Source: Byssovorax sp. (GTDB taxonomy: Bacteria; Myxococcota_A; Polyangia; Polyangiales; Polyangiaceae). From it: a stretch of DNA of 64,000 bases. The DNA lies in contig JANYGI010000045.1 of NCBI GenBank assembly GCA_025362495.1, positions 1 through 64,000 on the forward strand, written 5' to 3'. A model generated the notes under the pieces. The model did no database searches and had not been told where the DNA came from. It worked only from the letters and a program-made list of their open reading frames with translations. Position numbers and translations under genes: made by a program. Shown here in pieces: positions 1 through 64,000 of the stretch. Numbering within the stretch: the stretch's first letter is position 1; the number at the start of each line of letters is the position of its first letter.

Positions 1-2
1 CT

Positions 3-2711
3 TTCTGGCAGACTGACACGAGCGGGCCTGTCCCCGATCCCTCGGCGCCGGTTCCGGGCTACGTCGCTCATCACAGCTACGTGGAGCGCGATGTCGACGG
101 GCGCGTGGTTGCAAGCACGCAGGTTGTCGCGCCGTCGAATGCGGCGATCACCACAAAATTCGCCTACATCGATTTCAATCAGCTGCATACAATCAGCGAT
201 CCCCAGCAGCACGTCACCACGTTCTCGTACGATCAGCGCGGAAGGAGGCGCCAGGTCGACGATCCTGATATCGGCACGACGGTGACACACTACAACGGTT
301 TTGGCGAGGTGACGAGCGTCGATCTGCCGAACGTCACGGGCTCCGGCTCTTCTTTGCCGAGCACCACGACGTATACGCGTGACACGCTCGGTAGAGTTAC
401 CAATGTCGCGAGTCCCGATGGCGCTAGCAAGTTCACGTGGGACACCGCTGTGAATGGTCTGGGCAAGCTCGCCACTCGATCGGGCCCGGATGGGACAATC
501 GAGAAATTCGTCTACGATGTTCTCGGACGGCCGCAGCAACGAATCTGGAGCGTGCCCGGTCCACAGGGCAACGAGTCGTTCGACGTCGTGATGGCCTACG
601 ATGGCAGCGATCGTCTGCAAGAGGTGACGTATCCGAACGTCCCGGGACGGGCAACGCGTTTCAAGGTGAGGCTGACGTACAACCTGGACACGCCAACGCC
701 TGTGGAAAACGGGGGCTACCTCCAGAGCATCCAGGAGACAGATCTGGCCGCGCCAGTTTCACTATGGGCCGTCAATGCGCGTAACGCGGACGGTCACCTC
801 CTGCTTGGGACCACCGGTAACAACGTCAAAGATAGTCGTACCTACGATCCTGTGACCGGCCGTCTTTCGAAGCTCGTCGCCACCTCTAATGCCTGGCCGG
901 ATCCCGTGCTGGCGATCGACTATACTTACTTCCCCGACGGGGCTGTCAAGACTCGTAACGATAGCTCCCGAGCTCGGAATGAGGCGTTCGACTACGGCGA
1001 CGGCCTCAACCGCCTGACCGGCTGGCACCTGACGAATGCTGGAGTCACGCAGGACGTCGGATATCACTACGATCTGATAGGCAACCTGGATCAGGTCAAG
1101 ATCGGCGCAAGCGTGACAGAGGTAAATACGCCCGATCCGAAGCTCCCGCACGCACTGGGCACCACCAGCATCGCAGGCAACCTTCGTAGCTTCACGTACG
1201 ACGCTCGCGGTCGGCAGTACAGCGCAACGAAGAGCAACAGAACCGTCAAGTTCAACGAGTTCAACCTGCCGAAGTCGATCGTCACGGACACCACGACTAC
1301 TCTCTTTGCCTACGACGCTGTGGGCGGCCGCATCAAGAAGACGAGCAGCCTGGGCCAGGAGACCGTCTCGCTCGGGGGGTTGTACGAGCGTCGCATCGAT
1401 AGCAACACCGGAACAACCCAGCACATTTTCTACGTTCCGGGAAGCGACGGTACGCTCACCCAGGTCAACTTCAGCGTCAGCGGCGCCAAGAACAAAGAGT
1501 GGCGCGAATACGTCCATCCGGATGCGCTTGGCAGCGCGATCGCCGTTACCGACGACGTCAAAGGTCGTACTCGCTTTGATAGCGAGCCGTTCGGAAAACG
1601 CATCCAGCCGAGCGGCGCCGCCTTCGCCGGTGTAGCACCTAACGTCCAGGTGGGGTTCACGGGGCACCATATGGATGATGATCTCGGGCTGGTGAACATG
1701 AAGGGGCGCATCTTCGACCCTTCTCAGCGCCGCTTCATCTCGCCTGATCCGCTCGTCGCCCGGCCGATGAACGCGCAGAGCTACAATCGTTATAGCTATG
1801 TCTACAACAATCCCCTGAATCTGACTGATCCCAGTGGCTTGTGTGGGAGAAAGGGAGAAGAGCCGTGTCCTGATGTCGACCCGATGACAACTAGCTGTAA
1901 GGACAATCCTTATGCGGACGGGTGCGCCCCGATAGGCAACAATCCCAACGCGGGTCCCTATACCGAGACGCCGTGCAATGGGAATACCAGCCTTCCGGGT
2001 TGCGGCACGCCCCATTCCGACCATCCCTACGTGCCCGCTCCTTCTCCGATCCAGTACAGTGGCACGCGCCTCCCGGTGCTCGATGCTATCGTGAACTCTG
2101 ACGCTACGGGAGCGACACAGCCCACAGACCGAAGTGTCGGTATGTTTGGGACTGTTTCTGTCTACACGCCGCCGCCGCTCACGGAATCCACGATCATGTG
2201 GAATATTATCAGAAACAATTTCCCGCCGGTTGATTGGGCCAGGGCGCTAATCGAGCCGGTCTATACGGCGACTTCCGACTGGATCACAGACATGCATACT
2301 GCCAGCCCCGGCCGGATGCGTGACCACTCGGATGCGATGACGTCGGCCATGGGCGGTGCGGCGCTGCCATTCCTCATTCCCGGAGCCGGGGCCGTTGTCG
2401 ATGGCGCGGCCCCGCTGGGACAGGTGCTCTCGCGCGAAGCGTATATGTGGGAGGGGCTCGGTCAAATCACTCACGCTGGTCGTATCAGTGCAGATGTCGC
2501 GTTGGAATCCGGTATCGAGTATCTCGGACCAGGCTATACCGAGCCGTTTCCTGGCGTTTTTCGATCGAAGGACGGGCTGCGTCAGTTCCGCATGATGGAC
2601 ATTGATCTTATCCCCAAGCATGGAAGTATTGGTCCACATGTTCACTTCGAGTCGTTGAATCCGCTCGGGGAAGTCATCGAGAACAATCACGTCCCCTTGT
2701 CGGGGGAATAG
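3..2711 (+). CDS. RHS repeat polymorphic toxin, 3' portion (5' end outside the window)
   Basis: The reading frame is open from base 3, so the true start lies upstream; the GTG at 81 is only the first in-frame start codon. About 900 residues are visible. The first 500 or so contain repeated YD motifs (YDxxGR-type) typical of RHS/teneurin shells. They are followed by the RHS-associated core signature (RFISPDPL, YSYVYNNPLNLTDPSG) at about residues 585-620 counted from the window start. Past this core the sequence changes character and base composition becomes less GC-rich, as expected for exchangeable toxin tips. The last ~120 residues include PFPGVFRSKDG and GPHVHFE, a compact domain I do not recognise with certainty. 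RHS proteins encapsulate and deliver C-terminal toxins to competing cells. The small gene directly downstream is the probable immunity gene. RHS assignment is firm; toxin activity is unknown. Confidence 0.93.
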   Translation, partial: FWQTDTSGPVPDPSAPVPGYVAHHSYVERDVDGRVVASTQVVAPSNAAITTKFAYIDFNQLHTISDPQQHVTTFSYDQRGRRRQVDDPDIGTTVTHYNGFGEVTSVDLPNVTGSGSSLPSTTTYTRDTLGRVTNVASPDGASKFTWDTAVNGLGKLATRSGPDGTIEKFVYDVLGRPQQRIWSVPGPQGNESFDVVMAYDGSDRLQEVTYPNVPGRATRFKVRLTYNLDTPTPVENGGYLQSIQETDLAAPVSLWAVNARNADGHLLLGTTGNNVKDSRTYDPVTGRLSKLVATSNAWPDPVLAIDYTYFPDGAVKTRNDSSRARNEAFDYGDGLNRLTGWHLTNAGVTQDVGYHYDLIGNLDQVKIGASVTEVNTPDPKLPHALGTTSIAGNLRSFTYDARGRQYSATKSNRTVKFNEFNLPKSIVTDTTTTLFAYDAVGGRIKKTSSLGQETVSLGGLYERRIDSNTGTTQHIFYVPGSDGTLTQVNFSVSGAKNKEWREYVHPDALGSAIAVTDDVKGRTRFDSEPFGKRIQPSGAAFAGVAPNVQVGFTGHHMDDDLGLVNMKGRIFDPSQRRFISPDPLVARPMNAQSYNRYSYVYNNPLNLTDPSGLCGRKGEEPCPDVDPMTTSCKDNPYADGCAPIGNNPNAGPYTETPCNGNTSLPGCGTPHSDHPYVPAPSPIQYSGTRLPVLDAIVNSDATGATQPTDRSVGMFGTVSVYTPPPLTESTIMWNIIRNNFPPVDWARALIEPVYTATSDWITDMHTASPGRMRDHSDAMTSAMGGAALPFLIPGAGAVVDGAAPLGQVLSREAYMWEGLGQITHAGRISADVALESGIEYLGPGYTEPFPGVFRSKDGLRQFRMMDIDLIPKHGSIGPHVHFESLNPLGEVIENNHVPLSGE

Positions 2712-2721
2712 TAGGTGAGTC

Positions 2722-2991
2722 GTGAAACTTCGCGCGGATGTGTCACGAACAACGGGTGCTGACGTTCGTCGCCGTGCGGGCTACGTCGCAGGGCGCCATG
2801 TGCAGCTTACTCAACTGCCGACGGTGCAGGTTGAGATTACGGAGGGACCGCCGGGGTTCTCCTTGATCCACCTGGACGCGAATGGCGACTGTGTGGGGGA
2901 TACTTGGCATCCGACTTTGGTTGAAGCGATGCGCCAAGCGAAGGTTGAATTCGGTGTCGAGGAATCGGCCTGGGTTTCTATCGGTGAGTGA
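2722..2991 (+). CDS. Probable immunity protein to the RHS toxin tip
   Basis: An 89-residue soluble protein with no signal peptide or membrane segment. It starts with GTG 10 bases after the RHS stop codon, preceded by a purine-rich AGGTGAG stretch, so it is probably translated from the same mRNA. Position and size match the usual toxin-immunity arrangement of RHS loci, where the cognate immunity gene follows the toxin C-terminus directly. The central part (FSLIHLDANGDCVGDTWH followed by an EAMRQAKVEFG helix) has the look of small alpha/beta proteins commonly seen next to polymorphic toxins, but I cannot name an Imm family. The function is inferred from context. Confidence 0.6.
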   Translation: MKLRADVSRTTGADVRRRAGYVAGRHVQLTQLPTVQVEITEGPPGFSLIHLDANGDCVGDTWHPTLVEAMRQAKVEFGVEESAWVSIGE

Positions 2992-3062
2992 ATCCGGTGT
3001 GCGCTCGGGGCATGAGTTGGGGCTTCATGTGTAATTTATTAATAGTCCCTGTGAATGACAGT

Positions 3063-3194
3063 ATGAGCTCAAGGTTAATTCTTGCCTTCGCAGTGACCAA
3101 TTCATTCTCCACAGCTTGTTCCTCGATTGTAGTCAGCGCTGAGCGGACCGATGCTTCCGCAAATGCCCCTGTCCTCGTGAAGGATCCTCTGTGA
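3063..3194 (+). pseudogene. Truncated lipoprotein-like leader fragment, overlapping the next gene start
   Basis: A 43-residue open frame starts at ATG 3063. A basic/hydrophobic N-terminus runs into a lipobox-like S-T-A-C followed by SSIVV. The next gene has the same arrangement (S-A-C-SSIVVVE), so this looks like a partial copy of the neighbouring lipoprotein N-terminus. It ends with TGA overlapping the GTG start of that gene (GTGA at 3191-3194), an arrangement that allows translational coupling. The surrounding 3000-3190 stretch is clearly richer in A and T than the rest of the window. It may be a decayed duplicate left at the boundary of the RHS/immunity module, or a short leader peptide. 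The -3 residue of the lipobox (Ser) is not ideal. Confidence 0.4.
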
Positions 3195-4558
3195 TTCGCA
3201 AGGCAGGACCGCTTCATTTCGGTATTCTCACGCTGGGGACGGCGGTGTTCTCCGCCTGCTCCTCTATCGTGGTGGTCGAGAGCAATTCGGGTGCTTCCAC
3301 CTCCACTGCGGCCGGCTCCTCGGGCTCCGTCGGCACTGGTTTCGGCGGATCCTCCGCGACTAGCACCACGGGCGCGGGCGGCTACTCCGCGACGACCGCT
3401 ACGGGCGCCTCCACGACCTCCTCGTCGACGACGTCCGGCACCGGCGGTGACCCTCCCGGCCCGGACGAGGCCGTCGCCTTCCAGATCAACCCCGGCCACT
3501 CCGGCTCCGTGGAAAACGACAGCCTCACGCCGCCGCTCACGATGCGCTGGTCGCGCAACCTCGGCGCGCAGGTGTCTTATCCCTTGATCGCAGGCGGACG
3601 CGTCTTCGTGACCACGGGCTCGGACAACTCCACCGCCAAGCTGATTGCTCTCGAACAGAAGACGGGTAAGACGGTCTGGGGGCCGATCGAGCTTGGCGGC
3701 TCGAAGGCGGCGAGCTACGCGGCGTACGAGGGCGGGAAGGTGTTCACCGTCAACTACGATGGTGAGGTCCGCGCCTTCGAGGCGGACACGGGAACCGAGC
3801 TGTGGAGCATGCACCTTCCCTCCATGGGTCAGTTCAACTCGGCGCTCACGGCCTTGGGGGGCAAGATCTACATCACCGGCGGATACGGCTCCGACGCGAT
3901 CTTCGCAGTGAGTGAAGCCACCGGGGCGCTGCTCTGGAAAAGGAGTCAGCAGGCCACAGACGACTGGAATCAACCAGCGGCGTCGGCCAAAGGCGCTTAC
4001 TTCGCGTGCGAGTGCGCGGCTGTCTGTGGCGTGGAGGGGATGGGGGGAGGCGATCTCTGGGCGCCGCCCCAGGCGTGTGTCGGCAACGGCCGGGGAGGCA
4101 CCCTGCTCTCCGAAGGCCGGCTCTATGTCTTCGCGGACATCGGCGTCCCGCACGAGGATGGGCCCGTGTTCGACGCGGCGACCGGCGGGAAGGTGGGCAC
4201 GTTTACCCAGGATTTGAGCGCGTTCCACAAGGGGCGTGGATTCTTCTTCTCGTACGCGCCCCGTATTCTGACGGCCAGGAGCGTGCCTGGGATGGTGCCT
4301 CTGTGGAGCTTCGCGGGAGATGGGACACTCTCGACGATGCCGATCGTGGCGAACGGGCACGTCTACATGGGCGAGACCTCGGGCACCGTCGCCGCCGTCG
4401 ACGAAGTCACCGGAGTGCCGGTGTGGTCGCAAAATCTCGGACTCGGGGAATCGATCAACGACGGCGGCGACTGGCATGACGCTCCTCGCATGGGTCTGGC
4501 CGTAGGCGGAGGCGCGTTGCTCGTCCCTGCGCACCAGTACCTCGCCGCCTTCTGGTGA
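3191..4558 (+). CDS. Lipoprotein with PQQ-like beta-propeller repeats
   Basis: 455 residues. The N-terminus is a lipoprotein signal ending in S-A-C at about residue 22, followed by a ~65-residue Ser/Thr/Gly/Ala linker typical of Polyangiales lipoproteins. The rest consists of repeats such as GGRVFVTTG, TGKTVWGP, GGKVFTVN, TGTELWSM, NGHVYMGE and TGVPVWSQ. These are the tryptophan-docking repeats of PQQ-type (quinoprotein-like, BamB-like) eight-bladed propellers. No catalytic quinoprotein residues can be assigned, so a binding or scaffolding role on the membrane surface is more likely than dehydrogenase activity. The GTG start overlaps the stop of the preceding short frame. Confidence 0.82.
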   Translation: MIRKAGPLHFGILTLGTAVFSACSSIVVVESNSGASTSTAAGSSGSVGTGFGGSSATSTTGAGGYSATTATGASTTSSSTTSGTGGDPPGPDEAVAFQINPGHSGSVENDSLTPPLTMRWSRNLGAQVSYPLIAGGRVFVTTGSDNSTAKLIALEQKTGKTVWGPIELGGSKAASYAAYEGGKVFTVNYDGEVRAFEADTGTELWSMHLPSMGQFNSALTALGGKIYITGGYGSDAIFAVSEATGALLWKRSQQATDDWNQPAASAKGAYFACECAAVCGVEGMGGGDLWAPPQACVGNGRGGTLLSEGRLYVFADIGVPHEDGPVFDAATGGKVGTFTQDLSAFHKGRGFFFSYAPRILTARSVPGMVPLWSFAGDGTLSTMPIVANGHVYMGETSGTVAAVDEVTGVPVWSQNLGLGESINDGGDWHDAPRMGLAVGGGALLVPAHQYLAAFW

Positions 4559-4698
4559 TTGGAAGCGGCCGCCGAGGCCGAACCCACGTGACATGGAGCG
4601 CCGGCCGCTGACCTGGCGCGATCGGCGCGCGCCGCACTGCGGCAACACGATCTCCCTCGCGCTCGGGCCCCAAATTCTCTACTTCTGAGGTCCAAACC

Positions 4699-6366
4699 AT
4701 GGATCCCAGCGCCCCGATCTTCGGCTTCAACGACGCCCGCTCCGACATCGTCCGGACGGTGGTAGAGCGCGTCGTCAGCGGCACGAAAGACTCCCTCCTC
4801 GCCCTCAACGACGCGGCCTATCACGAGACGAAGCGCCTCGAAACGTCGCGCAAACCTGCCGATCTGAAGGAGCTCGGCGAGTGGCAGAAGCTCGCCCGAT
4901 CGCTGGGGCGCCTCACCGATCACGATCGGCGCGGGCGCCTCGAAGAGCTGGCCAAGCGCTACGGGCGGGACGTCGCGGGGAACTTCAATCCCCGGGTGTT
5001 TCAGCTCTCGACGCGGCTGCTCCCGCCGATCGTCACCGCGCTGCTCGCGCCGCGCACGCTGGCCACGCTGGCGAAGGATCCGGCCAAGCTGACGAGCCTG
5101 GAAGCGCTCGACGACAAGGTGATCGTCGAGGGGCCGCTCGAGAAGCTTCGCAAGCTCGTGCAGCTCGGGACGGCGGTCTACGTGCCGACGCACCTGTCGA
5201 ACATGGACTCGATCGTCTTCGGCTACGCGCTCGAGCGCGCCGGGCTGCCGCCGGCCACCTACGGCGCCGGGAAGAACCTCTTCTCGAACCCGGTGCTCTC
5301 GTTCTTCATGCACAACCTCGGCGCGTACCGCGTCGATCGGCGCATCCGGCACGGCCTCTACAAGGATGTACTCAAAACGTACTCGTGCGTGCTGCTGGAG
5401 CGCGGGTATCACTCGCTCTTCTTCCCGGGCGGCACGCGCTCGCGCTCGGGCGGCATCGAGCGCCACCTCAAGCTCGGCCTCGTCGGGAGCGCCATGGAGG
5501 CCTACGCGCGCACGCTCCAGGCCGGCAAAGAGCGGCGGATCTTCTTCGTGCCGGCCACGATCAATTATCTGATCACCCTCGAAGCCGAGACGCTGATCGC
5601 CGACTTTCTCTCCGAGTCGGGCAAGGGGCGCTACCTGATCGAGGACGACGAATCGAGCCGCGTCGGGCGCGTCGCCTCGTTCATGAAGAAGCTCCTCGGC
5701 ATGCAGGGCGCCGTCGTGATTCGCCTCGGCGAGCCCATCGATCTCTTCGGCAACAAGGTCGACGACGAGGGCGTCTCCCACGATCGCCGCGGCCGCGTCG
5801 TCGATCCCGCGAGCTACGTGAAGGACGCCTCCGGCAACGTGACGGTCGATCCCCGCCGCGACGCGCAGTACACGCGCGAGCTCGGCGAGGAGATCTGCAA
5901 GGCGTACGCAGAGAACACGGTGATCATGGCGACGCACCTCGTCGCGGCGTCGTGCTTCGAGAATCTGCGGAAGGCGGCGCCCGCCGACGATCTCTTCACC
6001 GTCCTGCGCCAGCGCGACACGCTCACCATCCCGCGCGACGAGCTCGCGGCCGACGTCGCGGCGAGGCGTGATCGTCTCCTCGCGCTCGAGCAGGCGGGCA
6101 AGATCCGCTGCGCCGACGGCCTCCGCGCGGCGTCGGGCGGCGACATCGTCGAGATGGCCCTGCGCGCCTTCGCCGGGTATCACAGCGCGCCGGTGCTGCG
6201 ATCGAAGCCCGACGGCATCTGCCTCTCGGACACCAACCTGCTCTTCTACTATCAGAACCGCCTCGCGGCTCACGGGCTCGCCTGGGACGTCATCGCGCCA
6301 CCGGGCTCGCCGCCCGCGCGCTCTCTCGAGAACAAGGCCTCTGCGACGAACGGCGGTGCCGAGTGA
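4699..6366 (+). CDS. Glycerol-3-phosphate / 1-acylglycerol-3-phosphate acyltransferase family protein (PlsB-like)
   Basis: 555 residues starting at ATG 4699. The acyltransferase HX4D motif is present (H165-L-S-N-M-D170), as is the substrate-binding block FFPGGTRSRSG at about residues 241-251. Length and the helical N-terminal and C-terminal extensions resemble PlsB-type glycerol-3-phosphate acyltransferases rather than the ~240-residue PlsC. The family transfers acyl chains to glycerol phosphates at the inner membrane, the first steps of phospholipid synthesis. The stop overlaps the start of the next gene, a glycerol-3-phosphate dehydrogenase relative, by 4 bases, which supports a glycerolipid role. 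PlsB and PlsC substrates cannot be distinguished here. Confidence 0.85.
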   Translation: MDPSAPIFGFNDARSDIVRTVVERVVSGTKDSLLALNDAAYHETKRLETSRKPADLKELGEWQKLARSLGRLTDHDRRGRLEELAKRYGRDVAGNFNPRVFQLSTRLLPPIVTALLAPRTLATLAKDPAKLTSLEALDDKVIVEGPLEKLRKLVQLGTAVYVPTHLSNMDSIVFGYALERAGLPPATYGAGKNLFSNPVLSFFMHNLGAYRVDRRIRHGLYKDVLKTYSCVLLERGYHSLFFPGGTRSRSGGIERHLKLGLVGSAMEAYARTLQAGKERRIFFVPATINYLITLEAETLIADFLSESGKGRYLIEDDESSRVGRVASFMKKLLGMQGAVVIRLGEPIDLFGNKVDDEGVSHDRRGRVVDPASYVKDASGNVTVDPRRDAQYTRELGEEICKAYAENTVIMATHLVAASCFENLRKAAPADDLFTVLRQRDTLTIPRDELAADVAARRDRLLALEQAGKIRCADGLRAASGGDIVEMALRAFAGYHSAPVLRSKPDGICLSDTNLLFYYQNRLAAHGLAWDVIAPPGSPPARSLENKASATNGGAE

Positions 6367-7301
6367 ACGAGTCCACGAAGAAGCCTCTGCGCGTCGGCGT
6401 CGTCGGCGGCGGCCCGTGGGGCGCGGCGCTCTCGCTGGCGGCGCGGCGCGCGGGATCCGAGGTCGTGCTCTTCTCGCGGCGCGAGCAGCCCGAGGTCGCG
6501 GGGCAAGTGCGGGTGACCGGCGATTACGCCGAGATCTCGCGCTCGCAGCTCGTCGTCATCGCCGTGCCTTCCACGGTGGTGCGCTCGGTGCTGCGCACGC
6601 TCGGCGATCACCTCGACGGCTCGCACCTCGTGGTGCACGGCATCCGCGGCCTCGGCCACGAGTACCTGGAGACGGTCTCCGACGTGGTGCGTGAAGAGAC
6701 GCCGGCTCGTCGCCTCGGCGCCCTCGGCGGCCCCGTGCAGGCCGAAGAGCTGCTGGTCGGTCGGCCCTCGGCGATCATGTGCGGCTCGCACTATCCCGAG
6801 GTCCACGCGGCCGTCACCACGGCGTTTCAGCACGGGATGCTGCGCGTGTATGGCACTCCCGATCTGCGTGGCCTGGAGTGGGCGTCGGCGCTCGTCGGCT
6901 GCCTGGCGATCGGCATCGGCTTCGCCGAGCAGGCCGGCGCGGGGCCTGGGCTCCTCGCGGCGTCAATCTCGCGCGGCGTCGACGAGGCCGCGCGCATCGC
7001 GGTCGCCGCCGGCGCCGAGGAGCGGACGATGCTCGGCCTCGGCGGCTACGGCGATCTGCTCGCGTCAATCGCCCTCGACGATCGCCCCGAGGTGCTGCTC
7101 GGCAAGGCGCTCGCGCGTGGCCGCTCGCTCGACGAAGCCATCGCCGAGGCGCGTTTGCGGGTCGAGGCCATCGCGCTCATCCCGCGGATCGTGGCCTTCG
7201 CGAAGGAGCGTCGCGTCCCCGCGGCGACGTTCGACGCGCTCGCGGAGATCTTGAACGGAGCCTCCGCGGCGCGGATCGTGGACTTGATGTTCAAGGCGTG
7301 A
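6363..7301 (+). CDS. NAD(P)H-dependent glycerol-3-phosphate dehydrogenase family protein (GpsA-like) with altered active site
   Basis: 312 residues, GTG start inside the stop of the acyltransferase gene (GTGA). The N-terminal Rossmann motif VGVVGGGPWGAAL (residues 11-23) and the later blocks GALGGP (119-124), LAIGIGFAEQ (181-190) and GLGGYGDLLASI follow the order of GpsA. However, aligned by eye with E. coli GpsA, the lysine of ATKGL is Arg95 here (GIRGL). The lysine of GAVKN is Val178, and the NQSRNRRFG substrate block is not preserved. The pair with a PlsB-like enzyme suggests provision of glycerol-3-phosphate, but the changes raise the possibility of a different substrate or a regulatory role. 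Confidence 0.8.
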   Translation: MNESTKKPLRVGVVGGGPWGAALSLAARRAGSEVVLFSRREQPEVAGQVRVTGDYAEISRSQLVVIAVPSTVVRSVLRTLGDHLDGSHLVVHGIRGLGHEYLETVSDVVREETPARRLGALGGPVQAEELLVGRPSAIMCGSHYPEVHAAVTTAFQHGMLRVYGTPDLRGLEWASALVGCLAIGIGFAEQAGAGPGLLAASISRGVDEAARIAVAAGAEERTMLGLGGYGDLLASIALDDRPEVLLGKALARGRSLDEAIAEARLRVEAIALIPRIVAFAKERRVPAATFDALAEILNGASAARIVDLMFKA

Positions 7302-7309
7302 AGCGCGAG

Positions 7310-7342
7310 CCCCTCGCTGCTCCGGTGAGGAGCGGCGAGGGG
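7310..7342. terminator. Stem-loop between convergent genes
   Basis: A 14-bp inverted repeat, CCCCTCGCTGCTCC pairing with GGAGCGGCGAGGGG (one G-U pair), with a 5-base loop. It lies between the ends of two converging genes. The stem is strong, but there is only a short T-containing tail (TTCAACT), so it may serve as a bidirectional terminator or an mRNA-end stabiliser. Confidence 0.6.
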
Positions 7343-7354
7343 TTCAACTCGCCT

Positions 7355-8233
7355 TCACGGCCCCGTGCCGCCCGAGGGCGAAACGCCGGTGTGACTGCAC
7401 GCGTCCTCGGCCGGACACGAGGTGTCGCACTTGTTGCACAGGCACGAATACACCGCGTCGTACTGCGGTGCTGCGTTGGGGAACTGGCTGTCACAGCCGA
7501 AGAGACACATCGAGTCCGTGCCGCAGCCCTGCGCGCACTGGAGCCACTGCGAGCAGCTGCCCGGGCCCTTCTTGGAGTTGCACTGGAAGATCGGGCCGCC
7601 GCACTTCTGGAGCGTGCACTGCGTGCAGCTCTGCGGCGGCGGCGGGCCGCTGCCGGTGGAGCCGACGCCGCCCGGGCCCATGCCCTGACAGCCGAGGATG
7701 CAGGCGCCGAGCGGCGTCGCGAAGTTCTGCATCGCCAGCTTGGCGATGTCGCCGCAGCTCCCGGCGGCGATGCAGCTGAGCGGACACTGCGCCTGCGTGG
7801 GCGGGTTCGCGCAGTTGATGTTGAACTGACCGCAGAAATCGAGGCCGCACATCGAGGCCTTGGAGCAGGCGTCGTCGCACGAGTTGACCACGCCCGTCGA
7901 CGAGGAGGCCGCGACCGAGGAGGCCGCGACCGACGACGGACCGGGGCCGACACCCGTCGACGCCACCGCGACCTGCGAGCTGCTCACGTCGACGCCGCTC
8001 GTGGTGCTCGCGCCGGTGGTGACCGGGCCCGTGGTGATCGGCCCCGTCTGCACGCCGCTCGTCGCGACGATGCTCTGCTGGCCGCCGGCGCTCCCCGCGC
8101 CGCCCGCGCCGCCTTCGCCCGTCGAGCCCGAGCTCTCGACGACGACCTTGCCGCCACAGGCGCCGATGAATCCCGCCGCGGCGACGCCGGCGAAGGTGAT
8201 GAGCGAGAGCAAAGAATAAGGTTGATTGCGCAT
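7355..8233 (-). CDS. Cysteine-rich lipoprotein, function unknown
   Basis: 292 residues. The N-terminal signal ends in a lipobox (F-I-G-A-C, Cys26), followed by a Gly/Ser/Thr/Val linker to about residue 120. The remaining domain contains about two dozen cysteines, many in CxxC or CxxxC spacing (SCDDAC, QCPLSC, ACILGC, SCTQC, SCLCNKC). This suggests a disulfide-stabilised extracytoplasmic domain or a metal-binding one. I do not recognise the family. The ATG at 8233 is the only good start before the signal peptide. The gene converges on the GpsA-like gene and is divergent from the HAD phosphatase gene. Confidence 0.78.
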   Translation of the reverse strand: MRNQPYSLLSLITFAGVAAAGFIGACGGKVVVESSGSTGEGGAGGAGSAGGQQSIVATSGVQTGPITTGPVTTGASTTSGVDVSSSQVAVASTGVGPGPSSVAASSVAASSSTGVVNSCDDACSKASMCGLDFCGQFNINCANPPTQAQCPLSCIAAGSCGDIAKLAMQNFATPLGACILGCQGMGPGGVGSTGSGPPPPQSCTQCTLQKCGGPIFQCNSKKGPGSCSQWLQCAQGCGTDSMCLFGCDSQFPNAAPQYDAVYSCLCNKCDTSCPAEDACSHTGVSPSGGTGP

Positions 8234-8337
8234 CGATTTCGTCTCCTGCAGCGCGGGCGCAGCGGCTGGATGATTGAGCCGGACAGAGCGCGCCGCAAGC
8301 GTTTTCCCGGGACCTCGACTACGATCCCGCCGCCTTC

Positions 8338-9027
8338 ATGAGCAACAAATTTGCGGTGATCCCGGGCGCGCAGAAAACTTTTGCACCGGCGGCGCTCGTC
8401 CTCGACATGGACGGGCTCATGGTCGACTCCGAGCCCCTCTGGTACGAGGTCGAGCGCGCGTTCGCCGCCGATCGCGGCGCCGACTGGACGCCCGCGCACG
8501 CCCACGCGGCCGTCGGTCGAGGCCTCGCGGCGACGCTGGCGATGATGCACGAATCGTTTGGTTTTCCGGTCGATCCGGTGCGCGACGAGGCCTGGATCGT
8601 CGACACGTTCGTCGAGCGCGTGGGCTCGCTCGCGCTCAAGCCGGGCTGCCTCGAGCTGCTGGACGCCGCGGCGGCGCTGCCGCTCGCGGTGGCGTCGTCG
8701 TCGGCGCTGCGGTTGATCCACGCGGTGCTCGCGCGCTTCGCGATCACCCGACGTTTCCAGGTGATCGTGTCGGGCGAGTCGGTCGCGCACCCGAAGCCGG
8801 CGCCCGACATTTTCCTGCGCGCCGCGGCCGAGCTCGGCGTCGATCCGGCGCGCTCGGCCGTGCTCGAGGACTCGCTCGCGGGCGCGACGGCGGGCCACGC
8901 GGCGGGCATGTTCGTCATCGCCGTCCCCGAAGGCTCGCCGGAGGGGCGAGGCTTCGAGGCGGTGTCGAGCGTGATCGTGAAGGATTTATTCGAGGCGAGG
9001 CGCGCCCTCCAGATGCCTTTGCGCTGA
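8338..9027 (+). CDS. HAD-superfamily phosphatase (phosphoglycolate phosphatase / beta-phosphoglucomutase-like)
   Basis: 229 residues, ATG start. Motif I is DMDGLMVDSE (nucleophile Asp23, acid/base Asp25), with a helical cap from about 35 to 90. Motif II lies in AVASSSALR, motif III lysine in HPKPAPDIF, and motif IV acid in VLEDSLAGATAG. This is the standard subfamily IA layout used by sugar-phosphate phosphatases and beta-phosphoglucomutase. The substrate cannot be inferred. The gene stands alone between two minus-strand genes. Confidence 0.87.
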   Translation: MSNKFAVIPGAQKTFAPAALVLDMDGLMVDSEPLWYEVERAFAADRGADWTPAHAHAAVGRGLAATLAMMHESFGFPVDPVRDEAWIVDTFVERVGSLALKPGCLELLDAAAALPLAVASSSALRLIHAVLARFAITRRFQVIVSGESVAHPKPAPDIFLRAAAELGVDPARSAVLEDSLAGATAGHAAGMFVIAVPEGSPEGRGFEAVSSVIVKDLFEARRALQMPLR

Positions 9028-9053
9028 GCAAAGGCCCTCTGGAGAGCGGCTGT

Positions 9054-11417
9054 TCACGAGCGGCGACGGCGGCGCGAGGCGAGGAGGCCGAGGCCGGCGA
9101 TCGCGGCGATCGCCGCGCCAGAGTGGCTGTCGTCGCCGCCGGGCACCGAGCAGCCGCAGCCGTTGACGACCTGGTCGTTACCGCCGGTCGCGCTGCCGCC
9201 GCCGACCCCGGCGCCGGTGCTGGCGGTCGTCGAGGCGGCGCCGCCGGCGCCCGCCCCCGTGCTGGTGGTCATCTCGACAGGGTTCGAGGCGACGTCGAGC
9301 GAGAGCTTGGTATAGGCCCCGTCGGTCTCACCGCTGCTGACCACCATCACGTAGGCGTCGACCGCGCCGGCCGGGACCGAGACGATCGCCTGGTACGTCA
9401 TCCCGGTCGCGGTCGCGTCGACGATCACGTCGTCGGCCTGGGCCGCGAGGGGCTTGTACTTGAACTGGATGGGATCCTTGGCGAAGCGCACGATGACCCT
9501 GGGCGTGAAGGGGGTGCCCATCGCTCCTCCGATGCCGCCGCCGCCGACCGCGACCGAGGTGAAGCTCACCGTGAGCGACGTCGCTCCGGCGGGCAGCGCG
9601 TCGTGGAACTGGATGATGCCGGGAGTCCAGCCCTTGGCCGTCTTCACGCCCGTCGTCTGCGTGCCGGGGGCCCACCAGAGGCCCTGGAGATCCTTCGGTC
9701 CGGAGAGCGTCTTGCCGGTGTACTCGAGCTGACGCGAGCACCTCGGGAGCAGACCGCGCGCCGTGAAGGCCGCCGTGAGCTTGTCGGCGACGGGAGCCCC
9801 GAGCGAAGACGCGGTGACGGCGGCGAGGACCAGCTTGGCGAAGTCTTCGTACCCGAGATCGCCTGTCGCCGACTTGTTCATCGCCGTGAACACCGCCTTG
9901 TCGAACTCGCCTTGATCTGCCGGCGTCGCCAGGGCCTTGCGCGCGTCCCAGAGCGAGGCCGAGAACAGCGTCGCGTCCTGGTGGACCTCGCCGCCGATCG
10001 CCGAAGGGCAGGTGTCGGGGTTGGCGAGCGAGCGAATGAAGGGCGCGCCCGGCGCGAAGTCCTGGGTGGCGTACTCGCCCACGTCGGGATCGCCGGTGAG
10101 CGCGCTCGAGAAGTAATCGGCGAGGCCCTCGTTCATCGCCCCGGGCGAGTAGCTCGTGCCGAGCACGTCCATGTGAGGAGTGCCCACCAGCTTGAGTGTC
10201 ACGTTGACGACCGAGTGGGTGAACTCGTGATAGATCACGTCGCCGTCGTACGAGTAGTCCTTGTTGGGGCCCTGGCCGAACCACATCGCCCCGCCGTTGA
10301 TGCCGAACACCGTCGAGAAGATCGGGTTCGAGGGCGAGAAGAAGGCGTTCTGAAAGGGATCGAGCGGCAGGTTGGGATCACCGATCTTGGCGATGTCGAA
10401 GCTCGTCAGCCCCTGCGGGAGCCGCAGGTTCGAGACGGTGGGCAGCGGGGCTCCGGCGTTGACGTCGAGCTTGGAGTCGAAGCCATGGAAGAAGTCGTAG
10501 GCGCGGTTGGCGTGGTAGAACATCGAGATCTCGGAGAACGCGTCCTCCGGGTCCTTGTCCATCGCCGGCGGCGTGAGATAGTCCCCGTTCGCGTCGGGGA
10601 CAGCCGTTTGCAGCAGATCACACGAGTGGACCTTGAGCATGAAGCCCATGAAGTCGACGTCCTTCACGGTCTTCTTGTCGATGCAGTTCTGCGACTGCAC
10701 GAGCGGGTTCTGCAGCGCCGTCTCCCCGGCGCCGACAGGCAGGGTGACGTCGAGGAGCGTCGGTGATTTCACCGGATTCGACGCGTAGACCTTGGCCTTG
10801 TTGAGGGACTCGATCGCGTTGTACGAGAGGACGATCTCGCCGGTCTGGGCGTCGACGATCGTCACGGGCAGGTAGGGAATGCCGAGCATCGGAACGATGT
10901 CGATGGCCCAGGCGAGCCGCGTGCCGTCGGCCGTGGGCCAGAGTACGAGCACGGCGCGCGAGGGATCGTGGGCGATGCGAGCGTGCGCAGCGGCCACGTT
11001 CGCGGCCTGCTGGGCGCCGATCGCCGGCGTCACCGAGGCCGGCAGATCCTCTTCGAGCGCCGACGTGACCAGGGTAGCGACGTTGTCGGCGCCGAAGGTG
11101 ACGGCGACTCCACGGTTGGCGATGAGCACGCCGCGATGAACCTGCGGGAGCTTCACGACGCGCTCGCCGCTGTCGAGCTCTGTCGTGCGCGCCGGCCCGA
11201 AATCGACGGGTTGTGACCACCGGAGCTGCTCGAACGCGACGGCCGGCGCCGCCTTCTCCAGCGCAATCGTGGGAGCGCGCTTGCCCGCGGCGACTCCGGC
11301 CGACGGAAAGCGCCCTGCCCGCAGCGTGAGGCCAGGCTCCGCCGCGACGGCAGCTCCGGCGAGGGTGAGCGCGAGCAGGCCCGCAGACAGAGCGGAGAGG
11401 GGACGAAGGATACGCAT
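9054..11417 (-). CDS. Secreted M36/M4-type zinc metallopeptidase with MYXO-CTERM tail
   Basis: 787 residues. A signal peptide is followed by a fungalysin/thermolysin-type propeptide, then a catalytic domain with H397-E-F-T-H401 and third ligand Glu430 in AMNEGLADYF. This is the gluzincin arrangement of M4/M36 enzymes. A pre-peptidase-C-like beta domain probably follows (about 560-700). The end is a Thr/Gly-rich linker and a MYXO-CTERM signal (CGC at about 752, hydrophobic helix, RRRRR), which in myxobacteria directs cell-surface anchoring or sorting. The enzyme would be exported and auto-activated. The start is supported by AAGGAG about 8 bases upstream of ATG 11417. Confidence 0.88.
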   Translation of the reverse strand: MRILRPLSALSAGLLALTLAGAAVAAEPGLTLRAGRFPSAGVAAGKRAPTIALEKAAPAVAFEQLRWSQPVDFGPARTTELDSGERVVKLPQVHRGVLIANRGVAVTFGADNVATLVTSALEEDLPASVTPAIGAQQAANVAAAHARIAHDPSRAVLVLWPTADGTRLAWAIDIVPMLGIPYLPVTIVDAQTGEIVLSYNAIESLNKAKVYASNPVKSPTLLDVTLPVGAGETALQNPLVQSQNCIDKKTVKDVDFMGFMLKVHSCDLLQTAVPDANGDYLTPPAMDKDPEDAFSEISMFYHANRAYDFFHGFDSKLDVNAGAPLPTVSNLRLPQGLTSFDIAKIGDPNLPLDPFQNAFFSPSNPIFSTVFGINGGAMWFGQGPNKDYSYDGDVIYHEFTHSVVNVTLKLVGTPHMDVLGTSYSPGAMNEGLADYFSSALTGDPDVGEYATQDFAPGAPFIRSLANPDTCPSAIGGEVHQDATLFSASLWDARKALATPADQGEFDKAVFTAMNKSATGDLGYEDFAKLVLAAVTASSLGAPVADKLTAAFTARGLLPRCSRQLEYTGKTLSGPKDLQGLWWAPGTQTTGVKTAKGWTPGIIQFHDALPAGATSLTVSFTSVAVGGGGIGGAMGTPFTPRVIVRFAKDPIQFKYKPLAAQADDVIVDATATGMTYQAIVSVPAGAVDAYVMVVSSGETDGAYTKLSLDVASNPVEMTTSTGAGAGGAASTTASTGAGVGGGSATGGNDQVVNGCGCSVPGGDDSHSGAAIAAIAGLGLLASRRRRRS

Positions 11418-11575
11418 CGAAAGCTCCTTGTGCCGGCGCCAACGTTCCGGGGCCGACGCGCGCGCATGTTACGCACGCGAAACACTTCGGGGCAATGATT
11501 GGAATTTTCTATTGCGGTAGGCTCCGCGACGAGAGCGCCGGCTCCTCCCGATGAGGGCGCTTCATCCGTCGAGGT

Positions 11576-12937
11576 TCAGGGCGTGGGGGCGCACTTCGCG
11601 ATGGCGGAGGGCAGGCTCCACTTCCACTGCGTCGCGGTGATCTTGGGGTAATACGCGGCGAAGGCATAACACATCTCGTCGGAGGTGTTCTCGCCCCAGG
11701 TCACGTCGGCGCTGCCAGGGTTCTTGTAGGCGCAGCGCGTCGCGACCGAATCACCAGGCTTGATGACGGTGCTCACGGGCGACCAGTACTGGGTGTTGAA
11801 GTCCCAGGGATCGCGCTGCGTGAGCTCGACCGGGGCGCCGCCGACCGGGTTCGCGAACGACGAGATGGCCGTGCCCAGCTTGTGCATGTGGGGCATGACG
11901 CTCATGATGTGGATATCCGGGGCGATCGCCGGCACCTTGAACTTGCAGGTGGTGTCGAGCGTGCCTTGCGCGGGGATGTCGAGCTTCATGGTCCCGAAGG
12001 CCATGACGTCGGCGTCGTTGGGGCGGAGCTGGTCGGTCGTGCAGAGATCGAAGCCGCTGGCGTCGGCCTCGCCCGCGAGGTGCTGGAGGTTGTTGTAGTG
12101 CACCTGGATGATGTAGTGCGTGGTGCCCTCGAGCGGGAAACCAGCCTCGGGCGGGAGCTCGAATCCTGCTCCGCCGGGGGCCCAGACGCTGATCATGCGC
12201 CAGTCCACCGCGCCTCCGAGCGAGCACTCCGCGGGGGCCGCCGCCGCTGCCGTATCGCTCTGGAAGAGCACGATGTGGTGGACGACCTTGGGGTTGTCGA
12301 TCTTCGGCAGCAGGGTGGTGATGTGCCGCTTCGAGGTCTCGGTGACGTCGACTCCATAGCAGATGTAAATGTCGCTCACGTCCTTGGGGACGGTGTACTT
12401 CGTCTTGGAGACGACGTGGACATCAGGAACGCACGAGGTGCCCGGCGGAGCGCCGCCCGTGCCGCCGCCGCCCGCGCCGCCGGTGCCGCAGTCGGCGGAG
12501 CCGCCCTTGCCGCCGCCGGCGATCCAGTCGTCGATCACCTTCTGATCGGCCGTACCGAGGCGCGCTGCAGGCGGCTGCGGCATGGGGTGGAGATCGTCGT
12601 GGGTGCGCGTCCCGACCAGCTCGTAGACCTTCTTTGAAGCGTCGCTCTTGGCCGGCGCCTCGAGATCGGCGAGGGTCACGAGCGGCATCGGCGCGCCGAA
12701 GGAGGGGGTCGCGCCATGGCACGATCGGCAATTGGCCTGGAGCACGGCGTCGACGTCACAGGGCAGGTCCGAGGCCGATGAAGCGCCGCCCGTGCCCGCC
12801 GCGGAGCCGCTCGAGGTCGAGGTCGAGGTCGGCGAGGGCGCGCCCGTGGCGCCGTCGCTGCAACCCGCGCTCGAAGTCCAGGCGAACAGGGTGATCGAGG
12901 AGAGCAGGAGAGGGGCGAGGCGGGGATCGAAGCGCAT
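11576..12937 (-). CDS. Copper type II monooxygenase-like (PHM-type) lipoprotein with haem-c motif
   Basis: I place the start at ATG 12937 because AAGGAG precedes it and a lipoprotein signal (S-A-G-C26) follows at once; the longer frame upstream has no such support. The 453-residue protein has a Ser/Thr/Gly linker, then a c-type cytochrome site C70-R-S-C73-H74. The rest resembles copper type II, ascorbate-dependent monooxygenases (peptidylglycine hydroxylase fold): paired His in VVHHIVLFQ, THYIIQVHY and MPHMHKLG, which correspond to the copper-ligand blocks. Known family members hydroxylate C-H bonds using two coppers; here a haem could supply electrons. It follows the metallopeptidase gene on the minus strand, 158 bases away. 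Confidence 0.75.
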   Translation of the reverse strand: MRFDPRLAPLLLSSITLFAWTSSAGCSDGATGAPSPTSTSTSSGSAAGTGGASSASDLPCDVDAVLQANCRSCHGATPSFGAPMPLVTLADLEAPAKSDASKKVYELVGTRTHDDLHPMPQPPAARLGTADQKVIDDWIAGGGKGGSADCGTGGAGGGGTGGAPPGTSCVPDVHVVSKTKYTVPKDVSDIYICYGVDVTETSKRHITTLLPKIDNPKVVHHIVLFQSDTAAAAAPAECSLGGAVDWRMISVWAPGGAGFELPPEAGFPLEGTTHYIIQVHYNNLQHLAGEADASGFDLCTTDQLRPNDADVMAFGTMKLDIPAQGTLDTTCKFKVPAIAPDIHIMSVMPHMHKLGTAISSFANPVGGAPVELTQRDPWDFNTQYWSPVSTVIKPGDSVATRCAYKNPGSADVTWGENTSDEMCYAFAAYYPKITATQWKWSLPSAIAKCAPTP

Positions 12938-13100
12938 GACTGGGGAGCTCCTTCGGTGCGAGGTCGAGCGGCGAAGCGCCGTTGAGCAAGGCCCGGGCCG
13001 CGCCTGGAGCGCTGAAATTCGCTGGAATTTTGCAGGTAACGCGCGTGGCGTCGGCGCCACGGAGAGGCGCGCTCGCGACAGTGCGAGGCGTCGCCGCCTC

Positions 13101-14417
13101 TCACCCCACCACGTCGGCGCCCGGCTCGTGCGTGACGCCGCGCGCGGCATTGACCACCACGGCGATCACCCCGACGACGACGGTGAAGGCCACATAGTGG
13201 GCCGGACCGAGCCTGTCGTACTCGAGCATCAGCGGGACGGCGACCGGGGTCAGGCCGCCGAAGATGGCGTAAGCGACGTTGTACGAGAACGAGACGCCGG
13301 TGAAGCGGACCGCGCTCGGGAAGGCCCGCACCATCACGTAAGGCACCACGGCCGTGGTGCCGATGCAGAAGCCGGCCAGCGCATAGAGCCCCACGAGGTG
13401 CTCGGGGTTCGCCGCGGTCCCGAGGAAGAGCGCGTACGTCGAGGCGATGAGCGCGGGGCCGCCGATCAGGCAGACAGGCAAGGCGCCGAAGCGATCGAGC
13501 AGGGCGCCGACGAGGATGACCGACGCCGTCAGCGCCAGCGTCGCCGCCACGCTGCCGATCAGCGTCTTCGCCGGGGCGATGCCGTGGAGACGCTGCATCA
13601 GCGTCGGCGTCATCAGGATCACCACCACGATGGCCGCCGTCAGCATCCAGGTGATGAGCATGGATACGACGACCGAGCCGCGGTGCTCGCGCAATACCTG
13701 GCCGAGCGGCCCCTCGGAGGTGGCTTTGCGAGCGCGGATCGCCTCGAAAACAGGTGTTTCGTGCAGCCAGCGGCGGAGGAACATGGCGATGAAGCCGAAG
13801 CCGCCGCCGACGAGGAAGGGTATCCGCCAGGCCCAGGCGGCGATCTCTATCGGGGTATACGCGGTGTTGATGCCCGTCGCCATGAGCGAGCCGAGGAGGA
13901 TGCCGCCGGTGAGGCCGCCGGTGAGCAGCCCGCAGGCGAGTCCGACGCGGTTGCCGGGTACGTGCTCGGCCACGAACACCCACGCTCCCGGGGCCTCCCC
14001 GCCGATGGCAGCGCCCTGGAAGACGCGCATCACGAGGAGCAGCAGCGGCGCGGCGTAGCCCAGGGTCACGTAGGTCGGCATCAGGCCGATGAGCAGCGTC
14101 GGCAGCGCCATCATGAACACGCTGAGGGTGAACATGCGCTTGCGACCGGTCCTGTCGCCGAAGTGAGCCATGATGATCCCGCCGAGCGGGCGAGCCAGGT
14201 AGCCGGCGGCGAAGATGCCAAACGTCTGGAGCTGCTCGAGCCAGACTGGCATGCTCGGTGGGAAGAAGAGCTTGCCAAGCACCGCGGCGAAGAACACGTA
14301 GATGATGAAGTCGTAGAACTCGAGCGCTCCGCCCAGCGAGGCGAGGAACAGCGTCCGGGTGTCGTCGCGGGTCAGGCTGCGGTGGGGCGCCGCGGGGGAG
14401 CTGGAGAGGGCCGTCAT
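13101..14417 (-). CDS. MFS transporter, metabolite:H+ symporter (MHS) family
   Basis: 438 residues from ATG 14417. A longer frame to 14480 would overlap the divergent gene at 14467 and adds a non-membrane leader, so I reject it. About twelve hydrophobic segments are visible. The first carries GGALEFYDFIIYVFFA, the MHS-family signature seen in ShiA, KgtP and ProP. The loop motif GDRTGRKRMF and the RVFQGAAIGGEAPGAW block of this family are also present. Relatives import dicarboxylates, shikimate or compatible solutes with protons; the substrate is not predictable. Divergent from the DUF58 operon with about 50 bases between starts. Confidence 0.88.
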   Translation of the reverse strand: MTALSSSPAAPHRSLTRDDTRTLFLASLGGALEFYDFIIYVFFAAVLGKLFFPPSMPVWLEQLQTFGIFAAGYLARPLGGIIMAHFGDRTGRKRMFTLSVFMMALPTLLIGLMPTYVTLGYAAPLLLLVMRVFQGAAIGGEAPGAWVFVAEHVPGNRVGLACGLLTGGLTGGILLGSLMATGINTAYTPIEIAAWAWRIPFLVGGGFGFIAMFLRRWLHETPVFEAIRARKATSEGPLGQVLREHRGSVVVSMLITWMLTAAIVVVILMTPTLMQRLHGIAPAKTLIGSVAATLALTASVILVGALLDRFGALPVCLIGGPALIASTYALFLGTAANPEHLVGLYALAGFCIGTTAVVPYVMVRAFPSAVRFTGVSFSYNVAYAIFGGLTPVAVPLMLEYDRLGPAHYVAFTVVVGVIAVVVNAARGVTHEPGADVVG

Positions 14418-14466
14418 CTCGGTTCCGCCGATGATACACGGGATCGAGTAGTCTCCTCGCCCGCGC

Positions 14467-15354
14467 ATGTCGTCCACCACCGCCTCTGATCTCCTCGGCA
14501 GCGACTTCGTGCGCGAGCTCGAGGTGCTGCGGCGTCGCCTCGAAATCCGGGCGCGATCCGGGAGCTCGGGCGAGCACCTCGCCAGGCGTCGCGGCGGCTC
14601 GTCCGAGTTCCAGGAGCACCGCGCCTACGCGCCCGGCGACGACATGCGGCGCATCGACTGGGCGGCGTACGCGCGCACGGGCGAGCCTGTTTTGAAGCTC
14701 TTTCGCGCCGAGGAAGACGTGATCGCGCGGCTCGTGTGCGACGCCTCGGCCTCGCTTGGCGTGGGCGAGCCGCCGAAGATCGACACGGCGCGGAGGCTCG
14801 CGGCGGCGATCGGGTACATGACGCTGGCGCGGTCGGAGCGGGCCCAGGTCTTCGTCGCGGGCGAGGGCATCGTGCGCGAAAACACGCCGGTGCGCGGGCG
14901 AAATGGCGTGCCCGCGCTCCTGCGATCGCTGACGGCGATCGAGCCCGCGGGCGGCACCGATCTGGCGCGCGCCATCGATAGCGTGGTGCAGAAGAGCGGG
15001 CGCCCCGGGATGCTGGTGGCCATCTCGGACTTCTTCGACAGCGGGCCGATCACCACGGCGCTCGGGCGCGCGGTGAAGGCCGGGCACGACGTGGTGCTCG
15101 CGCAGATCGTGGCGCCCGACGAGATCGAGCCGAGCTTCGAGGGCGACTGGGCCCTCGAGGACGTGGAGACGGGCCAGACCGTCGAGGTGACCATGGATCC
15201 CGCGGCGATCGAGGCCTACGTGGTACGTTTCGCCGGGCTGTGCGAAGAGCTCCGAGCGTGGTCGCGGAAGCATCGAGCCGCGTACGTGCGCGTCCGAACG
15301 GACGAGCCGCTCGAGGCCGCAGTGAGGCGCTTCGTCGCCCGGAGCGTCGACTGA
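14467..15354 (+). CDS. DUF58 domain protein
   Basis: 295 residues. The hallmark motif YAPGDDMRRIDWAAYARTG is at about residues 55-73. A degenerate VWA-like fold follows (LVCDASASLGVG, LVAISDFFDSG). DUF58 proteins normally sit beside MoxR AAA+ ATPases and BatA/BatB-type VWA membrane proteins. Such modules are linked to chaperone-like assembly and envelope stress functions. Here it heads a three-gene run with the two VWA proteins that follow (1-base gap, then a 4-base overlap). A MoxR gene is not adjacent. Confidence 0.9.
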   Translation: MSSTTASDLLGSDFVRELEVLRRRLEIRARSGSSGEHLARRRGGSSEFQEHRAYAPGDDMRRIDWAAYARTGEPVLKLFRAEEDVIARLVCDASASLGVGEPPKIDTARRLAAAIGYMTLARSERAQVFVAGEGIVRENTPVRGRNGVPALLRSLTAIEPAGGTDLARAIDSVVQKSGRPGMLVAISDFFDSGPITTALGRAVKAGHDVVLAQIVAPDEIEPSFEGDWALEDVETGQTVEVTMDPAAIEAYVVRFAGLCEELRAWSRKHRAAYVRVRTDEPLEAAVRRFVARSVD

Positions 15355-15355
15355 G

Positions 15356-17368
15356 TTGATCCGCGCAAGCGACGTATCCCGGCTCCTGGCGCTCGCGGCG
15401 AAGAGCTCCGTCTTCGAGCTGCTCTCGCCGAGCGGCCTCGCGCTGCTGGCGCTGCTGGTGCCGCTCGTCGTGCTCTACATCCTCAAGGTCAAGCGCGCGA
15501 AGAAGCGCGTGGCCTCGACGTGGCTCTGGGCCGTGGCGCAGCGCGACCTGATGGCGAAGTCGCCGTGGAAGAAGCTGATCGCGCAGATCCCGCTGCTGAT
15601 CCAGGCCTTCGGGTTGATCCTGCTGGCGCTGGCGCTCGCGCGGCCGGCGACGCGGGGGCGCGAGTTCACCGGCGATCACGTGGCGATCGTGATCGACACC
15701 AGCGCGTCGATGACGGCGCAGGCCGAGGGGCCGAACCACGAGCCGACGACGCGCCTCGCGCTGGCGAAGGCCGCCGCGAAGGACATCCTCGCCGCGCTGA
15801 CGCCGGGGAGCGACGCGCTGGTGCTCGAAGCGGGGCGCGACGCGCGGCTCGTGGCGCCGCTCGATCGCGACATCGTGCGGATCAAGGCGGCGATCGATCG
15901 CGTCGAGCCGGAAGACGTGGAGGGAGATCTCGGCGCGGCCGTGGCGCTCGCCGTCGATCGCTTGCGGCAGCTCGGCGGATCGCGGCGCATCGTCGTGCTC
16001 ACCGACGGGAACCTCGCGCGGCCCGCGTCGCTCACCGGCGCGTCGCTGCCGCTCGAGGTGATCACGGTGGGCACGCGGGTCGAGAACACCGCGATCGTCC
16101 GCGTCGACGTGCGATCGGGCGTCGAGCCGGCGTCTGGCAAGGAGCAGGTGCAGGGCTTCCTCGTCGTCGCCAACTTCGGCAAGGCGCCGCGCGACGTGTA
16201 CGTGACGATGCGCGAGCAGAACGCGTCCGACGTGCTGGCGTCGCGCCGGGTGCTCGTGCAGCCGGGCGAGCGGCTCCCCGTCGCGCTGACGTTTCATCCG
16301 TCGGTCGGCGACTACCGCAAAGGGCTGCTCTTCGAGATCGCGCCGCACGACGCGATGCCCGTCGACGACGTCGCGTACGGCAAGGTCCCCGCGGGCGACA
16401 AGCTCCCGGCGTACTTCGCCGGCGCATCGCCGTGGATCGAGCGCGCGCTGGTGTCGGACGCGATGGTCGATCTCAAGATGGGCGCGGTCGCCGACCTCGC
16501 GAGCGAGCCCTGGATCGGCCTCGATACGTTCGTGGTGATCGAGGGCGCGTGCCCGGCGAACCCGCCCGGCGGCGATCTGTTGATCGTCAATCCACCCGCA
16601 GGAAAGTGCCTCGGGACGCTGGTCGGCGCGACGATCGAGCGGCCCGAGATCACCTCGTGGGAGAACGGCGATCCGCGCCTGCGCTTCCTCACGCTCGACG
16701 GGGTTCACGTCGTCCGCGCCTCGGCGCTCAAGCCCGACGGCACGACGCAGGAGCTGATCCGCTCGCAGCAAGGCACCATCGCCACCGACATCTCGACGAC
16801 GACGCGCACCGGGACGCTGCTCGGCTTCGACGTGGGCGACAGCGATTGGCCGCTCAAGGCGAGCTACGTGCTCTTCATGCGCAACCTGACCGAGCTGGCG
16901 CGGGCCCACCGCGCGAGCGGGATCACCGGCCCCGCGCGCGCCGGTGAGCCGATGCGGCTGAGCCTCCCCGGGACGGCGACGAAGGTCGAGGCGGCGGGCC
17001 CGAGCGGTGAAAAGATCGAGGTCTCGCAGCGCGGGAGCCTCGCCGTCGTGCCCGACATCCCGCACGCCGGCTTCTACACGGTGACGTGGCAAGGGCCGCA
17101 GGCCGGATCGATGGTCGTGCCGGCGAACCTCACCAGCGTGGCCGAGAGCGATCTGAACGCGAAGCCGATCCAGGCCGACGGCGAGAAGATCACCGTCACG
17201 GCGTCGGCCGCGCAGCCCGATGCGCACAACGAGTGGACCTGGCTGCTCGCGCTCGGCGGGCTCGCGCTCATTGTCTTCGACGTCTGGTACTTCACGCGCG
17301 ATAACCGCGCGAGGTCGACGGTGACCGGCCCGCCGAAGCCGCGCATGCCCGAGAGGAAGGCCGCGTGA
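15356..17368 (+). CDS. BatA-like membrane protein with von Willebrand A domain
   Basis: 670 residues from TTG 15356, one base after the DUF58 stop. The N-terminus has the BatA signature: a membrane segment (LALLALLVPLVVLYILK) followed by an ASTWLW basic loop and a second membrane helix. The VWA domain begins with the MIDAS motif DTSASM at about 112-117. A long extracytoplasmic beta-rich region follows, and a last membrane helix (LLALGGLALIVFDVWYF) near residue 640 ends the protein. Such proteins anchor metal-dependent protein contacts at the membrane. The upstream TTG is weak; a later start is possible but would truncate the conserved N-terminus. Confidence 0.85.
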   Translation: MIRASDVSRLLALAAKSSVFELLSPSGLALLALLVPLVVLYILKVKRAKKRVASTWLWAVAQRDLMAKSPWKKLIAQIPLLIQAFGLILLALALARPATRGREFTGDHVAIVIDTSASMTAQAEGPNHEPTTRLALAKAAAKDILAALTPGSDALVLEAGRDARLVAPLDRDIVRIKAAIDRVEPEDVEGDLGAAVALAVDRLRQLGGSRRIVVLTDGNLARPASLTGASLPLEVITVGTRVENTAIVRVDVRSGVEPASGKEQVQGFLVVANFGKAPRDVYVTMREQNASDVLASRRVLVQPGERLPVALTFHPSVGDYRKGLLFEIAPHDAMPVDDVAYGKVPAGDKLPAYFAGASPWIERALVSDAMVDLKMGAVADLASEPWIGLDTFVVIEGACPANPPGGDLLIVNPPAGKCLGTLVGATIERPEITSWENGDPRLRFLTLDGVHVVRASALKPDGTTQELIRSQQGTIATDISTTTRTGTLLGFDVGDSDWPLKASYVLFMRNLTELARAHRASGITGPARAGEPMRLSLPGTATKVEAAGPSGEKIEVSQRGSLAVVPDIPHAGFYTVTWQGPQAGSMVVPANLTSVAESDLNAKPIQADGEKITVTASAAQPDAHNEWTWLLALGGLALIVFDVWYFTRDNRARSTVTGPPKPRMPERKAA

Positions 17369-20300
17369 CGCTGATTCAAGCGCTGCGGTATCTGCCCTTT
17401 GCCGCGCTGGCGGTGGGCTTCTTCGTCTTCGGGCTCATCGCGCGCTTCGCGATCCTGCGCGCGAACGTGCAGCGACGACCGGCGCTCTTCACGGGGATGA
17501 TCCTCGGCGCGCTGCCCGCGCTCTACGTCGGGCTCACCTGGGCGGCGGTGATCTCGGACAGGTACCTCCGCCTCGCGCGGCCGTGGGTGACGCTGCTCTG
17601 CCTCGCGGCCACGTCGTTCATCGCCGTGCGGCTGACGACGTCGCGCGCCAAGCAAGGCACGGGGCGCACGGTGCTCGGCGATCTGCTGACGATGGCCGCG
17701 GCGATCACCGCGGCGATGGCGGCGGCGGGGCCGGAGATCGGCAAGCCGCTCGATCGCTTGACGGTGCTGATCGCCGTGGATCGCAGCCGATCGATCGATC
17801 TCGTGCCCAGCGCCGAGACCCGGATCAAGCAGAACCTCGCGGTGGCCGAGCTCTCGATGCGCGAGGACGATCGCATCGGGACGATCGCCTTCGCCGCCGA
17901 GGCCGCGACCGAGGATCCGCCGCGACCGAAGAGCGATCTCGGCGCCCCGCAGCGCGTGGCGATCGGCCGCGACGGGACAGATCTCGCCGCGGCGATCCGT
18001 CGCTCGCTCGCCGAGGTACCGCCCGACTCGGCGGCGCGCATCGTGCTGCTCACCGACGGCGTCGCGACGCGCGGCGACACCATGTCGGCGGCGGCCGCAG
18101 CGGTTGCCGCGCAGCTCCCGATCGACGTCGTCCCGCTCGAGCAGCGGATGGTGCCCGACGTCCGCGTGGTCGCCCTCCGCGCGCCGACCCGCGCCGATGA
18201 AGGCGAAGCGATGGATCTCCGCCTCGTCACGTCGGCGCCCGCGCCGGCCGAGATCGAGATCCGACTGCGCCGCGACGGCGAGCTGATCGCCAAGGCCAAC
18301 GCCAAGGTCGCCGCCGGCGAAGACGTGCTCCGCATCCGCGAGAAGGCGCCCGGCCCGGGGCTTCATCGCTACGACGTGGAGATCACGGCGATCGATCCGC
18401 GTCTCGACGAGGCCCCCGAGGACAACGCCGGCAGCACCTTCGTGCGGGTGCGCGGGCCGTCGGCGGCGCTTGTTCTGGAGGGTGATCCGGGCAAGGGGAA
18501 GTTCATCGTCGACGCCCTCACGGCGAGCGCGTTCCGCGTCGACAGCGGCTCGACGACGTCGGTGCCGGCCGACCTCGGCGGCCTCGCCGGCTACGACGTC
18601 GTGGTCCTCAGCGACATCCGCGCGCCCGATCTCTCGCCCGGACAAATCGACGCGCTCGCGGCCTACGTTCGCGATCTCGGCGGCGGCCTCATCCTGATGG
18701 GCGGCGACCGCGGCATGGGCCCGGGCGGCTACGCCAAGACGCCGATCGAAGAGATCTCGCCGGTGTCGTTCGACCTCAAGCAAGAGCGTCGTCGCGCCAG
18801 CCTCGCCGAGGTGATCGGCATCGACATCTCGGGATCGATGGGCGCCAGCGCCGGCACCCACAACAAACTCGAGCTCGCCAACGAGGCGGCCGCGCGCTCG
18901 GCGTCGCTGCTCGGGCCGGGCGATCTGCTCGGCGTCGAGCATGTCGACACGGTCGTGAAATGGAGCGTCCCGCTCGCGCCGGTGAGCGACAAGGCCGCGA
19001 TCGAGAGGGCCATCCGCGGCGTGGGCGTGGGCGGCGGCGGCATCTACGTCGACATCACCCTCGACGCTGGCTACGAGGCGCTCGACAAGCAGAAGTCGAA
19101 CCTCAAGCACATGCTGCTCTTCGCCGACGGCAGCGACGCCGAGCAGATGACGGGCTGCCGCGCCAAGGTCACCGAGGCGCTCCGCCGAGGCATCACCACC
19201 AGCGTCGTCGCGCTCGGCAACGGCAGCGACGTGCCCGAGCTCGAGGTGCTCTCTCGCCTCGGAACGGGCCGCTTTTATCTGATCGAGGACGCGCAGCGCC
19301 TGCCCTCGGTGTTCGCCCAGGAGACGATCCTCGCGTCGCGATCGTCGATCGTCGAGAAGGACTTCAGCGTCGCTCATGGGGCCGCGTCGTCGATCACGGC
19401 GGGCATCGACTTCGGCGAGGCGCCGAGCCTCAAGGGCTATGTCGTGACGATCCCCAAGGCGCGATCGAGCGTGCTGCTGACGGGGCCCGACGGTGATCCG
19501 GTGCTCGCGGTGTGGTCGGCCGGGATCGGCCGATCGGCCGCGTTCACCAGCGATCTGAAGGACCGCTGGGGCAAGAGCTGGACGACGTGGCCGGGCGCGG
19601 CGCGGATGATCGCCCAGACGGCGCGCGACGTGAGCCGCAAGGCCGAGGACCTCCGCGTGCGCCTCGAAGCCGACGCGGTCGGCGGCGAGCTCCACGTGCG
19701 CGCCGGCGTCGTCGGCGACGATGGTCGCGCGCAGTCGTTCCGTCGCCTCGTCGTCCACGTCGCGGGGCCCGAAGGCTTCTCGCGCGAGGTGGCGCTCGAG
19801 GCCGCGGGCGCGGGCGCGTACACCGCGTCGGTGCCGCTCTCGCGGCCGGGCACGTACATCGTCGTCGGTCGCGACGAGATGACGGGCGAGGCCGTCGGCA
19901 CCACGGGCGCGGTCCTCACGGCCGGCGAGGAGCTGCGGCCGACCGGCAGCGATCTCGCGCTGCTCACGCGGATCGCCGAGCTCACCGGCGGCAAGCGCCG
20001 CGACACGCTCGCGGGGATCTTCGCCGACCGAGCCGCCACGCGCTTCTCGTACAAAGACGCGACGGCGCCGCTGATCTTCCTCGCGGCGTTCGGCCTGCTC
20101 TTCGCGGTGGCCGCGCGGCGCCTGGCGATCCCCGACGGGGTAGTCGCCTTCCAGCAGCGCTTCTTCGCTCGCTTCCGCCGCACCGCGAAGCGCCCCGCGC
20201 ACGCCGGCGCACCCGACGCGACCTCGACGATGGGCGCGCTTCTCGACGCCAAGGATCGCGGTACCCTCTCGCGCGAAGAGCCGCGCGCCGCGTCGCCTCA

Positions 20301-20502
20301 CGTCGACATCAGGCCTGCGCCGGGCGCGATGCCGCCGCGCGTCCCCGCGGCGACGATGACGGGGTTGCCCGCAAAGCGTGTTTCTCCCGGTGCTCCTCCG
20401 ACGGCGCGTCCTGCACAGCCGAAGCCCGGAAGACCACCCGAAACGCGACCGCTCACGGCAGCCGAGATCCTCCTCGCCCGTCGCCGCGGCAACAAGCCCT
20501 AG
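17365..20502 (+). CDS. Membrane protein with two VWA domains and a glutamine-amidotransferase-like fold
   Basis: 1045 residues, GTG start overlapping the previous stop by 4 bases. Several membrane helices occupy residues 1-125. A first VWA-like domain starts with DRSRS at about 138. A segment at about 405-465 resembles class I glutamine amidotransferase-like domains without evident catalytic residues. A second VWA domain has a full MIDAS motif (D488-I-S-G-S-M). A membrane helix at about 900-920 precedes a Pro-rich cytoplasmic tail. The composition matches large VWA proteins found in BatA/DUF58 operons. It probably forms a membrane complex with the preceding gene product; the ligand is unknown. 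Confidence 0.85.
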   Translation: MTLIQALRYLPFAALAVGFFVFGLIARFAILRANVQRRPALFTGMILGALPALYVGLTWAAVISDRYLRLARPWVTLLCLAATSFIAVRLTTSRAKQGTGRTVLGDLLTMAAAITAAMAAAGPEIGKPLDRLTVLIAVDRSRSIDLVPSAETRIKQNLAVAELSMREDDRIGTIAFAAEAATEDPPRPKSDLGAPQRVAIGRDGTDLAAAIRRSLAEVPPDSAARIVLLTDGVATRGDTMSAAAAAVAAQLPIDVVPLEQRMVPDVRVVALRAPTRADEGEAMDLRLVTSAPAPAEIEIRLRRDGELIAKANAKVAAGEDVLRIREKAPGPGLHRYDVEITAIDPRLDEAPEDNAGSTFVRVRGPSAALVLEGDPGKGKFIVDALTASAFRVDSGSTTSVPADLGGLAGYDVVVLSDIRAPDLSPGQIDALAAYVRDLGGGLILMGGDRGMGPGGYAKTPIEEISPVSFDLKQERRRASLAEVIGIDISGSMGASAGTHNKLELANEAAARSASLLGPGDLLGVEHVDTVVKWSVPLAPVSDKAAIERAIRGVGVGGGGIYVDITLDAGYEALDKQKSNLKHMLLFADGSDAEQMTGCRAKVTEALRRGITTSVVALGNGSDVPELEVLSRLGTGRFYLIEDAQRLPSVFAQETILASRSSIVEKDFSVAHGAASSITAGIDFGEAPSLKGYVVTIPKARSSVLLTGPDGDPVLAVWSAGIGRSAAFTSDLKDRWGKSWTTWPGAARMIAQTARDVSRKAEDLRVRLEADAVGGELHVRAGVVGDDGRAQSFRRLVVHVAGPEGFSREVALEAAGAGAYTASVPLSRPGTYIVVGRDEMTGEAVGTTGAVLTAGEELRPTGSDLALLTRIAELTGGKRRDTLAGIFADRAATRFSYKDATAPLIFLAAFGLLFAVAARRLAIPDGVVAFQQRFFARFRRTAKRPAHAGAPDATSTMGALLDAKDRGTLSREEPRAASPHVDIRPAPGAMPPRVPAATMTGLPAKRVSPGAPPTARPAQPKPGRPPETRPLTAAEILLARRRGNKP

Positions 20503-20508
20503 GAGCCT

Positions 20509-20524
20509 GGTGTCGCTGGACACC
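20509..20524 (+). terminator. Small stem-loop after the VWA operon
   Basis: A 6-bp perfect inverted repeat GGTGTC/GACACC with a 4-base loop, beginning 7 bases after the stop codon of the tandem-VWA gene. There is no T run, so it is at best a weak or Rho-assisted terminator. Confidence 0.3.
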
Positions 20525-20648
20525 CGCCCCGTGCTGCCGTCCGCCCGGGCGCCGCGCATGCAACGAAACTGCAGCAGCGTAATCGTGCTGAGCCCGGCGT
20601 TTCCCTCTTGCGCGTCGCCGCGCGGACCGGTCAAGTAGGCTCTATCCC

Positions 20649-21818
20649 GTGGGCACAGAGACTCGAATTCTGCTCCTGTCGAGCCGCGATCATCAGGAAG
20701 GCTTCGACGAGCCTCCAAGTCAGTGGCGGCGCGGGGAGGGGCACTCCCGCGGCCCCTCTGGCATTGCCCGCGCTGACAGCGTAGCGCCCGTCGCCGAGCA
20801 CCTCCTCGAGACCGTCGCGGCCACTCCCGGCGTCCGCGTCGCGCATCGCTCCGTGTTCCATCCGAGCGAGATCCTCGCGGCCATTGGCGATCACCGCCCG
20901 GACGTGGTCCTCAATCTGTGCGAGGCGCTCGGCGGCGACAGCCGCCTCGAAGTGCACGCCGCGTGGCTCCTCCAGCGCCTCGGCCTCCCCTTCACGGGCA
21001 GCCCTTTTCACGCGCTCCGGCACTGCCTTTACAAGCTCGAAGCCAACCAGATCCTCGCCCGCGCGGGCGTCCGCGTCCCCGCCACGGTGCGCGTCGACAG
21101 CCCCGATCACCTTCAGCACCTGCCGCGGATCACCTTCCCCGCGATCGTGAAGCCCGAGCGCGAGGACGGCTCGCTCGGCATCGAGTCGCGGTCAGTCGTC
21201 CACGATCTCGGCGAGCTCCGCGCCCAGGTCGATCACGTCGTGCACACCTACAAGCAGCCGGCGATCGTGCAGCGCTACATCCACGGTCGCGAGCTCTCGG
21301 TCTCGCTCCTCGGGTGGCCGACGCCGCGCGTGCTTCCGCCGGGCGAAATCACCTTCCACGAGCTCCCGCACGGCTACCCGCACATTCTCACCTTCGACTC
21401 GAAATGGGAGGCCGGCTCGGTCGACTACAACGGCACCAAATCGGTCGCCGCCGTGCTGCGCCCGCGCGAGCTGCGCCGTGTCGCCGCCATCGGTCGTCGC
21501 GCCTTCGACGTGCTCGGCCTGCGCGATTACGGCCGCGTCGACGTGCGCGTCGACGAGCGCGGCGATCCCTACGTGATCGACGTCAACCCCAACTGCGATC
21601 TCTCGGAAGACGGCGGCTTCGCCCTCGCCGCCGCCCGCGCCGGGCTGCCGTACGCCGACATGGTCTGGGAGGTTCTCCGCAGCGCGCTTCGTCGCCGCGA
21701 GGACGACGCCGTGCTCTTCGCCTCGCGCGGCCGCTCGTCGCGTAACCGCCTCTCGCGTCCGCGCGAGGTGGCCTCTCGCTTCAACCTCGGAGTCGCCGGA
21801 GCCACCGCAGCACCGTGA
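20649..21818 (+). CDS. ATP-grasp ligase, D-alanine--D-alanine ligase-like
   Basis: 389 residues, GTG start. The middle and C-terminal parts follow the Ddl/ATP-grasp plan: the FTGSPFHALRHCLYKLEAN block, the nucleotide-binding strand FPAIVKPEREDGSLGI, and IVQRYIHGRELSVSLLG. The metal-binding end is VRVDERGDPYVIDVNPNCDLS. The N-terminus is unlike housekeeping Ddl: it has an acidic/basic insertion and lacks the usual Ddl N-terminal motif. The family joins a carboxylate to an amine through an acyl phosphate. The gene is coupled by a 4-base overlap to a GNAT-methyltransferase fusion, so it probably makes a modified dipeptide or amino-acid conjugate rather than cell-wall D-Ala-D-Ala. Confidence 0.83.
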   Translation: MGTETRILLLSSRDHQEGFDEPPSQWRRGEGHSRGPSGIARADSVAPVAEHLLETVAATPGVRVAHRSVFHPSEILAAIGDHRPDVVLNLCEALGGDSRLEVHAAWLLQRLGLPFTGSPFHALRHCLYKLEANQILARAGVRVPATVRVDSPDHLQHLPRITFPAIVKPEREDGSLGIESRSVVHDLGELRAQVDHVVHTYKQPAIVQRYIHGRELSVSLLGWPTPRVLPPGEITFHELPHGYPHILTFDSKWEAGSVDYNGTKSVAAVLRPRELRRVAAIGRRAFDVLGLRDYGRVDVRVDERGDPYVIDVNPNCDLSEDGGFALAAARAGLPYADMVWEVLRSALRRREDDAVLFASRGRSSRNRLSRPREVASRFNLGVAGATAAP

Positions 21819-23137
21819 TTCATCAGCGCCCTTTGCAGCCGGGAGACCGCCCCCTCCTCGCCGCCCTGCTCGACTCGCTCACCGCCTTCACCCCGGACGA
21901 GCGCCTCGTCGCGCTCGAGCTCGTGGACGCGCGCCTCGATCACCCCGGGTCCGACGATTACCGCTTCATACTCGCCTTCGACGACGCCGCGCCCGGCCTC
22001 GCGGGCTACCTCTGTTATGGCCGCACGCCGATGACGCAGTCGACGTACGATCTCTACTGGGTCGCCACGTCGCCCGATTTCGCCCGCTCCGGCGTGGCCC
22101 GCGGCCTCTGCGCGAGCATGGAAGGCGAGATCGCCCGCGAGGGCGGCGGCACCATCCGCGTCGAGACCGGGAGCCGCGAAGGCCACGGCGCCGCGGTGCA
22201 TTTCTACGACGCGACCAGCTTCGCGCGCACCGCGACGATCCCTGATTTCTACGCTCCGGGCGACGATCTCATCATCTTCACCAAGCGAGTTCGCCGCGCG
22301 TCGGATCCGCCGCTCGCCGCGCTGGACGAGGTCGCCCTCTACGACGCCGCGTTCGGCTATCGCGACTACGTGGCAGACCGCGACTTCCTCTTCGCCTGCG
22401 CCCGGCGCTTCGGATCGCGCGAGGTCCGCCGCGTGCTCTGCTGGGCGTCGGGGCCGGCGCGCCATCTCTGGGCCTTCGCCGACTCGGGCGTGGAGGCCTT
22501 CGGCGCCGAGCCCTCGGACGCGATGCTGGCCTTTGCCCGCGGGATCGCTCGCAAACACCCGTCCTCGTCGACAGAGGTGCGCTTCGTCAAAGCCAGCCTC
22601 GACGAGCGCCCTCAGGGCCTCGGCGCGCCGATGGATCTCTCGTTCGTGCCCCTCTCGGCGATTCACCTGCTCCCGAGCGCCGCCGCCGTCGAGGCTCACC
22701 TGCGCTTCGCCGCCGAGCTCCTCCAGCCCGGCGGGCTCCACATCATCGAGGCCACGCACCCGGCCGATCTCACGCCCTCCGGCGTCCACCACACCGAGTG
22801 GACCGAGGTGCGCGGCGACTCGGTGATCGACGCCCGCTTTCGCATGCACCTCGAGAAGATCACCGCCGAGGAGGGCGGCCAGAGCGTGCCAGTCACGCTC
22901 GACGTGGTCTGCTCTCACAACGCCCGGAAGGGCAGCGGCCCGCCGCGCGCCCAACCGCGTTTGCGCCAGGAAGATCGCTGGTTCATCCCCGATCTCGCCT
23001 CGTTCCAGCGCATCGTGGCCCGCGTGCCGGAATTCGAGCTCGCGGCCACCCTCGGCGACTTCAACGTCGGTGTCCCGTTCGAGCACACCTCGGCGTGGCG
23101 CCTGATCCTGGTCTTGAAGCGCGTCCTCGTCGCCTGA
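21815..23137 (+). CDS. GNAT acetyltransferase fused to a SAM-dependent methyltransferase-like domain
   Basis: 440 residues, GTG start inside the stop of the ATP-grasp gene. Residues 1-155 form a GNAT domain: the acetyl-CoA strand region LYWVATSPDFARSGVARGL fits motif A (R/Q-x-x-G-x-A-like S-G-V-A-R-G), followed by VETGSREGHGAAVHFY and a G/S-F-x-R-like end. Residues ~165-440 resemble a class I methyltransferase with a weak glycine motif (CWASGPARHLWAFADSGVEAFGAEPS). The strand VPLSAIHLLPSAAAVEAHL and the LLQPGGLHIIE block (post-motif) support this. A single protein may therefore acylate and methylate the product of the coupled ligase. Domain calls are by eye; the methyltransferase half is less certain. 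Confidence 0.75.
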   Translation: MIHQRPLQPGDRPLLAALLDSLTAFTPDERLVALELVDARLDHPGSDDYRFILAFDDAAPGLAGYLCYGRTPMTQSTYDLYWVATSPDFARSGVARGLCASMEGEIAREGGGTIRVETGSREGHGAAVHFYDATSFARTATIPDFYAPGDDLIIFTKRVRRASDPPLAALDEVALYDAAFGYRDYVADRDFLFACARRFGSREVRRVLCWASGPARHLWAFADSGVEAFGAEPSDAMLAFARGIARKHPSSSTEVRFVKASLDERPQGLGAPMDLSFVPLSAIHLLPSAAAVEAHLRFAAELLQPGGLHIIEATHPADLTPSGVHHTEWTEVRGDSVIDARFRMHLEKITAEEGGQSVPVTLDVVCSHNARKGSGPPRAQPRLRQEDRWFIPDLASFQRIVARVPEFELAATLGDFNVGVPFEHTSAWRLILVLKRVLVA

Positions 23138-23146
23138 TCCTCGCCC

Positions 23147-23887
23147 GTGAAGGTACGACACCTCAAGCGCATCAACCTCGTCGGCAACTTCGGTGATCCG
23201 ACGCCGAACGATCCGCTGGTGCTCGATCCCTCGCCGGACGGCGTCGCCATGGCCATCCGCACCGGGATGTGCCCTGTCGACCGCGCCTTCGATCGCTTCC
23301 TCCCGGACGAGCTCCGCCTCGTGTCCGGCCAGTTCTGGACTCCGCTCCTCGTCGCGCTGCGAGCGGCCGAGTGGCTCGAGGAATGCCACGTCCGCACCGT
23401 GGTCGACATCGGCTCCGGGGTCGGCAAATTCTGTGTCGCCGCCGCGCTCGCGAGCCGCTGCCAGTTCACGGGGATCGAGCAACGACCGCGCCTGGTGGCG
23501 GCCGCGCGGGCGCTCGCCGCGGTCTTCAACGTCACCGATCGCGTCTCGTTCCTCGACGGCTCCCTCGGCGAAATCTCCCTCCCCATCCCCGACGCCTACT
23601 ACCTTTACAACCCCTTTGGAGAGAACCTCTTTGGCTCCCAGGACCACCTCGACGAGGACGTCGAGCTGAGCGCAGACCGCTACGAGCGCGACGTCGCCGC
23701 CGTGCGCGAGCTGCTCTGGCTCGCCCCCGTCGACACCTACGTCATCGTCTACAATGGCTTCGGCGGGCAGGTCCCCCTCGGCTATCGCGAGATCCGCGCC
23801 GACCACGAGCTGCCCAATCCACTCTGCATGTGGCAGAAGACCACCGCGCGCGAACCCGGGCCTTTCTCCTGGCCTCTCGCGGGCTAG
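23147..23887 (+). CDS. Class I SAM-dependent methyltransferase
   Basis: 246 residues, GTG start 9 bases after the preceding stop. Motif I is VVDIGSGVGKFCVAAAL (about 85-101), with the acidic end of strand 2 in FTGIEQRPRLV. Motif IV reads YYLYNPFGENL; the N-P-F-G sequence resembles the (D/N)PPY catalytic motif of N-methyltransferases with substitutions. The spacing makes it the third gene of the ATP-grasp / GNAT-methyltransferase run. The substrate is unknown; a nitrogen atom on the ligase product is a reasonable guess only. Confidence 0.8.
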   Translation: MKVRHLKRINLVGNFGDPTPNDPLVLDPSPDGVAMAIRTGMCPVDRAFDRFLPDELRLVSGQFWTPLLVALRAAEWLEECHVRTVVDIGSGVGKFCVAAALASRCQFTGIEQRPRLVAAARALAAVFNVTDRVSFLDGSLGEISLPIPDAYYLYNPFGENLFGSQDHLDEDVELSADRYERDVAAVRELLWLAPVDTYVIVYNGFGGQVPLGYREIRADHELPNPLCMWQKTTAREPGPFSWPLAG

Positions 23888-23988
23888 CGGCGATCGCCGC
23901 GAGGCGAGGATCGAGGGTGGGTGTCGCCATCGTATGAAGGAGCGATGCGACGCCGCCCGGCGCGGGTGATACCCTCGCGCCGGCCCTC

Positions 23989-24678
23989 GTGAGCAAGCAC
24001 ATCCTCATCGTCGACGACGAAGCGCGCATCCGCGAGGTCGTGCATTACGCGCTGAAGAAAGAGGGGTTCGTCGTCACCGCGGTCGAGAGCGGGACGACCG
24101 CGCTCGACGCCTTCCAGAAGGGCGACGTCGATCTCGTGGTCCTCGACGTCACCCTGCCGGACCTCGACGGGCTCGAGGTCTGCCGCCGGATCCGCAAGAG
24201 TAGCCGCGTGCCGATCCTCTTTCTCTCGGCGCGCGGCGAGGAGATCGATCGCATCATCGGCCTCGAGCTCGGCGGCGACGATTACCTCACCAAACCGTTC
24301 TCGCCGCGCGAGCTCGTCGCCCGCGTCCGCGCCGTCTTTCGCCGCGTCGAAGATCGCGAGCCCCTCCCCGAGGCGCGCGCTTCGCTCTTGATTTACCGGG
24401 GGATCGAGCTCGACACCGATCGTCACGAGGTGCGCTATGCCGGCCAGCGCCTCGACCTCACGCCCACCGAGTTCGGCGTCCTCGGCGCGCTCCTCGAACG
24501 GCCCGGCGTCGTGCTCTCGCGCGCCCAGCTCATGCAGCGCGCCTATCGCTACGACAACCTGATCACCGAGCGCACCATCGACACCCACGTCCGCCGGATC
24601 CGCGCGAAGTTCCGCGGCGCCGGCGGCGATCCGATCACCACGGTCCATGGCATCGGCTACAAGGCCGCGGGCGAGTAA
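23989..24678 (+). CDS. OmpR/PhoB-family response regulator
   Basis: 229 residues, GTG start. The receiver domain (1-115) has the acidic pair D9/D10, phosphoacceptor Asp53 in VVLDVTLPDLDG, Ser/Thr in LFLSARG and Lys in DDYLTKPFSPREL. The C-terminal winged-helix DNA-binding domain (about 130-228) includes LTPTEFGVLGALLERPG and RTIDTHVRRIRAKF. It pairs with the histidine kinase gene 4 bases downstream. The regulated genes cannot be read from the sequence. Confidence 0.95.
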   Translation: MSKHILIVDDEARIREVVHYALKKEGFVVTAVESGTTALDAFQKGDVDLVVLDVTLPDLDGLEVCRRIRKSSRVPILFLSARGEEIDRIIGLELGGDDYLTKPFSPRELVARVRAVFRRVEDREPLPEARASLLIYRGIELDTDRHEVRYAGQRLDLTPTEFGVLGALLERPGVVLSRAQLMQRAYRYDNLITERTIDTHVRRIRAKFRGAGGDPITTVHGIGYKAAGE

Positions 24679-24682
24679 CCCC

Positions 24683-26179
24683 ATGCGCGAGCGCCTCCTC
24701 GGGTGGGTGGGGCGCATCGGCGTTCGCCTCCTCGTCGTCAACCTCCTGGTGCTCCTCGTGCCCATCGCCGGGCTCGAGTTCGCGCGCATCCACGAGCGCC
24801 AGCTCCTGCTCTCGCTCGAGCGCGACATGCGCGATCAAGCGGTGATCGTCCGCGCCCTCTGCGAGGCCGATCTCGGCGCGGGGATCGCGCTCGCCGATCC
24901 GCGCCACGCGGCGATCCTCACCGACGCGGCGCGCCGCACGCGCACCCGCGTTCGCCTCCTCGACGACAAGGGTAGCGTCCTCGCCGACTCGCACGAGAAC
25001 GGCCCGCCCGAGGGCCCCGAGCCGCCGCCGCCGCACGTGCTCCCGCGATCGGTGAGCGAGGTCGAGACGCCGATGCGCGATCTCCCGCGCGACCTCGGCG
25101 ATCCCAGGCTGTGGCCGGACATCGAGGCGCGCACCGAGGTCCGCGCGGCGCTCTCGGGCGTGCCCGGCTCGCACGCGCGGATGCGCGAGCGCGCGCCCGG
25201 GGTGTTCCTCTTCATCACCGAGCCGGTTCGCCACGACAACGCCGTCGTCGGCGTCGTCTACGCGGTGCGATCGACGCGGCCAGTCCTGGTCGAGCTCTAC
25301 CGCATTCGATCGGGTCTCGTGCGCGTGCTCGGCGTCGCCTTCGCGCTCACGGCTCTCGTGACGATGCTCCTCTCGCTCTCGATTTCACGGCCGCTCGGGC
25401 GCCTCTCGCGCGCCGCCAAGCGCGTCGCCGCGGGCGAGCCCGACGTGACGATCCCCGTCTCCGGCGGCGGCGAAATCGAGGAGCTCGGCGCCTCGTTCGC
25501 CTCGATGAAAGAGCGCCTCGACGCCCGGCTCCGCTACATCTCGCAGTTCGCCGCCGACGTCGCCCACGAGTTCAAGTCGCCGCTCACCTCGATCCGCGGC
25601 GCCGCCGAGCTGCTCGGCGAGGGCGCGGCCGACGATCCCGAGGCGCGCGTGCGCTTCCTCCGCAACATCGAGCTCGACGTCGCGCGGCTCGATCGCCTCG
25701 TCTCGCGCTTGCTCGAATTGAGCCGGATCGAAGCCTCGAACGAGGTGATGACCGTCCTCGATCTCGAGGCCCTGCTCGCCCGCGTCGCCGACCGCGGCGG
25801 GGCGATCGAGCCCGCCGTCGTGCTGCGCTACCGCGCTCCTCTGCGCTTCGTCCGCGCGCGCGAGGCCGATCTCGAGACGGCGTTCCGCAACCTCGTCGAC
25901 AACGCCGCGCGCTTCACACCGCCGGGCGCGCGCGTGGAGATCGACGTCGACGGCGATCCGGCGTCGCTCCGGATCGCCATCCGCGACCACGGCGCCGGCG
26001 TCCCCGAGGCGATCCTCCCGCGCATCTTCGATCGCTTCTTCACCACCGCCGCCGACGGCGACGGCACCGGCCTCGGCCTCTCGATCGTCAAGGCCGTCGT
26101 CGAGGCGCACGGCGGCTCGATCGCCGTCGCATGCGGCGAGGGAACCACGTTCACCGTGACGCTCCCGCTCCGCCGCTGA
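24683..26179 (+). CDS. Sensor histidine kinase (HAMP-HisKA-HATPase)
   Basis: 498 residues from ATG 24683, 4 bases after the regulator stop; an upstream in-frame start would overlap the regulator gene. The first membrane helix is at about 12-31. An extracytoplasmic sensor region spans 32-215, and a second helix at about 215-235 leads into HAMP. HisKA has phospho-acceptor His295 in DVAHEFKSPLTSIRG. The ATPase domain shows the N box (AFRNLVDNAARFT), G1 (IRDHGAGVPE), F box (FDRFFTT) and G2 (GTGLGLSIV). The overall plan resembles the ChvG/stimulus-sensing group. Cognate partner of the preceding OmpR-type regulator. Confidence 0.94.
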   Translation: MRERLLGWVGRIGVRLLVVNLLVLLVPIAGLEFARIHERQLLLSLERDMRDQAVIVRALCEADLGAGIALADPRHAAILTDAARRTRTRVRLLDDKGSVLADSHENGPPEGPEPPPPHVLPRSVSEVETPMRDLPRDLGDPRLWPDIEARTEVRAALSGVPGSHARMRERAPGVFLFITEPVRHDNAVVGVVYAVRSTRPVLVELYRIRSGLVRVLGVAFALTALVTMLLSLSISRPLGRLSRAAKRVAAGEPDVTIPVSGGGEIEELGASFASMKERLDARLRYISQFAADVAHEFKSPLTSIRGAAELLGEGAADDPEARVRFLRNIELDVARLDRLVSRLLELSRIEASNEVMTVLDLEALLARVADRGGAIEPAVVLRYRAPLRFVRAREADLETAFRNLVDNAARFTPPGARVEIDVDGDPASLRIAIRDHGAGVPEAILPRIFDRFFTTAADGDGTGLGLSIVKAVVEAHGGSIAVACGEGTTFTVTLPLRR

Positions 26180-26210
26180 GCCCTCGAGCAGGGGTCGCCG
26201 GCGGCCGCGA

Positions 26211-27029
26211 TCACCCTTCGATCGGCGGGAACCTGGCGACGAACGCGCGCTGGACGAGCACCGCAGGATCGCTCGACGTCGCGAGCTCGGCCGGTCGGTA
26301 TCCCGAGGTGATCGCGTCCACCGTCACCACGCGCCCGTCGACGCGAAAGCGGGCGCGCCAGTCCTTCACGGCGAGCCGGAAGCCGGCGCCGTCGACCTTG
26401 ATCCGCCGGTACGGGTGCGGCTGCGGGCCGAGCTCGAGCACCGCGTTCACCCTGGAAATCAAGTCGATCCCGTGCTCGTCGCGCACCCACGCGGCCTGCT
26501 CTCCAGCGAGCGCGCTCCAGGTGATCTGGTAGCCGGGGAGGGGATCGCTGGCGGTGCGGGCCACGTCGTCGCCGGTCGTCAACGCTTCGAGCCAGCCGGT
26601 GCGCGCGTCGGGGAACGCGTCGGCGTAGGGCACGTACGGCTTCAGATCGAGCACCGGCGAGCCGTCGACGATGTCGAGATCCTCCACGTCGAGCACCAGC
26701 CCGCGCACTCCGGTGAGCCGCACCACGCTGAGGCCGATCGGGTTGGGTCGATGGGGCGAGCGCGTCGAGAAAACGCCGCGTCGTTTTCGAGCGCTCCGCG
26801 GCGGCAGCACCTTCGGCCGCCAGCCGTCGTTCAGGTGAAAACAGAAGATGACCCAGAGGCGATCCCAGCCTTCCAGATCTTCGAGCGCGTGCTCGAAATC
26901 CCGGCCGGAATCGAGCTCGATCGTGCCCTTCACGCCCACGCCGGCCGCGGGCTGCCGCGGCGCGCTCACGCGATCCAGAAAGGGCGTACGGACCACCCCG
27001 ATCGGGGCGAAGGTGACCGGGGCGAGCAC
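26211..27029 (-). CDS. trmO: tRNA (N6-threonylcarbamoyladenosine(37)-N6)-methyltransferase TrmO
   Basis: 272 residues, GTG start. The TsaA/TrmO core occupies residues 1-150: FAPIGVVRTPF at the start, LEGWDRLWVIFCFHLNDGW, the SAM-binding RSPHRPNPIGLSVVRL, then DLDIVDGSPVLDLKPYVPY. The C-terminal extension (RIKVDGAGFRLAVKDWRARFRV) is the additional domain typical of E. coli-type TrmO. The enzyme methylates N6 of t6A37 in ANN-decoding tRNAs, chiefly tRNA-Thr, and fine-tunes decoding. It converges with the histidine kinase gene with a 31-base gap. Confidence 0.9.
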   Translation of the reverse strand: MLAPVTFAPIGVVRTPFLDRVSAPRQPAAGVGVKGTIELDSGRDFEHALEDLEGWDRLWVIFCFHLNDGWRPKVLPPRSARKRRGVFSTRSPHRPNPIGLSVVRLTGVRGLVLDVEDLDIVDGSPVLDLKPYVPYADAFPDARTGWLEALTTGDDVARTASDPLPGYQITWSALAGEQAAWVRDEHGIDLISRVNAVLELGPQPHPYRRIKVDGAGFRLAVKDWRARFRVDGRVVTVDAITSGYRPAELATSSDPAVLVQRAFVARFPPIEG

Positions 27030-27097
27030 GGCTGACGCTTATCACGGGCACCATCGCCGCTCCACAGCGCCTCCCCGTGCGTGTATGGTGCCGCATC

Positions 27098-27514
27098 ATG
27101 GCGAATGAAGAGCTCGTCTCTGCGGTGAAGCGGATCGTTGGCCTGGCCAAGGCGGGCGAGCTCGACTCGGCCTATGTCGGCTACCGCGAGCTGTTTTCGA
27201 GCCCGGCGTTCGCCTCGTACCGCCCCGAAGATCAGCGTCAAGCCTTGCGGCTGATGGTGCTCGCAAAGGTCACGGCGTCGAAGCGCAGCCCGGCGATGGT
27301 CGAGGCGCACCAGAGCGCGATCCCCCCGCTGACCGACCTGGTGAAGAACCTGGCCGAGCCCGGCGACCACGAGCTGCTCGGCATCTGCCACGTCGTCGTC
27401 GGCAACGAAGACGTGGCGCGGGCCATCTTCCGCACCGGCCTCGCGCTCGAGCGCGAGCACAACGCGCAGAGCGATCTGTGCGGCTCGTTCATGAAGCGGA
27501 TCTCCTTCCTTTAG
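27098..27514 (+). CDS. Hypothetical protein, all-helical TPR-like
   Basis: 138 residues from ATG 27098; an upstream GTG at 27077 is possible. The sequence is predicted by eye as six or so amphipathic helices (AVKRIVGLAKAGELDSAYVGYRELF and similar, with regular Ala/Leu/Tyr spacing), reminiscent of one to three tetratricopeptide-like hairpins. No signal peptide or membrane segment is visible. It lies about 130 bases upstream of the ParA-like operon on the same strand. Function unknown. Confidence 0.7.
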   Translation: MANEELVSAVKRIVGLAKAGELDSAYVGYRELFSSPAFASYRPEDQRQALRLMVLAKVTASKRSPAMVEAHQSAIPPLTDLVKNLAEPGDHELLGICHVVVGNEDVARAIFRTGLALEREHNAQSDLCGSFMKRISFL

Positions 27515-27641
27515 AGCGGATCTCGATCTCTTCGACGAGCGTCTCGCCGAGCATGCGGCGAGCTCCACGATCCTGTTAGGATGCGGCGTCGTGTCACCCG
27601 CCTCGCGCTCGCGAGGACGCGGCGGCCGACCCGGAGAGCTC

Positions 27642-28457
27642 ATGCACGTCATCGCCATCGCCAGCCAGAAGGGCGGCGTGGGAAAGACCACGATCTCGCT
27701 CAACCTCGGCCTCGCGCTGGCGCGCGCGGGCAACCGAACGCTGATCATGGAGCTCGACGCGCAGGGGAGCCTCGGCCTCTCGCTCGGCCTCGCCGATCGC
27801 GCGCGCCCCGGCATCGCCGAGATCCTCACCGGCTCCGAGACGCTCGACGCCGTGCTCACGCGCACGCGCGATCCGCAGCTCCAGGTGCTCTGCGTCGGCC
27901 GCGTCGATCCCACGACGGTGTCCGGCTTCGAGGACGCGCTCTCTCGCACCGGCGCGATCCAGAGCATGCTGACGAAGCTCGAGGCCGAGTTCGACATCGT
28001 CGTCGTCGACTGCCCCGCGGGGCTCGGCAAGGTGACGACGCGCGCGCTCGAGTCGGCGACGCACGTGATGTCGCCGCTCCAGGCCGAGCCGCTCGCGCTG
28101 CGATCGGTGGGGCAAATCCTCGCGCTGATCGATCGCATCCGCGCCGAGAAGAACGCCAGGCTCGAGCTCCTCGGCATCGTGCTGTCGATGTTCGATCGCC
28201 AGACGCCGGCCTCGCTCGAGGTCGCCGAGACGCTGTGGACCAAGTTTCCCGACGGGATCATCATCGACACGATCATCCCGCGCGACGAGACGTTCCTCGA
28301 AGCGTCGCTGCGCGGCTCGCCGCTCTTGCTGATGCAGAAGCGGCCGCCGCCGCTGGCGCGCGTGTTCGATCAGCTCGCGAGCGACGTGCTCGATCGGATC
28401 CACCCGCAGGGCTCGACCAAGGAAGAGGACAATGCTCCGATCCCGCTCCTCCTTTGA
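27642..28457 (+). CDS. ParA/MinD-family ATPase
   Basis: 271 residues. ATG 27642 is chosen because GGAG lies 6 bases upstream and the protein begins directly with the first strand; longer frames add a basic, unrelated leader. The deviant Walker A motif is K10-GGVGKTT17 with the signature lysine. Walker A' is MELDAQGSLGLSLG and Walker B is IVVVDCPAGLG. This is the dimerising ATPase used for positioning chromosomes, plasmids, flagella or protein clusters. No ParB-like gene is adjacent; instead three coupled genes for Roadblock-like and V4R-like proteins follow, so it may position or switch a protein complex. The C-terminus overlaps the next gene by 26 bases. Confidence 0.9.
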   Translation: MHVIAIASQKGGVGKTTISLNLGLALARAGNRTLIMELDAQGSLGLSLGLADRARPGIAEILTGSETLDAVLTRTRDPQLQVLCVGRVDPTTVSGFEDALSRTGAIQSMLTKLEAEFDIVVVDCPAGLGKVTTRALESATHVMSPLQAEPLALRSVGQILALIDRIRAEKNARLELLGIVLSMFDRQTPASLEVAETLWTKFPDGIIIDTIIPRDETFLEASLRGSPLLLMQKRPPPLARVFDQLASDVLDRIHPQGSTKEEDNAPIPLLL

Positions 28458-29115
28458 CGATCTCGCGGCGGCGATCGCCTCCGCGAGCTCGCTCGAGCCG
28501 GCGAAGCCCGCGACGCCCACGCCCTTCCGCGGCGCGCCGCTCGTCTCGTTCAGCCTCGATCCTGCGCCCCATCCACCACCCGAGGCCGCTCTTCCCGCGC
28601 GCTTCCCCACCGAGGCCGAGATGGCCGTCGTGCGCGCCGCGGCGCCGCGCGATCCCGAGTCGGCGCGGCTCGAAGAGGCCGCGTCGGTCGGCGTCGACAG
28701 CGCGCGGCGCCCGCCGAAGCTTCCCGATCTCTCCGCCGTCGTCAGCCCGATCGTGCGCTGCGAGAAGATCGTCGAGTGGATCATCGAAGCCACCAGCGCG
28801 TCGGACGTGTTCCTCGCCGACGCGTCGGGGATGCCGCTCGCGGGCGCCGTCGTCGACGCCGAGGCGCGGCTCGCCGGCACCGGCGTCGTCGCTTCGGCGA
28901 TCGCGCAGCTCGCCACGTCGATCCCCGGCAACACCTCGGCGCTCTTCGAAATGCACCTCGGCGAGGGGCCGTTCTTCCAGCTCATCGGCTTCCAGGTCGC
29001 GGGCGCGCTCTACCTCGTCGGGCTCTCGCGCAGCTCGCCGCTGACGCCGCGGCAGGCGCACGCCATCCGCCTCGCGTGTCGTCACGCGCTCGGAGAGGTC
29101 GTGCCGACCACATGA
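28432..29115 (+). CDS. Roadblock/LC7-like domain protein
   Basis: 227 residues. Residues 1-100 are Pro/Ala-rich and probably disordered. Residues ~105-225 look like a Roadblock/LC7 (MglB-like) domain: a long helix (CEKIVEWIIEATSASD), the strand turn VFLADASGMPLAGAVVD, a second long helix (VVASAIAQLATSIPGN) and the strands LFEMHLGEGPFFQLIGF and LYLVGLSR. Roadblock proteins dimerise and regulate NTPases, as MglB does for MglA. Here the partner NTPase is ParA-like, encoded immediately upstream with overlapping ends. The next gene starts within its stop codon (ATGA). Confidence 0.68.
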   Translation: MLRSRSSFDDLAAAIASASSLEPAKPATPTPFRGAPLVSFSLDPAPHPPPEAALPARFPTEAEMAVVRAAAPRDPESARLEEAASVGVDSARRPPKLPDLSAVVSPIVRCEKIVEWIIEATSASDVFLADASGMPLAGAVVDAEARLAGTGVVASAIAQLATSIPGNTSALFEMHLGEGPFFQLIGFQVAGALYLVGLSRSSPLTPRQAHAIRLACRHALGEVVPTT

Positions 29116-29945
29116 ACGCCGCGCCGCAAGGCCCTCATTTGCCGGTGGATGTCGCGCCGATCGCGCTCGACGGGCTCGCGTACGGGATCGACTACCTCGA
29201 CGCGATCCTGGTCTTTCACCTCGGCGACGCGCGCCTTCATGCGTCGTGGGTTCGACCCGACGCGGGGCTGCGACCCGAGGACGCGGTGGGCACGCTGCGC
29301 GACGCGTATCGCGTCTGTCAGTTCGCGGCGCGCCGCATCGCGGGCGGCACCGACCGCCGCGGCGAGCGTGTCGATCCGGTGCTCACGATCGAGCTCCCTC
29401 ACCGCGTCGCGCTGCTGCGCTGCATCCGGTCGCACATCGTCGCGTGCCTCTTCGAGACGACGATGCCGCTCGGCATGGCGCGCCTGATCGCCGCGCGGAT
29501 CGGCGACGCGCTCGATCCCGAGCTGCCGCTCACCGAAGACGCGGCGTCACCTGCGGCGGCGCCCGCGCTCGGCGTCCGCGTTCCGCCGCTCAACGCGGCG
29601 GCGACGACGGCGCTGCATGTGCCTCGCGTCAACGAGGCGACGAGCGACGACGCGTCGGATCGGGGGCCGTCCACGCTCGCGTTCGGCGCCAGCCGTCGGC
29701 GCTCGCTTCCGCCCGCGCGCGCGACGCCGAGCGAGCAAGGGCGCACGCGCAGCCTGCTCGCGTACCTCGAAGCGCACGCGCCGGAGCCTCACGTCGTGCG
29801 CACGCGCCTCGCTCTCCGCGCGGGGATAAGCCTCGTCGCGCTCGAGCACCCCGAGACGCTCGGGCCCGAGGCCATCGTGCTGATCGAGACCGCGGTCGAA
29901 GACATTCTCGGCCAGGGCCGCGCCGAGCTCGCGAGGATCACGTGA
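29112..29945 (+). CDS. Putative second Roadblock-like protein of the ParA operon
   Basis: 277 residues, ATG within the stop of the previous gene. Residues ~20-150 show an alpha/beta pattern compatible with a Roadblock/profilin-type fold: LDAILVFHLGDARLHASWV, a helix (LRDAYRVCQFAARRI), VLTIELPHRVALLRCI, HIVACLFE and the TTMPLGMARLIAARIG helix. A low-complexity linker (about 150-215) separates a helical tail (LLAYLEAHAPEPHVVRTRLALRAG, LIETAVEDILGQGR). I do not recognise a named family; the Roadblock resemblance is by eye. Its GTGA overlap with the next gene indicates strict co-expression. Confidence 0.6.
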   Translation: MNAAPQGPHLPVDVAPIALDGLAYGIDYLDAILVFHLGDARLHASWVRPDAGLRPEDAVGTLRDAYRVCQFAARRIAGGTDRRGERVDPVLTIELPHRVALLRCIRSHIVACLFETTMPLGMARLIAARIGDALDPELPLTEDAASPAAAPALGVRVPPLNAAATTALHVPRVNEATSDDASDRGPSTLAFGASRRRSLPPARATPSEQGRTRSLLAYLEAHAPEPHVVRTRLALRAGISLVALEHPETLGPEAIVLIETAVEDILGQGRAELARIT

Positions 29946-31234
29946 CCCCGTTCGGCCTCCTCGTTCGCCCCCTCGCGCCGCAGGGGCTGCTCAGCCTCGG
30001 CGATCAGCTCGTCGTCCACGCCTGCCATCACCACGCGCTCTTCCTCGATCAGACGGTCTCCGACGCGCTCGGCGGCGAGGGCTGGGCGGTGCGCCGGCAG
30101 GCCGCGTTCGAGTCCGCGCACGCGCTGATCGCCTCGTTTTGCAGCGATTTCGGCGTCACCGATCCGGTCGAGCGGCTCGACCTCGCGACCGAGCTCTTCA
30201 CGGCGATGGGGCACGGTCGGCTCACGTTCGATCTCACGGCCGAGGGGGGTGCCGTTCACGGCCACGGGCTCCATCACGGCGCGAGCTTCGTCGAAAAGTA
30301 CGGGGCGCTGATCAAGAACCGCCGGCCGGTCGACGCGTTCACGGCGGGCTTCATTTCGGCTGCGGCGAGCCTGGCGTACCCGTCGGACTGGGGCACGCTC
30401 GAGGCCGACGAGACGACGTGCGTGGCCCAGCTCGCGGCGCGGCCGCCGGAGTGCATCTTCACGCTCACGCGTCGGCCCGAGCGGCCGCGCTTCGGCGCCG
30501 TCGTCACGCGCGCGCTCGTCGAGCAGATCCCGCTCGCGCCGGGGGACGACGCCGATCGGCCCCGCCACACGCTGCGGCCCGCGGCCGATCGCGCGGTGAC
30601 CGATCTCGCGCGCCTCCTCCACGGCGCTCCGGTCGATCACGACGGCGTGACCCGCGTCTTCGGCGTCCGCCTCGCGCTCGTGCCGGTGAGCTACCTCGGC
30701 CAGATCACCTACGACACCGTGCACCTCATCGAGAAGCGCTCTCCCGAGCTGTTCCCGCTCGTGGGGGCACTGGTCCGCGAGGCTGCGCAGACGGGCGCGT
30801 TCCACCTGCTCGGCGGCGTCCTCGCGTCGGCGGCGTGGAAGGCCGAGCACGGGCCCGTATCGACCGATCCCGAGGCGCGACTCGACACCTTGATTGGCCT
30901 CACCCGCGCCCTCGGCTGGGGCGCCTTCCAGGTCACGGAATTCGCTCCGGGCGAGGCGCTGGTGCTCGCGGCGAAGGCGACGCACGAGAGTGCCTATTAC
31001 GCCGTCCGACACGGCAACACCGTCCGCAACCGCCTCTTCTTCCAGCAGGGCGTGGCCCTGGCCCTGATGCAGATCCTCCATCGCGTCGACTTCACGGCAG
31101 AAGAGCCGATCGCGAAGGGCGCCTACGACGCTCTCTTCAAGAGCGGGCAGCGCTTCCACGTGGACGAGACGCGCTCCCCGCTCCGCGGAGATCGGGTGTG
31201 CGAGGTCGTGGTGACGGCGCTGGCCGAACGCTAG
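29942..31234 (+). CDS. Hypothetical protein with possible C-terminal V4R (4-vinyl reductase-like) domain
   Basis: 430 residues, GTG start inside the preceding stop. Soluble and rich in His near the N-terminus (HACHHHALF, HGHGLHHG). The last ~170 residues (RSPELFPLVGALVREAAQTGAF onward), with LIGLTRALGWGAFQVTEFAPGEALVLAAK, resemble the V4R/haem-NO-binding-like ligand domain, in which a small hydrophobic ligand or metal is bound. The Cys residues that bind metal in some V4R domains are not evident. V4R domains are known to co-occur with Roadblock-family proteins in prokaryotic NTPase switch systems. It would be the ligand-sensing component of the operon; this is inference. Confidence 0.6.
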   Translation: MTPFGLLVRPLAPQGLLSLGDQLVVHACHHHALFLDQTVSDALGGEGWAVRRQAAFESAHALIASFCSDFGVTDPVERLDLATELFTAMGHGRLTFDLTAEGGAVHGHGLHHGASFVEKYGALIKNRRPVDAFTAGFISAAASLAYPSDWGTLEADETTCVAQLAARPPECIFTLTRRPERPRFGAVVTRALVEQIPLAPGDDADRPRHTLRPAADRAVTDLARLLHGAPVDHDGVTRVFGVRLALVPVSYLGQITYDTVHLIEKRSPELFPLVGALVREAAQTGAFHLLGGVLASAAWKAEHGPVSTDPEARLDTLIGLTRALGWGAFQVTEFAPGEALVLAAKATHESAYYAVRHGNTVRNRLFFQQGVALALMQILHRVDFTAEEPIAKGAYDALFKSGQRFHVDETRSPLRGDRVCEVVVTALAER

Positions 31235-31295
31235 TCTGCCGGGCGACGAGGTTGACTGAGAGCACTCCTCGTGTCTTTTCCGGAGGCCGGATTTC

Positions 31296-31511
31296 ATGGC
31301 GCAGGCACGGCCTGATGCGTCGCCCGCGTTCCACGATCTCCATCCCGCCTGGGCCGGAGGAGAGGGTCACCCGGACGCGAGCGCGACGATGATCTTGACG
31401 AACGCGCTCAATCGCGGAGGAGACCCGTGCGGAGCCGGCTCGACGGCGTGCTCGCCCGGGAGCGCGACGGTGGACCCCGCCTCGCTGGCGCCCCATGAGG
31501 CAACGGTATGA
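31296..31511 (+). CDS. Doubtful small open frame before an immunity-like gene
   Basis: 71 codons preceded by GGAGG nine bases from the ATG, and ending in ATGA overlap with the next start. Those signals favour translation. The amino-acid composition (Ala, Gly, Pro, Ser, Asp, His without clear secondary structure) does not look like a folded protein. It could be a leader frame or the decayed tail of a lost toxin gene. Confidence 0.3.
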   Translation: MAQARPDASPAFHDLHPAWAGGEGHPDASATMILTNALNRGGDPCGAGSTACSPGSATVDPASLAPHEATV

Positions 31512-31846
31512 CGACAGCGCAGGAATGGGATGCGGTACTCGATGAGCTCCGCGAAAGGGGTGCGCGCTGGCCTTCGCTACGACCCTATTGCACAGCGCTC
31601 TTGCCGGTGCTGGAGCGACTCCGCGCGGATCCACGGGTCGGGAGCGTCGCCCTCCATGTGTCACACGCGACGTTGGTCATCAAGGTCAGTGGTCGTGAGC
31701 GTCGCGTCGGCCTCTGCTGGGACGGTCTGCGTCATTACGGAGTCTTTTTCGTCGACCCTGGCTTCGAGTTTGCGGAGTCCAGAGATGTGAACGAGGACGA
31801 CGTGATCGAGACGGTTGTCCACTACCTGGATCGGGTACGCGGATGA
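31508..31846 (+). CDS. Small hypothetical protein, possible orphan immunity protein
   Basis: 112 residues, ATG preceded by GAGG at good distance and overlapping the previous stop. It begins with a helical stretch (AQEWDAVLDELRERGARW) and continues with alternating strands (VGSVALHVSHATLVIKVSG, RRVGLCWDGLRHYGVFFVD). Small acidic alpha/beta proteins of this type often accompany polymorphic toxins. No toxin gene is adjacent; the link is contextual (an RHS locus lies 29 kb away and immunity-like genes follow). Family not recognised. Confidence 0.6.
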   Translation: MTTAQEWDAVLDELRERGARWPSLRPYCTALLPVLERLRADPRVGSVALHVSHATLVIKVSGRERRVGLCWDGLRHYGVFFVDPGFEFAESRDVNEDDVIETVVHYLDRVRG

Positions 31847-31906
31847 CCGTGGACGCGGACGTGACGGCCGCAGCGACTGACGAATAATCGTTTCTCGGAG
31901 AAGGTG

Positions 31907-32677
31907 ATGCTCGAGGGACTCGACCTTGTGAACTGGGACTCGATCCCGCAACCCGACGGGAACCGTGCGGCCGAGGTCCCTTCGGCTCTTCGAGACCTCG
32001 CTTTCGCCGCGAACGAGGTAGACTCGTGGGCTGCCTACAACAGGCTTCTTTCCGCGACGGGAAACAATCACGCGGGAACTTATTATCCCGTCGCGCTCGA
32101 TGTGATTCCCTTTCTCGGCGAAGTTCTGGTCCACGGGCAGTTGTATCCGCGCCTGCGCTCGCTCGATGTCCTCGTCGACTATCTCGCGTCCTTCTGCCCT
32201 CAGCCCGGCCACGAGAAGGTGCCTTCGCGCGACGGCGCCTCGCTGTCCCTGCGCGAGGCGCTACAGAGCGAGGTGGCGCGCGTGTGGAACCGTGTCGGGC
32301 CGGAGTTCATGTCCCGCGCCACCGACGGGCTCGAGCTCGAGCTTTCAAGGCAGTTGATCGAGCTGCTTGCGGAGGTCGAGGAGGGAGCCTACGTTGCGAG
32401 CCTTGACCATGAGCGCCACATGTACGCGTGGTGCCTTGCGCGGTACGGCGGATTTGCTCCCGACGTCGCCGTCGCCCTGGCCGGCAAAGCCTACCCTCAT
32501 CAGCCACCTGACGACGCCTATCGTGATCTGGTCTTTCATGATGCGGCCTGGCACTGGGCGATGCTTCATATCCTCGGCGAGGGCTACTGGCGCGGCCATC
32601 CAGAGCGTGAAACACCCTCCGCCGAATACCGCGCCGAGGCTCGGCGGCTGGCGAACAACGATGATCTCAGGAAGTAA
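31907..32677 (+). CDS. Hypothetical helical (HEAT-like) protein, possible orphan immunity protein
   Basis: 256 residues. ATG 31907 is six bases after GGAG; GTG 31904 directly before it is an alternative. The N-terminal part (VNWDSIPQPDG, then SWAAYNRLLSATGNNHAGTY and PVALDVIPFLGEVL) recalls HEAT-like proteins that start with a short trap motif and a PxxVPFL-type helix. Such proteins are frequently encoded in toxin-immunity and surveillance gene islands. The rest is helical. No transmembrane segment. Function unknown; the immunity suggestion rests on resemblance and on the accessory character of this region. Confidence 0.62.
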   Translation: MLEGLDLVNWDSIPQPDGNRAAEVPSALRDLAFAANEVDSWAAYNRLLSATGNNHAGTYYPVALDVIPFLGEVLVHGQLYPRLRSLDVLVDYLASFCPQPGHEKVPSRDGASLSLREALQSEVARVWNRVGPEFMSRATDGLELELSRQLIELLAEVEEGAYVASLDHERHMYAWCLARYGGFAPDVAVALAGKAYPHQPPDDAYRDLVFHDAAWHWAMLHILGEGYWRGHPERETPSAEYRAEARRLANNDDLRK

Positions 32678-32910
32678 TGATCTGATCATGCTGACGCCAT
32701 CCGTCGCCGGGCCAGCGAGATCACTCTCCCGGGGGAGACCAGTGAGCAGATACCTTCTCGACCGAGGTGCAGAATGAAGGCCGCAGGTTCGAATGACCCC
32801 GATCGTTCCGGACCTCGCGCGCGGCAGGAGGCTCTCGATGACGATCACTTGTCGTTGCGCGCGGCCGCAGGCTTCTCGGATGAGCGTCTGGCCGTCGCGG
32901 GCCGCCGCGA

Positions 32911-33804
32911 TCACTCGGTGATGCAGTCGGGCGCCGCGCTCGGGTCGGCCACCCAGGTCGCAAGGCGCGCGGTTCCGGCATCGCCCCACGCGTCGTGGGC
33001 GAGCTGATTGAAGCGACACCACTCGTGCCGCGTCTGCCGGGTCGCCAGCGCCTTCGCGGCAAAGTGCTGCGCCGTGCGACCGGGAATGGTGCTCTTGTCC
33101 TTGTTGAGCTCTGCATGCGTCATCGATGCTGCGGTCGGGCAGAAGTCGCCCGGCTCGTAATCGACCGTGCCCGAGACGAGCCCGTGGGCGGTCACCTTCT
33201 TGCGACGCACCGTCACGATCGCGTACTTCGGGTACGACGCATCGTCGTCGCGGTACAAGGCCGTCTGAGGCGGCGGATTGCCTTGCACGATGACGAAGCC
33301 CGATGACGGGATCGTGGAGTAGGGAGTGAGCGCGGGAAACGCGGTGAGCGACTGACTCACGAGCACGTCGCCGCCGAGCTCGATCCAGTTCGTGTGAGCG
33401 TAGAAGTCCTGCACGCCGTGGAGCGAACGGGAGAATGCCAGCATGGCCTGGGCATCTGCCGCCGGCAGCGGGTTGCTCGGGTTCAGCGCTTGCACCGCGG
33501 CGGCCTGGTTCGCAGCGACGAGGGCGGCTCCTCCCGTGAAGTTGCAGTCATCGAAGTGGGCAGAATTGAGGAGCGCGAACTCCACGTCCGTCGACACGTC
33601 GCCGGCCACCAGCGCGTTGAGCACGGCGGGATTCAGGAACGCCAGCGCGGTGGTGGTGATCTCCTCGTGGTTCGGCTCCCCGGGCGAAGTCGAAAACTCA
33701 TCGGCCCGCTCCCCGATCGCCTCTGTTGTTCCAGGTTCGCCGACGCAGCCGACCGTCAGCGCCAGACCCATGATTGCCAATCCGAGCACAGCGTGGTTCT
33801 TCAT
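32911..33804 (-). CDS. Lipoprotein of the zinc phospholipase C / HET-C-like group
   Basis: 297 residues. The signal peptide ends in the lipobox L-T-V-G-C20. The catalytic-looking core has N-H-E-E (45-48), HFDDC near 83 and SLHGVQDFYAHTNW (about 127-140). The last matches the H-x3-D-x3-H zinc-binding pattern of bacterial phospholipase C and HET-C relatives, which hydrolyse phospholipids. A helical Asp/His region at the C-terminus (HEWCRFNQLAHDAWG) may add further ligands. It would act outside the cell or in the periplasm. The gene stands alone, with 230 and 600 bases of flanking non-coding sequence. Confidence 0.75.
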   Translation of the reverse strand: MKNHAVLGLAIMGLALTVGCVGEPGTTEAIGERADEFSTSPGEPNHEEITTTALAFLNPAVLNALVAGDVSTDVEFALLNSAHFDDCNFTGGAALVAANQAAAVQALNPSNPLPAADAQAMLAFSRSLHGVQDFYAHTNWIELGGDVLVSQSLTAFPALTPYSTIPSSGFVIVQGNPPPQTALYRDDDASYPKYAIVTVRRKKVTAHGLVSGTVDYEPGDFCPTAASMTHAELNKDKSTIPGRTAQHFAAKALATRQTRHEWCRFNQLAHDAWGDAGTARLATWVADPSAAPDCITE

Positions 33805-34404
33805 ACTGGGCCCGATTGCAAAGCGCGATCCAGGCGTGCGAGCTCAGCGTTTACCGAGAAAGAGCGCCCAAGCAATGGGAACGAGGCGCGGGATCCCGAT
33901 GAAGGCCGCCGCGCACCTGCCACGCCCATTCCACGCGTGAGCGGCACGCTCGCCCCGCCGCGGCGTTCCGCCACGCGCGCTGGCGCAGGACGCGTGTCTA
34001 CCGAGCACGTCCAGGCAATCCGCGCGACGCTCCGGCCAGGATTGCGCACGGATTCAGCGCCGCAGCACGGTATCGCCGCGCTTACCGGACCTCGGTAGCC
34101 ACGACGGCAGCGCGCGCTCCGCCCTGGACTCGCGCCGCGGCCAAGGCGGCGCCGCCGGCAACGCCGCTGCGTCGTCCGCGGGCGTCGCAGTCACCGACGA
34201 CCAACCCTGCACTCGATCCTGCACGAGAGCGACGAGGCTTGACCGACGGATTGACGTTGTCCATGACCGAAGACGGCAGACGAGATACTCTCTTGATCAG
34301 ATCGCCGAACGAGCCGTTGCAGCCCACGGCCGGAGCCTGGCGGGAACTTCCCGTCAATGTTCAAAAGGCTCACGAGCAAGTGGCCGCAAGCCGGGGGAGA
34401 CGCC
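33805..34404. other. Intergenic region without a convincing gene
   Basis: About 600 bases. Open frames here have no ribosome-binding sites and shadow-like composition. The segment 34230-34370 can be read on the plus strand as ...SPNEPLQPTAG..., a phrase that I have met as a recurring intergenic or gene-end sequence in other bacterial genomes, so a dispersed repeat fragment is possible. Nothing else supported. Confidence 0.45.
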
Positions 34405-34731
34405 ATGGACACGGAGACGGTGACGGAGATCGAGGGAATATTCGTGGTGCACTGGGAGGTCTCTCGGTTCGCGGTGATCACGGGCCGCCGCCTGTTCGGG
34501 CTCTTGCCGAACCTCGAGAAATGGGCCCCTCACTTCTCCGCCGTGGACCTCGAAGCGTGGGGCATCCTGCCGGCAGTGCTTTTCGGGGATGCGAGGTGTC
34601 ATCGCATGCGCGTGCGGGGGTACACCGGGCCCGCTGGTCGCTTCGGTCACAAGGGCTTCTGCAACCGCGAGCTATTCGTCGACGAGATCGTCTCGTGCGA
34701 AGAAACCTCGACACCGGGACCGACATGGTGA
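34405..34731 (+). CDS. Hypothetical protein, function unknown
   Basis: 108 residues from ATG 34405, preceded by GGGGGAG at about 7 bases; an earlier in-frame ATG (34357) lacks such a site. The sequence shows a strand-rich start (IEGIFVVHWEVSRFAVITGRRLF) and a C-terminal block RGYTGPAGRFGHKGFCNRELFVDEIVSCEE. That block has the feel of a conserved motif with two cysteines and a His, possibly a small beta-barrel or metal site. I do not know the family. Isolated gene between accessory genes. Confidence 0.55.
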   Translation: MDTETVTEIEGIFVVHWEVSRFAVITGRRLFGLLPNLEKWAPHFSAVDLEAWGILPAVLFGDARCHRMRVRGYTGPAGRFGHKGFCNRELFVDEIVSCEETSTPGPTW

Positions 34732-34924
34732 CGGACAGGTCGAGCGCCCCTTGGCGAGCGACCCTGGGCGATGGCGCCGTCCGTGCCGCGTCGCAAGGAG
34801 CACAGAGCTCGCTGGCGCTCGTTTCCCGGTGAGATGAACATCCAGCTCACCGGCGACTCGCGATGGACCCGGCGACGGTCTGGAGCCGTCGAAGAGCCCC
34901 TCTGTAGCTCGCCGAGCGGTCAGC

Positions 34925-34950
34925 CGGGCGCCGCGAAAGAACGGCGCCCG
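34925..34950 (-). terminator. Stem-loop downstream of the GST gene
   Basis: A perfect 9-bp inverted repeat CGGGCGCCG/CGGCGCCCG with an 8-base loop containing GAAAG, 10 bases past the end of the minus-strand GST gene. No long T run follows. Likely transcription end or mRNA-stabilising hairpin. Confidence 0.6.
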
Positions 34951-34959
34951 ACTCTCAGC

Positions 34960-35574
34960 TCACTGCAGCGCGGCGATCGCTGCGTGTCCCTTTTTCACGC
35001 TCTCGTTCGCCTTGATGCCATCGAAGTACGCCTGGGCCTTCTCCGAGAGCGGGATGCCCAGGTGGCCAGTCCACGAGAGCACGATGTAGGCGTACAGATC
35101 GGCGGCGCTGAGCGTCTTGCCATTGAGAAAGCTCTTCTTGCCGTCGTCGAGCAGGCCAACGAGCTGCTCGATCTTCTTGAGCGCGTTGGCCTTGGCACCC
35201 TCGCGCGCCTCCGGGCTCAACTTGGGGTTGAACAGCGCGCCGACGCCCTTGTGCAGCTCCGTGGCGACGAACGCGAGGTGGTTGAGGAACTCGTAGCGCT
35301 CGGGGGTGCCTTCCTTCGGCGCCAGGCCCGCGTTGCCGGTGTCGGCGATGTAGGTGAGCGTGGCGACGTTCTCGTTGAACATCGTGCCATTGGGCAGCAC
35401 GACGGTGGGAACGTTGCCCTTGGGGTTGATGCCGTAGAAGTCCGCGCCGGACTTCGTCTTGTGCGTCGCCAGGTCGACGGTCTCCGAGTCGAACTCGAGC
35501 CCGCCGATGGAGGCCGCGAGGAAGCTGGCCGCGCCGCAGCTGGTGGGGGTGTAGTAGAGCTTGAACGTGGTCAT
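34960..35574 (-). CDS. Glutathione S-transferase family protein
   Basis: 204 residues from ATG 35574; upstream extension is low-quality sequence. The N-terminal thioredoxin-like domain reads FKLYYTPTSCGAASFLAAS. The catalytic Ser/Cys region (S12-C13) is typical of bacterial beta-class GSTs, and cis-Pro occurs in NVPTVVLPNGTMFNE, followed by ENVATLTYIAD. The helical C-terminal domain (about 85-204) contains the N-capping region LSAADLYAYIVLSWT. The family conjugates glutathione to electrophiles or reduces disulfides. Stand-alone gene followed by a hairpin. Confidence 0.88.
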   Translation of the reverse strand: MTTFKLYYTPTSCGAASFLAASIGGLEFDSETVDLATHKTKSGADFYGINPKGNVPTVVLPNGTMFNENVATLTYIADTGNAGLAPKEGTPERYEFLNHLAFVATELHKGVGALFNPKLSPEAREGAKANALKKIEQLVGLLDDGKKSFLNGKTLSAADLYAYIVLSWTGHLGIPLSEKAQAYFDGIKANESVKKGHAAIAALQ

Positions 35575-35647
35575 GGGCGGGATGCTACCCACGAAGTCGA
35601 GCGACGCGCCAGGGTTATCGCCAAGGCACCCTCCGGTGCCGACTCGC

Positions 35648-35893
35648 ATGATGCTCGTGAGCGACAGCGTGTCGGATGAAGGCGTGAAGAGCCTGCTCTG
35701 GCTGGAGCAGCTCGAGTCGCTGGTGCTGTATTCGGACCGGATCACGGACGCGTGTCTCGCGTCCATCCGGCGGATGACGTCGCTTCGAATCGTGGACTTT
35801 CAGGGCTCGTGTCGCGTCACCCGCGCCGCATTCGAGGCGGCCGTCGGCTCGCTGCCCCGGATCGAGGACTCCTGGTCACCGACGCCTCCTTGA
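35648..35893 (+). pseudogene. Leucine-rich-repeat-like fragment
   Basis: An open frame of 81 codons (ATG 35648 or 35651) encodes VSDEGVKSLLWLEQLESLVLYSDRIT-type sequence, then TSLRIVDFQGSCRVT. This fits two to three leucine-rich repeats of the TDEGL...L.SL.L.... type. There is no N-terminal cap or signal, and no ribosome-binding site. It overlaps the next fragment in another frame. Probably the 3' remnant of a larger LRR gene. Confidence 0.45.
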
Positions 35894-36508
35894 TTTGCCC
35901 CCGCGCTCCCGACGCCGACGAGCGGACGGCGCCCGATATCGCTCCTGCGCTGTTCGACGTGGGCCGCCCGCTCGGCGCGGCGCCGCTCGTGAAGCAGCAT
36001 GCGCTCGCGCTCCTCGCGAGCCCGTCGACGCCGCCCGGGGCCCTCGGCGCCCGCGCGCTCTGGCAGGCCGTCGAGACATTCGGCGCCCCCGCGGCGAAGA
36101 AGATCACGAATGCTCACCTCGTCGCGGCGCAGGCCGGCGATCCGAGCGGACGCACGAACTTCCTCTTTGCCCTCGCCGCCAACCTGGTTCAGAAGGCGCC
36201 CATGGTACATGGCGGTACCCTCCGCGCCGTGACGGAGCTCTGGCTCGCGAGCGTGAAGGCGATCGACTCCACCGTTCTCGACACGCTGGCAAAACCCACC
36301 AGGGAAGCCGAGGTCGCCTGGCCCCACGTCCGGCGCCTACTGGAGCACGATCCGGAGAACGGGTCGGTCTATCGCACCGAGCTGCTACCCCGATCTGGAT
36401 CCTCCCCGGGCCGGTGCTCTCGGTCAGGTGATCTTCTTCGATCACGAGGTCGAGACGCGCGAGGTGGAGGCGAAGAGCTTCCTCGCGTTCCTCGCGACGG
36501 TGAAATGA
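35881..36508 (+). pseudogene. Frameshifted remnant of a protein with SMI1/KNR4-like C-terminal end
   Basis: One frame runs from about 35881 (ADERTAPDIAPALFDVGRP..., then a helical stretch to HDPENGSVYRTEL) up to about 36384. The conserved-looking ending (YPDLDPPRAGALGQVIFFD and HEVETREVEAKSFLAFLATVK) lies in a different frame, +1 shifted, and stops at 36508. Removing one base near 36385 (within GCTGCTACC) joins the two into one sensible protein. GQVIFFDH...SFLAFL is the typical close of SMI1/KNR4 domains, a family often used as toxin immunity. There is no good start codon. Either a decayed gene or, less likely, an assembly error. Confidence 0.55.
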
Positions 36509-36582
36509 GGCGGCGTTCGCCCTCGCCCTCGCGCGTGTCGTCCGATTTCGTGGGAGCGACCTGAGACAACCCGCGGCCGCCC

Positions 36583-36635
36583 GTGTCCTCCAGATGACAG
36601 CGCGCCGATCCGGCGCCCATCACTTTCGAGGACAC
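36583..36635 (+). promoter_or_regulatory. Inverted repeat that could mask the ribosome-binding site of the next gene
   Basis: GTGTCCTC (36583-36590) is repeated in inverted form as GAGGACAC (36628-36635), which contains the GAGG ribosome-binding site of the lipoprotein gene starting at 36638. A smaller nested stem (GCGCC/GGCGC, 36602-36616) lies inside. Folding of the leader would sequester the translation start. Regulatory meaning is inference. Confidence 0.35.
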
Positions 36636-36637
36636 CC

Positions 36638-38347
36638 ATGAAGCGAACGTTCGGTCTTCTCCTTGGCTTATCGGCTCTCGGCGCGGCGGCATGCACTCCC
36701 ACCGAGACGGTGGCGACCACGACGACGACCACCGGCGCGGGCGGCGGCTCCTCGACCGCGACGTCGAGCACCTCCGGGGTGGGCGGGGTGGGCGGGGCAG
36801 GCGGGATGGGCGGCATGGCCCCGATCACCGTCACCGTGGCGCCGGGCGCGCCGAAGACGCTGACTTGCCAGACGCAGGCGTTCACGGCCACCGTGACAGG
36901 CACCAAGGATCAAGCGGTGACCTGGTCGCTTTCGCCCGCGGGCAATGGCACCATCGATGCGATGGGCAAATACACCGCTCCGATCCAGGTGCCCACGCCC
37001 GACGCGGTCGATGTCACCGCGACGAGCCACGCTGATCCGACGGCGATGGGCAGCGCGAGCCTCACTCTCTCGACCACGCGTCCCGGCGCCATGGTGGCCG
37101 TCAGCAAGCAAGCTGTCGACGAGCCCGGCGTGCGCGAGCACGTGATCTCGGCGAAGGGAGCGCAGGTGTACACCGTCTTCACCCAGAGCGACGCCACCAG
37201 CTCCTTCGTGTACGTCGCGAGCAGCTCCGACTCCGGGGCGACCTGGGGATCGCCGGTCAAGGTCAACGACAACATCGGTGACGTGACGGCGGAGAACGCG
37301 GTCGTGACCGTCGACGCCGCCGATCCCAAGGTGGTTTACGTGGCCTACAAGCTCACCGTCGGCGGGGGCTTCGCCAAGAGCAAAGACGTCATCACCGGCA
37401 CGTCGGGGGGCACGATGGTCGAGGCGACGAGCACCGACGGCGGAGCGACGTTCACCAACTACGTGTTGCTCTCCGCGGGGAACGGGCTCGGCAACTCGAT
37501 CGACATCGTCTCTCCGGGGGCGGGTCAGGTCATGGTCTCGGTTCCCAACTTCTACAACACGAACCTCTACGTCGACTCCACGAAGGGGGCTGGCTTCGCC
37601 AGCGGCGTGGCCTCCGGAGAATCGTGGGAGACGACGGGCTACGTCGCGAATTTCGACAGCGCCAAGGATCCTTCCGCGATGGCGCCCTTCAGCTACATGG
37701 CGCAGAACGGCGGCAGCGAGCAGGCCTCGGGCTCGGCGCCCCGGCTGGCGACGGACGGCGCCGGGCGGATCTGTCTCGTATACGATGGTGTCTATTTCTC
37801 CGGCAACGACTTCGACATGGGGAGCGATCTCCCGTATATCCAGTGCACCTCCGACCTCGGGGCCACGTTCTCGCCTGCGCTGCCGCTCGACACCGATCGA
37901 ACGGCGGCCCACCCGCTCGTGACCGCCGCGTTCGGGCCGAACCACGTGGTCACGGTGGTCTGGGAGCAGATTGATACGAAGGGCCTCGAGCAGACCTATC
38001 TCGCGCAGAGCACCGACAACGGCAAGACGTTCAGCGCGCCCTTCGCGCACGCCCCCTACGTATTACCGGACATGACCCTGTCCCAGCCGCGCTTCAACTC
38101 CGTCATCTACGAGGGGAGCACGCTGTGGCTCATCTACATGGCATACGACGGCGGAGATCACTCGCGCTTGATCGCCGACAAGAGCTGTGATGGCGGCAAG
38201 ACCTGGAGCCGCGCCGAGCTCACCAACGGCACCGAGGCCCAGATTGACGACGCGTACTATGCCGCGATGGCCGTCACCGATCACGGGATCCTCGTCGCCA
38301 GCACCCGCGCGGTCACCTACCTCTTCTCGGTCTACCCCATCGAGTAG
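36638..38347 (+). CDS. Lipoprotein with Ig-like and Asp-box (sialidase-type) propeller domains
   Basis: 569 residues. Lipoprotein signal ends in A-A-A-C19, followed by a TTTTTTGAGGG-type linker. An Ig-like beta domain occupies about 65-145 (TFTATVTGTKDQAVTWSLSPAG). The remaining ~420 residues carry at least four Asp-box/BNR motifs: SSDSGATWGSP, STDGGATFTN, STDNGKTFSAP and SCDGGKTWSR. These mark six-bladed sialidase-type propellers. No sialidase arginine triad can be assigned, so binding to surface glycans or an unrelated structural role is as likely as hydrolysis. Confidence 0.83.
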   Translation: MKRTFGLLLGLSALGAAACTPTETVATTTTTTGAGGGSSTATSSTSGVGGVGGAGGMGGMAPITVTVAPGAPKTLTCQTQAFTATVTGTKDQAVTWSLSPAGNGTIDAMGKYTAPIQVPTPDAVDVTATSHADPTAMGSASLTLSTTRPGAMVAVSKQAVDEPGVREHVISAKGAQVYTVFTQSDATSSFVYVASSSDSGATWGSPVKVNDNIGDVTAENAVVTVDAADPKVVYVAYKLTVGGGFAKSKDVITGTSGGTMVEATSTDGGATFTNYVLLSAGNGLGNSIDIVSPGAGQVMVSVPNFYNTNLYVDSTKGAGFASGVASGESWETTGYVANFDSAKDPSAMAPFSYMAQNGGSEQASGSAPRLATDGAGRICLVYDGVYFSGNDFDMGSDLPYIQCTSDLGATFSPALPLDTDRTAAHPLVTAAFGPNHVVTVVWEQIDTKGLEQTYLAQSTDNGKTFSAPFAHAPYVLPDMTLSQPRFNSVIYEGSTLWLIYMAYDGGDHSRLIADKSCDGGKTWSRAELTNGTEAQIDDAYYAAMAVTDHGILVASTRAVTYLFSVYPIE

Positions 38348-38409
38348 CGCCTCGACGTCGGGGCCGGATCCAGCGGGCGATCCAGCTCGATCGCGCCCGA
38401 TCTCGGCCT

Positions 38410-39666
38410 TCAAGCCGCGCGAGGTCGGGGCGCCTCCGGCGATCGGACGTGCTCCGGCCTCACCCCCATTCCCATCAACCGTCCGGGTATGCGACGCAGG
38501 ATAGGGAACGCCCGCAGCAGCCGCAAGGGCCACGGCAGCGCGAGCGCCTCGGTGCGCGCGAGGACGGCAGAGATCAGCCGCTCTTGCACGTACACCTGCG
38601 CTCGCTGCGTGAGCCTCGTCGGCCACTCGCGCCGCCGCTGCACGCCGCGCAGCAGCTCGACGCCGACTGGCCCTCTCCTCAGCCGCTCCGCCAGGAGATT
38701 GGCTGTCGCGACGGCGTCCTGGATGGCGAGGTTGATCCCCACGCCGCCGACGGGCGACATCGCATGAGCCGCGTCGCCGATGCAGAGCAGGCCCGGCCTG
38801 GCCCACTCGGTCAGGTGATCGACGAGGACGGTGAGCAGCTTGACGTCGTCGAACGAGCCAATGTCGCCGACGCGGGCCGCCGCGAAGGGCGCCATCGTCG
38901 CCACGTCGCGCCGGAACGACTCGAGCCCTCGGGCGCGCAGCTCCTCGATCGAGCCTTTGGGGATCACGAGGCCACATTGCCAGTACTCCCCGCGGTCGAT
39001 GAAGATCAGGATCCTCCCCGGCTCGAAGCGACCAAAGGCGCCCTCGGGATCGCCGGGGCCGCGCCCCACCCGGAACCACAGCACGTCGAAGGGAGCGCCG
39101 GTGTGCTCGACGGCGAGCCCGGCCGCGCGGCGGATCACCGAGCTGCGCCCGTCGGCGCCGACGACCAGATCCGCCCGGATGGCGAGCTCGCCGTGCGTCG
39201 TGGTGACCTCGAGCCCGACGACGCGCCCATCATCCTTCAGGAGCGCCTTCGCCTCGGTCCGCTGCATCAGCCGGAAGGTGGGATAGCGCCTCGCCCGCTC
39301 GGCGAGGAAATCCAGGAAATCCCACTGAGGCATGAAGGCGAGGTAACGAGCCCGGGTGCGCAGGTGGCCAAAGTCGGCGATCGGGACGCGGTCATTGCCA
39401 ATCTCGCCCTCGAGCACGCGCACCTTCCGGTGCGGTCGCTCGAGGAGCTCGTCGAGGAGGCCGAGCTCGTCCATGACCTGCAACGTCGAGGGATGAATGG
39501 TGTCACCGCGAAAATCCCGCAGAAAATCGGCGTGTTTCTCGATGACCAGCGTGTCGACTCCGGCGCGCGCGAGGAGGTATCCGAGCATCATGCCGGCCGG
39601 CCCGCCGCCGACGACACAGCAGCGAGCGGTCAGCGTCGCATGGAGTGATGGGGCGCCATCGTTCAT
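38410..39666 (-). CDS. FAD-dependent monooxygenase (group A aromatic hydroxylase type)
   Basis: 418 residues from ATG 39666, with GAGGTGAGG just upstream; longer frames add unrelated Arg/Gly-rich sequence. FAD-binding GxGxxG is in CCVVGGGPAGMMLGYLLARAG (residues 16-36). The DG motif LVVGADGRSSVIRRAAGL and the GD motif CIGDAAHAMSPVGGVGINLAIQD are both intact. This is the classic set of NADPH-dependent single-component flavin hydroxylases (PHBH, TetX, Rdc relatives). Substrate unknown. No biosynthetic neighbours; the acyltransferase gene is divergent. Confidence 0.9.
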   Translation of the reverse strand: MNDGAPSLHATLTARCCVVGGGPAGMMLGYLLARAGVDTLVIEKHADFLRDFRGDTIHPSTLQVMDELGLLDELLERPHRKVRVLEGEIGNDRVPIADFGHLRTRARYLAFMPQWDFLDFLAERARRYPTFRLMQRTEAKALLKDDGRVVGLEVTTTHGELAIRADLVVGADGRSSVIRRAAGLAVEHTGAPFDVLWFRVGRGPGDPEGAFGRFEPGRILIFIDRGEYWQCGLVIPKGSIEELRARGLESFRRDVATMAPFAAARVGDIGSFDDVKLLTVLVDHLTEWARPGLLCIGDAAHAMSPVGGVGINLAIQDAVATANLLAERLRRGPVGVELLRGVQRRREWPTRLTQRAQVYVQERLISAVLARTEALALPWPLRLLRAFPILRRIPGRLMGMGVRPEHVRSPEAPRPRAA

Positions 39667-39972
39667 GTCCTCACCTCGGGAGCACCCGGCTTCGCTGCGG
39701 GCTGTCCGAGGGAATGCTAGGCGCTCGCTCGAGGCATCGCCAGCCCTCTCTCCGGTCGCGCCAGGCCGCCCGGCTGGCCGGGGGTGGTCGGCTGGCGGAG
39801 GCCCGCCCCCGCCGAGAAGCACGGGCCCGACGAAATGATGATGTTCACGATACCCATCGCCCCGCGCGCGCTGGCCCGTCCGCGCGCGTCCACGCGGGGC
39901 GCGGGCCTGTTCCGGTGGCGGCCTCACCTCTGGACGGAGCAGGCAGGCACCTATAGCGTGGTCATCCACACC
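39667..39972. other. Divergent intergenic region
   Basis: About 300 bases between the starts of the flavin monooxygenase and acyltransferase genes. The acyltransferase frame stays open upward to 39784 with ATG codons at 39835-39841, but the extension is basic and Pro/Arg-rich and has no ribosome-binding site. I treat it as the divergent promoter region; no clear -10/-35 elements or hairpins seen. Confidence 0.4.
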
Positions 39973-41070
39973 ATGAGCTGGAACCGACAGCCCCTCGGCA
40001 AGTTACTCGCGGGCTCGCGCCTGCCGGCGTTCGATGGCATCCGGATGATCGCCGTGGCGCTCGTGATCTTGAATCACGTGGGCTATGAATGGGTCCCGGC
40101 CGACCTCGGCGTCAACGTCTTCTTCGTGCTCAGCGGGTTCCTCATCACCTGGCTCCTGCTCAAAGAACACGACACGACAGGCACCATCGCGCTGAAGACG
40201 TTCTACCTGCGCCGCGCGTTCCGGCTCCTGCCGGCCTACTACGTCTTCCTGGGCATCGCGCTCGCGTCATACTACGGCCGCGGGCACGCCGGGCCGACGC
40301 GGACCGACATCATCCTTCCCGGGCTGCTGTACTGGACCAACTACTTCAACGCCTTCCACGGCCACCCGGCCACGCCGCTCTCGCACACGTGGTCACTGGC
40401 CCTCGAGGAGCAGTTCTATCTCTTCTGGCCTCTCGCCCTCGGGGTGCTCCTGCGCTGGGGGCGCGGGGCCGCGGCCCGTTTCCTGGTGGCGGCGATCGTC
40501 GTCGTCGCCGCCTGGCGCAGCTTCGCGGCCGTGGTCCTCCACCTCGACGTGGCGTATCTCTACAACGCGTTCGACACCCGCTTCGACACGCTTGCGATTG
40601 GCTGTCTCGCTGCCGTGCTCTCCCGGCGCGAGCGCTTCCTCACCATGGCCCAGCGGCTCTCGCGGCGCTGGTATCATCCCGCGGTGACCCTGGCGATCCT
40701 GATCGCCGAGCGCACCTGGCGACCGATGAGCATGCATTACACGCTCGGGTTCACCATCGACGGTCTGCTGATCGCGATCGTGATCCTCCAGCTGATGCAG
40801 GTGGTCGAGCACCCGGCATGGCGCTGGCTCGAACACCCCGTCTCGCGGTACATCGGGGCGATCTCGTACCCGATCTATCTTTACCACGGGCTGTCCAACG
40901 CCCTCGCTGCCCGGCTCTTTCACGGCGTGTCCCTCGCCCGACTCGTGGCCACGATCGCGGTGGCCACCGGCCTCGGGACGATGTCGTATTCGCTGATCGA
41001 GAAGCCGTTTCTCCGGTTGCGCCAGCGGCTCACCGGGGGCCAACCGGTGCCTCCGCCGGCGCGGGCCTGA
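39973..41070 (+). CDS. Acyltransferase family 3 (OafA/YrhL-like) membrane protein
   Basis: 365 residues, start set at ATG 39973, just before the first conserved block LPAFDGIRMIAVALVILNHVGYE, which carries the family's catalytic-site His. Further family marks: GVNVFFVLSGFLITWLLLKE, the basic loop FYLRRAFRLLPAYY, SHTWSLALEEQFYLFWPL, and ISYPIYLYHG near the C-terminus. About ten membrane helices. These enzymes O-acylate surface polysaccharides, lipids or secondary metabolites on the periplasmic side. Target unknown; the EPS locus begins a few kb downstream. The start is the least certain part. Confidence 0.88.
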   Translation: MSWNRQPLGKLLAGSRLPAFDGIRMIAVALVILNHVGYEWVPADLGVNVFFVLSGFLITWLLLKEHDTTGTIALKTFYLRRAFRLLPAYYVFLGIALASYYGRGHAGPTRTDIILPGLLYWTNYFNAFHGHPATPLSHTWSLALEEQFYLFWPLALGVLLRWGRGAAARFLVAAIVVVAAWRSFAAVVLHLDVAYLYNAFDTRFDTLAIGCLAAVLSRRERFLTMAQRLSRRWYHPAVTLAILIAERTWRPMSMHYTLGFTIDGLLIAIVILQLMQVVEHPAWRWLEHPVSRYIGAISYPIYLYHGLSNALAARLFHGVSLARLVATIAVATGLGTMSYSLIEKPFLRLRQRLTGGQPVPPPARA

Positions 41071-41075
41071 TCAGC

Positions 41076-41747
41076 TCACCGCGAGACGTTCACGATGTGA
41101 ACCACGCTGACGAAGGTGCAGATGCTCGCGACGATCACCAGCGCGTGAAACACCTCGTGATAGCCGAACACCCGGGGGATCGGATCCGGGCGCTTGCGGG
41201 CGTACACGAGCGCTCCCACCGAGTACACGACTCCACCGAGGACGAGGAGCCAGGCGCTGAGCGGGCCCATCACCGGCGCGAGCCGCACCACGTCGCCCAC
41301 GGCCGCCCAGCCAAGCAGCACGCACAGCGCCGCGGTGATCCACTTGGGCGCGTGCGGCCAGAGCATCGATTTGCCGACGCCGAGCGCCGCGCCGATCCAC
41401 ACGATCCACAGCGCGCGGTAATGCATGCTGGGATCGTCGAGCAGGGCGAAGAGCGGGGTATACGTGCCAGCGATGAGCAGGAAGATCGCCGCGTGATCGA
41501 GCCGCCGCATGATCCGGCGCTTCTCGGGCGTCCAGTGCGGGCGATGGTAAAGCGCGCTGACGCCGAACAGCGTGGTGAGCGAGGCCCCGTACACGGCGCA
41601 CGCGGCCGCGGCCCGCGCGCTCGGAGCGTGCCAGACGAGCGCGGCGGTCGCCACGATGGCCGCGAAGAACGCGACCTGATGCGACACGCCACGCAGCGTC
41701 GGCTTCGGCGGCTTCGTCGTCGACGAAGGCAGGCCGACTGTCATCAT
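41076..41747 (-). CDS. Haemolysin III (PAQR) family membrane protein
   Basis: 223 residues with seven hydrophobic segments. The zinc-site signature of the PAQR/HlyIII family is complete: SALYHRPHW in helix 2 region, RRLDHAAIFLLIAGTYTP, and GYHEVFHALVIV near the C-terminus. The family includes bacterial YqfA/HlyIII and eukaryotic adiponectin receptors, metal-dependent membrane hydrolases influencing lipid composition. The ATG overlaps by 4 bases the stop of the upstream polysaccharide monooxygenase-like gene, an unexpected coupling. It converges with the acyltransferase gene, with a 5-base gap. Confidence 0.9.
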   Translation of the reverse strand: MMTVGLPSSTTKPPKPTLRGVSHQVAFFAAIVATAALVWHAPSARAAAACAVYGASLTTLFGVSALYHRPHWTPEKRRIMRRLDHAAIFLLIAGTYTPLFALLDDPSMHYRALWIVWIGAALGVGKSMLWPHAPKWITAALCVLLGWAAVGDVVRLAPVMGPLSAWLLVLGGVVYSVGALVYARKRPDPIPRVFGYHEVFHALVIVASICTFVSVVHIVNVSR

Positions 41748-42604
41748 GCCTTGTCGTGACGGCGGCGCGTGAACGCCGCGAGCGCGGCGAGCCCGAGGAG
41801 GCCAAAGGCAGCCGAGCCAGCGGGGTTTGCCCCCGAGAACCCGCAGCCGGACGACTCGCTGGTCGTCGGGCCCGTGCCCGTCGAGCCGCCCGCGCCGCCG
41901 GCGCCGGCGCCGGTGGAGGTCGTCGTCGTCGAGCTGCCGGCCGAGGTGCTGGTCGCGGTCGTCTCACCGGTGCTCCCCGTCCCGGTGGTGCTCATTCCAC
42001 CGCTCGTGGTCGAGGTGGACGACTCGATCGCTATGTTGGCACAATGGTGGTAGTAGCAGCCGCCGGGGTTGTTGAGCGGATGATTGGACATGAACTCCAG
42101 CACCTGCAGCGTGCAATTGGTGCAGGTCACGTCGGGAGGGAGGGTGATGGTGATCGTCTGGGGCCCGCTGAAGGGCGCCTTGTGCTCGAACACGCCGTCG
42201 GCGAGGACAGGGAACGTCGGCGTCGCCTCGACCGGGGCGGTGCCACAGGGGGTGCCGGGGCCGGGCGTGACGATCGGCTCGTCCGGGAGATCGGCCGGGC
42301 CGCCCTTGCCGAGCGAGATGCGGTAATGACCGGGATGGTAGATTTTTTCGTCGATGGTGACAGTGATCGTCTGGCCCACCTGATACGTGGTGACCATCCC
42401 GGTGGGCGTCCCGGTGCCGTCGTCGCCACAGGGCGCCTTCTTCTGGGGCGAGCCCAACCCATCTTGAGCCATCGTCGCGGCGGGCGCCTGCAGCACGAAA
42501 TGGGCGCTGGCCGTCGCGGGCGCGCAGACGCCGATCGCCGTGGCGACGAACCCGGCGGTGAGCAGGCGCGCGGCAGAGCTGCGATTCGATCGAAGAACAA
42601 GCAT
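41744..42604 (-). CDS. Secreted polysaccharide monooxygenase-like protein with MYXO-CTERM tail
   Basis: 286 residues. The signal peptide would be cleaved at A-S-A, leaving His35 (HFVLQAP) as the new N-terminus, the arrangement required for the copper histidine brace of lytic polysaccharide monooxygenases and CopC-like proteins. A beta-sandwich-like domain of about 170 residues follows with Cys pairs (CTNC, GGCYYHHCANI) and several His that could complete the copper site. A Ser/Thr/Gly linker and a MYXO-CTERM end (SGCGFSG, hydrophobic helix, RRRHDK) anchor it. It resembles a family described from Sorangium as polysaccharide monooxygenase-like (SCE4755 group), named from memory. Catalysis is unproven. 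Confidence 0.72.
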   Translation of the reverse strand: MLVLRSNRSSAARLLTAGFVATAIGVCAPATASAHFVLQAPAATMAQDGLGSPQKKAPCGDDGTGTPTGMVTTYQVGQTITVTIDEKIYHPGHYRISLGKGGPADLPDEPIVTPGPGTPCGTAPVEATPTFPVLADGVFEHKAPFSGPQTITITLPPDVTCTNCTLQVLEFMSNHPLNNPGGCYYHHCANIAIESSTSTTSGGMSTTGTGSTGETTATSTSAGSSTTTTSTGAGAGGAGGSTGTGPTTSESSGCGFSGANPAGSAAFGLLGLAALAAFTRRRHDKA

Positions 42605-42674
42605 GGGGAGACCTCTGGACGCACTTTAGGAGAAGGCGCGCGCCGCGGCAACGCCTGTTTGCGGACGTACTCGC

Positions 42675-43460
42675 TCAGGCGGGTTTGAAGTCTTTCCAGG
42701 CTGCGCGGGCCTTCGCGGCGCTGTTCTCGGTCGCGGCGCGCCGGAACCGCCCCTTCACGTAGAATCCGCCGAGCTCGATGACGCCCATCTCGTCGCCGGG
42801 CTCGAGCGCGAAGAACCGCGTCGTCGGCCCGCTGGTCGTGAGGACTCCCACCCTGCGCCACCCCACCGGGAGATTGCCAGTGTGGACATGGCCCGACTCG
42901 CGCTCGATCTCGGCGGCAGGATACTTGAGCTTCATCGACTCTCCGTGGCCGTCCGCGCCCATCCGGATCTCCAGCCGATCACCGGTCTTGGCCTTCGGCG
43001 CCGCCCCGTAGTTCCCCGCCTTGTACGCCGCGAGGCTCGCGGGGTGGATGAACCACGCAGAGCCCTTCTTCCACCCGGCGAGCCGGTACGAGTCGATGGC
43101 CTGGCGCACGGCCGTCGCGCCGAGGCTCAGCGCCTCCGCGGCCTCGTCGAGCGTCACGGTGTAGGGCGCGCCCGCGGTCGCGAGATCGAGCAGGCCGAGC
43201 TGCACCTGCTTGCGGCTGACGAGATCGGTCATCGCGCGATAGAGCGGGTTGTCGAGCGCGGCGCGGGTGAGGGTGCCACTCCCCGGTGTCAGGTGGCGAT
43301 CGAGCAGCGGATTGTCTCCATGGTGAACGAGCGCGACGAGGGCCTCGTGGCTCACCGCCGGATCGGCGGCGGCGCGCTGCAGCTTCTCCCAGTAAATGCC
43401 GAGCTCGCCCGCCGGATCGGGGATCGAGAGCTCGCGTCCGCTGACGGTCGTCCATCGCAT
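42675..43460 (-). CDS. Hypothetical protein with helix-turn-helix-like segment
   Basis: 261 residues, ATG start. The N-terminal third is helical and includes AALVHHGDNPLLDRHL. At about 100-145 the sequence TLDEAAEALSLGATAVRQAIDSYRLAGW, followed by WFIHPASLAAYK, resembles an excisionase/MerR-like helix-turn-helix with a short wing. The C-terminal half is beta-rich (MKLKYPAAEIERESG, GELGGFYVKGRFRR-like). I know of no named family with this combination. Isolated minus-strand gene. Confidence 0.65.
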   Translation of the reverse strand: MRWTTVSGRELSIPDPAGELGIYWEKLQRAAADPAVSHEALVALVHHGDNPLLDRHLTPGSGTLTRAALDNPLYRAMTDLVSRKQVQLGLLDLATAGAPYTVTLDEAAEALSLGATAVRQAIDSYRLAGWKKGSAWFIHPASLAAYKAGNYGAAPKAKTGDRLEIRMGADGHGESMKLKYPAAEIERESGHVHTGNLPVGWRRVGVLTTSGPTTRFFALEPGDEMGVIELGGFYVKGRFRRAATENSAAKARAAWKDFKPA

Positions 43461-43530
43461 GGCGTCGGCGTACTACGGATGAGCGCGCCGAGAAACCCGC
43501 TTCGAGGCTGACCGACAAACGGCCAGCCTC

Positions 43531-44718
43531 TCACGGCGCGGCTGAGGGCGTGCGCGCGGCGGCGCCGGCCACCGGTCCGGGGCTCGCGAGCAGCTCGGCC
43601 GTGACGCGCCCGACCACCTCGGCGCCAGACGGCGTGAAGTGGAGAAAGTCGTAATACGTGCGCGAGGAATCCTCCAGCACCGGCATCAGATCGATCTGAT
43701 CCACGCCCAGATCGGCGGCGATCCGGGCGGCGCGCGCGTCGGCGAGGGCCATCAGCCGCGACGCGAGGGCGGGAGTGCAATAGACGTGCACCTCTTCCTT
43801 GTAGGGCCGCCCGAGGCCGAAATTCCAGAGCATCTTCTCCAGATCCGGTGCGCTGGTGTCGCCGCGCCACGGCTGGCGGACGATGACGACGCGCTTCGCC
43901 TTCGAAGCGCAGAGGGTGACTATCGCGCGCAGCCACTTCTCGAAGCGGTCGAGCATCGGCGTCGGATCGGCGGACTCGTCGATCATCTGCGCGGCCCGCG
44001 CGCGCATGGCGCGGACGCGGTGCAGCCAGTCACCGCTCTTCGGCGTCACCGTCAGCGGCCGGAGCAGGCGCCGCTGCTGCGTCGAGACGAGCTGCCAGAG
44101 CGCGGTCCTTCGCGGGGAGAAGCTCCACGGGCCGTCCGGGTGCTGCTCGAAGATGTTCCCCGCCGGCACCGGGTCTTCACGCAGCGTCGCGGGCATCTTC
44201 TCGCCCAGCCAGCTCACGATGTCGCTCGCGCCGACCATGATCAGGATCGCGTCGAGCCGCTCGTACCGTGGCAGGACGCGCGTCATGAGCTGATGGAGCT
44301 CGTGGCATGGGAGGATCGCGCGGGCGATGTTACCGATGTGGACGCGATCCACGCCGAGCGCGCGCAGGTGCTCCGGCCGGCTGAGGATGCGCTCGGCCAC
44401 GGCGCCCCAGGTCTGCCGTTGATCGAGGTAGTAGCACTCCGCCGCGCTCCCGCCGATGACGAGCGCCCGATAGGCCCTCTCTCCTTTGCGAGGGGGTGGG
44501 CCGCCGCGCTCTCCATCGCAGTTGATCTCGACGTACGAGCTCGCGTCGAGCGCGGGCAAGGCCGATTGATCGATGTCGAGTCGGCGACGAACGTAGGGGC
44601 GATAGCGGTAGCACGCCCCGCCGTCGCGCAGCGCCAGGCGAGCCGCCGCCTCGGCCCCGACCGCGGCTGCGGCGGCGCCGAGCGCGCCGACGAGGGCCCT
44701 TGTGACCCAGCGACTCAC
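43531..44718 (-). CDS. SGNH/GDSL-type hydrolase of the exopolysaccharide locus
   Basis: 395 residues, GTG start overlapping the flippase stop by 4 bases. An N-terminal membrane or signal segment (ALVGALGAAAAAVGAEAAARLAL) precedes the catalytic domain. Block I is VIGGSAAECY, with serine in a GGSA rather than GDS context. Block III is LIMVGASDIVSW (Asp instead of the usual Asn), and the catalytic Asp/His pair is in YYDFLHFTPSGAEVV. Such enzymes commonly act as O-acetyl esterases or transferases on polysaccharides. The coupling to the Wzx gene supports modification of the exported polymer. Confidence 0.78.
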   Translation of the reverse strand: MSRWVTRALVGALGAAAAAVGAEAAARLALRDGGACYRYRPYVRRRLDIDQSALPALDASSYVEINCDGERGGPPPRKGERAYRALVIGGSAAECYYLDQRQTWGAVAERILSRPEHLRALGVDRVHIGNIARAILPCHELHQLMTRVLPRYERLDAILIMVGASDIVSWLGEKMPATLREDPVPAGNIFEQHPDGPWSFSPRRTALWQLVSTQQRRLLRPLTVTPKSGDWLHRVRAMRARAAQMIDESADPTPMLDRFEKWLRAIVTLCASKAKRVVIVRQPWRGDTSAPDLEKMLWNFGLGRPYKEEVHVYCTPALASRLMALADARAARIAADLGVDQIDLMPVLEDSSRTYYDFLHFTPSGAEVVGRVTAELLASPGPVAGAAARTPSAAP

Positions 44719-46277
44719 GACTTCGGGCTCCGGATGCCGGGCAGGAAGCGCCGCACGCGCGCCATGACATCGACGTAGGGATCGTCGCGATAGACGAAGA
44801 AGATCCAGGTCATCGCGAAGACCGTCACCATGCCGAGGCCGGCGAGGAGCAGCGGGACGAACATCGCAGCGCGCGAGGTCGAGCGAGGGAACGCGTTCAG
44901 GCCGAGCTTGAGGCTGAGCAGCAGCAGGGCCGCCGGGGCGACACCGAGGCTCGCGCGGCCCACCACGTAGCGGAGATACTCGCCGACCGACACGTCGAGC
45001 TCACGGCACGTGAAGACCATCACGGCGGCCGCGAAGAGCACGCTCGGGACCGCAGTACCCACGGCCACTCCGACGATCCCGAGCGGCCGCACGAGGGCCA
45101 GGCTCAACGCGAGGTTGGCAGCGCCCATGGCGAGCAGCGCCAGCGCGGGCTTCACCGGCTTGCCCAGGCCCATGAGGATCGGCAGCGCCACGCCCCGCAC
45201 CGGGAGGAAGAACACGAACGAGACCATGAGCACGCGGACGACGGGGCCGGACGCCTGCGCATAGCCCCGTCCCATCCACCATCCGATGAACTCGGGGCCG
45301 AGCACGATGAGATAGATCCCGACGAGCAACGACATCGAATAAGCGATCTTCGACCACTTCAGGTAGACCCGGCGGAGCTCCGCGATGTTGCCTTCGCCCT
45401 CGAGTCGCGCGGCGAGCGGCATGACCACCATTCCAATGCCGAGCACGAGGCCGGTGAGGGGCGGAAAAAACTTGTTTCCGACGTCGAAGAACGTGCCCGC
45501 CGCCGGATCCTGGAAGGCGCCGATCACCAGCGCGTCGGAGCGGAAGGCGAGCTGGCTGCCCACGCTGAGGAGCATGGCAAAGACGCTGAAGCCGAGGATG
45601 GTGCGAACCTGGCTGCGGTCGAAGCGCTGGAGGTTGAAGCGGACGCCCGGACAGCGCCGCCGCACGAAGATCATCCCCCCGGTGAACTCGACGACCATGC
45701 TCCCGAGCTGGATGAGGGCGACGAGGATCAACGACGGATGAACGCGGAGCACGCCGATGGTGAGGGCGAGGCGGAGGAGGAGACTCGCGATCATCACCAC
45801 GTTCTTCGCCGGGAACTCGTGGTAAGCTTCGAGGATGCCAAAAGGCAACTGGGAGACGAACCCCAGGCCGACCTGGAGCACCGCAATCCAGTAGGCGATG
45901 CGGGCCTCGGCGATCCACCGCGGGCCGAGAACCTGCCACGCCGGGGCGCGCAGGTAGACGTGCTCGAAGAAGATGGAGAGCCCCGCTCCGATCACGGTCG
46001 CGCCGGCGCCGAGGAGGATGCAGATCCCAAGGCAGCTCGCGACGGCCTCGTTGACTTTGTCGAGGTCTTTCGAGGCGGCGCTCCGGGCTATGAAGCGCAC
46101 CGAGGCCATGGGCACGCCGAGGATGAGCAGCCCGAGCACGCCTGTCAGCGAGGCGACCGTCAGCCATGCTCCGTTGGCGTCGGGCCCCAGCGCGGTGATC
46201 TGCACCGGGGTGAGCTGGATCATGACGGCAATCTGGATCAGCGCCAGCGCCCAGTTCGATCCAACGTTCTTGAGCAT
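44715..46277 (-). CDS. Polysaccharide flippase, Wzx-type (MOP superfamily)
   Basis: 520 residues with about 12-14 hydrophobic segments spread evenly. It starts LKNVGSNWALALIQIAVMIQL, typical of PST/Wzx transporters, and includes EAYHEFPAKNVVMI and the conserved loop DVGNKFFPPLTG. The family flips undecaprenyl-linked repeat units across the inner membrane in Wzx/Wzy-dependent polysaccharide synthesis. It is the first gene of a minus-strand pair with the SGNH hydrolase and is divergent from the beta-helix gene. No specific sugar can be inferred. Confidence 0.9.
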   Translation of the reverse strand: MLKNVGSNWALALIQIAVMIQLTPVQITALGPDANGAWLTVASLTGVLGLLILGVPMASVRFIARSAASKDLDKVNEAVASCLGICILLGAGATVIGAGLSIFFEHVYLRAPAWQVLGPRWIAEARIAYWIAVLQVGLGFVSQLPFGILEAYHEFPAKNVVMIASLLLRLALTIGVLRVHPSLILVALIQLGSMVVEFTGGMIFVRRRCPGVRFNLQRFDRSQVRTILGFSVFAMLLSVGSQLAFRSDALVIGAFQDPAAGTFFDVGNKFFPPLTGLVLGIGMVVMPLAARLEGEGNIAELRRVYLKWSKIAYSMSLLVGIYLIVLGPEFIGWWMGRGYAQASGPVVRVLMVSFVFFLPVRGVALPILMGLGKPVKPALALLAMGAANLALSLALVRPLGIVGVAVGTAVPSVLFAAAVMVFTCRELDVSVGEYLRYVVGRASLGVAPAALLLLSLKLGLNAFPRSTSRAAMFVPLLLAGLGMVTVFAMTWIFFVYRDDPYVDVMARVRRFLPGIRSPKS

Positions 46278-46524
46278 GAATCCGACTCCGGCTGGAAAGG
46301 AACCTTCGAGGTGAGCCGGCGAGAGGCCGTGGGCTCATTCCTGACCCCGGACGACCGGTTGGTCGTAGCCCCGATCCACCCGCGACGTCAACGAGGAATT
46401 GTTTGCGTTCAAACGACTCGGGGACGCCCGAGCTCGGGCGTTCGAGCCGCCGCGACGCGTGTTTCCTGCCATTGATTGCCAGGACGGCACCCACGCTGCC
46501 CGGCGCGGCATCCAACGCATCAGC

Positions 46525-48048
46525 GTGAGCAATCTCACTGGAACGCGAAGAGTCGGACGAGCGCTCGCGGTGATGATCATTCTTGCCCCGCGGTTCGCCC
46601 GTGCAGCAACCTTTGCGGTCGGGCCAGGCCGTCAGCTCCGGGATCTCCAGGCGGTCGCCCCGAAGCTGCAGCCGGGCGACGTCGTCCTCGTCGACGGCGA
46701 CGCCACGTATCCGGGCGACGTGCTCCTTCGCAACGACGGCGCCGCCGACGCGAAGATCGTCATTCGAGGCCGCCGTGTCGCGGGCAAGCGCCCCGTCCTC
46801 GCGGGGGGCAAGACTACCCTCGAAGTGCGCGGCAGCCATTATCAGATCGAGGGATTCGAGATCACCGGCGGGGCCGCGCGCTGCGTCTTTCACCACGGCG
46901 ACGACGTGACCCTGGCCGACACGGTCATCCACGATTGCCCGCGCCACGGCCTCCTCGGCGCCGACGACGACACCGGCTCGCTCACGCTGCGCTACGTGGA
47001 GGTCTACCACGCTGGCGCCGGCGACTCGGCCCACCCCATCTACATGGCGACCGACCACCGCGCCTTCCCCGGCGCGGTGTTCCGCATGGAGCACTGCTAT
47101 CTTCACGATCAAAACGGGGGTAACAACATCAAGTCTCGTGCCGAGCGCAACGAGATCCACTACAACTGGATAGAAGGCGCGAAGTACCATGAAATCGAGC
47201 TGATCGGCCCCGACGGCGGCGAGCCTCACCGCCGCGACGACTCCGACGTCGTGGGCAACGTGATCAGGAAGCTGCGGCCGGGCTACGTGGTCCGCGTCGG
47301 CGGCGACGGCAGCGGCGAGAGCAACGGTCGTTATCGATTCACGAACAACACCATCGTGATCGGCCCGGAGACGCGCGCCGTATTCCGCCTTTTCAACGGC
47401 CTCGAGAGCATCGAGATGCACAACAACGCCTTCTTCCGCGAGGGCGGCGGGGGCGTGCGGATCCTCGTCGAGGACGACGTCCGCTGGGCCGACGGACACC
47501 CGCTCATGGCCGGTACCCACAACTGGCTTCCGCGCGGATCGACCTCGATTCCAGGCGAGTGGGATCACACCCTCTTCGGCGTCGATCCCGGCTTCGTCTC
47601 GTCGAGCGATCTCCGCCCGACCGCGACGAGCCCCCTCGTCGACGCGGGATCCGAGGTGCTCCCGAGCCCGCCGAGCTGCGCATTCCCTGCTCCGCTGGTC
47701 GAAGCGCAGTCCAGCCCGCCGATTGGCCGCCTCGAGCTGCCGCTCACCGTGGCGCCGCGCGGACGCGTGGGCGCCATCGATATCGGGGCCTTCGAGTACA
47801 CCGGGCCCGCCGCAGCGACCTCGAGCGGCGGCCCCACGCGCCCCGACGAGCCCGAGCCGCCGCGCCCCGGTCACCCGCCGCCTCCGCCGTCACCGCTCCC
47901 TTCGCCGCCGCTGTTCCCGCGGCTCGTGCGCGGCGCGTGCGGATGCGATTTCGACGGTGAACGCAGCGGGTTGCCCGCGGCCGCCGCGAGCGCGCTCGCC
48001 GGCCTCGTCGCCCTCGCGCGCCGACGCGGGCGACGCCCTCGACGTTGA
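46525..48048 (+). CDS. Secreted right-handed beta-helix protein with MYXO-CTERM-like tail (putative polysaccharide lyase/depolymerase)
   Basis: 507 residues from GTG 46525, which places a signal peptide (LAVMIILAPRFARA-A) directly after a short basic stretch; the frame is open to TTG 46399. The body consists of beta-helix coils with stacked Asn/Asp and hydrophobic repeats: YQIEGFEITGG, DVTLADTVIHDC, NEIHYNWIEGA, NNTIVIG. It matches alginate-lyase/pectate-lyase-like Beta_helix families. The end is a Pro-rich linker, ACGCD, a hydrophobic helix and RRRGRRPRR, i.e. MYXO-CTERM sorting. Within an EPS locus it probably trims or remodels the polymer at the cell surface. Confidence 0.78.
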   Translation: MSNLTGTRRVGRALAVMIILAPRFARAATFAVGPGRQLRDLQAVAPKLQPGDVVLVDGDATYPGDVLLRNDGAADAKIVIRGRRVAGKRPVLAGGKTTLEVRGSHYQIEGFEITGGAARCVFHHGDDVTLADTVIHDCPRHGLLGADDDTGSLTLRYVEVYHAGAGDSAHPIYMATDHRAFPGAVFRMEHCYLHDQNGGNNIKSRAERNEIHYNWIEGAKYHEIELIGPDGGEPHRRDDSDVVGNVIRKLRPGYVVRVGGDGSGESNGRYRFTNNTIVIGPETRAVFRLFNGLESIEMHNNAFFREGGGGVRILVEDDVRWADGHPLMAGTHNWLPRGSTSIPGEWDHTLFGVDPGFVSSSDLRPTATSPLVDAGSEVLPSPPSCAFPAPLVEAQSSPPIGRLELPLTVAPRGRVGAIDIGAFEYTGPAAATSSGGPTRPDEPEPPRPGHPPPPPSPLPSPPLFPRLVRGACGCDFDGERSGLPAAAASALAGLVALARRRGRRPRR

Positions 48049-48075
48049 CCGGCCCAGCGCGCCGCAGTAATCAGG

Positions 48076-49512
48076 ATGTCCGCCCTGGAGAGCGGTCATC
48101 GTATGTTCGCACTGCTCGGCATCATCGGCCTCATGATCTCGATCTACATGAGGCCCTACGAGTGGAACGCGGATCTCGCGACCCTCCCGTTCCTGCAGGT
48201 GTGCTGCGCCCTGGCGATCGTCGGGCTCGTGATCGACTTCGCGACGCGCCGCACGCTGCTGATCTCCAACCCGATGACGCCGTGGTGCGTCTTCCTCGTG
48301 TTCTGGTGCATCGTCACGCTGGGCCTCGCCGCGCCCGAGCTGGTCGCGTCGAAATCTTCGCCAATCATCATCTCGCTGACGCTCTTCATCCTGATCTCGC
48401 ACGGCGTGCAGACGGTGAAGGCGTTCACCCGGCTCGTGGTCACGATCTTCGCGCTGGGCCTCTTCGTGGCCTATGTCGGCGCTGATCAGGGCCTGAACAA
48501 CTTCGGCTGTCACGTCGTTCCACCCCAGGGCGACACGCGCCGGCCGTTCTTCGACGGGCGCGACTGCCAGGCCACCGAGGAGCTCAAGCAGGAAGACGCC
48601 GTGAGCCTCTGTTACGTTGGTCCCGCCGCCAAGAGCGTCTATTATCGGTGCGAGAAGCCGGGCTATTTCAACACGTCGTCCATCGAAGGGCGGGTCCGTT
48701 ACCTCGGCGTGCTCACCGATCCGAACGAGCTGGCGCTGGCCACCTCGCTCGCCCTGCCGATCGCGTTCGCCTTCTTCGAGATGAAGCGCTCGGCGGCGCG
48801 CCTCCTGCTGCTGCTCTTCGGCGTCGGCCTCGTCGCTCTCGAGGTCGTCTTCACGAAATCGCGCGGAGGACAGATTGTCTTCGCCGTCGTCCTCGGCGCC
48901 TATTTCGTGCGTAAATACGGGATAAAGCGGGGCGCGATCATCGCCGGCGTGATGGCTGTCCCCCTGATCGCGCTCGGTGGCCGCTCGGGGGACGCGGCAG
49001 ATCAATCGGCGCTCGACCGGCTCCACGCGGCCAGCGCGGCGATTCACCTCCTGATCCAGTATCCCATCAAGGGCGCCGGCTATACCCAGTTCACCGAGCA
49101 CCACCCGCTCACCGCGCACAACGCCTACCTGCTCTCGGCCGGCGAGCTCGGGTGGCCCGGGCTGCTCAGCTTCGCGAGCATCGTCTATCTCTGCGCCAAG
49201 ACGACGGTATCGGTGCTGCGCTTCGACTTCGACGAGGACGACCCCGAGAGCGCCAACATCAAGTCGCTGGCGATGGCGATGCTGGCCGTGTTCGCGGGCA
49301 TCGGCATCGGCATCTTCCTGCTCTCGTGGACCTATCACTTCATCCTGTGGATCCACTTCGGCCTGGCCGGCGCGCTCTACTCGGTGATGAAGAAGAAGTA
49401 CCCGCGCTTCCAGGTCCGCTTGAGCATGAAGGAGCTCGGGGCCATCCTCGTCACATGGATCTTCATTCTCGTGGCCTTCACCGCTCACATCATACGCAAA
49501 GGCTGCTGGTGA
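48076..49512 (+). CDS. O-antigen ligase/polymerase family membrane protein (Wzy/WaaL-like)
   Basis: 478 residues, 10-12 membrane helices. The large periplasmic loop holds SIEGRVRYLGVLTDPNELAL, followed by TKSRGGQIVF after helix 8. The family signature is TEHHPLTAHNAYLLSAGELGWPGLL (H-x-x-HN-x-x-L...E-x-G). Wzy_C proteins polymerise lipid-linked repeat units or ligate them to an acceptor. With a Wzx, a PCP and an OPX in the same locus a polymerase role is favoured. ATG 48076 or 48103 may be the start; neither has a clear ribosome-binding site. Confidence 0.88.
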   Translation: MSALESGHRMFALLGIIGLMISIYMRPYEWNADLATLPFLQVCCALAIVGLVIDFATRRTLLISNPMTPWCVFLVFWCIVTLGLAAPELVASKSSPIIISLTLFILISHGVQTVKAFTRLVVTIFALGLFVAYVGADQGLNNFGCHVVPPQGDTRRPFFDGRDCQATEELKQEDAVSLCYVGPAAKSVYYRCEKPGYFNTSSIEGRVRYLGVLTDPNELALATSLALPIAFAFFEMKRSAARLLLLLFGVGLVALEVVFTKSRGGQIVFAVVLGAYFVRKYGIKRGAIIAGVMAVPLIALGGRSGDAADQSALDRLHAASAAIHLLIQYPIKGAGYTQFTEHHPLTAHNAYLLSAGELGWPGLLSFASIVYLCAKTTVSVLRFDFDEDDPESANIKSLAMAMLAVFAGIGIGIFLLSWTYHFILWIHFGLAGALYSVMKKKYPRFQVRLSMKELGAILVTWIFILVAFTAHIIRKGCW

Positions 49513-49629
49513 CTGCCACTCTCGCCGGGAGCCTGGGGCCTTTCGCCGATGCGCGAGCACGGAGCCAGCAGGCGGGCTCGACGAGGTTCACCGACGGCCA
49601 AGTGGCTGGTGTCCTTCGACACCAGCTAC

Positions 49630-50379
49630 CTAGCGACCCAGGCCCAGGAACATCACCATGGGAGTCTTGAGGATCACCTTGAGCTCGGTGCGGAGGAACG
49701 CGGGCAAGCTCTCGAGCGAGGCGGCATAGGCGAGGTCGAAGAGGAGCTTCATCCGCATGTCGTCGGCCTCGGCGCCCTCGGCCTCTTCGAGCTCGAAGGG
49801 GTTGGTGAGCGTCGCGGCGAAGGCGGCAATCTCGCTGTTCTCCGGCGCCTTGCCGGAGTAACCGAGCGAGATCTGCGCGAGCCCGGTGATCCCCGGCTTG
49901 ATGTCGCGCATCCGCTCTTCGAAGAAGGGAATCGCCAGCGCCAGATTGACCAGCAGCTCCGGTCGCTCGGGGCGCGGGCCGACGAGGCTCATCTCGCCGA
50001 CCAGCACGTTCCAGAGCTGGGGTAGCTCATCGAGCCTGGTCTTGCGAAGGAACCTCCCGACGCGGGTCACGCGGGGGTCGTTTTCCTGCGCGAGGATCGC
50101 GCCTGTAAGCCTCTCCGCATCCACTCGCATGGTACGGAATTTGCGCATGTCGAACTCGCGAAATTGCGGTCGAGGAATGCCGTCGATGACCTCCACGCCC
50201 TGGAGCGTCCCGGCCCGACGTTGCTTGTAGAAAATTGGCCCAGGAGATTCGGCGTAAATGGCTGCGCCGATCAATGGATAGAGGGGGAGCGTCACCGCTA
50301 GACCCAGGCCCGAGGCCAGGAGGTCGATGGCGCGCTTGGTCGCACGGACGCCGGGGGTCACGGCATCGTTGTAGCTCAT
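49630..50379 (-). CDS. Initiating sugar-1-phosphate transferase (bacterial sugar transferase family)
   Basis: 249 residues. A single N-terminal hydrophobic hairpin ([27 protein letters not shown]) identifies the small monotopic phosphoglycosyltransferase type rather than the long WbaP type. Signature blocks: [16 protein letters not shown] with [28 protein letters not shown] and [10 protein letters not shown]. The enzyme transfers the first sugar-1-phosphate to undecaprenyl phosphate. The C-terminal ~60 residues lengthen the usual domain slightly. It is divergent from the RsbW-like gene with only 40 bases between the starts, so the two probably share a control region. Confidence 0.92.
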
Positions 50380-50419
50380 TTTCGCCGATTCATGGTAGGG
50401 TTGCCGCCAGGAGGTAGGC

Positions 50420-51043
50420 GTGATTCTGCTGCGCGTTCCGGGGACGCTCGAGTACCGAAATCTCGCGTTACGTGCCGTTTCCGAGGCATGCCGGATCGCT
50501 CAGCACGACGAGTGGGAGGGCGCCTCCCTCGAAGCGCAGACGGTGTCCGCGCTCGGTGAAGCGTTCAACAACATCGCGATCCACAGCTACGCCGGGCGCC
50601 CCGCGGGCGACGTCGTCGTCGAGATCAGCTGGACCCGCGACGAAATCGTCATGCAAATCTCCGACGACGGCCGCAGCTTCGATCCCGAGCTGGTCGAGCT
50701 GCCGGATCTCGACGCGCTGCCCGAGGGCGGCATGGGCTTGTTCATCATCCGCTCGTTCATGGACGAGGTCGAGTACCAGGCGGGGCCGCCGAACGTGCTC
50801 CGCCTCGTGAAGCGACGCGCGGCACGGGCAGAAGGCGAAATCGCTCCGATGTCGACGCGATCGCCAGCCCGCGCGGGCGGGAGCTCGAAGCTCCCTTCAT
50901 CAGGGCGATCTGGCTCGATGCCTCGCGGAAATGCCGACGCCGATCGCGATCGGGATCCTTCGGCGAGCGGCTGGCGAATGTTGGCAGTGGATGCTGGCGC
51001 GGCGACGAGCCTGCGCAAGACGGGGACCGCAAAGCAAAAATGA
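50420..51043 (+). CDS. RsbW-like anti-sigma factor / serine kinase (GHKL ATPase)
   Basis: 207 residues, GTG start. Residues 1-135 form an HATPase_c_2 domain: N box E47-AFNN51-IAIHSY, G1 SDDGRSFDP (82-89) and G2 EGGMGLFIIRSFMDEV (102-117). This is the set seen in SpoIIAB/RsbW kinases, which bind a sigma factor or other target and phosphorylate an antagonist. A ~70-residue Ser/Arg/Gly-rich tail is unusual. Its stop overlaps the STAS antagonist gene by 4 bases (ATGA), the standard RsbV/RsbW pairing in reverse order. A SpoIIE phosphatase is encoded 6.5 kb away in the same locus. Confidence 0.87.
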   Translation: MILLRVPGTLEYRNLALRAVSEACRIAQHDEWEGASLEAQTVSALGEAFNNIAIHSYAGRPAGDVVVEISWTRDEIVMQISDDGRSFDPELVELPDLDALPEGGMGLFIIRSFMDEVEYQAGPPNVLRLVKRRAARAEGEIAPMSTRSPARAGGSSKLPSSGRSGSMPRGNADADRDRDPSASGWRMLAVDAGAATSLRKTGTAKQK

Positions 51044-51339
51044 AACATTCGCGTACCGACAACGGCAACGAGACCGTGCTCACGATCGAAGGGACGCTCG
51101 ACGCGGTGACCGCGCCGGAGCTGAGGAGCGTGGTCGACGATCTCGTCAACGAAAGCCGCAAAGAGGTGACGCTCGATCTCGCTGCGCTGCGCCTGATCGA
51201 CAGCTCCGGTGTCGGCGTGATCGTCTCGTTGTTCAAGCGCGTGCGCGCCAACGGCGGGCAGGTGCGCATCACCGGACTGCGCGATCAGCCGCGCGCGATC
51301 TTCCGCCTGCTGCGCCTCGATCGCGTCTTCCCCGTGTAG
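51040..51339 (+). CDS. STAS-domain anti-sigma factor antagonist (RsbV/SpoIIAA-like)
   Basis: 99 residues, ATG within the stop of the kinase gene. The STAS core shows TVLTIEGTLDAVTAPELR, KEVTLDLAALRLIDSSGVGVIVSL and GQVRITGLRDQPRAIFRLLRL. The D54-S55-S56-G57 loop contains the serine that the partner kinase phosphorylates and the SpoIIE-type phosphatase restores. Dephosphorylated STAS would release the kinase target. The target is not encoded nearby (no sigma factor gene in the window), so it may be a polysaccharide assembly protein, as in the Vibrio Syp system, or a distant sigma factor. Confidence 0.92.
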   Translation: MKHSRTDNGNETVLTIEGTLDAVTAPELRSVVDDLVNESRKEVTLDLAALRLIDSSGVGVIVSLFKRVRANGGQVRITGLRDQPRAIFRLLRLDRVFPV

Positions 51340-51543
51340 CTCGGCGGCGATGTCCCTGTGGGGTCAGCTACCCGGCGCGCATGAGCGGAACTGTAGGCGA
51401 TGGCGCGTCGGGGGTGGCGCGCTCGGCGGCATCAATCTACGATGCGATCCTCCGGGTTCTTCTCCCCTGGGCGTTGAGCGCTTGCGCGCCGCGACGCTGG
51501 TGAAGGCGAGCAGGACCTCTCCGACACCACGACAAACGCGGCC

Positions 51544-53163
51544 ATGGACAAGCACACGAACCTGACGAACGCCGTGGTGACGGCGGTCACGCGCGCCGAC
51601 GGTTTGGGCGGCGTGAAGAAAGCGGCGACCGCGTCGGGGGGCCAGCCGGGACAGCCGCCGGCGCTGCCGAACTTCGCCGTGCTCGCGCGCCGCATCTTCG
51701 GCAACTGGCCGCTCATCGTCGGCGCGCTGGTCATCGGGGCGCCGATCAGCCTGAAGGTCGTCAAGGGGAAGATGCCCGTCTACAAGAGCGAGGGCACGCT
51801 CATCTTCCGCGGCGGGGTCAACGGCGATCCGTCGCTCGAAGCGCTGAAGTCGCTCGGCCAGCGCATGAAGGAGACCTCGCTCGCCACGTCGACGTTGAAG
51901 CGAGTCGTCGACGATCTGCACCTGTCTCGCCACGCCACGGAGACGGGTAATTACGAAGCCATCATCGGGTCGCTGCGCCCCCGGATCGACACCAAGCCGA
52001 AGACCCCGGACACGTTCACGGTGACCTTCGACGACTCATCGCCGGAAGATGCCCAGCGGATCGCGCAGCGGCTCTGCGAGGTGATGATGGAAGAGAACAT
52101 GAAGAGCCGGCAGGACCGCGCGAAGGACTCGATCGACTTCCTCGAGTCCGAGAAAAAGCGCGCGGACGACGATCTCGCCAAGTCCGAGAAGGCGCGCACG
52201 CTCTTCATGTCGCTGCATCCCGAGTTCGCGTCCGACGGCAAGGACGGCACGACGATCCGCGCCGAGCAGAAGGCCGACGCGTCGCAGAGGAAGAAGGCCG
52301 CGGGGAACGCGATGCGCGTGCGGCGAGCCGCGGGAGCGGCGCCCGCGGTGAACGCAGCGGCCACGCGGGGCTTCGGGCCCGCGGCTCCTGCAGCAGCGGG
52401 GGCTCCGGCGGTCGACCCCGTGCTCGTCGCCGCGCGAAACCAGGCCCGCGGCGAGGTCGCGGCGGCGAAGAAGCAGCTCGCCGACAAGTCGGTGAGCCTC
52501 ACCGAGCAGCACCCCGATGTGCGCGCCGCGGCCGCTCGCGTCGCCGCCGCCGAGACGACGCTCGAGCAGGCCGAAGCGGCGATCGCAGCCGCGCAGCAGA
52601 ACGATCCGGCGCCCGCGCCGTCGCCGGTCGCGGCGGCGGCGGTCGCCGATCCCTACGACGATCCCTCGGCGGCGCCCACCGCCGCGCCCGCGCCGGTCGC
52701 GGCCGGCGGCGTGGCCGTCGAAAAGCCGCAGCCCAAGCCGCGCCTCACCGATGACGGCGAGCCGATCGCCGTCGAGATCGAGGCCGAATGGTCGCGGCTG
52801 GTGCGCGACGTCAGCGAGGCGAAGGCCCGGCGCGGCCAGCTCGAAGGGCGCCTGTTCCAGGCCGAGATCGCCGCCAACTCCGAGGTGAGCGGCTACGGAT
52901 CGCAGATGGTGATGCCCGAGCCCGCGACCCGCGGTACGGCGGCCCCGGGGACGAACCCCATGGTGTTACGCGCCGCGGGCATGGGCGCTGCGCTGGTCGT
53001 CGGGCTGCTGCTCGCCGCGCTCCGCGGGATCATCCTCGACGACCGCCTCTTCGACGCGAGCGAGGTCGACGCGCTCGGCCTCGCGCCGCTGCTCGGCTCG
53101 GTTCCCAGGGCCAAGGTCGAGAAAAAGAAGAAGCCCTCGTTGCTCCGGAGGCTCCGTGGTTAG
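51544..53163 (+). CDS. Polysaccharide co-polymerase (Wzz/PCP family)
   Basis: 539 residues. Two membrane segments (about 55-72, NWPLIVGALVIGAPISLKV; and about 475-500, GMGAALVVGLLLAALRGI) flank a long periplasmic region. It begins with the Wzz block YKSEGTLIFRGG and contains a coiled coil interrupted by an Ala/Pro-rich stretch (about 240-410). The end is a short cytoplasmic Lys/Arg-rich tail without a kinase domain. PCP proteins set chain length and link the inner membrane to the OPX channel. The kinase-like partner is encoded separately and overlaps by 8 bases, a split PCP-2 arrangement like those of M. xanthus. Confidence 0.85.
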   Translation: MDKHTNLTNAVVTAVTRADGLGGVKKAATASGGQPGQPPALPNFAVLARRIFGNWPLIVGALVIGAPISLKVVKGKMPVYKSEGTLIFRGGVNGDPSLEALKSLGQRMKETSLATSTLKRVVDDLHLSRHATETGNYEAIIGSLRPRIDTKPKTPDTFTVTFDDSSPEDAQRIAQRLCEVMMEENMKSRQDRAKDSIDFLESEKKRADDDLAKSEKARTLFMSLHPEFASDGKDGTTIRAEQKADASQRKKAAGNAMRVRRAAGAAPAVNAAATRGFGPAAPAAAGAPAVDPVLVAARNQARGEVAAAKKQLADKSVSLTEQHPDVRAAAARVAAAETTLEQAEAAIAAAQQNDPAPAPSPVAAAAVADPYDDPSAAPTAAPAPVAAGGVAVEKPQPKPRLTDDGEPIAVEIEAEWSRLVRDVSEAKARRGQLEGRLFQAEIAANSEVSGYGSQMVMPEPATRGTAAPGTNPMVLRAAGMGAALVVGLLLAALRGIILDDRLFDASEVDALGLAPLLGSVPRAKVEKKKKPSLLRRLRG

Positions 53164-54916
53164 AGCCGCCGGTAGCGGCAATCCGGCTCCGACGTCGTCC
53201 TTCGCCTCGCTCGAACGCACGCTCGAACGCACGGTCGAGACCCTGATGAAGGGTGAGCCTTCGTCGGAGTCCAAGGCGCTGCTGATCGAGGCGCGGAGGC
53301 TGCGGAGCGTCGTCGCCAACTGGCAGTCGATCCCGCCTCCGTCGGACGTCTACGACGAGATGCTCGACCGCGTGCTGCACCTGTCGACGGCGGCCGGCGC
53401 CTCGCTCTACGAGCCCTCGCCCGACTCGCTCCGCACCGAGTTCGATCCGCTGCTGCGCACCGACTATGAGCCGAGCCTCTACGACGACTTCGAGCGCACC
53501 GACGTCCCGCCGATGTCGTACCGGTCGAGCGCCGTTCCGGGGCGCGGCAACGACGACGCCGATGTCCGCGGGGCGACGGTGCCGGTCGCTCACTACGCGA
53601 CGGCGGGCAGCACAGGAAAGCGCGCGGCCGAAGCCGATCCGGTGATCTCGGTCGACGACGACGAGCTCTCCTACGCGGCCGATCCCGGCGGAAGGCATGG
53701 CGCCGACATCGAAGCGCCGCGGCCAGCTCGCCCGCTGCTCGCGTCGAACACGGGGATGCGCCCCGCCGAGCCGCTGCGCTCCAGCGCGGGCATCGCGCCG
53801 CGAGGACGCGCCCTCGGCACGCGCTCCGGGATGCCCGCGTACGCGGCGCCTCGCGCGCCGGTGATGGACGATCCGCCGTCGTACCCGGCCTTCGACTCGC
53901 CGGCCACGTACGCAGCCGACGACGACGACGCGCCCTCGTATCCTTCCTACGAGCTCGAGCCCACGCGACCGGTCCCGGTCGAGGCCACCCGCGCTCGCCA
54001 CAGCGCGCCGCCTCCTGCGACGGCGAACTCGTCCTACCCGACGCACGCGCGCACGCCGTCGCACCCGCCGCCGCGCATGCAATCGTCGCCGCCGCCACGC
54101 ACGCCGTCGTACCCGCCGGCTCGCGCGTCGTCGCCCCCGCCGGCAATGCGCTCGGGGTTCCCCGCGCCGATCACCGGCGATCGCCTGCGAGCGCACGCGC
54201 CGGCCGAGATGGTGATCGATGGCGGCGGAGCGGCCGACGACGCGGAGATCGCGCCGCCCACGTCGGTCACCGTCGTCGCCGTCGCGCTCGGCGAGAAGAT
54301 CGATCCGCACATCGTCCTGCTCTCGGACGCGTACTCCGATCGCGCCGACGCCTACCGCGCGCTCCGCCGCAAGCTCGCCTCGTCGGGGAACCCGCAGGTC
54401 ATCGCCATCACCAGCCCCGACGCCGGCGAGGGCAAGACGACGTGCGCCCTCAACCTCGCGCTCGCGATGCGCGAGACGTCACGCGGCAAGGTGCTCCTGA
54501 TCGAGGCCAACGTGCGATCCCCGTCGATGGCGAAGCTTCTCGGCTTCGAGCCGCCCGAGTGCTTCTGCGATCAGCTCACCGAGCGCAAAGAGGATCCGCG
54601 CCGCGCCTGGATCGCCGTCGAGGCCATGCCCAAGCTCCACATCATGGCCGTCGCCCCGACGACCAAGCGCCCTCCGCAGCTCGATCCGCTCGCGTTCGCC
54701 AGCGGGATGGAGCGGCTCAAACGCGCCGGCTACGAGTACATCCTCATCGACACGCCGCCCGTGCTCGGCACGTTCGAGGTCAACATGATCGCCGACAACG
54801 TCGACGGCGTGCTCTTCACCGCGATCACGATGAAGTCGAAGCGCAGCCACCTGCGCAAGGCGATGGAGCAGATCATGCCCGCTCCAGTCCTTGGCGTGAT
54901 GGTGCTTGATTCCTAG
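53156..54916 (+). CDS. BY-kinase-like ATPase of the exopolysaccharide system with long disordered N-terminus
   Basis: 586 residues, GTG start 8 bases before the PCP stop. Residues ~1-75 are helical; ~90-370 are low-complexity with many Tyr/Pro/Ser/Asp repeats (SYPTHARTPSHPPPR and the like). The C-terminal ~220 residues are a CpsD/CapB-type domain: SRADAYRALR-like RADAYRALRRKL, Walker A A423-GEGKTT429, Walker B ILIDTPPV (Asp532). Walker A' reads LLIEANVRSP, with Glu450 and Asn452 where BY-kinases have Asp-x-Asp. No C-terminal tyrosine cluster is present, although the N-terminal region is Tyr-rich. It may be a phosphorylation-poor regulator of PCP, or use the N-terminal tyrosines. Confidence 0.82.
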   Translation: MVRAAGSGNPAPTSSFASLERTLERTVETLMKGEPSSESKALLIEARRLRSVVANWQSIPPPSDVYDEMLDRVLHLSTAAGASLYEPSPDSLRTEFDPLLRTDYEPSLYDDFERTDVPPMSYRSSAVPGRGNDDADVRGATVPVAHYATAGSTGKRAAEADPVISVDDDELSYAADPGGRHGADIEAPRPARPLLASNTGMRPAEPLRSSAGIAPRGRALGTRSGMPAYAAPRAPVMDDPPSYPAFDSPATYAADDDDAPSYPSYELEPTRPVPVEATRARHSAPPPATANSSYPTHARTPSHPPPRMQSSPPPRTPSYPPARASSPPPAMRSGFPAPITGDRLRAHAPAEMVIDGGGAADDAEIAPPTSVTVVAVALGEKIDPHIVLLSDAYSDRADAYRALRRKLASSGNPQVIAITSPDAGEGKTTCALNLALAMRETSRGKVLLIEANVRSPSMAKLLGFEPPECFCDQLTERKEDPRRAWIAVEAMPKLHIMAVAPTTKRPPQLDPLAFASGMERLKRAGYEYILIDTPPVLGTFEVNMIADNVDGVLFTAITMKSKRSHLRKAMEQIMPAPVLGVMVLDS

Positions 54917-54921
54917 CGGAT

Positions 54922-56034
<1,113 letters not shown>

Positions 56035-56145
56035 GAGTCGAGACTTACCACGATGAGCCCTCGGCGCGCGACGCGGGCGCACACTTCGAGAGGACTCGGG
56101 GGCGGTGCGCGTCCGGGACGCGCCGTGTGGTAGGGTTGAGCCGGA

Positions 56146-57552
56146 ATGCTGGTACGGCGCGTCCTCGGGGGGCTGTCCTTCGCCGCGAGCATCTCGTGGA
56201 GCGGGCTCGCCGGGGCGCAGTACTTCCACGCCGATCCGACGGTGCGCGTCACGGCCGGGTACACGTTCAACCGCATCATCCCCGACGATCCGAGCTTGCC
56301 GCAGGCCGATCAGAGCAGCCCGCTCGTGTCGCTCGCGCCGTCGCTCGCGCTCTCCTACGAGACGCCGCTGGTCACGCACAAGCTCACGCTCGCGGGCACG
56401 CTCGGCCTCCCGCTCTCGAGCGATTTCACCTTCAACGGGCTCCCGCCGAACTACAGCTTTCGCGGCAACTACTCCGGCGTCATCCCGCTCGGGCCGCTCA
56501 CCAAGCTCACCCTCGCGGGCGTGGCGAGCGCCGCGCCCATCAACGGCTACTCGACGCTGCAAGACCCGTCGCTCACGCCGATCGACGCGCCGCCGGCCGA
56601 TCTCTCGTACAACTTCACGCTCAGCGGGACGGCGACGCTCCGGCGCGAGCTGACGGAAGACTCGAGCCTCACGTCGACGAGCAACGTTCACTACACGTTC
56701 CCGTTCAACGTCACCCCGATCCGACCCTCGACGCTGTCGGTGAAGAACTCGCTGGCGCTCACCCGCAAGTGGACGCGCGACACGCTCACGCTCACGGGCT
56801 CGGTGAACGTGACGCGCTTCGGCCCCAGCGAGACGCAGGGCGTGGATCCGCGCGTGCAGGTGATCAACGACCTCGTCCTGATGTGGAAGCGCCCCTTCAC
56901 GGAGTCGCTCACAGGGACGCTCCGCCTCGGCGTGAGCCAGACGATCAGCCCGCAGTCGACCGTCGGGCAGGTCTGGGCGCCCACCGGCTCGGCGACGCTG
57001 CTCTACAACCTCGAACCCGCGTCGATCACGCTCATGTACTCGTACGCCTCGGTCGTCGACGTGTACACGGCGACGACGAACCTCAACAACCAGGCCTCGC
57101 TGCGTGTGGTCATGCCGCTGTCCACGACGGGGCTCGCGCTGTCCGGCTCGGGCGGCGTCGTGCACACCGTGCCGATCGGCGACGTCGGCGTCGGGCTGAA
57201 CTCGGTCACGAGCGACGTGGGCCTCACCTATACGCCGCTCGACATCCCCAAGTTCTCGGTGAGCTTGCGCGGCGTCTACGCGCATCAGGTCGCCATCGAT
57301 AACCCGCTCACCGGCATCACCCGCGTCGGCGCGATCTTCAACGTGGCGTTTTCGTACCCGAACACCGCGAGCGTCGATGTCGCGTTGCGCGCGACGCCGT
57401 CGTTCATCCCGACCACGAATTTCGAGGGCGACGTGGCCCTCGGCCAGGAAGTCCCGGCGACCGATTTCGCGCCGCGAGCGGACGGCCCTGCCGACGTCGC
57501 GCCGCCGGCAGCGCCGCCCGAGCCAGCGCCCCCGCCCGCGGCTGCGCCCTAG
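56146..57552 (+). CDS. Putative outer-membrane beta-barrel protein of the EPS locus
   Basis: 468 residues with a signal peptide (GGLSFAASISWSGLAGA-Q). From about 25 to 425 the protein is almost entirely alternating-hydrophobicity strands of 9-12 residues (LSYNFTLSGTATLRREL, DTLTLTGSVNVTRFG, ASITLMYSYASVVDVY, FSVSLRGVYAHQVA). This is the pattern of a 16-18 strand barrel with short turns. A Pro/Ala-rich tail ends it. In M. xanthus Wzx/Wzy pathways, short OPX proteins lacking the Wza outer-membrane helix pair with separate beta-barrels (WzpX/S/B); this gene, with the short OPX at 61.5 kb, fits that scheme. Confidence 0.68.
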   Translation: MLVRRVLGGLSFAASISWSGLAGAQYFHADPTVRVTAGYTFNRIIPDDPSLPQADQSSPLVSLAPSLALSYETPLVTHKLTLAGTLGLPLSSDFTFNGLPPNYSFRGNYSGVIPLGPLTKLTLAGVASAAPINGYSTLQDPSLTPIDAPPADLSYNFTLSGTATLRRELTEDSSLTSTSNVHYTFPFNVTPIRPSTLSVKNSLALTRKWTRDTLTLTGSVNVTRFGPSETQGVDPRVQVINDLVLMWKRPFTESLTGTLRLGVSQTISPQSTVGQVWAPTGSATLLYNLEPASITLMYSYASVVDVYTATTNLNNQASLRVVMPLSTTGLALSGSGGVVHTVPIGDVGVGLNSVTSDVGLTYTPLDIPKFSVSLRGVYAHQVAIDNPLTGITRVGAIFNVAFSYPNTASVDVALRATPSFIPTTNFEGDVALGQEVPATDFAPRADGPADVAPPAAPPEPAPPPAAAP

Positions 57553-57568
57553 CGATCGCGCCGCGGCG

Positions 57569-59341
57569 TCAGCGCCGACGAACGAGCAGGAACGCGCGAT
57601 CGTCCTCGGGGAGCTGATCGCCGCGGAACGCTTCGAGGAGCTGGCGCAGGCCCACCGAGATCGCGCTCACGCCTCGCGGACCGTCTTTCATGCAGATGCG
57701 CAGGAACCCTTCGCCGAGGCGCTCTTGCCCGAGCATGTCTTTCGAGGTGTTGCGCAGCTCGGTCAGGCCGTCGGTGTAGAGCAGCAGCACGTCGCCCGGG
57801 GCCAGCGTGCCGCGCTGCGACTCCATCGTCGTGATCGCGACGCCGAGCGCCGGGTTCACCGCGGACTGCAGGAACCGCAGCGCGCCCGAGCTGCTCACAG
57901 CGATCGGTGGCGGGTGCCCGGCGTTCACGCACTCCGTCTCGCCCGTCACCGGATCGACGGCGATCGCCACCATCGTCACGAACGAGTGCGCGGGGAGCCA
58001 CTCGCACAGGTGCTTGTTCACCCGCTCCATCAGCTCGGGGAGGCTGCGGCCGCCGTCGGTCGTGGCGCGGACCATGGTGTGCACGCTCGACGTCACCAGC
58101 GCGGCCTGGAGGCCCTTGCCGCACACGTCGGCCACGGCGAAGAGCATCCGCCCGTCGGGCATCGGCACCACGTCGACGTAATCGCCGCCGACCCACTTGC
58201 AGGGCTCGAAGGCGATCGCGACGTCGAACCCCGGGAAATCGTGCTTTTTCGGCACGAGGCCGCGCTGGATCTGGCGGGCCGTGTCGAGCTCGCGCTCGAT
58301 CGCCGCGTGGGCCTGCGCGTGCCGCCGGGCCATCCACGCGGACTCGCTCTGCTGGTACACCTCGGCCGCGAGGGCGATCAGGCTCAGCCACTCGACGCTG
58401 CCGAGGTCGGGCGGCAGCGTGACGTACAGGACGTCCATCTCGTCGTCCTGGAGCGCCAGCGGGCAGGCCACGACCCAGAGGGCCATCACGTCGCGCGACA
58501 TCGTCAGCTCGACCGAGGGCGGGCCATTGGGGCCGGGGCTCGCGAGGTTGCCCGCGAGCACGGGCTCGCGCGTCTCCTGCAGCTTGCCGAGCACGCGACG
58601 CGAGATGTACGGGTTCCCGTCGGCCTGGTGCGACGACGGCCGGAAGGGCCGTGACAGCATCGTCGGCGTCCCCGCGCGGATGCGCAGCGCCACGGCGAGG
58701 CTGGCCCGAAACTCTTTGCCGATCATCAGGTGACAGAGCTGCGCGAGCCGCTCCTGCGGATCCTCGACGCTGATCAGCCGGCGGCTGAACTCCATCAGGT
58801 TGCGCAGGTGCTCCGCGGCGATCCGCGGAGGATCGAAGTCCATCAACGTGCGGATCGCGGTGGGCTTGTCGTCGTCGAGCGCGATGGCGCCGCGGGGAGA
58901 GCGGTTCTCGACCTTGGGCTCGAGGAAGAAGCTCACCATGAAGTCGCCGATGGCGATCTTGTCCGACGGCTGAAGCACCTTCTCGGTGACGGGCTCGTCG
59001 TTGACGAGGGTGCCGTTGGTGCTCCCGAGATCGCGGATCCACCAGCGACCGAAGGGATCGCAGAACATCTCGGCGTGGCGGCGCGAGACGGTGTGGTGGT
59101 CGAGGAGGAGCTGAACGCCCGGGACGCGCCCGATCACCACGTGCGATTCGGACAGGAGGCGACGCGAGACGCTCCCGCCGTTGAGCCGGATCTCGAGGTA
59201 CCCCTTCCACGGCGAGCTCGAAGGCACGGGCGTCCCCGCCGAATCCGACTCGGTCGATACGCGGCTTCCCGCAGTCGGCGTCAGGGCGGAATCACCCGGA
59301 AGCCGGCCTGAAGTCGCGGGAATGGTGCGCGTGCTCGACAT
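57569..59341 (-). CDS. FHA-GAF-SpoIIE (PP2C) serine phosphatase, RsbU-like
   Basis: 590 residues. After a Ser/Thr-rich N-terminus, an FHA domain spans ~48-140 with GR, S-R-R-H (86-89) and STNG (107-110), the phosphothreonine-binding residues. A GAF-like sensory region covers ~175-335. A helical signalling segment (ARQIQRGLVP at ~355-364) leads to the PP2C_SIG domain with GGD (385-387), ADVCGKG (404-410), NAGHPP and YTDGLTE, so the metal-binding aspartates are all present. It should dephosphorylate a STAS antagonist such as the one at 51.0 kb. The FHA domain implies further input from a Ser/Thr kinase. Convergent with the beta-barrel gene. Confidence 0.92.
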   Translation of the reverse strand: MSSTRTIPATSGRLPGDSALTPTAGSRVSTESDSAGTPVPSSSPWKGYLEIRLNGGSVSRRLLSESHVVIGRVPGVQLLLDHHTVSRRHAEMFCDPFGRWWIRDLGSTNGTLVNDEPVTEKVLQPSDKIAIGDFMVSFFLEPKVENRSPRGAIALDDDKPTAIRTLMDFDPPRIAAEHLRNLMEFSRRLISVEDPQERLAQLCHLMIGKEFRASLAVALRIRAGTPTMLSRPFRPSSHQADGNPYISRRVLGKLQETREPVLAGNLASPGPNGPPSVELTMSRDVMALWVVACPLALQDDEMDVLYVTLPPDLGSVEWLSLIALAAEVYQQSESAWMARRHAQAHAAIERELDTARQIQRGLVPKKHDFPGFDVAIAFEPCKWVGGDYVDVVPMPDGRMLFAVADVCGKGLQAALVTSSVHTMVRATTDGGRSLPELMERVNKHLCEWLPAHSFVTMVAIAVDPVTGETECVNAGHPPPIAVSSSGALRFLQSAVNPALGVAITTMESQRGTLAPGDVLLLYTDGLTELRNTSKDMLGQERLGEGFLRICMKDGPRGVSAISVGLRQLLEAFRGDQLPEDDRAFLLVRRR

Positions 59342-59568
59342 CGGCGAAGAGTCCTCGAGAGCCCTGAGGGGCGAAGCATGATCGGGGGATGACGTGCTCG
59401 CGTCAACGAAACCCCTGGCCGCAGGCTCGGGATATTTACACCACCCACGCCCGTCGTCGACCGGCCTCGTAGCCCTGCGTCAGCGCTCGCCCAGGCCTCT
59501 ATTGCAGGGTTGCAAGGATCTGGTCGCCGGATCCCGACACGCCCACGACAGAGTGCCGTCGAGCGACG

Positions 59569-60897
59569 TCAAGCCTTCACGACATTCGACCGCGGCTCGC
59601 GATAGATGCCCCGCGTGTCGATCACGAGCGAGGCGTGCGCGGCCACGAGCGCGTAGTCGACGGCCGTGTGATCGGTGACGATCACCACCGCGTCCTGCGC
59701 GGCGAGCAGCTCCGGAGTCAGCGCTTGCGACGCCATCTCGAGCAGGTGCGGCCAGTTGCGCATCCGCGGCGCCTTCGGCACGTGGGGATCGTGGTAGCCG
59801 ATGTTCGCGCCGAGCTTCTGGATCAGCTCGATCAGCTCGAACGCGGGGCTCTCGCGCGGATCGTCGATGTCTTTCTTGTAGGCCAGGCCGAGGATCAGCA
59901 CCTTCGATCCCTTCACGGCCTTGCCGCGATCGTTGAGCGCGAGCAGCAGCTTCTGCACGACGAAGTGCGGCATCTCGACGTTCACCTCGCCCGCGAGCTC
60001 GATGAACTTCGTCGAGCGCCCGAACTCGCGCGCCTTCCACGCGAGGTAGAACGGATCGAGCGGGATGCAGTGCCCGCCCCAGCCCGGGCCCGGGTTGAAG
60101 CGCATGAAGCCAAAAGGCTTCGTGGAGGCCGCGTCGAGCACCTCCCACACGTCGATCCCCATCGCGTCGTAGACGACCTTGAGCTCGTTCACGAGGGCGA
60201 TGTTGACGGCGCGGAAGATGTTCTCGGTGAGCTTCGCGGCCTCGGCGGCGCGCGCCGACGAGACGCGCACCGTGCTGCTGATCGCCTGCTGGTAGAGGGC
60301 CTCGGCGAGATCGCCCGAGTCCTGATCGAAGCCGCCGACGACCTTCGGAATGTTGGCCGTCTTGTAGGTCGGGTTGCCCGGATCCTCGCGCTCGGGCGAG
60401 AACGCCAGGTAGAAATCCTTGCCGGCGACGAGACCCGTCTTCTCGAGGATCCCGCGCACCAGCTCGTCGGTCGTGCCGGGGTACGTCGTCGACTCGAGCA
60501 CGACGAGCTGCCCCTTGCGCAGGCGCTCTTTCACGGCGCGCGTCGTGTCGACGACGTAGCTCATGTCGGGCTCGCGCTGCGGCGTCAGCGGCGTGGGCAC
60601 GCAGATCAAGATCGCGTCGGCCTCGGTCAGGCGCGCGAAGTCGGTCGTCGCCTTCAGCGTGCCGGCCTTCGCCGCGGCGGCCACGCGTGCGCCGTCGAGG
60701 TGCTTGATGTAGCTCTCGCCGTTGTCGAGCGCGGTGACCTTCTTCGGATCGACGTCGAAGCCGAGGACCTTGAAGCCCTTCTCGGCGAAGGTGAGCCCGA
60801 GGGGCAGGCCGACATAGCCGAGCCCGATGATCCCGATGACCGCCTCTTTCGCGTGGATTCGAGAGAGAAAGCGGGCCTTGTCTGCGTCGTTCGACAT
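59569..60897 (-). CDS. UDP-N-acetyl-hexosamine (UDP-GlcNAc/ManNAc) dehydrogenase, WbpA/WecC-type
   Basis: 442 residues. NAD-binding GLGYVGLPLG (26-35), VPTPL (100-104), STTYPGTTDEL (136-146), catalytic region FNPGPGWGGHCIPLDPF with nucleophile Cys277, Lys222 in AAKLTEN, and the C-terminal UDP-binding domain (ILGLAYKKDIDDPRESP). The PGxGxGGHCIPxDP form and length indicate the family that oxidises UDP-N-acetylated hexosamines to uronates. This supplies an acidic amino sugar to the EPS; WbpA- and WecC-type substrates cannot be separated by eye. Followed by 227 bases of non-coding sequence and the phosphatase gene; 41 bases downstream of the OPX gene on the same strand. Confidence 0.9.
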   Translation of the reverse strand: MSNDADKARFLSRIHAKEAVIGIIGLGYVGLPLGLTFAEKGFKVLGFDVDPKKVTALDNGESYIKHLDGARVAAAAKAGTLKATTDFARLTEADAILICVPTPLTPQREPDMSYVVDTTRAVKERLRKGQLVVLESTTYPGTTDELVRGILEKTGLVAGKDFYLAFSPEREDPGNPTYKTANIPKVVGGFDQDSGDLAEALYQQAISSTVRVSSARAAEAAKLTENIFRAVNIALVNELKVVYDAMGIDVWEVLDAASTKPFGFMRFNPGPGWGGHCIPLDPFYLAWKAREFGRSTKFIELAGEVNVEMPHFVVQKLLLALNDRGKAVKGSKVLILGLAYKKDIDDPRESPAFELIELIQKLGANIGYHDPHVPKAPRMRNWPHLLEMASQALTPELLAAQDAVVIVTDHTAVDYALVAAHASLVIDTRGIYREPRSNVVKA

Positions 60898-60938
60898 GAT
60901 TGCGGGTTCCAGGTTTCAGGGGGCCTGACGGCCGAGAG

Positions 60939-61538
60939 TCACTGCACGACCACGCTGTCGCCGGGCACGATCGCGACGTCCATGTCGGGGCGCTTGCCCC
61001 CCATGATCGCCTTGAAGCTGACCGGGATCTCGCGGATGTGGCCTTCCTTGTCGGCGCGGTAGATCACGATCTGATCGCCGGCGAACTTGTTGGGACCGCC
61101 GGCCATCGCCACCGCCTCGGAGATGGTGACGTAGTACTTCTGCGAGAACGATCCCGACTTGTTGACCTGGCCCGACACGATGAACCGGTAACTGTTGAAC
61201 CCGGCGACCGTGACATTCACGGTGGCCTCTTTCACGAACTCGCTGAAGCGCTTTTTCAGGTCTTCGCGCACCTGGCTCGGCGTCTTGCCCGCGACGACCA
61301 CGTCGCCCACGAGGGGGATCGTCACGACGCCGTCGGGCCGCACGGTGGCGCCCCCGAGCGACAGATCCGGCGATTTGTAGACCTGGATCGAGATCACGTC
61401 CGTCACCCCGATCACGTACTCGTGCTTCCGGGGGTCGTACTCTTTTCCGTAGGCGTACGTCTCGTAGATGCTCGGTCCGCACGCCGAGAGCGCGAGCGAG
61501 CCAAGCAAAACGAGCAACGCCGGAACGACCTTTTTCAC
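60939..61538 (-). CDS. Polysaccharide export lipoprotein (OPX, short Wza-like)
   Basis: 199 residues from GTG 61538 (GGGAG about 7 bases upstream). The lipobox is L-S-A-C (about residue 20). Then the polysaccharide export domain follows (YVIGVTDVISIQVYKSPDLS, VRPDGVVTIPLVGDVVVAG, the helix TPSQVREDLKKRFSEFV) and a SLBB domain (FIVSGQVNKSGSF, ISEAVAMAGGPNKFAG). The protein ends just after SLBB (VPGDSVVVQ), so it lacks the C-terminal amphipathic helix that forms the Wza outer-membrane pore. It would form the periplasmic ring of the exporter. Same strand and spacing as the UDP-sugar dehydrogenase gene suggest an operon. Confidence 0.92.
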   Translation of the reverse strand: MKKVVPALLVLLGSLALSACGPSIYETYAYGKEYDPRKHEYVIGVTDVISIQVYKSPDLSLGGATVRPDGVVTIPLVGDVVVAGKTPSQVREDLKKRFSEFVKEATVNVTVAGFNSYRFIVSGQVNKSGSFSQKYYVTISEAVAMAGGPNKFAGDQIVIYRADKEGHIREIPVSFKAIMGGKRPDMDVAIVPGDSVVVQ

Positions 61539-61608
61539 CTTGAGCTCCCGCCTGTTGGCGCGACGAGCCGCCGTCGCGCGCGCAGCATACACCACCGCCG
61601 CGCGCCGC

Positions 61609-62217
61609 TTATCCGGCCGGATCGAGGATCTGCCCGTCGGTGACGATCAGCGACACCGTGGCGTCGCCCGGCGTCTCGGGGACCTCGGCCACGAGCTGGA
61701 AATCGAAGGCCACGCCGACGCTCCGTGCGGGCGGCGCGAAGCGAGGGAGCGTCCGATCGTAGAAGCCGGCGCCGTACCCGATCCGGTGCCCGCGCCCGTC
61801 GATCTGCAGCGCCGGGACGATGATCACGTCGAGCTCCGTCGCCTCCTCGGCCTCGGGTGCGGGCTCGCAGAAGCCGAGGCCGCGCTCTTCCATCGCCGCG
61901 GGGCCTTCGACGAAGCGGAACGTCATCACGCGCGTATCGGGATCGATCGACGGGTACGCGACGCGGACGCCGCGGGCGCGCAGGCGATCACCGAGCGCCG
62001 TCAGATCCACCTCGTTCCAACCCTCGATCGGGTGGAACAGCGCCACGCTCTTCGCGGCCACGACGAAGTCGATACCCTCGATCCGTTCGGCAATTCGAGC
62101 CGATCGCGCGAGGGCGGCGTCCCGCGGGATCGCGTTACGCAGGGCCCGCGCGCGCTTCCGCAGGGCGGCCTTCGCGCGGTAACGGAGCTCCATCTCGACG
62201 TCGGAATCGATGTCCAT
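61609..62217 (-). CDS. 5-formyltetrahydrofolate cyclo-ligase family protein
   Basis: 202 residues from ATG 62217; an upstream extension is Arg/Ala-rich. Family blocks: the N-terminal basic helix RAKAALRKRARALRNAI, VALFHPIEGWNEVD, FRFVEGPAAMEERGLGFCEP, and the substrate/ATP loop GRGHRIGYGAGFYDR. The enzyme converts 5-formyl-THF to 5,10-methenyl-THF using ATP. It has no evident link to the polysaccharide genes around it. In many bacteria this gene neighbours 6S RNA (ssrS), but I see no convincing 6S-like fold in the short flanks here. Confidence 0.92.
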   Translation of the reverse strand: MDIDSDVEMELRYRAKAALRKRARALRNAIPRDAALARSARIAERIEGIDFVVAAKSVALFHPIEGWNEVDLTALGDRLRARGVRVAYPSIDPDTRVMTFRFVEGPAAMEERGLGFCEPAPEAEEATELDVIIVPALQIDGRGHRIGYGAGFYDRTLPRFAPPARSVGVAFDFQLVAEVPETPGDATVSLIVTDGQILDPAG

Positions 62218-62352
62218 CGGCCGGCGCACGCTAGCCGACGCCCCCGCCCGACGCACGCGCCCCGGTCGATCCCGCGATCTTCACGACGGAATCCGGCCCG
62301 GCCTGAAAATCCAGGGCCCGTCCGTCGTGGTCATGGTACCAGCGAAAAGACT

Positions 62353-63180
62353 ATGAAAGCTTGCGCCATCATCCCGGCGTACGACGCCGAGCGGACGGTG
62401 GGTGATGTGATCCGCGCCCTGCTCGAGCGCTGGCCGCACGCCGACAGAACCCCGTCGTCGATCCTCGTCGTCGACGACGGATCGCACGATCACACGGCGA
62501 AAGTGGCCCGCGAGGCCGGAGCCCGGGTGATCGTCCACCTCGAAAACCAGGGCAAGGGCGCCGCCCTTCGCACCGGCATGGCCGCCGCGCTCCGCGCCGG
62601 ATTCGACGTCGCGGTCACCGTCGACGCCGACGGCCAGCACCCTGCCGATGAGGCGGTGCGCCTCCTCGACGCGTGCAACGACGTCAACGCTGTGGTCCTC
62701 GGTACTCGCGATCTCGACGGCGCCGGCGCCCCGCGCGCCAACCGCATCTCCAACCGCATCTCCAATTTCTTCCTCTCGCTCTTCGCGGGGCGCCCGCTGC
62801 TCGACACGCAGTGCGGCCTGCGTCGCTACCCGCTCGCGCGCACGCTCGAGCTCGGAGGCCTCGGCGAGGGCTACGCGTTCGAGGCGGAGATCATCCTCCG
62901 CGCCGTCGCCGCGGGGCTCCCGGTCGTCGAGGTCCCCATCCACGTGATCTACCCGCCCGAGCACGAGCGCGTGACCCACTTCCACAGCGTCCGCGATCCC
63001 GCCCGGATCATCGCGCGCGTCGTGCAGACGCTGGTGATCACGCGGGGCATGCGCCACGCGCCCCCGGTCACCCTCGCGCCCGAGGCCGACGCCGTCGAGC
63101 CGGCGATCGAAATCGCCCCCAAATCACGCCCAGATCGCGATCGCACCTCGGCCTCTCCGCCGAGCGCGAGCCCGTCCTGA
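62353..63180 (+). CDS. Glycosyltransferase family 2 (dolichol-phosphate-mannose-synthase-like)
   Basis: 275 residues from ATG 62353. GT-A fold: AIIPAYDAERTVGDVI, ILVVDDGSHDHT, GKGAALRTGMAAAL, VTVDADGQHPADE (the DxD-type metal site), and LDTQCGLRRYP with GYAFEAEIILRA. These are typical of DPMS/DPG-like enzymes, which load a sugar onto a polyprenyl phosphate carrier. No membrane segments at the C-terminus, so it is the soluble or peripheral type. The tail from ~245 is Pro/Ser-rich. It is the only GT-A glycosyltransferase in the locus. Confidence 0.9.
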   Translation: MKACAIIPAYDAERTVGDVIRALLERWPHADRTPSSILVVDDGSHDHTAKVAREAGARVIVHLENQGKGAALRTGMAAALRAGFDVAVTVDADGQHPADEAVRLLDACNDVNAVVLGTRDLDGAGAPRANRISNRISNFFLSLFAGRPLLDTQCGLRRYPLARTLELGGLGEGYAFEAEIILRAVAAGLPVVEVPIHVIYPPEHERVTHFHSVRDPARIIARVVQTLVITRGMRHAPPVTLAPEADAVEPAIEIAPKSRPDRDRTSASPPSASPS

Positions 63181-63194
63181 CCGCCGGGCGTCCC

Positions 63195-64000
63195 TTGGCC
63201 CTCCCTCGCTGGATCGCCCGTCGCCCGAAGAAGATCGCCGCCCTCGCGGTGCTCCTGTTCGGGCCGCTGACAGCCCACGTCGGCGTCGCCCTCACGACGG
63301 GAATGAAGGCGCCCGCGATCTCCACCCTGGCCGGCGAGGCCGTGAAATCGCCTGCGGATCCCGATCTGCGCGTGCTCGACCAATCGTACGCGCGCCACCG
63401 CGGCAAGATCCTCGAAGTGCGCCTGGCGGGCTCGCCCGAGAAGATCGGCCACGATCACGGGCGCCTGCTCTACCCCGAGATGGTCGAGAACGAGGCCACG
63501 CTCTACGCCCAGTTCAACCATTACGTGCCCATCCCACCGGCGCGCTGGCTGCTCATGGACATCTCGCGCCTCCAGTTTCGCGGCGTCGATCAGCGCATGC
63601 CGTCCGACCGCCGCCGCGAGATCGCCGCCCAGGCGCAGGCGTTCTCGCCCGATCCCTACGAAGGCATCCTGCCCACCTACCAGCGCCTGGTCTTCCTCCA
63701 GTCGCTCTACGACATCGCGCTCTCGTTCGAGCACTCGCCGCTCCTCGGCTGCACGAGCTTCGCCCTCACCGGCGACGCCGCGCAGGACGGTCACGTGATC
63801 CTCGCGCGCAATTTCGACTTCGAAGCAGGACCGATTTTCGACGAGAAAAAGGCTGTATTTCTCATCCGCGAGGAGGGCAAGATCCCCTACGCCTCGGTGG
63901 CCTGGCCGGGCCTCGTCGGCACCGTCACGGGCATGAACGCCGAGGGCCTCGCGCTCGTGGTGCACGGCGGCCGCGCGCGCGAGCCGCGCCCCGAAGGCGA
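63195..64000 (+). CDS. C45-type (acyl-CoA:6-APA acyltransferase-like) Ntn hydrolase, 5' portion
   Basis: The frame is open to the window edge; 268 residues visible from TTG 63195, 14 bases after the glycosyltransferase stop. A membrane segment (IAALAVLLFGPLTAHVGVAL) lies near the N-terminus. The motif GC186-TSFALTGDAAQDG and VILARNFDFEAG match the autoproteolytic Cys and following block of the C45 family, whose members cleave themselves to expose the cysteine and then hydrolyse or transfer amide-linked acyl groups. The substrate is unknown. The start is uncertain: no ribosome-binding site, and it could be coupled to the preceding gene. Confidence 0.75.
   Translation, partial: MALPRWIARRPKKIAALAVLLFGPLTAHVGVALTTGMKAPAISTLAGEAVKSPADPDLRVLDQSYARHRGKILEVRLAGSPEKIGHDHGRLLYPEMVENEATLYAQFNHYVPIPPARWLLMDISRLQFRGVDQRMPSDRRREIAAQAQAFSPDPYEGILPTYQRLVFLQSLYDIALSFEHSPLLGCTSFALTGDAAQDGHVILARNFDFEAGPIFDEKKAVFLIREEGKIPYASVAWPGLVGTVTGMNAEGLALVVHGGRAREPRPEG

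Follow-up and report, generated by a model that had tools for sequence, protein, structure and literature searches.

ParA ATPases are the classical positioning motors of bacteria. Small GTPases, in bacteria as in eukaryotes, are classically regulated by the Roadblock and V4R/TRAPP folds. In the MglA-MglB(-MglC) system of Myxococcus, Roadblock proteins are co-encoded with a P-loop NTPase switch of the Ras-like GTPase type. Orphan ParAs work with unrelated adaptors (McdB, TlpT and ParP; PMC9178275), and a short N-terminal peptide of ParB activates ParA (PMC12462528). TRAPP is a GTPase regulator assembled from longin and V4R-type subunits (PMC10933270).

The window analyzed here, a 64,000-nucleotide stretch of a Byssovorax sp. 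contig, carries four overlapping genes at positions 27642-31234 of the forward strand. They encode a ParA ATPase, two Roadblock proteins that we label RbA and RbB, and a V4R protein (Table 1). The cassette resembles the orphan ParA systems McdAB, PpfA-TlpT and ParC-ParP, which work without ParB/parS, in having a deviant Walker A ATPase, no co-encoded ParB, and a dedicated non-ParB partner gene. It differs from them in that its partner genes encode a pair of Roadblock proteins and a tandem V4R protein, and in that the DNA-binding arginines are kept only in part. As in MglA-MglB(-MglC), which occurs in the same phylum, Roadblock proteins are encoded together with a P-loop NTPase switch. Here, however, the NTPase is a ParA ATPase, and the cassette goes beyond the Mgl system in possessing two diverged Roadblock proteins plus a putative V4R sensor. 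The joining of a V4R/Bet3 fold with Roadblock/longin-fold subunits recalls TRAPP, a likeness confined to fold types, and the Roadblock pair recalls Ragulator. Unlike both complexes, the cassette is bacterial, carries its V4R domains in tandem on one chain, and has an ATPase instead of a Rab or Rag GTPase. The first-pass annotation knew of no described system of this composition, and we likewise found none in open-access full text.

Table 1. Features of the cassette and its upstream neighbor (window positions)
Feature	Position	Strand	Remarks
Neighboring conserved gene	27098-27514	+	138 aa; TPR-like by eye, no Pfam match
ParA/Soj-type deviant Walker A ATPase	27642-28457	+	271 aa
ParA 3' end/RbA 5' end overlap	28432-28457	+	26 bases shared by two reading frames; phase identical in 23/23 cassettes
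RbA, Roadblock/LC7 protein	28432-29115	+	227 aa
RbA N-terminal motif (MLRSRSSFDDLAAAIA...), candidate ParA-activating peptide	28432-28491	+	conserved ahead of variable linker
RbA Roadblock domain	28744-29112	+	about residues 105-227; family profile
RbB, Roadblock-fold protein	29112-29945	+	277 aa
RbB Roadblock domain	29151-29540	+	residues 14-143; predicted structure
RbB C-terminal helical domain	29727-29939	+	residues 206-276; highly conserved, not assigned to a family
Tandem V4R protein	29942-31234	+	430 aa; GTG start
N-terminal V4R domain	29942-30490	+	residues 1-183; PoxR/MopR/DmpR-like
Putative zinc motif of first V4R, E157-x2-C160...C171	30410-30454	+	E-x2-C-x7-C in most relatives
C-terminal V4R domain	30575-31231	+	residues 212-430; nearer TRAPP Bet3

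An overlap had previously been noted at every junction of the cassette. The overlaps are real, but four junctions had been listed where three are present, namely a 26-base overlap (ParA/RbA), an ATGA (RbA/RbB) and a GTGA (RbB/V4R). A scan for sigma-70 promoters and terminators gave no signal above chance. A role in anti-phage defense was rejected, as PADLOC returned only a spurious ATPase-motif match.

The four-gene order is kept in all 23 cassettes examined from the host family. Outside that family four complete cassettes and three cut by contig ends were found, all within one phylum; coverage beyond the phylum consisted of one contig scan that used the V4R protein of the window as query and is limited to close relatives. 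Conservation of the order outside the host strain, on which the first-pass annotation had made its reading depend, thus extends far beyond that strain. Many myxobacteria and related bacteria carry the unit. The spread is nevertheless patchy, a match to V4R occurring in 29 of 98 host-family genomes and 35 of 379 genomes of the phylum. The window cassette shares 57-82% identity with its counterpart genes in Minicystis. The host also has a second cassette in which all four genes differ together from the window copy (∼21-37% identity), and protein distances correlate for all gene pairs (r 0.61-0.93, a level reached in 0 of 2000 permutations). The unit has therefore been inherited as a whole. A further gene (27098-27514) adjoins the cassette upstream in clade 1, where it is 79% conserved. 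It occurs in 45 of the 98 host-family genomes, many of them without a cassette, and was for this reason rejected as a fifth core component.

The ParA protein contains the sequence KGGVGKTT, and its signature residues Lys10, Lys15, Asp39 and Asp123 are invariant in 23/23 relatives, in agreement with the intact deviant Walker A motif originally described. It matches Pfam AAA_31 (E 2.5e-31), and its nearest solved relatives are Soj/ParA proteins (E 6.5e-39 for Soj structures). There is no N-terminal HTH, and the acidic C-terminal tail ends in NAPIPLLL. At the position equivalent to the DNA-binding Arg R224 of Caulobacter ParA, arginine is lost in all 23 cassette ParAs. At the R195 equivalent, 10 retain Arg, whereas 9 have Gln and 4 have Lys, so nucleoid binding by this ParA is not assured. 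Basic residues of the R195/R224 type vary among DNA-binding ParA members. As the first-pass annotation had stated, no ParB gene adjoins the cassette, and the single ParB_N match in the host genome (C213:68632) lies beside a different ParA (C213:69078). The co-encoded ParB by which a ParABS system is recognized is accordingly missing.

Two Roadblock proteins, one clear and one probable, had been proposed to follow the ATPase. Both assignments held, RbA by family profile and RbB by predicted structure. PF03259 matched 9 of 20 RbA relatives (best E 5.1e-5, one above the gathering score), and when the RbA profile was compared with one of MglB-type Roadblock proteins, a poorly diverse reference, the match had 60% probability (E 9e-5). 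The window RbA and RbB gave no Pfam Roadblock match of their own. None of 23 RbB relatives matched PF03259, the RbB profile matched MglB chains only weakly (E 0.05-1.7), and RbB and RbA showed no mutual match in profile-profile comparison; the assignment of RbB therefore rests on structure. Its AlphaFold2 model, with pLDDT above 90 across most of the Roadblock domain, has the helix, two strands, helix, three strands, helix order that we took as the criterion for the fold. The predicted domain superimposes on Ragulator chain 5y39_G with a Z-score of 15.9 (2.0 Å over 116 residues) and on MglB with a Z-score of 14.2. Absence of a Roadblock fold, which would have told against the initial proposal, was thus not observed for RbB.

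The same-phase overlap of ParA and RbA in 23/23 cassettes gives RbA a conserved N-terminal peptide ahead of a long variable linker. By analogy with ParB-type activators, this peptide is a candidate ParA-activating peptide. The RbA motif has no sequence likeness to the ParB motif, and part of its conservation could stem from dual coding.

The V4R-like C terminus described earlier is present, but it is only half of the picture, as the protein comprises two V4R domains in tandem. PF02830 matched 18 of 23 relatives (best E 1.1e-10), the window protein itself giving a weak match (E 0.0028) under the gathering score. Sequence searches of the PDB with the V4R and RbA profiles returned no match. By structural comparison, the N-terminal half resembles the phenol sensors PoxR, MopR and DmpR (Z 14-15, 2.8-3.4 Å over 169-176 residues) and the C-terminal half resembles TRAPP (Z 10.5). 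For the putative zinc motif of the first domain, whose C-x7-C element is found in relatives, the zinc ligands of DmpR (PMC7264223) offer a comparison; the motif of the second domain is degenerate (Ser412). The cassette protein differs from the phenol sensors in having the second V4R half and in lacking their fusion to an AAA+ activator and a DNA-binding domain. In a distant family, tandem V4R relatives adjoin hybrid histidine kinases, which supports a sensor role for the V4R protein.

We interpret this unit, with its established composition, folds, gene order, overlap coupling and co-inheritance, as a switch of the orphan-ParA kind that serves positioning or polarity, with an adaptor that would be a ligand-sensing V4R-Roadblock assembly resembling TRAPP and Ragulator, a reading to which we assign a probability of roughly one-half. 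ATP-bound ParA would dimerize and hold a surface, either the nucleoid or another track. In place of ParB, the adaptor would consist of the RbA/RbB Roadblock pair and the tandem V4R protein, and the N-terminal peptide of RbA, on its long flexible linker, may act like the activating peptide of ParB to stimulate ATP hydrolysis. Binding of a small hydrophobic ligand or a metal by the V4R pair would make the action of the adaptor conditional. The ParA pattern, and whatever ParA carries or polarizes, would thus follow a chemical signal. A DUF4388/TPR protein encoded upstream in the second clade may tie the unit to a client. No cargo gene recurs beside the cassette, which speaks against the positioning reading. 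We infer the physical complex, the direction of regulation, the ligand, the cargo and the positioning itself, just as we do the placing of ParA where a GTPase would stand and the V4R domains as ligand sensor. More tentatively, the tandem V4R protein and the Roadblock pair could form a dedicated ligand-controlled ParA activator in which the RbA peptide replaces that of ParB, an ATP-driven counterpart of the Roadblock/V4R assemblies that regulate GTPases.

The kinase neighborhood of the distant V4R relatives also leaves room for signaling, not positioning, as the output. The V4R protein would then bind the ligand, the Roadblock pair would relay the signal, and the ATP state of ParA would control gene expression or an enzyme, in loose analogy to the tie between BcsQ and cellulose synthesis. 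In that system a ParA-like ATPase and BcsD, a protein of V4R/TRAPP-like fold (Z about 10 against the cassette protein), serve one machine, and BcsQ (TIGR03371) is the best NCBIfam match to the cassette ParA, though far below the cut-off (92.7 versus 157.85 bits). The loss of one of the two known DNA-binding arginines throughout would also suit such a role. BcsQ and BcsD operate without Roadblock proteins, and no cellulose genes were seen beside the cassette. Against a signaling output, the cassette contains no conserved output gene, and in its dimer and catalytic residues ParA matches the positioning ATPases. We consider a signaling switch less likely than the positioning reading.

Still less probable is that RbA, RbB and the V4R protein regulate a small GTPase of the MglA type encoded elsewhere, ParA merely placing the complex. 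Roadblock and V4R/longin folds are indeed established small-GTPase partners (PMC10933270), and bona fide Roadblock genes lie elsewhere in 93 of 98 host-family genomes. Nevertheless, all RbB relatives in the host sit inside cassettes, RbA is translationally tied to ParA, and a simple pattern test run without a positive control found no Ras-like GTPase motif set around the 23 cassettes. A chance neighborhood of unrelated genes, favored by nothing more than the patchy distribution, can be dismissed because the same order recurs within and outside the host family, with the overlaps kept and a paralogous cassette in the same genome.

As a positioning or polarity switch, the unit would be a compact bacterial system for spatial organization with a candidate built-in chemical sensor. 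Since Roadblock and V4R folds control small GTPases elsewhere, an ATP-driven switch may here use the parts of GTPase switches. The conserved ParA/Roadblock/V4R operon suggests that such regulatory folds can also serve ATPase switches, which bears on the origin of Roadblock/V4R assemblies.

The ORFs of the ParA-RbA-RbB-V4R cassette were re-read, and the coordinates and proteins of the first-pass annotation proved correct. The window lies within contig C190 of the 10.8-Mb host genome. The four ORFs overlap successively at three junctions (26 bases, ATGA, and GTGA) rather than the four that had been claimed.

Coordinates of the cassette and of other features in the window
Feature	Position	Strand	Type
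ParA	27642-28457	+	ORF
RbA	28432-29115	+	ORF
RbB	29112-29945	+	ORF
V4R	29942-31234	+	ORF
ParA stop/RbA start	28432-28457	+	dual-coded region
RbB residues 206-276	29727-29939		helical domain
138-aa protein	27098-27514		
Response regulator and histidine kinase	23989-26179		gene pair
Lipoprotein-like protein	32911-33804	-	

ParA is an ATPase of the Soj type with a single domain. The window protein matches Pfam AAA_31 with an E value of 2.5e-31, and the ParA family profile recovered ParA/Soj structures at E values of 1e-38 to 1e-44. The 23 relatives examined all keep the signature lysine, the P-loop lysine, and the two aspartates. Assignment as BcsQ or MinD was ruled out by NCBIfam cut-offs. Compared with the DNA-binding residues defined in Caulobacter ParA (PMC7229837), all 23 ParAs have lost the equivalent of R224; 20 have Arg at the R221 position, and the R195 position holds Arg in 10 and either Gln or Lys in the remaining 13. 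Because these residues are only partly kept, the ParA track may be the nucleoid or another surface. The host genome encodes one ParB, adjoining a different ParA, and a simple pattern test detected no Ras-like GTPase motif set around the 23 cassettes.

Pfam Roadblock did not match the window RbA itself but matched 9 of 20 RbA family members (best E value 5.1e-5), and the member of genome G083 lies above the gathering score. The Roadblock domain is C-terminal and is preceded by a conserved N-terminal motif and a variable linker. Clade 1, which includes the window's cassette, has the motif (M)ARSRSSFD; clade 2, which comprises cassettes with a shorter RbB, has MxxPSLSWID or MxRSAYLPD. In 23/23 cassettes RbA starts 26 bases or slightly more upstream of the ParA stop with an identical frame offset, an unusually constant overlapping-gene junction. 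As RbA starts inside ParA in fixed phase, the ParA tail and the first residues of RbA are mutually encoded. The ParA tail is acidic, followed by P-I-P-L-L-V in clade 1; of the two sides, that of RbA (S-L-S-W-I-D) varies less in clade 2. The conserved ends of the two proteins are not independent evidence because the bases are common to both frames. Conservation of the RbA motif extends beyond the overlap.

No Pfam match was found in 23 RbB members. The structure predicted from 23 sequences, with pLDDT >90 through most of the domain, arranges its helices and strands as in Roadblock proteins, and its best structural matches are nearly all Roadblock-type proteins, including Ragulator p14 (Z 15.9, 2.0 Å over 116 residues), an archaeal Roadblock protein (Z 15.6), and MglB (Z 14.2). 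After a disordered stretch, the model has a confident, strongly conserved C-terminal helical domain with no assigned family, where several of the most conserved RbB residues fall.

The 430-residue V4R protein consists of two V4R domains in tandem (model pLDDT 89, pTM 0.91), which align with each other in profile comparison (E value 8e-6). The N-terminal half structurally matches the PoxR, MopR, and DmpR sensors (Z 14-15) and the C-terminal half TRAPP Bet3-type subunits (Z 10.5). PF02830 matches 18 of 23 members (best E value 1.1e-10). Glu157, Cys160, and Cys171 of the first half are kept in 22/23 members, spaced E-x2-C-x7-C in most relatives; the zinc ligands in DmpR are Cys151, Glu172, Cys177, and Cys185 (PMC7264223). 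At loci L053, L058, L060, and L172 each half has its own ORF, as though a pair of single-domain proteins stood in for the tandem.

Gene order is identical in all 23 family cassettes whose neighborhoods were read. Outside the family, complete cassettes occur at L153 and L169 in the same taxonomic order and at L156 and L157 in the same class, the L156 RbA being a weak match; partial cassettes at L154, L155, and L161 are ended by contig ends. Distribution is patchy, with V4R matches in 29/98 family and 35/379 phylum genomes. Distances among the four proteins correlate (r 0.61-0.93), to which shared species history contributes. The host carries a second full cassette, in clade 2 (L052; contig C159, 34000-47500), with a DUF4388-TPR gene overlapping the ParA start and a 103-aa gene after V4R. 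For all four genes, the window cassette is closer to that of Minicystis rosea (G038, 16.0 Mb; 57-82%) than to this paralogue (21-37%), so cassettes duplicate or move as whole units.

In most clade 2 cassettes an upstream gene overlaps the ParA start; its product has a conserved C-terminal TPR, preceded by DUF4388 or further TPRs. Downstream of V4R, some clade 2 cassettes carry a small gene (about 104 aa). In another family of the phylum (L158-L160), a PAS-histidine kinase-receiver protein directly precedes a tandem V4R relative, and the small gene also follows the tandem V4R proteins adjoining hybrid histidine kinases at L159 and L160, which suggests that the tandem protein is a sensor serving more than one output. 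A single cassette has a stand-alone Roadblock gene above the PF03259 cut-off about 1.2 kb upstream of ParA (L047:10563-10829, minus strand). In the window, the 138-aa protein, widespread in the family and without a Pfam family, has a strongly conserved C terminus (SDLCG..MKRIS); the upstream response regulator-histidine kinase pair, recognized by eye in the translations, showed no link to the cassette; and the lipoprotein-like protein matches the VWA7 N-terminal domain (PF25107).

The composition, folds, order, overlap, and co-inheritance of the cassette are established. Searches of open-access full text found no ParA-Roadblock-V4R system, and we class the cassette with the ParA positioning systems as one not previously described in the literature searched. 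Unrelated adaptors serve orphan ParAs (PMC9178275). In Myxococcus ParB, a short arginine-carrying N-terminal peptide activates ParA (PMC12462528); RbA likewise has an N-terminal peptide, here conserved and basic, on a flexible linker with a dimerizing fold behind, and is a natural candidate to activate ParA in the same way. The V4R and two Roadblock proteins resemble the TRAPP core, in which V4R-type and longin subunits jointly act on a GTPase (PMC10933270). By these analogies, the cassette most likely encodes a ligand-gated adaptor, formed by the V4R and Roadblock proteins, that would recruit and fire the ParA ATPase.

What the first reader, a model, noticed from the sequence alone, without database searches (positions are those of the whole stretch)
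49630..59341. Partner-switching module (RsbW kinase, STAS, FHA-GAF-SpoIIE phosphatase) inside an exopolysaccharide locus
All three parts of a phospho-switch are present and complete by motif: kinase N/G1/G2 boxes, the DSSG serine of STAS, and PP2C metal aspartates. They sit between the initiating transferase, PCP, barrel and sugar dehydrogenase genes, and no sigma factor gene is in the window. In Vibrio fischeri the Syp polysaccharide is controlled by a STAS protein (SypA) and a kinase/phosphatase (SypE). This locus may be an independently assembled version with extra FHA input from Ser/Thr kinases. The 40-base divergent gap between the initiating transferase and the kinase gene also invites shared transcriptional control.
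Basis: partly seen in the sequence, partly recalled or inferred. Interest (0 to 1): 0.7.

Follow-up and report, generated by a model that had tools for sequence, protein, structure and literature searches.

The report
Phospho-switch built into polysaccharide gene locus
A three-protein on/off switch (a kinase, its small target protein and a phosphatase) sits inside the genes with which Sorangium-type myxobacteria make a cell-surface polysaccharide; because it has stayed with one particular polysaccharide-starting enzyme across the whole group, it most likely controls polysaccharide production rather than a general stress response.

Summary
Window 50420-51043 (+) is an RsbW-type kinase, 51040-51339 (+) a single-domain STAS protein with Ser56 in DSSG, and 57569-59341 (-) an FHA-GAF-PP2C (SpoIIE) phosphatase. 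They lie among the initiating sugar-phosphate transferase (PGT), PCP, BY-kinase-like, barrel, sugar dehydrogenase and Wza genes. In this 10.8-Mb genome they are by far the strongest kinase and SpoIIE matches and the best STAS match. The arrangement is conserved: of 68 related Myxococcota loci, 57 have the kinase within 1 kb of the STAS gene and 51 have a PGT within 10 kb (44 divergent). In 144 genomes of the order, strong kinase orthologues (24) occur only with one PGT subtype (25), including one genus where the two are unlinked. No SigB/F/G-type sigma factor reaches its cut-off in 21 carriers. The nearest STAS relatives outside the phylum sit mostly in syp-type polysaccharide loci (Vibrio SypA), but the kinase is not closest to SypE. 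I read it as a Syp-like but separately assembled EPS switch with split enzymes: a new variant of a known kind. That it acts after transcription, with STAS as output and the PGT as first candidate target, is inferred. No phosphorylation or target was tested.

The parts
49630..50379 (-). initiating phosphoglycosyl transferase (PGT, Bac_transf), long-match subtype (690-nt Pfam match against 567 nt for the genome's other PGT)
   Evidence: PF02397 3.3e-49; one of only two PGTs in the genome
50380..50419 (.). 40-base divergent gap between PGT and kinase genes; holds TGGTAGGGT at 50393-50401 (extended -10-like) and an AGGAGG-type ribosome site
   Evidence: sequence; element conserved in Sorangium and in L075; 2 copies in 64 kb against 0.04 expected
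50420..51043 (+). RsbW/SpoIIAB-type HATPase serine kinase, 207 aa, GTG start
   Evidence: PF13581 5.4e-22; nearest solved structures RsbW and SpoIIAB; N, G1 and G2 boxes
51040..51339 (+). single-domain STAS protein, 99 aa, predicted phospho-acceptor Ser56 (DSSG)
   Evidence: PF01740 1.5e-20, TIGR00377 above cut-off; nearest solved structures SpoIIAA and RsbV
51544..53163 (+). PCP (polysaccharide co-polymerase / chain-length determinant)
   Evidence: TIGR03007 9.8e-22, below the equivalog cut-off
53156..54916 (+). BY-kinase-like ATPase
   Evidence: TIGR03018 4.1e-25, AAA_31 1.9e-8
54922..56034 (-). conserved protein without Pfam or NCBIfam match; polysaccharide-deacetylase-like fold; likely EPS modification
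56146..57552 (+). predicted beta-barrel protein; TGGTAGGGT at 56128-56136 just upstream
57569..59341 (-). FHA-GAF-PP2C (SpoIIE-type) serine phosphatase, 590 aa
   Evidence: PF00498 1.5e-16, PF07228 1.1e-43; GAF in 15 of 20 orthologues; model: FHA like GarA (Z 18), PP2C like RsbU of Rv1364c (Z 27.8)
59569..60897 (-). nucleotide-sugar (UDP-sugar) dehydrogenase
   Evidence: TIGR03026 3.8e-129, above cut-off
60939..61595 (-). Wza-type export lipoprotein
   Evidence: PF02563 2e-23, TIGR03027 3.4e-34
48076..49512 (+). Wzy-type polymerase / O-antigen ligase family
   Evidence: PF04932 9.4e-11
44715..46277 (-). Wzx-type flippase
   Evidence: PF01943 9.4e-13

Best explanation
The three proteins form a phospho-switch dedicated to the polysaccharide made by this locus. 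The kinase phosphorylates STAS Ser56 and the FHA-GAF-PP2C protein removes the phosphate when its sensory domains are engaged. STAS in one state, most likely unphosphorylated as for SypA, is the output and acts on the EPS machinery of the same locus rather than through a SigB/F/G-type sigma factor; the initiating transferase is the first candidate target. Shown here: presence and motifs, conservation as a set, physical and phyletic tie to one PGT subtype, and no SigB/F/G factor above cut-off. Inferred: the phosphorylation itself, its direction, post-transcriptional action and the target.
For: All three strongest genome matches lie within 9 kb. Kinase within 10 kb of a PGT in 17 of 21 genomes that hold 1-4 PGTs each, 0.13 expected. 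68 Myxococcota loci: kinase within 1 kb of STAS in 57, PGT within 10 kb in 51 (44 divergent), at least one EPS gene in 53, PP2C in 44. Phyletic: strong kinase in 24 of 144 genomes, PGT subtype in 25, overlap 24; the extra genome is 64% complete. The tie survives rearrangement: kinase and STAS are 4.6 to about 22 kb apart but in one locus in G060, G057 and G131, and in genus g52 the trio is contiguous away from the PGT but both are kept. TIGR02980 over cut-off in 0 of 21. So ce26 has 94 STAS matches but only one matches this profile strongly (1.5e-44, next 2.5e-5). STAS is more conserved than its kinase in 97% of locus pairs, which fits STAS carrying a further conserved partner. STAS relatives outside the phylum lie mostly in polysaccharide loci. 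SypA acts below transcription and is the downstream partner of SypE (PMC10120452).
Against: No biochemical or expression data. Linkage does not give the target. Other sigma-70 family proteins exist in the genome (13 sub-threshold matches), so another sigma factor could be the partner. In g52, G129 and a few other genomes the trio is not within 10 kb of EPS genes. Many loci are close relatives, so counts are not independent.
Confidence: 0.6

Rival explanations
1. Classical anti-sigma switch: the kinase sequesters an unlinked sigma factor of another class that transcribes the EPS locus, and STAS releases it.
For: Kinase and STAS are closest in solved structures to RsbW/SpoIIAB and SpoIIAA/RsbV. 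A conserved TGGTAGGGT element lies before the kinase and barrel genes, so a common sigma factor is possible.
Against: No SigB/F/G factor over cut-off in 21 carriers; no sigma gene among window ORFs scanned; STAS rather than the kinase is the more conserved partner; the kinase stays with a PGT, not with a sigma gene.
Confidence: 0.2
2. STAS (or the kinase) acts on another EPS component, such as the BY-kinase-like ATPase, PCP or Wza, and the PGT adjacency reflects shared transcription only.
For: In syp loci of Vibrio STAS is followed by Wza and BY-kinase genes and the PGT is not close; PCP, BYK or Wza are present in most Myxococcota loci.
Against: The BYK distance matrix fits STAS poorly (r 0.34) against 0.65 for PGT and 0.76 for the kinase; the PGT is the most frequent close neighbour. 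Both are weak, correlative points.
Confidence: 0.15
3. Passenger module: a general signalling trio that happens to be carried with the EPS locus and controls something else.
For: In g52, G129 and some other loci it sits without EPS genes within 10 kb.
Against: 17 of 21 genomes linked against 0.13 expected; 24 of 24 co-occurrence with the PGT subtype; relatives in other phyla are also in polysaccharide loci.
Confidence: 0.05

Closest known systems
SypA/SypE of the Vibrio fischeri syp polysaccharide locus
   Same: Single-domain STAS with the phospho-Ser at position 56 of DSSG; kinase and PP2C activities in the same polysaccharide locus; no sigma factor known; STAS families group in the tree (95/74).
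   Different: Here kinase and phosphatase are separate proteins, the phosphatase has FHA and GAF instead of a receiver domain, and the kinase belongs to another clade; the PGT is the immediate neighbour.
RsbU/RsbV/RsbW and SpoIIE/SpoIIAA/SpoIIAB sigma-factor switches
   Same: Same three enzyme/substrate folds and catalytic motifs.
   Different: No SigB/F/G-type sigma factor gene nearby or over cut-off in the genome; fixed partner is an EPS locus.
HmpU/HmpV/HmpW of Nostoc punctiforme (hormogonium motility and polysaccharide)
   Same: STAS-kinase-phosphatase trio affecting motility and polysaccharide, with an unknown STAS target (PMC8256260).
   Different: No sequence comparison with HmpUVW was made here; different phylum and locus.
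SiaA/SiaB/SiaC/SiaD of Pseudomonas aeruginosa
   Same: PP2C and kinase control biofilm; the SiaA PP2C is a close structural match (Z 27.1).
   Different: SiaC is not a STAS protein and output is a diguanylate cyclase (own knowledge; not tested); none was seen in this locus.

Membership tests
Partner-switching module (RsbU/V/W type) | RsbW-type HATPase kinase with N, G1 and G2 boxes | tested here: met
   PF13581 above cut-off; motifs
Partner-switching module (RsbU/V/W type) | single-domain STAS with phospho-acceptor Ser | tested here: met
   PF01740, TIGR00377; DSSG
Partner-switching module (RsbU/V/W type) | PP2C/SpoIIE phosphatase with metal-binding Asp | tested here: met
   PF07228; GGDY, DVCGKG, TDGLTE, EDDR; fold Z 27.8 to RsbU
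Partner-switching module (RsbU/V/W type) | phosphorylation of the STAS Ser by this kinase and removal by this phosphatase | not testable with these tools
   needs assay
SigB/SigF anti-sigma system | cognate SigB/F/G-type sigma factor | tested here: not met
   TIGR02980 over cut-off in 0 of 21 carrier genomes; other sigma classes not excluded
Syp-type EPS switch (SypA/SypE) | STAS related to SypA, encoded in a polysaccharide locus | tested here: met
   tree 95/74, moderate, 89 columns, sampling by similarity to the query; locus content
Syp-type EPS switch (SypA/SypE) | one kinase-REC-PP2C protein (SypE) | tested here: not met
   two separate proteins here; SypE-like fusions with REC seen in L138 and L270; kinase not sister to SypE
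Syp-type EPS switch (SypA/SypE) | unphosphorylated STAS is the active output, acting below transcription | not testable with these tools
   known for SypA (PMC10120452); inferred here
RsbRST stressosome module | RsbR/RsbS/RsbT genes together | tested here: not met
   one STAS and one kinase here; a cluster of that look is elsewhere, C143:10-2475

The most novel reading that the evidence does not exclude
The STAS protein binds the initiating phosphoglycosyl transferase directly and gates the first step of polysaccharide synthesis by its Ser56 phosphorylation state; the same logic would answer what SypA does in Vibrio.
Probability: 0.2. Interest if true: 0.85.

Novelty: new variant of a known kind. 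Interest (0 to 1): 0.58.

Why it matters
The downstream target of SypA is stated as unknown in 2023 and 2024 papers (PMC10120452, PMC11112999). Here is a second, phylum-wide set of EPS-locus switches whose rearrangements narrow the candidates: across Myxococcota the one recurrent close neighbour is a specific PGT subtype, and in several gammaproteobacterial loci and Plesiomonas a PGT gene also directly precedes the STAS gene. It turns an open question into a short list for two-hybrid or co-purification. It also shows how a sigma-factor switch module can be reused to control an assembly line, in bacteria whose multicellular life depends on surface polysaccharide.

Tried and rejected
Promoter/terminator scan of 49500-51700 found nothing above shuffles. 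Kinase phylogeny was tried as support for common descent with SypE and went against it. The phyletic search with the phosphatase could not be run (error, then cap). GAF was not found by Pfam in the window protein, and the structure search of the whole model hardly tested residues 141-360; the GAF call rests on orthologues and topology. The plasmid search for STAS-PGT fusions found none; Wang et al. 2007 on Anabaena all4160, described in PMC8256260 as a glycosyltransferase with an N-terminal STAS domain, is not held, so the kind of glycosyltransferase was not checked. Considered and rejected: chance adjacency (17 of 21 against 0.13 expected). Distance-matrix correlations were computed but treated as weak, because shared descent inflates them.

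Full report
OBSERVATION. The window is G000:C190:1-64000 of a 10.84-Mb assembly; its nearest named relatives at this locus are Sorangium cellulosum (Polyangiales). The catalytic motifs are intact. The predicted phospho-acceptor is Ser56, the same number as in SypA. No sigma factor domain was found among about 40 window ORFs scanned.

THE THREE BELONG TOGETHER. In the whole genome the kinase (E 1.5e-21, next 2e-9), the phosphatase (4.5e-44, next 1.5e-5) and the best STAS (1.2e-19) are all within 9 kb. A second set at C143:10-2475, with two kinases, two STAS and a weak SpoIIE match, looks like an RsbRST-type cluster and is separate. In family f6 the trio is contiguous kinase-STAS-phosphatase, which supports the pairing that in the window is only inferred from being in one locus.

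LINK TO POLYSACCHARIDE. A search with the kinase alone found it in 34 of 144 genomes of the order, 24 of them strongly. In 21 of these genomes, which hold 1-4 PGTs each, the kinase lies within 10 kb of a PGT in 17 (0.13 expected). In each of the 17 it is the long-match PGT (606-699 nt against 486-600 for the others; the 606-nt case, G140, matches the subtype at 1e-103). Searching the order with this PGT gave 25 of 144 genomes, including all 24 strong-kinase genomes; the remaining one is 64% complete. Physical linkage explains much of this, but in genus g52 the trio and the PGT lie on different contigs and both are kept. By contrast the neighbouring deacetylase-like protein occurs in 43 of 144, so the kinase does not simply track every gene of the locus. 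Over 68 Myxococcota loci found through STAS or kinase, 57 have the kinase within 1 kb of STAS, 51 a PGT within 10 kb (44 in opposite orientation to STAS, 7 same), 53 at least one EPS gene and 44 a PP2C; of 45 loci with at least 5 kb on each side the numbers are 38, 34, 36 and 33. The loci are related, and some contigs are short, so these are counts, not independent trials. In G060, G057 and G131 kinase and STAS have moved apart but remain in one locus.

SIGMA FACTOR. The SigB/F/G model TIGR02980 exceeds its cut-off in none of 21 carrier genomes, while one control genome passes. Weaker matches are other sigma-70 proteins, so a partner of another class is not excluded.

RELATIVES. One genome-wide scan with the STAS profile returned 49 loci from Myxococcota or lineages grouping with them, then mostly Vibrio and other gamma- and alphaproteobacteria. 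The latter lie in syp-type loci: STAS followed by Wza and BY-kinase genes, six of them with a detected kinase-PP2C fusion like SypE; REC was confirmed in L138 and L270. The scan requires the peptide DSSGV[GA][AVI]IV, so the conserved serine in these hits is not independent evidence. In each of these Vibrio genomes the syp STAS is the best match to the profile. In a tree with paralogues from the same genomes and solved SpoIIAA/RsbV, the myxobacterial and syp STAS group together with UFBoot 95 and SH-aLRT 74 on 89 columns: moderate support. The kinase tree gives the myxobacterial kinases as one clade (99/98) without the SypE kinases. So the STAS may share a polysaccharide-linked ancestor with SypA while the enzymes that act on it differ. 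A tblastn of the STAS against plasmids gave 13 records; of the 8 records annotated or scanned here, 7 carry glycosyltransferase or other polysaccharide genes beside the STAS (Plesiomonas, with a PGT directly upstream of STAS; Deinococcus; Rhodobacteraceae; Paracoccus; Nostoc; Vibrio; Salmonella) and one Streptomyces does not. The second Plesiomonas record was not opened.

MECHANISM. Shown: the parts, their conservation as a set, and their tie to a PGT subtype. From established knowledge of RsbW/RsbV/RsbU: kinase phosphorylates STAS, PP2C dephosphorylates it. Inferred: that STAS is the output (it is more conserved than the kinase in 97% of locus pairs, and SypA is the downstream partner of SypE), that it acts after transcription, and that the PGT is the first candidate. 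The review PMC8256260 mentions Anabaena all4160, a glycosyltransferase with an N-terminal STAS domain needed for heterocyst envelope polysaccharide; this is a lead for direct STAS-transferase control, not a test. Sensory input: FHA (phosphothreonine reader fold, Z 18 to GarA) and GAF domains on the phosphatase; the FHA is missing from the phosphatase found in several relatives, so inputs vary.

KNOWN OR NEW. The kind is known (SypA/SypE; possibly HmpUVW). I found no paper in the held library describing this myxobacterial arrangement; PMC2887360 lists the S. cellulosum FHA-SpoIIE protein sce0876 without mention of an EPS locus. Only open-licence papers are held. I rate it a new variant of a known kind, interest 0.58.

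Noticed in passing
50393-50401 and 56128-56136 (+): TGGTAGGGT occurs exactly twice in 64 kb (0.04 expected), before the kinase gene and 9 bases before the barrel gene ATG; the first copy is conserved in Sorangium and L075 while its flanks differ. The motif was chosen after seeing it, so the statistic is only indicative.
   Followed up: partly
54922-56034 (-): Protein family without Pfam or NCBIfam match, 69% mean column identity over 15 loci, in 43 of 144 genomes of the order; confident model (pLDDT 88.5) resembles polysaccharide deacetylases (Z 17.4 to 3rxz, 15.9 to insect chitin deacetylase).
   Followed up: yes
G000:C143:10-2475 (L226): Second partner-switch cluster in the same genome with two RsbW-like kinases, two STAS and a weak SpoIIE match, of RsbRST type.
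   Followed up: no
L268, L269, L271, L272, L273, L274: STAS with kinase and SpoIIE-type genes next to GT2-type or group 1 glycosyltransferases, in some with DUF3131, acyltransferase or OpgC genes, on plasmids of Deinococcus, Rhodobacteraceae, Nostoc, Paracoccus, Vibrio and Salmonella: perhaps a second class of polysaccharide-linked switch.
   Followed up: partly
L083, L084, L085 (about 9.7-12.4 kb): In one genus the intact kinase-STAS-phosphatase operon has moved away from EPS genes, next to an HTH/IrrE-like protein and histidine biosynthesis genes, yet the PGT subtype is kept elsewhere in the genome.
   Followed up: partly
L087 genome (So ce26): Sorangium cellulosum So ce26 has 94 STAS matches and So ceGT47 has 62, a very large expansion; only one in each is of the EPS type.
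   Followed up: no
1-4000: G+C drops to 0.604 against about 0.69 elsewhere, at an ORF with an RHS repeat (81-2711): possible mobile or polymorphic-toxin-like region.
   Followed up: no
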